Source: Erysipelotrichaceae bacterium (GTDB lineage Bacteria > Bacillota_I > Bacilli_A > Erysipelotrichales > Erysipelotrichaceae). From it: DNA of 15,449 bases. Positions 1-15,449 of this stretch are shown here, one piece after another. The number at the start of each line of letters is the position of its first letter. Position 1 is the first letter of the stretch. The stretch covers positions 1-15,449 of the forward strand of contig JAILBD010000057.1 in the NCBI GenBank assembly GCA_024681275.1. The letters are read 5' to 3'. The notes under the pieces are model-generated. The model was not told the origin of the DNA. It saw nothing but the letters and a program-made list of their open reading frames with translations, and made no database searches. Made by a program: the position numbers and the translations under genes.

Positions 1-1928
1 TACAGAGCTGTCGCCTCCTTCTCGGATACTTTATATTTATTCCTGGCGATCAGATACTTCGCCTTGTGGATGGCCGGGAGATTGTCGACACCGTACCTGG
101 CGATCGCCACCAGCACATCGTGAAGCAGATCCGCCTTCTCCTTGTCAAAGCCTTCCTGTGAGACCAGGAGCTCACCGATCAGGTCATCGATATGCAACGG
201 ACCATGCGGAAGCGCCTTGAATTCACTCTCCGAATATTCCTTGACGAAGACATCGTTCTTATAAAGCTTCACGCTGTCAGCGTTGGAGAAAACATAGAAA
301 CCGTGTATGTTGCCTGCCGGATAATCGCCGATATCCATCGTGGAAGAAGCTTCCAGAACGATATCCTCATCGCCCTGGCTGGCATAGACATAGGCAGCAG
401 GCTTCGGATTGCGGAAACTGTCCATGACGCCATGGTAGCAGATCCTATCGCCGCTGCCGAAATCCTTGTGGGTCGCGTAGTCGAACATGCACCACTGGAA
501 GACAGCGGCATGTTCACCGGAACCGAGGGCACCGTTCATGACCCTGGCATGACGCAGGGCGTGCTCCTCCCTCAGTCCCCACTTGTCAAACGGCTTCGTC
601 GGAAACATGTGGCCATTGGCCTCCGAGATCAGGAAAGACTTCCTCATGTCAGTCGTGACATCTCTCTTCTTCCTGACCGGCGCATTCTCGCCCATGTGTG
701 AGAAATCGTTGTAGGCATAGACATCCTCCAGCAGCTCGGACTTCATCAGATAACGGACACCGGAAGTCGGTCTGGTCGGATCCAGCCGGTGAGCGATCTC
801 GTTGGTCCTGGTGTAGAATTCCGTGTCATCCTGGGACTCGTTGATCCTGACCCCCCATAAGACGATGCTCGGGTGGTTGCGGTACTGCAGGACCATCTCT
901 TCGACATGCCTGCACGCCACATCCTTCCACTCGTCATTGCCGATGTGCTGCCAGCCCGGGATCTCCGTGAAGACCAGAAGGCCCAGCTCATCACAGGCAT
1001 CGATGAAAGCCTGCGACTGCGGATAGTGGGAGGTGCGCACCGCGTTGCAGCAGAGCTCCTTCTTCAGGATCCTGGCATCCTCGACCTGCAGGGAATCGGC
1101 GACCGCATAACCGACATACGGATAGCACTGATGCCTGTCCAGACCTCTCATGACCAGCCTTTCGCCATTCAGATAGAAACCATCCGCCTTGAACGCGATG
1201 GTCCGGAAACCGAAACGGGCGCTCTTTCTTGAGCCATTAGGCAGGACGACCTCACAGATGTAGAGATTCGGATCATCGACATCCCACTTCTTCACGCGGT
1301 CGACCGTGAAAGTCGTCTCCTCGTTCTTGGTCGTATATTCACAGAGGACCTCGCCGTTCAGTTCCTTGATCAGCACGGTCTTCTCAACGTTCTTATCTCC
1401 CTCGATCTTCATCTCCACGTGGACAGTGTTCGTCTCAGGGGTGGAAACAAAGAGATCGGAAACATACTCTTTCTCCTGGATATCCAGCCAGACGCTGCGA
1501 TAGATGCCGCCATAAGTCAGATAGTCGATGACATAACCAAAAGGCGGGATCGCACCGTTTTCCGTGCTGTCCAGACGCACAGCGACTTCACACTCCTCAC
1601 CGGCCTTCACATGATCGCTGATCTCCACCCGGAATGCGGTATATCCGCCCAGATGGGTGTAAAGCTTCTTTCCATTCACATAGACCGTGGCGATATGGGC
1701 TGCCCCGTCAAACTGCAGGAAGACCCTCTTTCCCTCAGCCTCCTTCGGGATCAGGACCTTTCTCCTGTATCCGCTGATCATCTGATAATCATTGTGATCG
1801 ATATAATGCAAAGGCAGGACCTTGACCGTATGCGGGATGCGGACTTCCCTGACTCCGTGATCACGGCCATTCAAAAAAGCCTCGCTCCAGTTTTCGGTGA
1901 ATACCCAGCCGCTGTTCAGACTTAACAT
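1..1928 (-). CDS. Glycoside hydrolase family 2 enzyme (beta-galactosidase/beta-glucuronidase type), 3' end outside window
   Basis: The minus-strand frame stays open from an ATG at 1928 to the window edge, giving 642 codons without a stop. An AAGGAGGAG ribosome binding site lies just upstream of the ATG. The order fits GH2: an N-terminal jelly-roll sugar-binding domain (about 1-175), an Ig-like domain (about 175-250) and a TIM barrel (about 250-540) holding MRGLDRHQ (260-267). The barrel also holds an NE pair in RINES (N363, E364, the expected acid/base) and SEANG (E436, the expected nucleophile). From about 542 the protein continues into a DUF4982-like C-terminal domain (GFYVFSNADSVKLY). There is no signal peptide, so it should act in the cytoplasm on short beta-linked galactosides or glucuronides. 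Family members retain their beta-linkage, but the sugar specificity cannot be read here. It is transcribed away from the CIRCE-controlled gene and is separated from the yhf-like operon by that gene and its terminator, so a shared role is not indicated. Confidence 0.9.
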   Translation of the reverse strand, partial: MLSLNSGWVFTENWSEAFLNGRDHGVREVRIPHTVKVLPLHYIDHNDYQMISGYRRKVLIPKEAEGKRVFLQFDGAAHIATVYVNGKKLYTHLGGYTAFRVEISDHVKAGEECEVAVRLDSTENGAIPPFGYVIDYLTYGGIYRSVWLDIQEKEYVSDLFVSTPETNTVHVEMKIEGDKNVEKTVLIKELNGEVLCEYTTKNEETTFTVDRVKKWDVDDPNLYICEVVLPNGSRKSARFGFRTIAFKADGFYLNGERLVMRGLDRHQCYPYVGYAVADSLQVEDARILKKELCCNAVRTSHYPQSQAFIDACDELGLLVFTEIPGWQHIGNDEWKDVACRHVEEMVLQYRNHPSIVLWGVRINESQDDTEFYTRTNEIAHRLDPTRPTSGVRYLMKSELLEDVYAYNDFSHMGENAPVRKKRDVTTDMRKSFLISEANGHMFPTKPFDKWGLREEHALRHARVMNGALGSGEHAAVFQWCMFDYATHKDFGSGDRICYHGVMDSFRNPKPAAYVYASQGDEDIVLEASSTMDIGDYPAGNIHGFYVFSNADSVKLYKNDVFVKEYSESEFKALPHGPLHIDDLIGELLVSQEGFDKEKADLLHDVLVAIARYGVDNLPAIHKAKYLIARNKYKVSEKEATAL

Positions 1929-1972
1929 AAGCTCCTCCTTATCATGTATGGATGATACTGTTCTTCCCCTTC

Positions 1973-1991
1973 ATTCTATCATCATATAGAA
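1973..1991 (-). promoter_or_regulatory. Candidate GH2 promoter with overlapping inverted repeat
   Basis: Read on the minus strand there is an extended -10 (TG-A-TAGAAT, hexamer at 1973-1978) about 45 bases ahead of the GH2 start codon. No good -35 is visible. An inverted repeat, TTCTAT (1974-1979) and ATAGAA (1986-1991) with a 6-base spacer, overlaps the hexamer and could be a repressor site. Short AT-rich repeats like this also arise by chance. Confidence 0.3.
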
Positions 1992-2009
1992 ATGCACAGA
2001 ACATTTTAC

Positions 2010-2038
2010 TTGACGGGAAAGTCTGTATATTATATACT
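2010..2038 (+). promoter_or_regulatory. Sigma-A type promoter of the DUF4342 gene
   Basis: TTGACG (2010-2015) and TATACT (2033-2038) are separated by exactly 17 bases, which is close to the housekeeping consensus. Transcription would start near 2045, inside the CIRCE element, so HrcA bound there should block initiation. The gene starts at 2081. Confidence 0.75.
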
Positions 2039-2039
2039 T

Positions 2040-2066
2040 TTAGCAGTCTAAGCACTAGAGTGCTAA
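2040..2066 (+). promoter_or_regulatory. CIRCE operator (HrcA binding site)
   Basis: The left arm TTAGCAGTC (2040-2048), a 9-base spacer and the right arm GAGTGCTAA (2058-2066) match the CIRCE consensus TTAGCACTC-N9-GAGTGCTAA with one mismatch (C to G at 2046). It lies directly after the -10 hexamer and over the likely transcription start, where CIRCE normally acts. In Firmicutes HrcA bound to CIRCE represses groESL and dnaK operons and is released on heat stress. Here the only gene downstream is the UBA-like/DUF4342 gene. The right arm runs straight into the AGGAGG ribosome binding site. Confidence 0.85.
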
Positions 2067-2080
2067 AGGAGGGCCAAATC

Positions 2081-2506
2081 ATGAATTTTACGATCAATGA
2101 TGTTGATCAGGTCATCGCCAGGACTAACTGCACATACGAAGAAGCAAAAGAAGCGCTGATCGAAGCAGACGGCGTGGTGATCGACGCGATCATCTACCTG
2201 GAAAACAAGAACAGACCGGGGTCTTTCTTCAGAAGTTTTATGGAAAACTCGGAAAGGACCTCCGAAACGATCAGTGAAAAGATCAGCCAGGCGATCAAGG
2301 AAGGCAAGGCAAACCGCCTTGAAGTACGCGATTCCTCAGGTAAGACCCTGACATCCGTATCTCTCAATACCGGCGCAGCCATCGGTTTCCTGACTCTTGT
2401 CACACAAACAGCACCGCTGGCCTTAGTCTCAGCGCTTGTCGCCAAGTATGGTCTGGGCTGCAGATTCATCCTGATCAGACGCGATGGCAGTGAAGTAAAT
2501 CTTTAG
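2081..2506 (+). CDS. UBA-like / DUF4342 small protein under heat-shock type control
   Basis: This protein has 141 residues. An AAAGGAGG ribosome binding site ends 8 bases before the ATG, and the frame extending further upstream would read through the promoter and CIRCE, so 2081 is the start. Residues 1-43 (INDVDQVIARTNCTYEEAKEAL and on to YLENKN) resemble a UBA-like three-helix domain of the EF-Ts N-terminal kind. A charged linker follows (about 48-78). Residues about 78-141 look like DUF4342, with a beta strand pair, a hydrophobic segment (about 95-122, TGAAIGFLTL and on) and a final strand RFILIRRDG. The hydrophobic stretch could touch or cross a membrane. The biochemical role of the family is unknown. 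The CIRCE operator suggests it belongs to the HrcA stress regulon, perhaps handling misfolded or nascent proteins through the UBA-like part, which is inference. It is monocistronic, with a terminator 6 bases after the stop. Confidence 0.85.
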   Translation: MNFTINDVDQVIARTNCTYEEAKEALIEADGVVIDAIIYLENKNRPGSFFRSFMENSERTSETISEKISQAIKEGKANRLEVRDSSGKTLTSVSLNTGAAIGFLTLVTQTAPLALVSALVAKYGLGCRFILIRRDGSEVNL

Positions 2507-2512
2507 ACCATC

Positions 2513-2562
2513 AAAAAAAGGACCGTCCGCACCTGTATCTGACAGGGACGATGGTCCTTTTT
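2513..2562. terminator. Bidirectional intrinsic terminator between DUF4342 gene and yhf-like operon
   Basis: A run of seven A plus GGACC (2513-2524) pairs with GGTCC plus five T (2553-2562). Inside it GTCC and GGGAC can extend the stem. Each strand therefore ends in a GC-containing stem followed by a U tract. It lies in the 90-base gap between the stop of the plus-strand gene (2506) and the stop of the last minus-strand operon gene (2597), so it should end both transcripts. Confidence 0.8.
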
Positions 2563-2596
2563 CTTTTGTTCATCTTCCTTTTCAGAAGAACGTAAA

Positions 2597-3940
2597 CTAT
2601 ATATCGAGGACTTTTCTGATCGCCTCATCCAGGATGCGGATCACCGTATCCGGACCGGAACGCATCGGATTGATGCGGATCACATACTTCCTGAAGATCG
2701 GATCCTTATCCAGCATGACCTTGGCCACCCTGTAGAAGAGGGACTGCACCTCATAGCGGCTCTCCGATCCGACCGGATAAGGCAGAGCACCCAGCTTCAC
2801 CGCTTCAGCCATGACCTCCTCGGCGATCGGCAGATCCAGTTTCACCAGGATGATCCGCTCTTCCAGATTCGCCTTGACAGCCTTTTCAACATGTGAGACT
2901 TCACCGCTTGAAAGACGATCCGCGATCTGATCGACGCTGCGATCCTGCACAGCCAGCAGGATCGGATTGTTCACCAGGCTCCTGAGCAGCTCGCTCGCTT
3001 CCGGACCCTGCACCTGACCGCCACCGGAATAATTCTGTTCATGGACCTTAGCGATCAGATCTTTTTTGCCGACGACCACGCCGATCCCCGGCAGACCCAG
3101 CAGCTTGAAACCGGAAAAGACCGATGCATCTCCACCGCAGGCCGCACCAAGCTCCCTGACCTTGTTGACCGCATAGTTCTCATCCACGACGATCGGGATA
3201 TCCTGAGCGGTCTTTCTGATCTCCCCGATCAGTTCGATCGTATCATAGGTATCGGAAAGCTGCTGCCTGACCCGCTGTATGTATACGACATCGGCATCCC
3301 GCAGATGTTTCTGAACATCATCAGGATCGTTGAAATCCGCTCTGATGAACTCTGTTCCCATGGCCTCGAAAGTCGTCATGGTCGTCTTGTAGATCGGCGC
3401 ATCGTGGACCAGGACCCTGCTTCCCCGCTTCAGCAAAGCTAGACAGAGAGCCCGTATCGCGCCTGTTCCGCCCCCTCTGACCAGTGCCGCATCCTCGCAG
3501 TGGAAGTATTCGGCCAGGACCTTCTCGACCTCCGCCGTCCTGTGCGGCCTGCCCAGATCCAGACTGCAGCCATAGTCGCCTTCCTTCAGAGCCTCGTAGC
3601 CGTCAAAGTGCCTGTGCATGATATCGACCAGTTCGAACTGCCTTTCGATCGATTCATCAAAGCACATCATCTTCAAAGGATGGCTCACAAAAGGGATGAG
3701 ATCGAGTTGCTTCTTCATGTAGGTTTCACTCAGTTCCCTGATCAAAGCCCTCTTTCCATCCGTGTCACAGCCTTCCTCAGACAGCAGAGCACAGAGACCA
3801 TCGATCTCCTTTGCCAGCCATCCGTTTCCTTCTTCCCTTCTTTCATCCGACTTCAAAAGGATATCCAGATCTTTCAGATACTCATCCAGATACTCGTTCA
3901 GATAGAAATGTTCCCTGCAGTAAGTCGCGATCCTGTTCAT
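2597..3940 (-). CDS. YhfS-like PLP-dependent aminotransferase-fold enzyme, N-terminally extended copy
   Basis: This protein has 447 residues. The start at 3940 overlaps the stop of the preceding hydrolase gene (ATGA), which fits better than a longer frame that would run far into that gene. From about residue 92 it aligns with the other YhfS copy at 6123-7217: FDESIERQFELVDIMHRHF, the PLP phosphate-binding type loop RGGGTGAIR (155-163), HDAPIY, VVDENYAV (Asp near 253), SGFKLLGLPG with the presumed Schiff-base Lys279, YSGGGQVQG, and RINPMRSGPDTV near the end. The first 90 or so residues are an extra, helix-rich, acidic region with no recognised motif, and the other copy lacks them. The YhfS family is a fold-type I PLP group of unknown substrate. 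It is the last gene of the operon. It could be a divergent partner or regulator-like paralogue of the shorter copy, but all visible PLP-site residues are kept. Confidence 0.85.
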   Translation of the reverse strand: MNRIATYCREHFYLNEYLDEYLKDLDILLKSDERREEGNGWLAKEIDGLCALLSEEGCDTDGKRALIRELSETYMKKQLDLIPFVSHPLKMMCFDESIERQFELVDIMHRHFDGYEALKEGDYGCSLDLGRPHRTAEVEKVLAEYFHCEDAALVRGGGTGAIRALCLALLKRGSRVLVHDAPIYKTTMTTFEAMGTEFIRADFNDPDDVQKHLRDADVVYIQRVRQQLSDTYDTIELIGEIRKTAQDIPIVVDENYAVNKVRELGAACGGDASVFSGFKLLGLPGIGVVVGKKDLIAKVHEQNYSGGGQVQGPEASELLRSLVNNPILLAVQDRSVDQIADRLSSGEVSHVEKAVKANLEERIILVKLDLPIAEEVMAEAVKLGALPYPVGSESRYEVQSLFYRVAKVMLDKDPIFRKYVIRINPMRSGPDTVIRILDEAIRKVLDI

Positions 3941-4902
3941 TTTCTCACTCTCAAAAATTCCTTCGGGTTCTCTCTGGTGATCTGATCGATCTGTTCCCAG
4001 GAAAGGCCTGCCTTTCTCAAAAGCGGCAGAGCTGAAGTCAGCAGATGGGAATATCCCCAGCCTCCCCACTTCTTCAGAAGCGTACGGCCGTCGATATCAC
4101 AGGAGATGAAGATCTGCCTGATGTAGCCCTTATCCACAAAATATCTGATCAGTTCAGCCCTCTCTTCGTCATAAGGGAACTTCTGACCGTAATCCATATC
4201 GGCCTCGATCTCAAAGAAGCCCCGCTTTCCGAAACAGTCGAACTGCACAGAGGCACCCTTGCTGAAGATGTATTCATAGTCATCCAGACGCTTCCACAGA
4301 CGGGGATAGACATCCTGATGACCGATGACCACATGGCTCAGGTCTGCCCCTTCCTCTTCAAAGAAAGAAAGCTGTTCCCTGTACATGGTCCCTCTGCCGG
4401 TGTGGGTCGAGATGCCATATCCTGTCTGCGCCGAAGCTCTTCCGGCCGCCCGCAGCACTTTCTCCTCCGTCTCATAGACTCTGTAATTGGAAGAACCGAC
4501 CTCGCCGATGAAACCCGCCCTGATCTTGCCAGGACCTCTTCCTTCCAGAAGCTCCTTTATGATCATGTCCTTGAGCGTATCGATATCCGCTTCCTTCACG
4601 ATCTCAGGAAGTCTTGGCTCCTTGTAGAATCCGGCACCATAGACGATGTTGACACCGCTCTTCTCAGATAGTTCCCTCAATCCTTCGATCCGCTCATCTC
4701 TTTTATCCAAAGGGCAGATCTGCGGCGTGGACATCTCCAGGATGGTGTTTCCGCCGAGATGCCTGTAGTCTTTCAGTTCTTCCAAAACTTCTTCGCTGCA
4801 GCCGTCTCTTTGGCCGTAGAGAAGATGCTCATGCGGAGAGATGAGGCCCAGTTCATCGATGCTTTTCGGTCCCAGGACCGTGTTGACCATTTCCTTCATC
4901 AT
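3937..4902 (-). CDS. Phosphotriesterase-family metallohydrolase, second copy in the operon
   Basis: This protein has 321 residues. It belongs to the amidohydrolase superfamily, phosphotriesterase/PHP branch. The metal ligands are visible in order: HEH (H24, H26), bridging glutamate in GEVG (E134), STHTG (H167), GHQD (H195) and the final aspartate in SCDI (D269). The bridging residue is Glu, as in E. coli PHP, in place of the carboxylated Lys of true phosphotriesterases. Relatives with known activity are mostly lactonases or esterases, so organophosphate hydrolysis should not be assumed. The ATGA overlap with the upstream yhfW-like gene and another with the downstream yhfS-like gene imply translational coupling of the three. 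It differs clearly from the php copy at 9360-10277 (longer N-terminus, different active-site loops such as CPLDKRDE and KKWGGWGYSH), so it probably has another substrate or step. A second ATG follows directly and could be the start. Confidence 0.9.
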   Translation of the reverse strand: MMKEMVNTVLGPKSIDELGLISPHEHLLYGQRDGCSEEVLEELKDYRHLGGNTILEMSTPQICPLDKRDERIEGLRELSEKSGVNIVYGAGFYKEPRLPEIVKEADIDTLKDMIIKELLEGRGPGKIRAGFIGEVGSSNYRVYETEEKVLRAAGRASAQTGYGISTHTGRGTMYREQLSFFEEEGADLSHVVIGHQDVYPRLWKRLDDYEYIFSKGASVQFDCFGKRGFFEIEADMDYGQKFPYDEERAELIRYFVDKGYIRQIFISCDIDGRTLLKKWGGWGYSHLLTSALPLLRKAGLSWEQIDQITRENPKEFLRVRK

Positions 4903-6110
4903 TTGAATTCCCTGTAGAAACTCGTACCGTTCTGTGGTGCTTTCACACCGAAGTAATCACAGACGGAAGCACCCACATCGCTCAGTGTCTTTCTGAGTCC
5001 GACATGGACACCTTTGTAATCCTTATATCTGATGAGCAGAGGCACGCATTCTCTGGTGTGTTTGGAATGACCGATATCCGGATCATTGCCGTGATCCGCC
5101 ATGATGACCAGGAAGTCGTCATCCTTCATCTCATCGAGGATGTATGGCAGTTTGGCATCGGCGATCTCCAGGATCTCCCTGTATCTTGCCGAACTCTGCG
5201 AGTGACCGGCCAGATCGGTCTCCTGTATATTCGTGCAGATGAAACCTTCCTCCATCCTCTTCATCGCCTCTAGCGTCAGATCCATGCATTCAGCAGTCGG
5301 CACACAGGAGATCGAAGTCCCGCCTTCGTTGTGGACGATGTCCGCCACCTTGCCGATCAGCGTGCAGTCGATCCCGCTTTCCGTCAGGATCGTCGGCGCC
5401 TGGACCTTCGGATCGACGCCGTAGCCCAGATGCAGACACTGATAGCCCTGATCGTAGGACTTTGATTTCGCTGAAGCGATACCGATGTATTTCCCTTCTC
5501 TGATCTCCTCTGCCGCATAGAGATCATCCATCGTATTGCCGGTACCGCCGAAGACCACGACCCTTCCGACCGTGACCACTTCCCTGACCTTCCTGGCGAT
5601 CTCCACTTCCTTTTCAAAAGGCATGAAGTCCAGCGGCGCCGTCACGTTGTAGCACATGCCCAGATCAGCTTCCAGATTGTCTGCCACGGTGCAGTACTTG
5701 TCACAGACCACGTAACGAAGGCCTTCGTGTTCGATGATCTCCACCTCATGGCCGCAGTCCTTCAGATGTTTTGCGACGATGTCGACCTTGTACTGGAAAG
5801 GCGTCATCTCCGGATCCTTAGGTCTGGTCCCCATGATCTCCTGATGGCCCATGAACGTGTCGGCACCGAAGTGCGTCAGTTCACTCTTCCCGTAATTGGC
5901 GGAAGCGGAAAACTTCATCCGCTCCGATTCCTTTCCATAGGCGTTCATCAGACCCAGCTTTTCCAGATTGGGCAGATACAGATCGGGATGATCCTTCAAA
6001 ATGGAACCGATCGTGCAGGCCTTTTCATCACCCGGCCTTTTTTCTGCCGCATCCTTCTGGGCACCCATTCCGAAACCATCCAAAACGATAACGATAAATC
6101 TTCTCTTCAT
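4899..6110 (-). CDS. yhfW: YhfW-like phosphopentomutase-family enzyme
   Basis: This protein has 403 residues and belongs to the alkaline phosphatase superfamily, phosphopentomutase-like. The start chosen is the ATG at 6110 (MKRRFIVIVLDG) because GGAG sits 6 bases ahead. An ATG four codons earlier (6122) directly abuts the stop of the preceding gene and is possible. Metal and catalytic residues are present: D11 in LDGFG, T85 in GADTFMGHQE (the residue phosphorylated in phosphopentomutase), TDLAGHS, ADHGNDP and the terminal HSKHTRE. Phosphopentomutases interconvert pentose 1- and 5-phosphates. YhfW itself has no established reaction, and its central cap domain (about 100-250) is what would set the substrate. 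The sequence matches E. coli YhfW along its length, including LSDVGASVCDYF and APQNGTSF near the C-terminus. It is coupled to the php-like gene downstream by an ATGA overlap. Confidence 0.9.
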   Translation of the reverse strand: MKRRFIVIVLDGFGMGAQKDAAEKRPGDEKACTIGSILKDHPDLYLPNLEKLGLMNAYGKESERMKFSASANYGKSELTHFGADTFMGHQEIMGTRPKDPEMTPFQYKVDIVAKHLKDCGHEVEIIEHEGLRYVVCDKYCTVADNLEADLGMCYNVTAPLDFMPFEKEVEIARKVREVVTVGRVVVFGGTGNTMDDLYAAEEIREGKYIGIASAKSKSYDQGYQCLHLGYGVDPKVQAPTILTESGIDCTLIGKVADIVHNEGGTSISCVPTAECMDLTLEAMKRMEEGFICTNIQETDLAGHSQSSARYREILEIADAKLPYILDEMKDDDFLVIMADHGNDPDIGHSKHTRECVPLLIRYKDYKGVHVGLRKTLSDVGASVCDYFGVKAPQNGTSFYREFK

Positions 6111-6122
6111 ATCATTCTCCAT

Positions 6123-7217
6123 CTAAGCAGCTCTTTCGATGCTTTCCCTGAGGACCTCGATGACCGTATCGGCACCGGCCCTGTTGGGATTGATCCTGAT
6201 CATCTTGTCGATCAGACCCGGATCCTTTGCCAGGAAAGTTCCTGACACCTTGTAGAACAAAGGAGCCATCTCATACCTGCTCTCAGCACCGACCGGATTT
6301 GGCAAAGCACCGAGCTTCTCTGCCTGTTTCAGCACCTCCCTGGCATTCTCCTTTTCCAGTTCCACGATCAGGACCTTGGATTGGGCGTTCACGATGCTGC
6401 AGTCTTTCACGCCCCTTACTTCGCCGGCCTTGAGCCTTTCCAGGATCTCCTCACCGCTTCTTGCCTGCACCGCCAGCAAGACCGGCGCATAGACGAGACC
6501 TCTGAGCACATCAAGGGCCTCATGCCCCTGGACCTGGCAGCCGCCGGAATAGTGCATCTGCCGGATCTTTTCGATGTACTCCTTCTTTCCAACAATGACG
6601 CCGATCCCTTCCGGGCCCTGCAGTTTGAAAGCGGAGAAACAGGAGAGGTCTGCACCGCATTCCGTGCCGATCCTTTCGACCTTCATGACGGCATAGTTGT
6701 CATCAGTCAAAACCGGCATCTGCCTCACGCTTCTGATCGCATCGATGACTTCCTTCATCTCATATCTGTCTTCAAGCTGCTGCCTGGAATACTGGACCAA
6801 AGCAGCCCTGATATCGTCGTTTTCGATCAGGACTTTGCGGATCTTCTCCGTATCATTGAAGTCGGCAATCACGGTCTTGAGACCGAGCATCTCGAAACTG
6901 GTCCTCGTCGTCGAATAGACCGGTGCATCGTGGACCAGGATCTTCTCGCCGCTCTTCAGCATGGACGCCAGACCGTAGCGGATCGCGCCAGTTCCCGATC
7001 CCCTCACCAGCATGGCCGCTTCCGCATCAAAAAACTCGGCGATGGCCGCTTCCGCCTTCATCGTCGTCAGAGGCTCATTCTCCGGCTGATGGATACCCAG
7101 ATCCCCGCGGCTCAGCTGTTCGTAGCCGCTGAAATGATGCATGATGCAAGAGACCATCCGGAACTGCTTGTCCATGGCCTCTTCTATGGAAATGCTGCGC
7201 AAAGGATATGCTTTCAT
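6123..7217 (-). CDS. yhfS: YhfS-like PLP-dependent aminotransferase-fold enzyme
   Basis: This protein has 364 residues, the usual YhfS length. The ATG at 7217 has GGAGG 6 bases upstream and begins 12 bases after the stop of the amidase gene. It has a fold-type I PLP layout: RGSGTGAIR (72-80) as the phosphate-binding loop, HDAPVYSTT (96-104), TDDNYAV with the ring-nitrogen Asp (about 172), SAFKLQGPEGIG with the Schiff-base Lys198, YSGGCQVQGHEA, and RINPNRAGADTV near the C-terminus. The reaction of YhfS is unknown. The fold covers transaminases, lyases and sulfur-transfer enzymes, and the GPEGIG motif after the lysine resembles selenocysteine-synthase (SelA)-like members. It is cytoplasmic. It is one of two copies; the other (2597-3940) has a long extra N-terminus. 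Confidence 0.9.
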   Translation of the reverse strand: MKAYPLRSISIEEAMDKQFRMVSCIMHHFSGYEQLSRGDLGIHQPENEPLTTMKAEAAIAEFFDAEAAMLVRGSGTGAIRYGLASMLKSGEKILVHDAPVYSTTRTSFEMLGLKTVIADFNDTEKIRKVLIENDDIRAALVQYSRQQLEDRYEMKEVIDAIRSVRQMPVLTDDNYAVMKVERIGTECGADLSCFSAFKLQGPEGIGVIVGKKEYIEKIRQMHYSGGCQVQGHEALDVLRGLVYAPVLLAVQARSGEEILERLKAGEVRGVKDCSIVNAQSKVLIVELEKENAREVLKQAEKLGALPNPVGAESRYEMAPLFYKVSGTFLAKDPGLIDKMIRINPNRAGADTVIEVLRESIERAA

Positions 7218-7229
7218 ACTGCCTCCATC

Positions 7230-8192
7230 CTATATCTGGTAGCCATCATTGAAATAGCTGTCTATATCCAGAAAATATCTTTCTATCAGTTCATCCTTCA
7301 CATCAGGAATGAACTCAGCCGCCTTGAGCAGTCTTGTCACCTTGTCCCTTCTGCTTTCGCAGATCAGAAGCGTCGCGCAGCCAAGTTCAGTTCCGGGGAT
7401 GCACAGAGCTGTCGCATTCGCCGTGTTGCAGACGCGCAGATAGCCCTTCCCCGACTCCCTCTGTATCCTCTTCGTCCTTTCATCGAAGTGGCCGAAGAGT
7501 GAATCGCCGAAACCATAGAGATCGACCGGCCCCTCTTTCAGGATCAGGACATCGCAATCCTTCAGTATCCCCTCCAGATAGGCGGTCAGCTCAGGTCTTG
7601 GCGCAAAGGCATCCATCAGATCGATGACTTTATGATCGATGCCCGCATAGTATCCATCTGCATATACCGTTCCATATGTTTCCGCAGGAGCGATGCCGAT
7701 CGAATCCCTGATCGCCTTGAACAGGATCTTCCTGTCCCGGGCCATGAAACCCAGCGAATTGCCGGCGATCATCCCATCCGTATTCTTCTTTTGTGCTTGC
7801 GCGCGGTCTTCTTCGATCAGCCTGGAAATGAAACCGTAAATGTTGACGCACATAGCCGGTGCCAGGACAGATCCGCCGCCGTCGTTGCCGATACCCAGTT
7901 CGTTGATCCCGGCAAAGACATTGATCGCCGTACCTGAAGAAGAACCGGACATGTAACGCCCGCTGATCGGATTGATGAGCTGCGTATCGACCGCTCTTCC
8001 GGCCAGCTGTGATTTCTTATCGATCGTATGCAAGGCAAAACCTGTCTGCTCCAGTTTATGCATCAGCGTGTTGGGGATCGAAGAGATGTTCTTGATGCCC
8101 ACCGTGATCTTTCCCTCTTCACAGTCAAAGACCCTGATCACGGAATGATAAGGATCCAGTTTCGCAAGTCTGTGTCTGTCCTGATAGTTCAT
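7230..8192 (-). CDS. Compact amidase-signature family hydrolase
   Basis: This protein has 320 residues. The ATG at 8192 shares one base with the stop of yhfX (TGATG); a longer frame upstream only repeats yhfX sequence in another frame. It carries an amidase signature: SGSSSGTAINVFAGINELG then GNDGGGSVLAPA (82-113). These line up with the family's GSSGG and TDxGGSIR blocks with the correct 24-residue spacing, giving the cis-Ser near S84 and the nucleophile S108. The triad lysine would be K34 in VGIKN. The family is normally 450-500 residues, so this member is short, mainly between the lysine and the serine block and at the C-terminus. It should hydrolyse an amide or ester, releasing ammonia or an amine. 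The E. coli yhf operon has no such gene, so this is an added step here. The second half is divergent, but CIPGTELG fits the family's late conserved block. The substrate is unknown. Confidence 0.8.
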   Translation of the reverse strand: MNYQDRHRLAKLDPYHSVIRVFDCEEGKITVGIKNISSIPNTLMHKLEQTGFALHTIDKKSQLAGRAVDTQLINPISGRYMSGSSSGTAINVFAGINELGIGNDGGGSVLAPAMCVNIYGFISRLIEEDRAQAQKKNTDGMIAGNSLGFMARDRKILFKAIRDSIGIAPAETYGTVYADGYYAGIDHKVIDLMDAFAPRPELTAYLEGILKDCDVLILKEGPVDLYGFGDSLFGHFDERTKRIQRESGKGYLRVCNTANATALCIPGTELGCATLLICESRRDKVTRLLKAAEFIPDVKDELIERYFLDIDSYFNDGYQI

Positions 8193-9367
8193 CACCAGAC
8201 CTCGCTGATCTCTTCTCCCAGAGACGACCAGATGCCGAGCAGTTTCGGTTCGTTCCTGCTGAGACCTTCCACGACCGCCACATGGGACCTCGTCGTGAAG
8301 ATCTGCGTGCGGTACGCAAAGACCGCGCACTTTCCGATTTCAAATGATCCATCGATCTCATAATGATAATCGATCGACTCATCGCTTGGAGCCTGCACCT
8401 TTGCCCTGCGCGCATTTTCCAGATCATCCCCGACAAGGACATTTTCCATATGACCTCTCCGGTAATGTCCGCCGCCATAACAGAAGGATCTTCCCCTGAA
8501 CTGATGCGAGATCTCCGATACGTAGACGTAGGCCGGGATCTCGGGTTCATCGCTGTCTCTATGCAAAGGCGTCGTTCCGGTCAGCCCGTGTCCGGGCTCT
8601 CCGCTGGTCCCATGCAGTTCATGGATCAAAGGGATGCTGGCACAACAGGTCGCCGAAGGCACGTTGATATTGAGATCCTTCAGACCGCATTCTTCCGCGA
8701 TCTTTATGCCCCTCTCCAGAGCCTTCATATTGGCTGTCGGCAATATCGCCTTCTCCTTTTCCGAATACAACAGAGCCGGAAAGACCGTGAGACCGCCGAT
8801 CTTCACGTTGGACAGCTTTTCCGTTCTTTCGATCAGATCCCTGAGCTCACTGCTGGCAAAACCGCCTTCCTGCCCGGAATAGAGCTGTGAATCCGGATCG
8901 CTCAGACGGATCAGGACTTTCTGAGACAGGCCGAGCTTCTTTGCCGTCTCATCGATCTCCCTGATCTTCTCATATGAGTAGACCGTCACATAATCCGGTC
9001 TTTCAGCGATGATCTTTTTCAAAGCCGCCTGCGGGATCTGCACCAGGTGGCCGACATTTGCGATATGCACGCCATGTTCGATCATGCGCAGAGCCTCTTT
9101 GAAGTCGACGGCGATGGCGCCCTTCAGTCCGGCATCCATCAGCCGTTTTGCGATGAGCGGATTCCTGCCGATCTGCTTCAGCATGAAATACAGATCCACC
9201 TGATTGAGATCCGCGACCTCCTTCATCTTTCTTGCGTTTCCTTCGATCGCATCCAGATCCATGATGTAGGTATCCGGCAGTATCTTTCCCTGCCTGTGCA
9301 GATCAAAAGCGCATTCCACAAGAGCCGGATTCCTTTCGATCACCTTGTCCAGGAACACCTCAGCCAC
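8192..9367 (-). CDS. yhfX: YhfX-like PLP-dependent alanine-racemase-fold protein
   Basis: This protein has 391 residues and begins with GTG at 9367, overlapping the end of php by 8 bases, with AAGGA shortly upstream. It matches E. coli YhfX along its whole length: NPALVECAFDLHRQGKI, then MLKQIGRNP with the presumed PLP lysine K64, QIPQAAL, GGLTVFPALLY, PSATCCASIPL, EPGHGLTGTTP, ISHQFRGRSFCYGGGHYRRGH and SIDYHYEIDG. The N-terminal TIM barrel belongs to fold-type III (alanine racemase / D-amino acid aldolase / decarboxylase), with a beta C-terminal domain after about residue 265. It probably racemises, decarboxylates or cleaves an amino-acid-like compound; the real reaction of YhfX is not established. 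It lies between a metallohydrolase and an amidase with overlapping ends, which suggests consecutive steps. Confidence 0.92.
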   Translation of the reverse strand: MAEVFLDKVIERNPALVECAFDLHRQGKILPDTYIMDLDAIEGNARKMKEVADLNQVDLYFMLKQIGRNPLIAKRLMDAGLKGAIAVDFKEALRMIEHGVHIANVGHLVQIPQAALKKIIAERPDYVTVYSYEKIREIDETAKKLGLSQKVLIRLSDPDSQLYSGQEGGFASSELRDLIERTEKLSNVKIGGLTVFPALLYSEKEKAILPTANMKALERGIKIAEECGLKDLNINVPSATCCASIPLIHELHGTSGEPGHGLTGTTPLHRDSDEPEIPAYVYVSEISHQFRGRSFCYGGGHYRRGHMENVLVGDDLENARRAKVQAPSDESIDYHYEIDGSFEIGKCAVFAYRTQIFTTRSHVAVVEGLSRNEPKLLGIWSSLGEEISEVW

Positions 9368-10277
9368 CGATCCTTTCGTTGTCCGCGATCCTTGCCGGAT
9401 TATCGATCAGGAATTTATTGATGATCTCTTCCGGCAGACCTCCTTCGATCATCTTAGGCACGACACTTCCCATGACAGCCAGATAGCCCTGTTTGCCAAA
9501 ACTGGTGAAATAGGTGTGTCTGGAGATGTCATTGGAAAGCAGGAGATGATCGGCATAACCCGCTTCCGCGATCCTGATGGCATTTGCCGCCCTGGCCTCA
9601 TCAGGACAGTAGGCGACCTTCCCGCAGGTATCAAAAGCGATGTTGACGCCGTACTTCAAAATGGAAAGGTGATAGTCCGGATCATCGATCAGATCCTGAT
9701 GGCCGATGATGATCTTATCCGGATCGACACCTCCATTGAGCAGCGTCTCAACGGTCTCTATCGCTGTGTATCTCCCGGTATGGGTCGAGACCGCAAAACC
9801 GGTCTTTTCCGCGGCGATGGCAGCAGCTTCCAGCACTTTCTTTTCATGTCCGAGGAATTCCTTCGGACTGGAAGCGATCTCGCCGATCAGGCCCGCTCTG
9901 ATCCCCGTTCCGTCGATCCCCTCCGTCAGCTCTTTTATAAACAGATCAGCGATCTCCTCTTTATCGGCCCCATCCAGCCAGGCCGGATGATAGTCCGTGA
10001 GGTAGTAGCCGGTCGAACATACGATCTTCAGTCCCGTGATCCCGCTGATCTCTTTCAGTTTTCTCACGTCGCGTCCCAGATCGTTCGTTGTCACTTCAAA
10101 AGCCGCCTGGATCCCCTGATCCATGGCCTTCCTGATCTCCGGGACGACTTCATCCACATCAAAAATAAAAGAATATCCGTCGTGTCTGACCCTGTCCAGG
10201 TCCACGATGAAATGTTCATGAGCCAGGGTCTTTCCCAGCCCGCTTTTTTCTATATCACCTGATACTGTACGAATCAT
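9360..10277 (-). CDS. php: Phosphotriesterase homology protein (PHP)-like metallohydrolase
   Basis: This protein has 305 residues, close to E. coli Php. Its binuclear metal site is complete: HEH (H20, H22), GEI with bridging E133, STHTG (H166), GHQD (H193) and SND (D250). As in E. coli PHP the bridging ligand is glutamate rather than carboxylated lysine. The physiological reaction is unknown; lactone or ester hydrolysis is more likely than phosphotriester cleavage. The ATG at 10277 lacks a clear Shine-Dalgarno sequence, and a 12-bp hairpin ends 10 bases before it, which may limit or control its translation. Its 3' end overlaps yhfX by 8 bases. It is the paralogue of the hydrolase at 3937-4902. 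Confidence 0.92.
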   Translation of the reverse strand: MIRTVSGDIEKSGLGKTLAHEHFIVDLDRVRHDGYSFIFDVDEVVPEIRKAMDQGIQAAFEVTTNDLGRDVRKLKEISGITGLKIVCSTGYYLTDYHPAWLDGADKEEIADLFIKELTEGIDGTGIRAGLIGEIASSPKEFLGHEKKVLEAAAIAAEKTGFAVSTHTGRYTAIETVETLLNGGVDPDKIIIGHQDLIDDPDYHLSILKYGVNIAFDTCGKVAYCPDEARAANAIRIAEAGYADHLLLSNDISRHTYFTSFGKQGYLAVMGSVVPKMIEGGLPEEIINKFLIDNPARIADNERIGG

Positions 10278-10287
10278 ACTCTAAAAT

Positions 10288-10317
10288 ACAGGCATTCCGC
10301 ACATACGGAATGCCTGT
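10288..10317 (-). promoter_or_regulatory. Strong hairpin between yhfU and php (attenuator or processing site)
   Basis: ACAGGCATTCCG (10288-10299) and CGGAATGCCTGT (10306-10317) form a perfect 12-bp stem with a 6-base loop, placed in the 50-base gap 10 bases after the yhfU stop and 10 bases before the php start. On the transcribed (minus) strand it is followed by TATTTTAGAG, a short and broken U run. Full termination is therefore unlikely; partial termination or an mRNA-stability/processing element fits better. It may lower expression of the enzyme genes relative to the transporter genes. Confidence 0.65.
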
Positions 10318-10327
10318 CCTTTCTGAA

Positions 10328-10705
10328 TTATTCCGGCTTTCCTTCGGATCTGTCCAGCAACGCTTTGACAAGTGCAGGAACGACCTGTTCAGTGTGAGTC
10401 TTCACATAACCAAACGCCTTATGTTTCCCGCTGTAGACCATGTGTCTGATCTCTTTTTCATTCGGGCATTTGCCCTGCTTGGAAACGACCAGACAGTTGC
10501 CATAGCCCAGGACCATGATGGCTGTTGCCAGTGAACCGCCGCCGCCTGTCATGCAGCTGCCGAGATAGTAATCGACCTCGCCTGCCTTGACTTTACGGGC
10601 CGCGACCATATCTGGATCGGCCAGAGTCTCGATCTTTCCCTCATATTCCTTGTCGATCAGCTGTTTTGTCTGAGTCGCTGTTAAACCGCAACATTCGATT
10701 TTCAT
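10328..10705 (-). CDS. yhfU: YhfU-like DUF2620 protein
   Basis: This protein has 125 residues and matches E. coli YhfU/DUF2620: MKIECCGLT at the N-terminus, VAARKVKAGEVDYYLGSCMTGGGG (35-57), AIMVLGYGNCLVVSKQGKCPNE and a C-terminal helix. An AGGAGG site lies 7 bases upstream of the ATG. The glycine-rich segment after a short strand suggests a small-ligand-binding alpha/beta fold, but no reaction is known. It follows the transporter gene by 22 bases, and in E. coli the two are also adjacent, so it may be a partner of YhfT. No membrane segment or signal peptide is seen. Confidence 0.9.
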   Translation of the reverse strand: MKIECCGLTATQTKQLIDKEYEGKIETLADPDMVAARKVKAGEVDYYLGSCMTGGGGSLATAIMVLGYGNCLVVSKQGKCPNEKEIRHMVYSGKHKAFGYVKTHTEQVVPALVKALLDRSEGKPE

Positions 10706-10727
10706 AAGAAAGCCTCCTTGTTAAATG

Positions 10728-12038
10728 TTATAAAGTGACGATGCCTAATAAGACAGCAACGTTGTAGAGAAGACCTACTGCAACCGCAGCCAGAGGACCG
10801 ACAGCTGACTTAGGAACTCTCTGACCTGTGACCTCATTGAGCGTGTAGAAGCCGCCGACCATCATCAGACCGACTGCGCCCCAAGTCGCATTACCGGCCA
10901 TGAAAGCACCGATGGTAAGAGCCAACGTCGTGCAGGAGATCATGGCGTCACGGATGTGATCGCCGCACTTTGTCAGTTCAGGGAACTTAGACAGCGCTTT
11001 ACCTAAGAGGCCGAGCAGCTGGATCTCGATGAACTCGACGACGAAACCGGCAACAGGAGCCAGGAACCAGACACCGTCCGGTACCATTGCACCCACCAGC
11101 ATGACGGCTGTGAGACCGACTGCCTGATAGACACCGGTAGCCAGAGCCGTGGAGACGATCAATGGAATGAACGCAAAGATGACACCGATCATCGCCAGAT
11201 AGAAGATGTTCATGTTGCCTTCTGTGATCGCAGAAGCGAGGATGACAGGCTGATAAGCCTGAGCGAGGATCTTGATACCCAAAGCATTCAGACCACCCTG
11301 GATGCACAGATACAGCCAGTTGGATTTGATCCTTTCAGCATTCTTCGTGAACAGGTTCTCTTCTTCTTCCGTCGTTTCAACAGAACCGGAATTCTTGGAA
11401 GCGCCGACTGCGTTGACGACCAGACAGATCATGCCTGCCAGCATGGCGAATGTGTACGGATAGAGTGCAACTGTCGTACCGCCGACAGAAACAGAACCGA
11501 CGACTGTGCAGAAGATGTAGACAAGACCTGTGATGACTGCGGAAATGATGCCCTGCTTAGCACCGAACTGACCCGCGATCGCGATGGACGGATACATGCA
11601 GAAGATCGGAAGGACCGGTCCGGTGATGTTCGTCAGGTCGTTCAGGAAGTTGTAAGGCAGGCCGTTGAAGAACGCACCGATCGCCTGTGTTCCTAAAGCG
11701 CAGAGCAGACCATATGCCGCACCCAAACCTAAAGCAACATACTTGTTAGGTGACCAGGCACCGATACAGTCAGTAGCGATCAGGATCAGGTGGCACGCGA
11801 TCAATCCTGTACCAAGCCACTGGTTGAAACCGGCCATGACCCAGCCGACACCCATGCCGGTTACGACGACTGCGAACTCCGGACGGCTCATTCTGCCTTC
11901 CATCAGTTCCGGGAAGACTGGTCTTGCACCATCGTTGAAGTTAGAGATGCACATGTGGGATAGCAAGCTGCCCCAAGCTGCAATAGCCACAAGAACGATC
12001 GTTCTCAATACTTGTGGAAATACAAAATTAGTAACCAT
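10728..12038 (-). CDS. yhfT: YhfT-like multi-pass membrane transporter
   Basis: This protein has 436 residues, the same size as E. coli YhfT (about 434). It has roughly ten to twelve hydrophobic segments, for example 11-32, 55-72, 78-93, 99-122, 140-155, 163-183, 192-211, 243-260, 281-303, 307-345 and 368-436. A charged loop separates the halves (about 213-242, KNSGSVETTEEEENLF and on). Motifs shared with YhfT include FNDGARPVFPELMEGRMSR (34-52), TALATGVYQAVG and HIRDAM. A GAAGGGG ribosome site precedes the ATG. It most likely imports (or exports) the pathway substrate across the cytoplasmic membrane; mechanism and substrate are unknown. No ATP-binding or PTS partner is encoded in the window, so it is probably a secondary carrier. 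Confidence 0.9.
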   Translation of the reverse strand: MVTNFVFPQVLRTIVLVAIAAWGSLLSHMCISNFNDGARPVFPELMEGRMSRPEFAVVVTGMGVGWVMAGFNQWLGTGLIACHLILIATDCIGAWSPNKYVALGLGAAYGLLCALGTQAIGAFFNGLPYNFLNDLTNITGPVLPIFCMYPSIAIAGQFGAKQGIISAVITGLVYIFCTVVGSVSVGGTTVALYPYTFAMLAGMICLVVNAVGASKNSGSVETTEEEENLFTKNAERIKSNWLYLCIQGGLNALGIKILAQAYQPVILASAITEGNMNIFYLAMIGVIFAFIPLIVSTALATGVYQAVGLTAVMLVGAMVPDGVWFLAPVAGFVVEFIEIQLLGLLGKALSKFPELTKCGDHIRDAMISCTTLALTIGAFMAGNATWGAVGLMMVGGFYTLNEVTGQRVPKSAVGPLAAVAVGLLYNVAVLLGIVTL

Positions 12039-12080
12039 GTTTTTACCCCTTCTTTTTTGTTTATATGTCCAGTCCTTCGA

Positions 12081-12461
12081 TCAGGCGTGCCAATCTCCCT
12101 GTTCTTTGAACTGAGCAATCAGGTTGTTGATATGAAGCAGCGCATAACCCTGCTCCGTCTCATTGAGCGGGTTCTTCGTCACTTCCATGACTCTCTGCAG
12201 GATCTGTTTGGACTCCTCATAGGTATCCAGAGACTCCAGTTCGGCGACGACTTCCTCAGGAAGCTCATCGACCTCCTCCTTGCTGACGAGACGGCCATAG
12301 GCAGCGCAGAGATGGGCGATGAAAGTCCCCGCATTCTCCTCTTCCAGAACGACGCCGTATTCGTTCCTGAACAGATCGACGACCGCATTGATATCCTCGA
12401 TATCCGCGTCGCTGATCATGCCGCCTTCTTTATACAGATCGAGCCTTTCGCTGAAATCCAT
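12081..12461 (-). CDS. yhfY: YhfY-like stand-alone PRD domain protein
   Basis: This protein has 126 residues. It is a single PTS-regulation domain (PRD)-like helical bundle: FIAHLCAAYGRL (47-58) with H50 and ETEQGYALLHINNLI (101-115) with H110 occupy the positions of the two histidines phosphorylated in PRD regulators such as BglG or LevR. There is no DNA- or RNA-binding domain and no EIIA/EIIB part. E. coli has a similar small PRD gene (yhfY) next to yhfZ. It may sense PTS phosphorylation and pass it to YhfZ or the transporter, which is inference. Its ATG shares one base with the stop of the zinc-ribbon gene (TAATG), so the two are translationally coupled. Confidence 0.82.
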   Translation of the reverse strand: MDFSERLDLYKEGGMISDADIEDINAVVDLFRNEYGVVLEEENAGTFIAHLCAAYGRLVSKEEVDELPEEVVAELESLDTYEESKQILQRVMEVTKNPLNETEQGYALLHINNLIAQFKEQGDWHA

Positions 12462-12853
12462 TATCTGAACAGTCCTTTCTTTTTCTGTGTCTTCTGCTTC
12501 CTGATCTCCTTCTTTGTGAACTGCGGCTCATGATACTCTTCGTAGTCAAGTCCGAATATCCTGTCCGTCAGGATCAGACAGACATGATCGGAATAGCTCG
12601 CCAGCAGCACAGCCAGCGACATCACCGCGATCAGGATCAGAAATGTTCCCTGAGAAGCGAAGCTCAGACCAAAAGCCAGGACCAGACAGACCGCCAGAAC
12701 GAAGAAATAACGCACGATCTTGAACCTCTTCTGAGAGTCCTGCGTGATCCTCATCTTCTGGTGACAGTGGCTGCAGGAGATGATCTCCTTCAGGTCCTTT
12801 CCCGACAGATCGTACTCCTTGCCACAGCGATAGCATTTGATGGCTTCTTTCAT
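12461..12853 (-). CDS. Zinc-ribbon protein with two membrane segments, function unknown
   Basis: This protein has 130 residues from the ATG at 12853; a TTG four codons earlier is possible but has no ribosome site. The N-terminus carries CYRCGKEY (C7, C10) and CSHCHQK (C27, C30), a four-cysteine zinc ribbon. Two hydrophobic segments follow (about 48-66 and 69-88), so the protein is probably membrane-anchored with the zinc ribbon and the very basic C-terminal tail (KKEIRKQKTQKKK, 114-126) in the cytoplasm. No matching gene is recalled in the E. coli yhf locus. It lies between yhfZ and yhfY and overlaps yhfY by one base, so it may belong to the regulatory part of the operon or may simply be a hitchhiking gene. 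No function is proposed. Confidence 0.75.
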   Translation of the reverse strand: MKEAIKCYRCGKEYDLSGKDLKEIISCSHCHQKMRITQDSQKRFKIVRYFFVLAVCLVLAFGLSFASQGTFLILIAVMSLAVLLASYSDHVCLILTDRIFGLDYEEYHEPQFTKKEIRKQKTQKKKGLFR

Positions 12854-12885
12854 CTCAATATCCAATTTTTTGTATTTTCAATATC

Positions 12886-12914
12886 AGTTTATAACGATTT
12901 ACCCTGCTTGTAAA
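12886..12914 (-). promoter_or_regulatory. Candidate internal promoter between yhfZ and the zinc-ribbon gene
   Basis: In the 79-base gap after yhfZ, the minus strand shows TTTACA (12909-12914) and TAAACT (12886-12891) with a 17-base spacer. The -35 matches five of six consensus positions and the -10 four of six; TATAAA overlaps the second hexamer. It would start transcription roughly 25 bases before the zinc-ribbon ATG, so the structural operon could be transcribed apart from yhfZ. Confidence 0.4.
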
Positions 12915-12932
12915 CCCTTGCATGAAACTTTA

Positions 12933-13853
12933 TCAGTAACGCGGTATGATCCTGCCTTCCAGGACGTCCTTCTGTATCCTGAGCACCATTTCCGTATCGA
13001 TCATCTCCTTCAGCAGATGACCGATCTCCCTGTGCTCCAGCGAAGAGACCACGACCGCTTCCGTTTTGTCAAAACTGTAGTCTTCAATCTCGACATAATG
13101 GATCGCCACATTCTTGTCCAGGACCTCATCGATGTTCATGACTGCCGCATCGATGTCTCCGCTCCTGACATGCTCGATCATCTTTGAATATTCCACCGGC
13201 ACGAAATCTGCTTTTCTGTTCTCACAAAGTTTTCTTGTCAGCTCGGTCTGATCGTAGGACGTCTCATCGATACCGACTTTCATCCCATCCCCGATCTCAT
13301 CGGCCCCTTCATCGTGAAGCATCAGCACATGCTTGCCCGTATAGGATTCCCTGCCGAAACTCAGCACGATCTCCAGACTCTTCTTTTCACCGATGTAGCG
13401 CTCAGCGGCAAAACGGGAAACGATCGCAAAATCATAGCGGTCGGAATCGACCATCTCCATCCTGCTCTTGGCACCGCGCATATAAGCCAGATTCAAAGGC
13501 GCGATATCCTGTTTCTCTCCGGAAGCGATGATACCGGAAGCCAGCCCTTCGTAGCGCCGTGAATAAGGAAGCGGCATGGCCCCGATCAGGTAACTGATCC
13601 CGGCGAATTCCAGGAGGATGGAACTGTTCTTCTCTGTCAGAAAAGAACCCATGTGGCCTCTGGGACCGATGCTGACAGCACCGGCATTGATCAGGTTCTT
13701 CAAAGCGTTCTGTATCGTCCCCCTTGCGAGATGGATCCGATCAGAGAATTCCGTGATCGTCGGGATCCTGTCTCCGACCTCATAACTCAGCAATTCCCTG
13801 GAAAGCTTCAAAGTCGCTGTGCCGTTTTTGCTCAAAAGTTGTTCCTGTATCAT
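12933..13853 (-). CDS. yhfZ: YhfZ-like GntR-type transcriptional regulator with ligand-binding domain
   Basis: This protein has 306 residues from the ATG at 13853. A TTG 25 codons further upstream keeps the frame open but would place the start inside the divergent promoter region, and E. coli YhfZ begins at the equivalent of the ATG. Residues about 12-75 form a winged helix (IPTITEFSDRIHLARGTIQNAL as recognition part, then INAGAVSIGPRGHMGSFL as wing). The rest (about 85-306) resembles the YhfZ substrate-binding-protein-like sensor: AMPLPYSRRYEGLASG, LAYMRGAKSRMEM, DFAIVSRFAAERYIG, GIDETSYDQTELTRKLC, VRSGDIDAAVMN. It should bind DNA as a dimer and respond to a pathway metabolite. It is the first gene of the yhf-like operon and diverges from the adenosine deaminase gene, so the 109-base gap is its likely operator region. 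Confidence 0.9.
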   Translation of the reverse strand: MIQEQLLSKNGTATLKLSRELLSYEVGDRIPTITEFSDRIHLARGTIQNALKNLINAGAVSIGPRGHMGSFLTEKNSSILLEFAGISYLIGAMPLPYSRRYEGLASGIIASGEKQDIAPLNLAYMRGAKSRMEMVDSDRYDFAIVSRFAAERYIGEKKSLEIVLSFGRESYTGKHVLMLHDEGADEIGDGMKVGIDETSYDQTELTRKLCENRKADFVPVEYSKMIEHVRSGDIDAAVMNIDEVLDKNVAIHYVEIEDYSFDKTEAVVVSSLEHREIGHLLKEMIDTEMVLRIQKDVLEGRIIPRY

Positions 13854-13918
13854 ATGATGATCTGCCTGAATATTATCGCTATCTTTATCATAATACAGTT
13901 TCCCGTATATTGGCTCCA

Positions 13919-13930
13919 CTTTGATCAAAG
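13919..13930. promoter_or_regulatory. Palindrome CTTTGATCAAAG in the divergent yhfZ/add gap
   Basis: A perfect 12-base palindrome lies in the gap between the yhfZ and adenosine deaminase genes, ending 4 bases before the candidate -10 of the deaminase promoter. That is a normal place for a repressor operator. YhfZ is the nearest regulator, so self-regulation with control of the divergent gene is possible. The link to YhfZ is inferred from position only. Confidence 0.4.
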
Positions 13931-13931
13931 A

Positions 13932-13940
13932 TGGTAGAAT
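13932..13940 (+). promoter_or_regulatory. Extended -10 promoter of the adenosine deaminase gene
   Basis: TG-G-TAGAAT (hexamer 13935-13940) is an extended -10 element, 22 bases ahead of the deaminase ATG. The best -35 is TTGGCT (13910-13915) at a 19-base spacing, which is weak. The ribosome site AAGGAGG (13952-13958) follows. Confidence 0.5.
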
Positions 13941-13962
13941 AAATGCGAATGAAGGAGGATAT

Positions 13963-14970
13963 ATGATCTATCCAAAAGTTGAACTGCATTGCCACATGGA
14001 CGGAGCGATGCCCTACCGCCTTTTTGCCAGATACTGCCGCGAAGACGGACTTGTTCCGGAAAACATGACCGATGAAGAATGGATCAGTCATCATGTCATG
14101 ACCGAGACCATGACCCTGACTGAATGCATGGGCGAATTCGCCATCCTCACCGGCATCCTCCAGAAAGAGGAACGTCTGGAAGAACTCACATATGAACTGC
14201 TGAAAGACATGTATGCAGCCGGCACCAGACTCGCCGAGATCCGCTTCTCTCCGCAGTCCCACATCAATGAACACATGTCCATGGACCAGGCTGTGGCAGC
14301 CGTTTTGAGAGGACGGAAAAGAGCCATGGCAGAACTGCCGGACATGGTCAGCGGCATCATCCTTTGCATGATGAACCTCGGCCTCAATCTGGGCACCATG
14401 GAAAACAACAAAAAGACCGTTGAACTGGCAGCGAAATACAAAGACGAAGGCGTCGTCGCCATCGACCTGGCCGGAGACGAGACCGCGACACCGATCGAGA
14501 TCTACGCGCCTCTGTTTGAATACGCCAGATCCTTAGGCGTCCATTACACGATACACGCCGGGGAATCCGGACCGGCATCGAACGTCGCCTTCGCGATCAG
14601 ACAGGGCGAAAAGCGGATCGGCCACGGCATCCACAGCATCGAAGACGAGGAAGTCGTCAAAGAGCTGATCAGGCAGGGCGTCGTTTTGGAGGTCTCCGTC
14701 ACATCCAACTACTTCTCCCGCTGCGTCTCCTCCATCGAGGAACACCCGATCAGGAAGCTCTGGGACAAAGGCGTCATGATCAACATTAACACCGACGATC
14801 CGGGTCTCATGGGCATCACGCTCCAGCACGAATACGACATCATCGCGAAACACTTCGGCTTCACGGAAAAGGAATTCATCCTCTCCAACCTCTATGCCGC
14901 AAGAAGCTCCTTCTGTCCGGACCGGACAAAGATCATCGAAGAGCTGACCCGAGCCTTCAGGGAATGCTAG
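13963..14970 (+). CDS. add: Adenosine deaminase family protein
   Basis: This protein has 335 residues, the normal length for bacterial adenosine deaminase. The ATG at 13963 has AAGGAGG 4 bases upstream. The metal and catalytic residues are all visible: HCHMDG (H9, H11), DLAGDE (169-173), TIHAGE (H198 metal ligand, E201 proton shuttle), RIGHG (H221) and NTDDP (D278, D279). It should hydrolyse adenosine and deoxyadenosine to inosine and ammonia in the cytoplasm. The substrate-recognition residues cannot be fully judged, so adenine deaminase or an aminodeoxyfutalosine-type deaminase is not excluded. It diverges from yhfZ and its last codons lie just ahead of the LCP-like gene, probably in one transcript. 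Closeness to a phosphopentomutase-like gene (yhfW) is suggestive of nucleoside metabolism but may be chance. Confidence 0.88.
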   Translation: MIYPKVELHCHMDGAMPYRLFARYCREDGLVPENMTDEEWISHHVMTETMTLTECMGEFAILTGILQKEERLEELTYELLKDMYAAGTRLAEIRFSPQSHINEHMSMDQAVAAVLRGRKRAMAELPDMVSGIILCMMNLGLNLGTMENNKKTVELAAKYKDEGVVAIDLAGDETATPIEIYAPLFEYARSLGVHYTIHAGESGPASNVAFAIRQGEKRIGHGIHSIEDEEVVKELIRQGVVLEVSVTSNYFSRCVSSIEEHPIRKLWDKGVMININTDDPGLMGITLQHEYDIIAKHFGFTEKEFILSNLYAARSSFCPDRTKIIEELTRAFREC

Positions 14971-14972
14971 AA

Positions 14973-15443
14973 ATGGAAAACCGATTCAACATCCACACCA
15001 TCATCACGGATGAACACAGAAAGATCCACCTCTTCGTCAGGACAGACACGATCGCCAACCGCGTCTATATCCATCACGCAAGACCCGGAAACGATTCAGA
15101 CGAAGCCATCGAAAAACTCTTCGACGAAAAGGTGAACTATCACCTCAATATCTCCTCCGACTTCGTCATACGCCTGGTCGACGAACTGGGAGGCATCAAC
15201 ATCGACGGCAAGAAGACCGACGGCAAGACCGCCCTGGAACTGATCCGCAACGATCAGCTCGACGATGTCGTCAACGCCGTCTCCAACACATTGGAAAACA
15301 AGAATCTGATCAAAGTCATCCCGTCTCTTCTCTCCTCCCTGAGCGATACCTACAACATGGACATCGCCGTCATGGACATCATCAGGACCCTCTGGTCCGA
15401 GATCAGGGAACTCAAAGACTGGAAGATCGAGCTCGTCAGATAA
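14973..15443 (+). CDS. Small LytR-CpsA-Psr (LCP)-like domain protein, degenerate
   Basis: This protein has 156 residues from the ATG at 14973, which has AGGGA 9 bases upstream. An ATG at 14964, overlapping the deaminase stop, is in the same frame but would sit directly on that AGGGA. The sequence follows the later part of an LCP domain: RTDT (23-26) where LCP proteins have PRDT, VNYHLNISSDFVIRLVDELGGINID (about 55-78, the most typical block), DGKTALELIRN (83-93, usually a YVR-type motif) and a C-terminal helix pair (NLIKVIPSLLSSL). Missing are the N-terminal membrane anchor, the first strand with the DSR motif and the second arginine of the active site. LCP enzymes transfer glycopolymers to peptidoglycan outside the cell; this short, unanchored form is unlikely to do so and may be a cytoplasmic derivative or a decaying gene. 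No frameshift is seen. The assignment rests on motif resemblance only. Confidence 0.6.
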   Translation: MENRFNIHTIITDEHRKIHLFVRTDTIANRVYIHHARPGNDSDEAIEKLFDEKVNYHLNISSDFVIRLVDELGGINIDGKKTDGKTALELIRNDQLDDVVNAVSNTLENKNLIKVIPSLLSSLSDTYNMDIAVMDIIRTLWSEIRELKDWKIELVR

Positions 15444-15449
15444 ACAAAA

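Follow-up and report, generated by a model that had tools for sequence, protein, structure and literature searches.

A conserved and enlarged yhf operon in an Erysipelotrichaceae bacterium, tentatively read as a breakdown pathway for an amino-sugar conjugate

The window, which is the whole stretch of DNA that we analysed (15,449 nucleotides), carries twelve genes on the minus strand between positions 2597 and 13853, in the order yhfZ, zinc ribbon, yhfY, yhfT, yhfU, php1, yhfX, amidase, yhfS1, yhfW, php2 and yhfS2 (Table 1). Family matches confirmed that these consecutive genes include yhfS, T, U, php, W, X, Y and Z, as given in a preliminary description, whose "many" overlapping ends amount to five of the eleven gene junctions. 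With a co-oriented core of U, T, X, W and php together with Z and Y, this gene set belongs to the yhf operon family. The yhfZ product is a relative of PDB 2OZZ and its gene starts with an ATG at 13853; the intergenic region between it and a divergent adenosine deaminase gene is likely the control region. No 10-base perfect palindrome was common to more than three of 121 regions upstream of yhfZ, and an Rfam scan of the window returned nothing over the gathering cut-offs.

Table 1. Features of the yhf locus in the window.
Feature	Position	Strand	Evidence
yhfZ, GntR/HTH_41-type regulator with YhfZ C-terminal ligand domain	12933..13853	-	NF041241 365.3 bits (cut-off 260); PF14503
Zinc-ribbon membrane protein	12461..12853	-	CxxC + CxxC; hydrophobic stretches judged by eye
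yhfY, stand-alone PRD domain	12081..12461	-	PF00874; invariant His50
yhfT, membrane protein, presumed importer	10728..12038	-	PF10797 324.4 bits
yhfU (DUF2620), RpiB/LacAB fold, invariant Cys51	10328..10705	-	
php1 (Php), phosphotriesterase-family metal hydrolase	9360..10277	-	PF02126 205.7 bits
yhfX, fold-type III PLP enzyme	8192..9367	-	PF21279 + PF01168; PDB 4KBX YhfX 2.6e-96
Short amidase-signature hydrolase, Lys-Ser-Ser triad	7230..8192	-	PF01425 36.9 bits (cut-off 27)
yhfS1, fold-type I PLP enzyme	6123..7217	-	PF22475 140.4 bits; PDB 4J8L YhfS 5.6e-117
yhfW, phosphopentomutase-like metalloenzyme	4899..6122	-	NF009049 555.6 bits (cut-off 254)
php2, second phosphotriesterase-family hydrolase	3937..4902	-	PF02126 171.3 bits
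yhfS2, second YhfS-type PLP enzyme, ~85-residue N-terminal extension	2597..3940	-	PF22475 118.9 bits
Terminator-like hairpin and T run between yhfS2 and a plus-strand gene	2507..2555	.	by eye
109-bp intergenic region, yhfZ / divergent adenosine deaminase gene	13854..13962	.	

The yhfS-yhfZ operon of E. coli K-12 (b3376-b3383) holds the homologues Z, Y, X, W, php, U, T and S in one direction, but differs from the window in gene order and has no amidase, zinc-ribbon, php2 or yhfS2 gene. We found no function for the yhf operon in the literature searched. The portions of papers available to us mention it in passing: yhfW as a gap fill in an E. coli metabolic model (E 0.47; PMC3423039), yhfZ in an E. 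coli peptide-resistance knockout list (PMC12147183), YhfW in an E. coli protein list (PMC7730263), an E. coli mention in a riboswitch prediction table (PMC4448311), and DUF2620 and YhfX in a clade-specific gene list of Lactobacillus rhamnosus (PMC7513527).

About 130 related loci were compared, using YhfT as the query for the locus searches; gene content was counted in 117 of them and neighbours in 130. Repeats of other loci (L132, L133, L134, L161, L162) were removed before counting, the short loci L082-L123 were excluded from the gene-order counts, and L186, the same locus as L053, from the neighbour count. This gene-order comparison bore out the expected conservation of the neighbourhood in relatives, as it is kept across phyla, from Erysipelotrichia to Fusobacteriota, Enterobacterales and Vibrionales. 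Within E. coli, 5036 of 5426 complete genomes contain the yhf core. None of the 46 pattern matches to viral contigs encoded YhfT. The amidase gene is present in 44 of the 117 loci, in 43 of these together with yhfS, and is a widespread part of the Gram-positive and fusobacterial version of the operon. Of the four genes previously proposed to be extra, only the zinc ribbon (18/117 loci) and the php2-yhfS2 pair (7/117) are local additions. Holdemania loci (L014-L016), for instance, carry the gene set but lack php2-yhfS2. YhfW is absent from six of the seven Yersinia loci, S from the Vibrio and Photobacterium loci and from L027-L030, and one locus (L135) has a YhfT relative and no other yhf gene; all such absences among the 117 loci are upper bounds, because several loci stop at contig edges.

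Catalytic residues were intact across the homologues, counted among genes within set length limits that were labelled by phmmer. The amidase belongs to the amidase signature family by its triad and Pfam score, with K80, S132 and S154 (numbering of the 366-aa ORF), presumably the Lys-cisSer-Ser triad, in 45/45. In php1, the metal-ligand positions (four His, Asp, and Glu as the bridging acid) are kept in 122-123 of 123 homologues, placing it in the phosphotriesterase family (PF02126) by ligands and score; php2, 32% identical to php1, is placed there by its PF02126 score. Lys64 of YhfX was found in 123/123 homologues and Lys198 and Arg341 of YhfS1 in 97/97; the S proteins weakly resemble the SelA and gamma-lyase groups. 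YhfS2 is 47% identical to YhfS1 when counted from residue 86, and both it and php2 form deep, separate clades in trees. His50, R57 and E103 of YhfY each occur in 121/121 labelled homologues, His50 being what we take to be the conserved His of the PRD phosphorylation motif. The zinc-ribbon protein has its pair of CxxC motifs in 18/18 homologues and scored under the cut-off of TIGR04104.

YhfW shares its metal ligands (111/111 homologues) and nucleophile (Thr in 98, Ser in 13) with DeoB; we assume that these are the DeoB nucleophile Thr85 and metal ligands, in the register given by the alignment. The idea that YhfW has no phosphopentomutase nucleophile was dropped, as the printed alignment places Thr85 at the first Thr of DTMTGH, which is kept. 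Against the DeoB model TIGR01696, however, YhfW scores 153.1 bits, under the curated cut-off of 341.2, and it has its own model, NF009049, which itself bears the name phosphopentomutase. Its conserved D148-N149-E151-D153-G155-N159 is unlike the aligned stretch of B. cereus DeoB, which is presumably sugar-binding.

YhfU has the fold of the RpiB/LacAB sugar-phosphate isomerases and shares their C-x-[TS]-G-x-G loop. Its Cys51, found in 131/131 homologues, aligns with the Cys of the RpiB CGTGxG loop, which we take to be catalytic. The sequence match to RpiB/LacAB (PF02502) is under the Pfam cut-off, with 13.6 bits for the best, E. coli YhfU, against 24.7. A PF02502 match was listed for one of the five YhfU sequences submitted. 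On informal inspection, we did not recognise in YhfU the His and Arg that in RpiB are presumed to open the ring and to bind the phosphate, respectively. Profile comparisons gave nothing notable for YhfT as an EIIC relative (SgcC E 0.047, Prob 1.1; UlaA 0.3; unrelated AlsC control 0.37). YhfU gave E 0.092 with SgcB and 0.067 with UlaB across 15 Cys-loop residues.

Neighbours were counted as unselected same-strand genes in the 130 loci, with enterobacterial and Yersinia synteny set apart. The recurrent ones were a PBP4B-like hydrolase (12 loci), nagB (10), a Cof-type HAD (6) and a HisJ-like PHP (4), followed by five clusters of three loci each. A Holdemania cluster had no NCBIfam match. M42 peptidases, near three loci on first listing, as well as MATE, NUDIX and GNAT neighbours, fell below three loci under a stricter rule. 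In five fusobacterial loci, the PBP4B-like hydrolase (254 bits, under the PBP4B cut-off of 385) lies between php and yhfS in the slot of the amidase, and the two hydrolases are apparently interchangeable and upstream in the route.

All ten linked NagB (glucosamine-6-phosphate deaminase) proteins are over the TIGR00502 cut-off and keep D72, H143, E148, R172 and K208. Each genome with a linked nagB has a further copy over this cut-off. Of ten comparison yhf genomes, hand-picked among YhfT-bearing genomes with loci read in part, eight have a NagB over it. The tree shows five changes, of which starred branches force at least two, and the linked proteins are not one clade (AU p 4.7e-61). This tree excludes two of the 20 unlinked nagB genes (L192, L198), which have no long open frame, and letter composition was flagged for two of its rows, one of them linked (L184). 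Thus, nagB was recruited to yhf loci more than once, as an extra copy. Upstream of yhfZ, two loci (L157, L158) carry nanE (307.4 bits, cut-off 189), YhcH and a PTS gene of the glucose/GlcNAc family; PTS genes of the lactose/cellobiose/chitobiose family lie near L062, L073 and L074, and in L062 and L074 a CBM5/12 protein follows yhfW. Including L127, canonical PTS genes thus adjoin six yhf loci.

Our best explanation, to which we give a probability of about 40%, is that the operon breaks down an amino-sugar/amino-acid conjugate, ending in hexosamine-6-phosphate. What we observed are the genes and their conservation, the intact catalytic residues, the fold of YhfU and the repeated recruitment of nagB; from these we infer every reaction, their order and the substrate class. 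YhfT, together with YhfU, would import an amino sugar conjugated to an amino acid or acyl group, and the cell would handle it as a sugar phosphate. The amidase would cut an amide or ester, as an apparently exported PBP4B-like hydrolase may do elsewhere, and Php may remove an acyl group or open a lactone. The PLP enzymes YhfX and YhfS would process the amino-acid moiety, with elimination as the probable reaction of YhfS, and YhfW would shift a phosphate from one sugar position to another, as in a conversion of 1-phosphate to 6-phosphate. Hexosamine-6-phosphate is probably the exit of the route, to be deaminated by NagB to fructose-6-phosphate; YhfZ would regulate and YhfY would couple the system to the PTS. 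The nagB, nanE and amino-sugar PTS neighbours, the YhfU fold and the YhfW residues support this reading. There are precedents in the accessible parts of two papers: PTER, which is related to phosphotriesterase, cleaves an N-acetyl amide (PMC11374699), and in the Salmonella D-glucosaminate pathway a PLP ammonia-lyase acts on an amino-sugar-acid phosphate, D-glucosaminate-6-phosphate (PMC9529869). That pathway, however, relies on the aldolase DgaF and on DgaABCD, a canonical PTS, neither of which has a counterpart in the window operon. Counting against an amino-sugar substrate, no more than 10 of the 130 loci have a linked nagB and two a nanE, pentose-type partners occur (L160, L175-L177 and the adenosine deaminase of the window), YhfW or S is absent from some loci, and L135 has its YhfT relative alone. 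The earlier suggestion of a full uptake-and-breakdown route holds as far as one conserved, catabolic-type gene set. Its completeness was not borne out, because the twelve genes include no sugar kinase and no canonical PTS, though YhfW is sugar-phosphate-like, and because other genomes add nagB, the PBP4B-like hydrolase or amino-sugar PTS genes.

Salvage of an amino-acid-modified ribose or nucleoside, in which YhfW would be a genuine phosphopentomutase and YhfU would isomerise a pentose phosphate, is unlikely. Phosphopentomutases are the closest relatives of YhfW, the YhfU fold is that of RpiB, L160 contains a ribulose-phosphate epimerase and a nucleoside hydrolase adjoins three Bacillales loci (L175-L177), but YhfW falls short of the DeoB cut-off and nagB is linked in ten loci against those three. 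The divergent adenosine deaminase of the window would also fit, yet its linkage is unsupported in relatives, with just one further locus, L073, having a labelled relative of it nearby. Somewhat less likely still is turnover of the cell wall or D-amino acids, in which the PBP4B-like hydrolase, acting outside the cell, or the amidase within it would cleave a conjugate from peptidoglycan or D-alanylated polymers, and YhfX would be a racemase. YhfX does have an alanine-racemase N-terminal domain, the hydrolase occurs in 12 of 130 loci and NagB would serve the glucosamine part. However, most loci have no such hydrolase, its score is well short of PBP4B, and no muropeptide enzyme was among the identified recurrent clusters (excluding the Holdemania and two Yersinia clusters). 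It seems improbable that the operon, instead of serving nutrition, detoxifies or repairs a metabolite that has become glycated or damaged: its retention in E. coli and the GlmS-like SIS protein in L160 are consistent with it, but a dedicated regulator, importer and PRD protein suit nutrient uptake, and a deaminase feeding glycolysis was recruited repeatedly.

A bolder reading, improbable in our view, is that YhfY, YhfU and YhfT together make up a PTS-like phosphorelay importer assembled from protein families other than those of the PTS. Phosphate would pass from EI/HPr to His50 of YhfY, then to Cys51 of YhfU and on to YhfT, as in a PTS enzyme II, and the phosphorylated sugar would be handed to YhfW and NagB. 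A second branch would be a cluster of SFCGS, DUF4312, DUF4311, DUF4310 and KDGP aldolase, which, like yhf loci, has membrane proteins, a small PRD protein and a soluble RpiB-like protein rich in Cys and Gly; L187 and L190 further include an amidohydrolase and a PLP enzyme resembling SelA. The Cys loops of SFCGS and YhfU align (hhalign E 0.0029, Prob 10.6), but this cluster differs in having the aldolase and no X or W, and YhfT has no detectable relation to DUF4310/4311. Neither the window operon nor the L187 cluster has a kinase or canonical PTS despite enzymes that act on sugar phosphates or resemble those that do. EI was over the cut-off in 64 of 66 yhf genomes, hand-picked among YhfT-bearing genomes with loci read in part. 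In the phylum to which one of the Clostridia loci belongs, EI was present in 12/12 yhf genomes against 93/249 sampled genomes (p 8e-6), but araA, a PTS-independent control, also tracks EI (20/26), and against it the association is not significant (Fisher p 0.083). The PRD may serve regulation only. The canonical PTS genes beside the six yhf loci, and a mannose-family IIA/IIB/IIC/IID set 4-7 kb from the SFCGS-type cluster L189, could supply phosphate and weaken the phosphorelay reading.

As the preliminary description anticipated, the version in the window helps in reading the E. coli locus, through comparison of the gene set across phyla. This comparison provides handles: the RpiB/LacAB fold of YhfU, hexosamine-6-phosphate as the point at which the route probably ends, and a pair of upstream hydrolases that seem able to replace each other. 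An orphan operon thereby becomes open to cheap enzyme and metabolite tests, and the question is raised whether a PTS-like importer may exist outside the known enzyme II families.

All twelve operon genes lie on the minus strand. Profile matches and ORF positions bear out the gene list and coordinates of the preliminary description, as well as its overlaps of 1-8 bases, which occur at five of the 11 junctions; one junction abuts and five have gaps of 12-79 bases. While that observation is confirmed, its reading of the set as a full uptake-and-breakdown route is supported in part. A hairpin and T run were read by eye 3' of the second yhfS, and 109 bases separate yhfZ from a divergent adenosine deaminase gene. 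The closest YhfT relatives in the genome collection belong to ruminant Erysipelotrichaceae MAGs (89-94% identity), which makes a similar organism the very likely source of the window.

Features of the window and of two further yhf loci, with coordinates in the respective stretch
Feature	Stretch	Coordinates	Strand	Basis or remark
Operon, in order: YhfZ regulator, zinc-ribbon membrane protein, PRD protein YhfY, YhfT, YhfU (DUF2620), phosphotriesterase-family Php, YhfX, amidase, YhfS, YhfW, second Php, second YhfS	window	13853-2597	-	profile matches
Adenosine deaminase	window	13963-14970	+	TIGR01430, 250.8 bits (cut-off 216.55)
159-aa gene after adenosine deaminase gene	window	14964-15443		LytR/CpsA match only, sub-threshold
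Glycoside hydrolase family 2, beta-glucuronidase/galactosidase type	window	3-1928	-	truncated by window edge
Small protein	window	1952-2506	+	DUF4342 and weak NAC-like match close to N-terminus
PBP4B/YfeW-like serine hydrolase, apparently exported	L154 (fusobacterial)	7171-8394		in amidase slot; homologues elsewhere
Ribulose-phosphate epimerase and GlmS-like SIS protein	L160 (Bacillus)	5150-7035		inside yhf cluster; yhfS not found in cluster

The gene set is conserved and its residues are intact, as counted in labelled homologues within length limits, with registers taken from alignments. The YhfW nucleophile position holds Thr in 98 and Ser in 13 of 111 homologues, all of which keep the six metal-ligand positions, and the Php ligands are kept in 122-123 of 123. 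Invariant are YhfX Lys64 (123/123), YhfS Lys198 and Arg341 (97/97), amidase Lys80, Ser130, Ser132 and Ser154 (45/45), YhfY His50, Arg57 and Glu103 (121/121) and, in YhfU, for which the fold is established here, Gly49, Cys51, Gly54, Gly56, Phe98 and Gly99 (131/131). We presume that these residues play the roles they have in known families.

We surveyed the neighbours of 130 yhf loci, clustering without prior choice the genes within the operon and same-strand genes up to three positions and 300 bases away. In enterobacteria, trpS, gph and rpe, with one gene in seven Yersinia loci, reflect chromosomal synteny. The next most frequent neighbours were a PBP4B-like hydrolase with a beta-lactamase fold (12 loci, L140 through clustering and the remaining 11 by direct phmmer match), the glucosamine-6-phosphate deaminase NagB (10 loci: L053, L070, L128, L129, L140, L149, L179, L180, L184 and L185), a Cof-type HAD cluster (six), a HisJ-like PHP protein (four) and five clusters of three loci each. 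Of these five, L041, L062 and L074 share a CBM5/12 protein, L127, L157 and L158 share a glucose-family PTS protein, and L175-L177 share a nucleoside hydrolase; two clusters, one from Holdemania and one from Yersinia, have no family name. In L175-L177, from three Bacillales genomes, the nucleoside hydrolase gene adjoins or separates PBP4B-like genes next to yhf. In one Bacillus genome (L070, L161) yhfT occurs three times: a second set (U-T-S) follows past nagB and yhfZ, while a third (Y-U-T) lies on the opposite side.

All ten NagB copies linked to yhf exceed the TIGR00502 cut-off, and each of these genomes holds at least one further copy that does so; among ten comparison genomes with YhfT, one copy exceeds it in eight and two do in G1115 and G493. 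Positions 72, 143, 148, 172 and 208 are kept in all linked copies, and position 141 is Asn in 9/10 linked and 14/18 unlinked copies. Because the linked label needs five changes on a 29-sequence tree, two of which starred branches make unavoidable, and a single clade of linked NagB was rejected (AU p 4.7e-61), nagB was placed beside the operon more than once. It is this repeated recruitment that points most strongly to hexosamine-6-phosphate as the putative exit product.

Further neighbours agree with amino-sugar use. Upstream of yhfZ and on its strand, L157 and L158 carry nanE (N-acetylmannosamine-6-phosphate epimerase; NF002231 307.4 vs 189 bits in L158), a YhcH gene and a glucose/GlcNAc-family PTS IIBC gene, which is below the cut-off of the GlcNAc model (409.9 vs 553.2 bits). 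The Photobacterium loci L062, L073 and L074 have PTS genes of the lactose/cellobiose/chitobiose family in the vicinity of the operon, with a CBM5/12-module protein following yhfW in L062 and L074. L127 combines a glucose-family PTS with an antiterminator of the LicT type. Canonical PTS genes can thus adjoin yhf, as these six loci illustrate.

Among the 15 fusobacterial loci read, five (L154, L155, L157, L159, L163) carry the recruited PBP4B-like gene between Php and YhfS, where L125 and L126 have the amidase; in all, eight of the 15 have the amidase and two have neither. L130 and L140 have both. The hydrolase keeps the SxxK motif, its N-termini resemble signal peptides by eye, and it scores 254 bits against the PBP4B model, under the cut-off of 385. 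The same bond may therefore be cut extracellularly in the five loci and intracellularly in the others.

In a bold reading that we consider improbable, YhfY, YhfU and YhfT would together form a PTS-like importer, with a phosphorelay through His50 and Cys51. YhfU-like SFCGS proteins are clustered with a small PRD protein, DUF4312, DUF4311, DUF4310 and KDGP aldolase. In L187 and L190, such sister clusters also encode an amidohydrolase and a SelA-like PLP enzyme; L188 was read by eye only, and the PRD of L187 scores 21.3 bits, under the cut-off of 23. SFCGS matched PF02502 at E 0.033, one YhfU matched PF14272 at E 0.019, and the YhfU-SFCGS alignment over the Cys loop gave E 0.0029 (Prob 10.6). By eye, no PTS gene was recognised in the L187, L188 and L190 stretches, which suggests a PTS-like role for the PRD, Cys and membrane proteins. 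This role is weakened by L189, where a mannose-family PTS set lies on the opposite strand, 4-7 kb from the sister cluster. The L187-L190 clusters, with their stand-alone PRD, are possibly a second branch of one importer type. Enzyme I (EI, TIGR01417) exceeds the cut-off in 64/66 yhf-containing genomes (exceptions G002 and G490). In the phylum of one Clostridia locus, it does so in 93 of 249 sampled genomes and in all 12 with yhf, against 20 of 26 with the PTS-independent sugar gene araA (Fisher p 0.083). This agrees with PTS dependence of yhf without showing it.

We give a probability of roughly 40% to a substrate of the amino-sugar class. In the pathway we propose, YhfT would import the substrate, and the amidase or PBP4B-like protein, together with Php, would strip acyl or amino-acyl groups; an analogy for Php is PTER, an N-acetyltaurine hydrolase according to PMC11374699. 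YhfX and YhfS would act on the amino-acid part, YhfW would shift phosphate and NagB would complete the pathway.

In kind, yhf is an ordinary catabolic operon. E. coli K-12 has a shorter version, and of the 5426 complete genomes of this species 5036 carry the operon (5014 with coverage of at least 80%). Structures of YhfS, YhfX, Php and YhfZ have been deposited. The literature searched, which excludes most subscription papers and preprints, yielded no paper that assigns the operon a function, and none is assigned in passages of PMC7513527, PMC4448311, PMC3423039, PMC12147183 and PMC7730263. What is unusual here is a first concrete chemical direction for this orphan E. coli operon.
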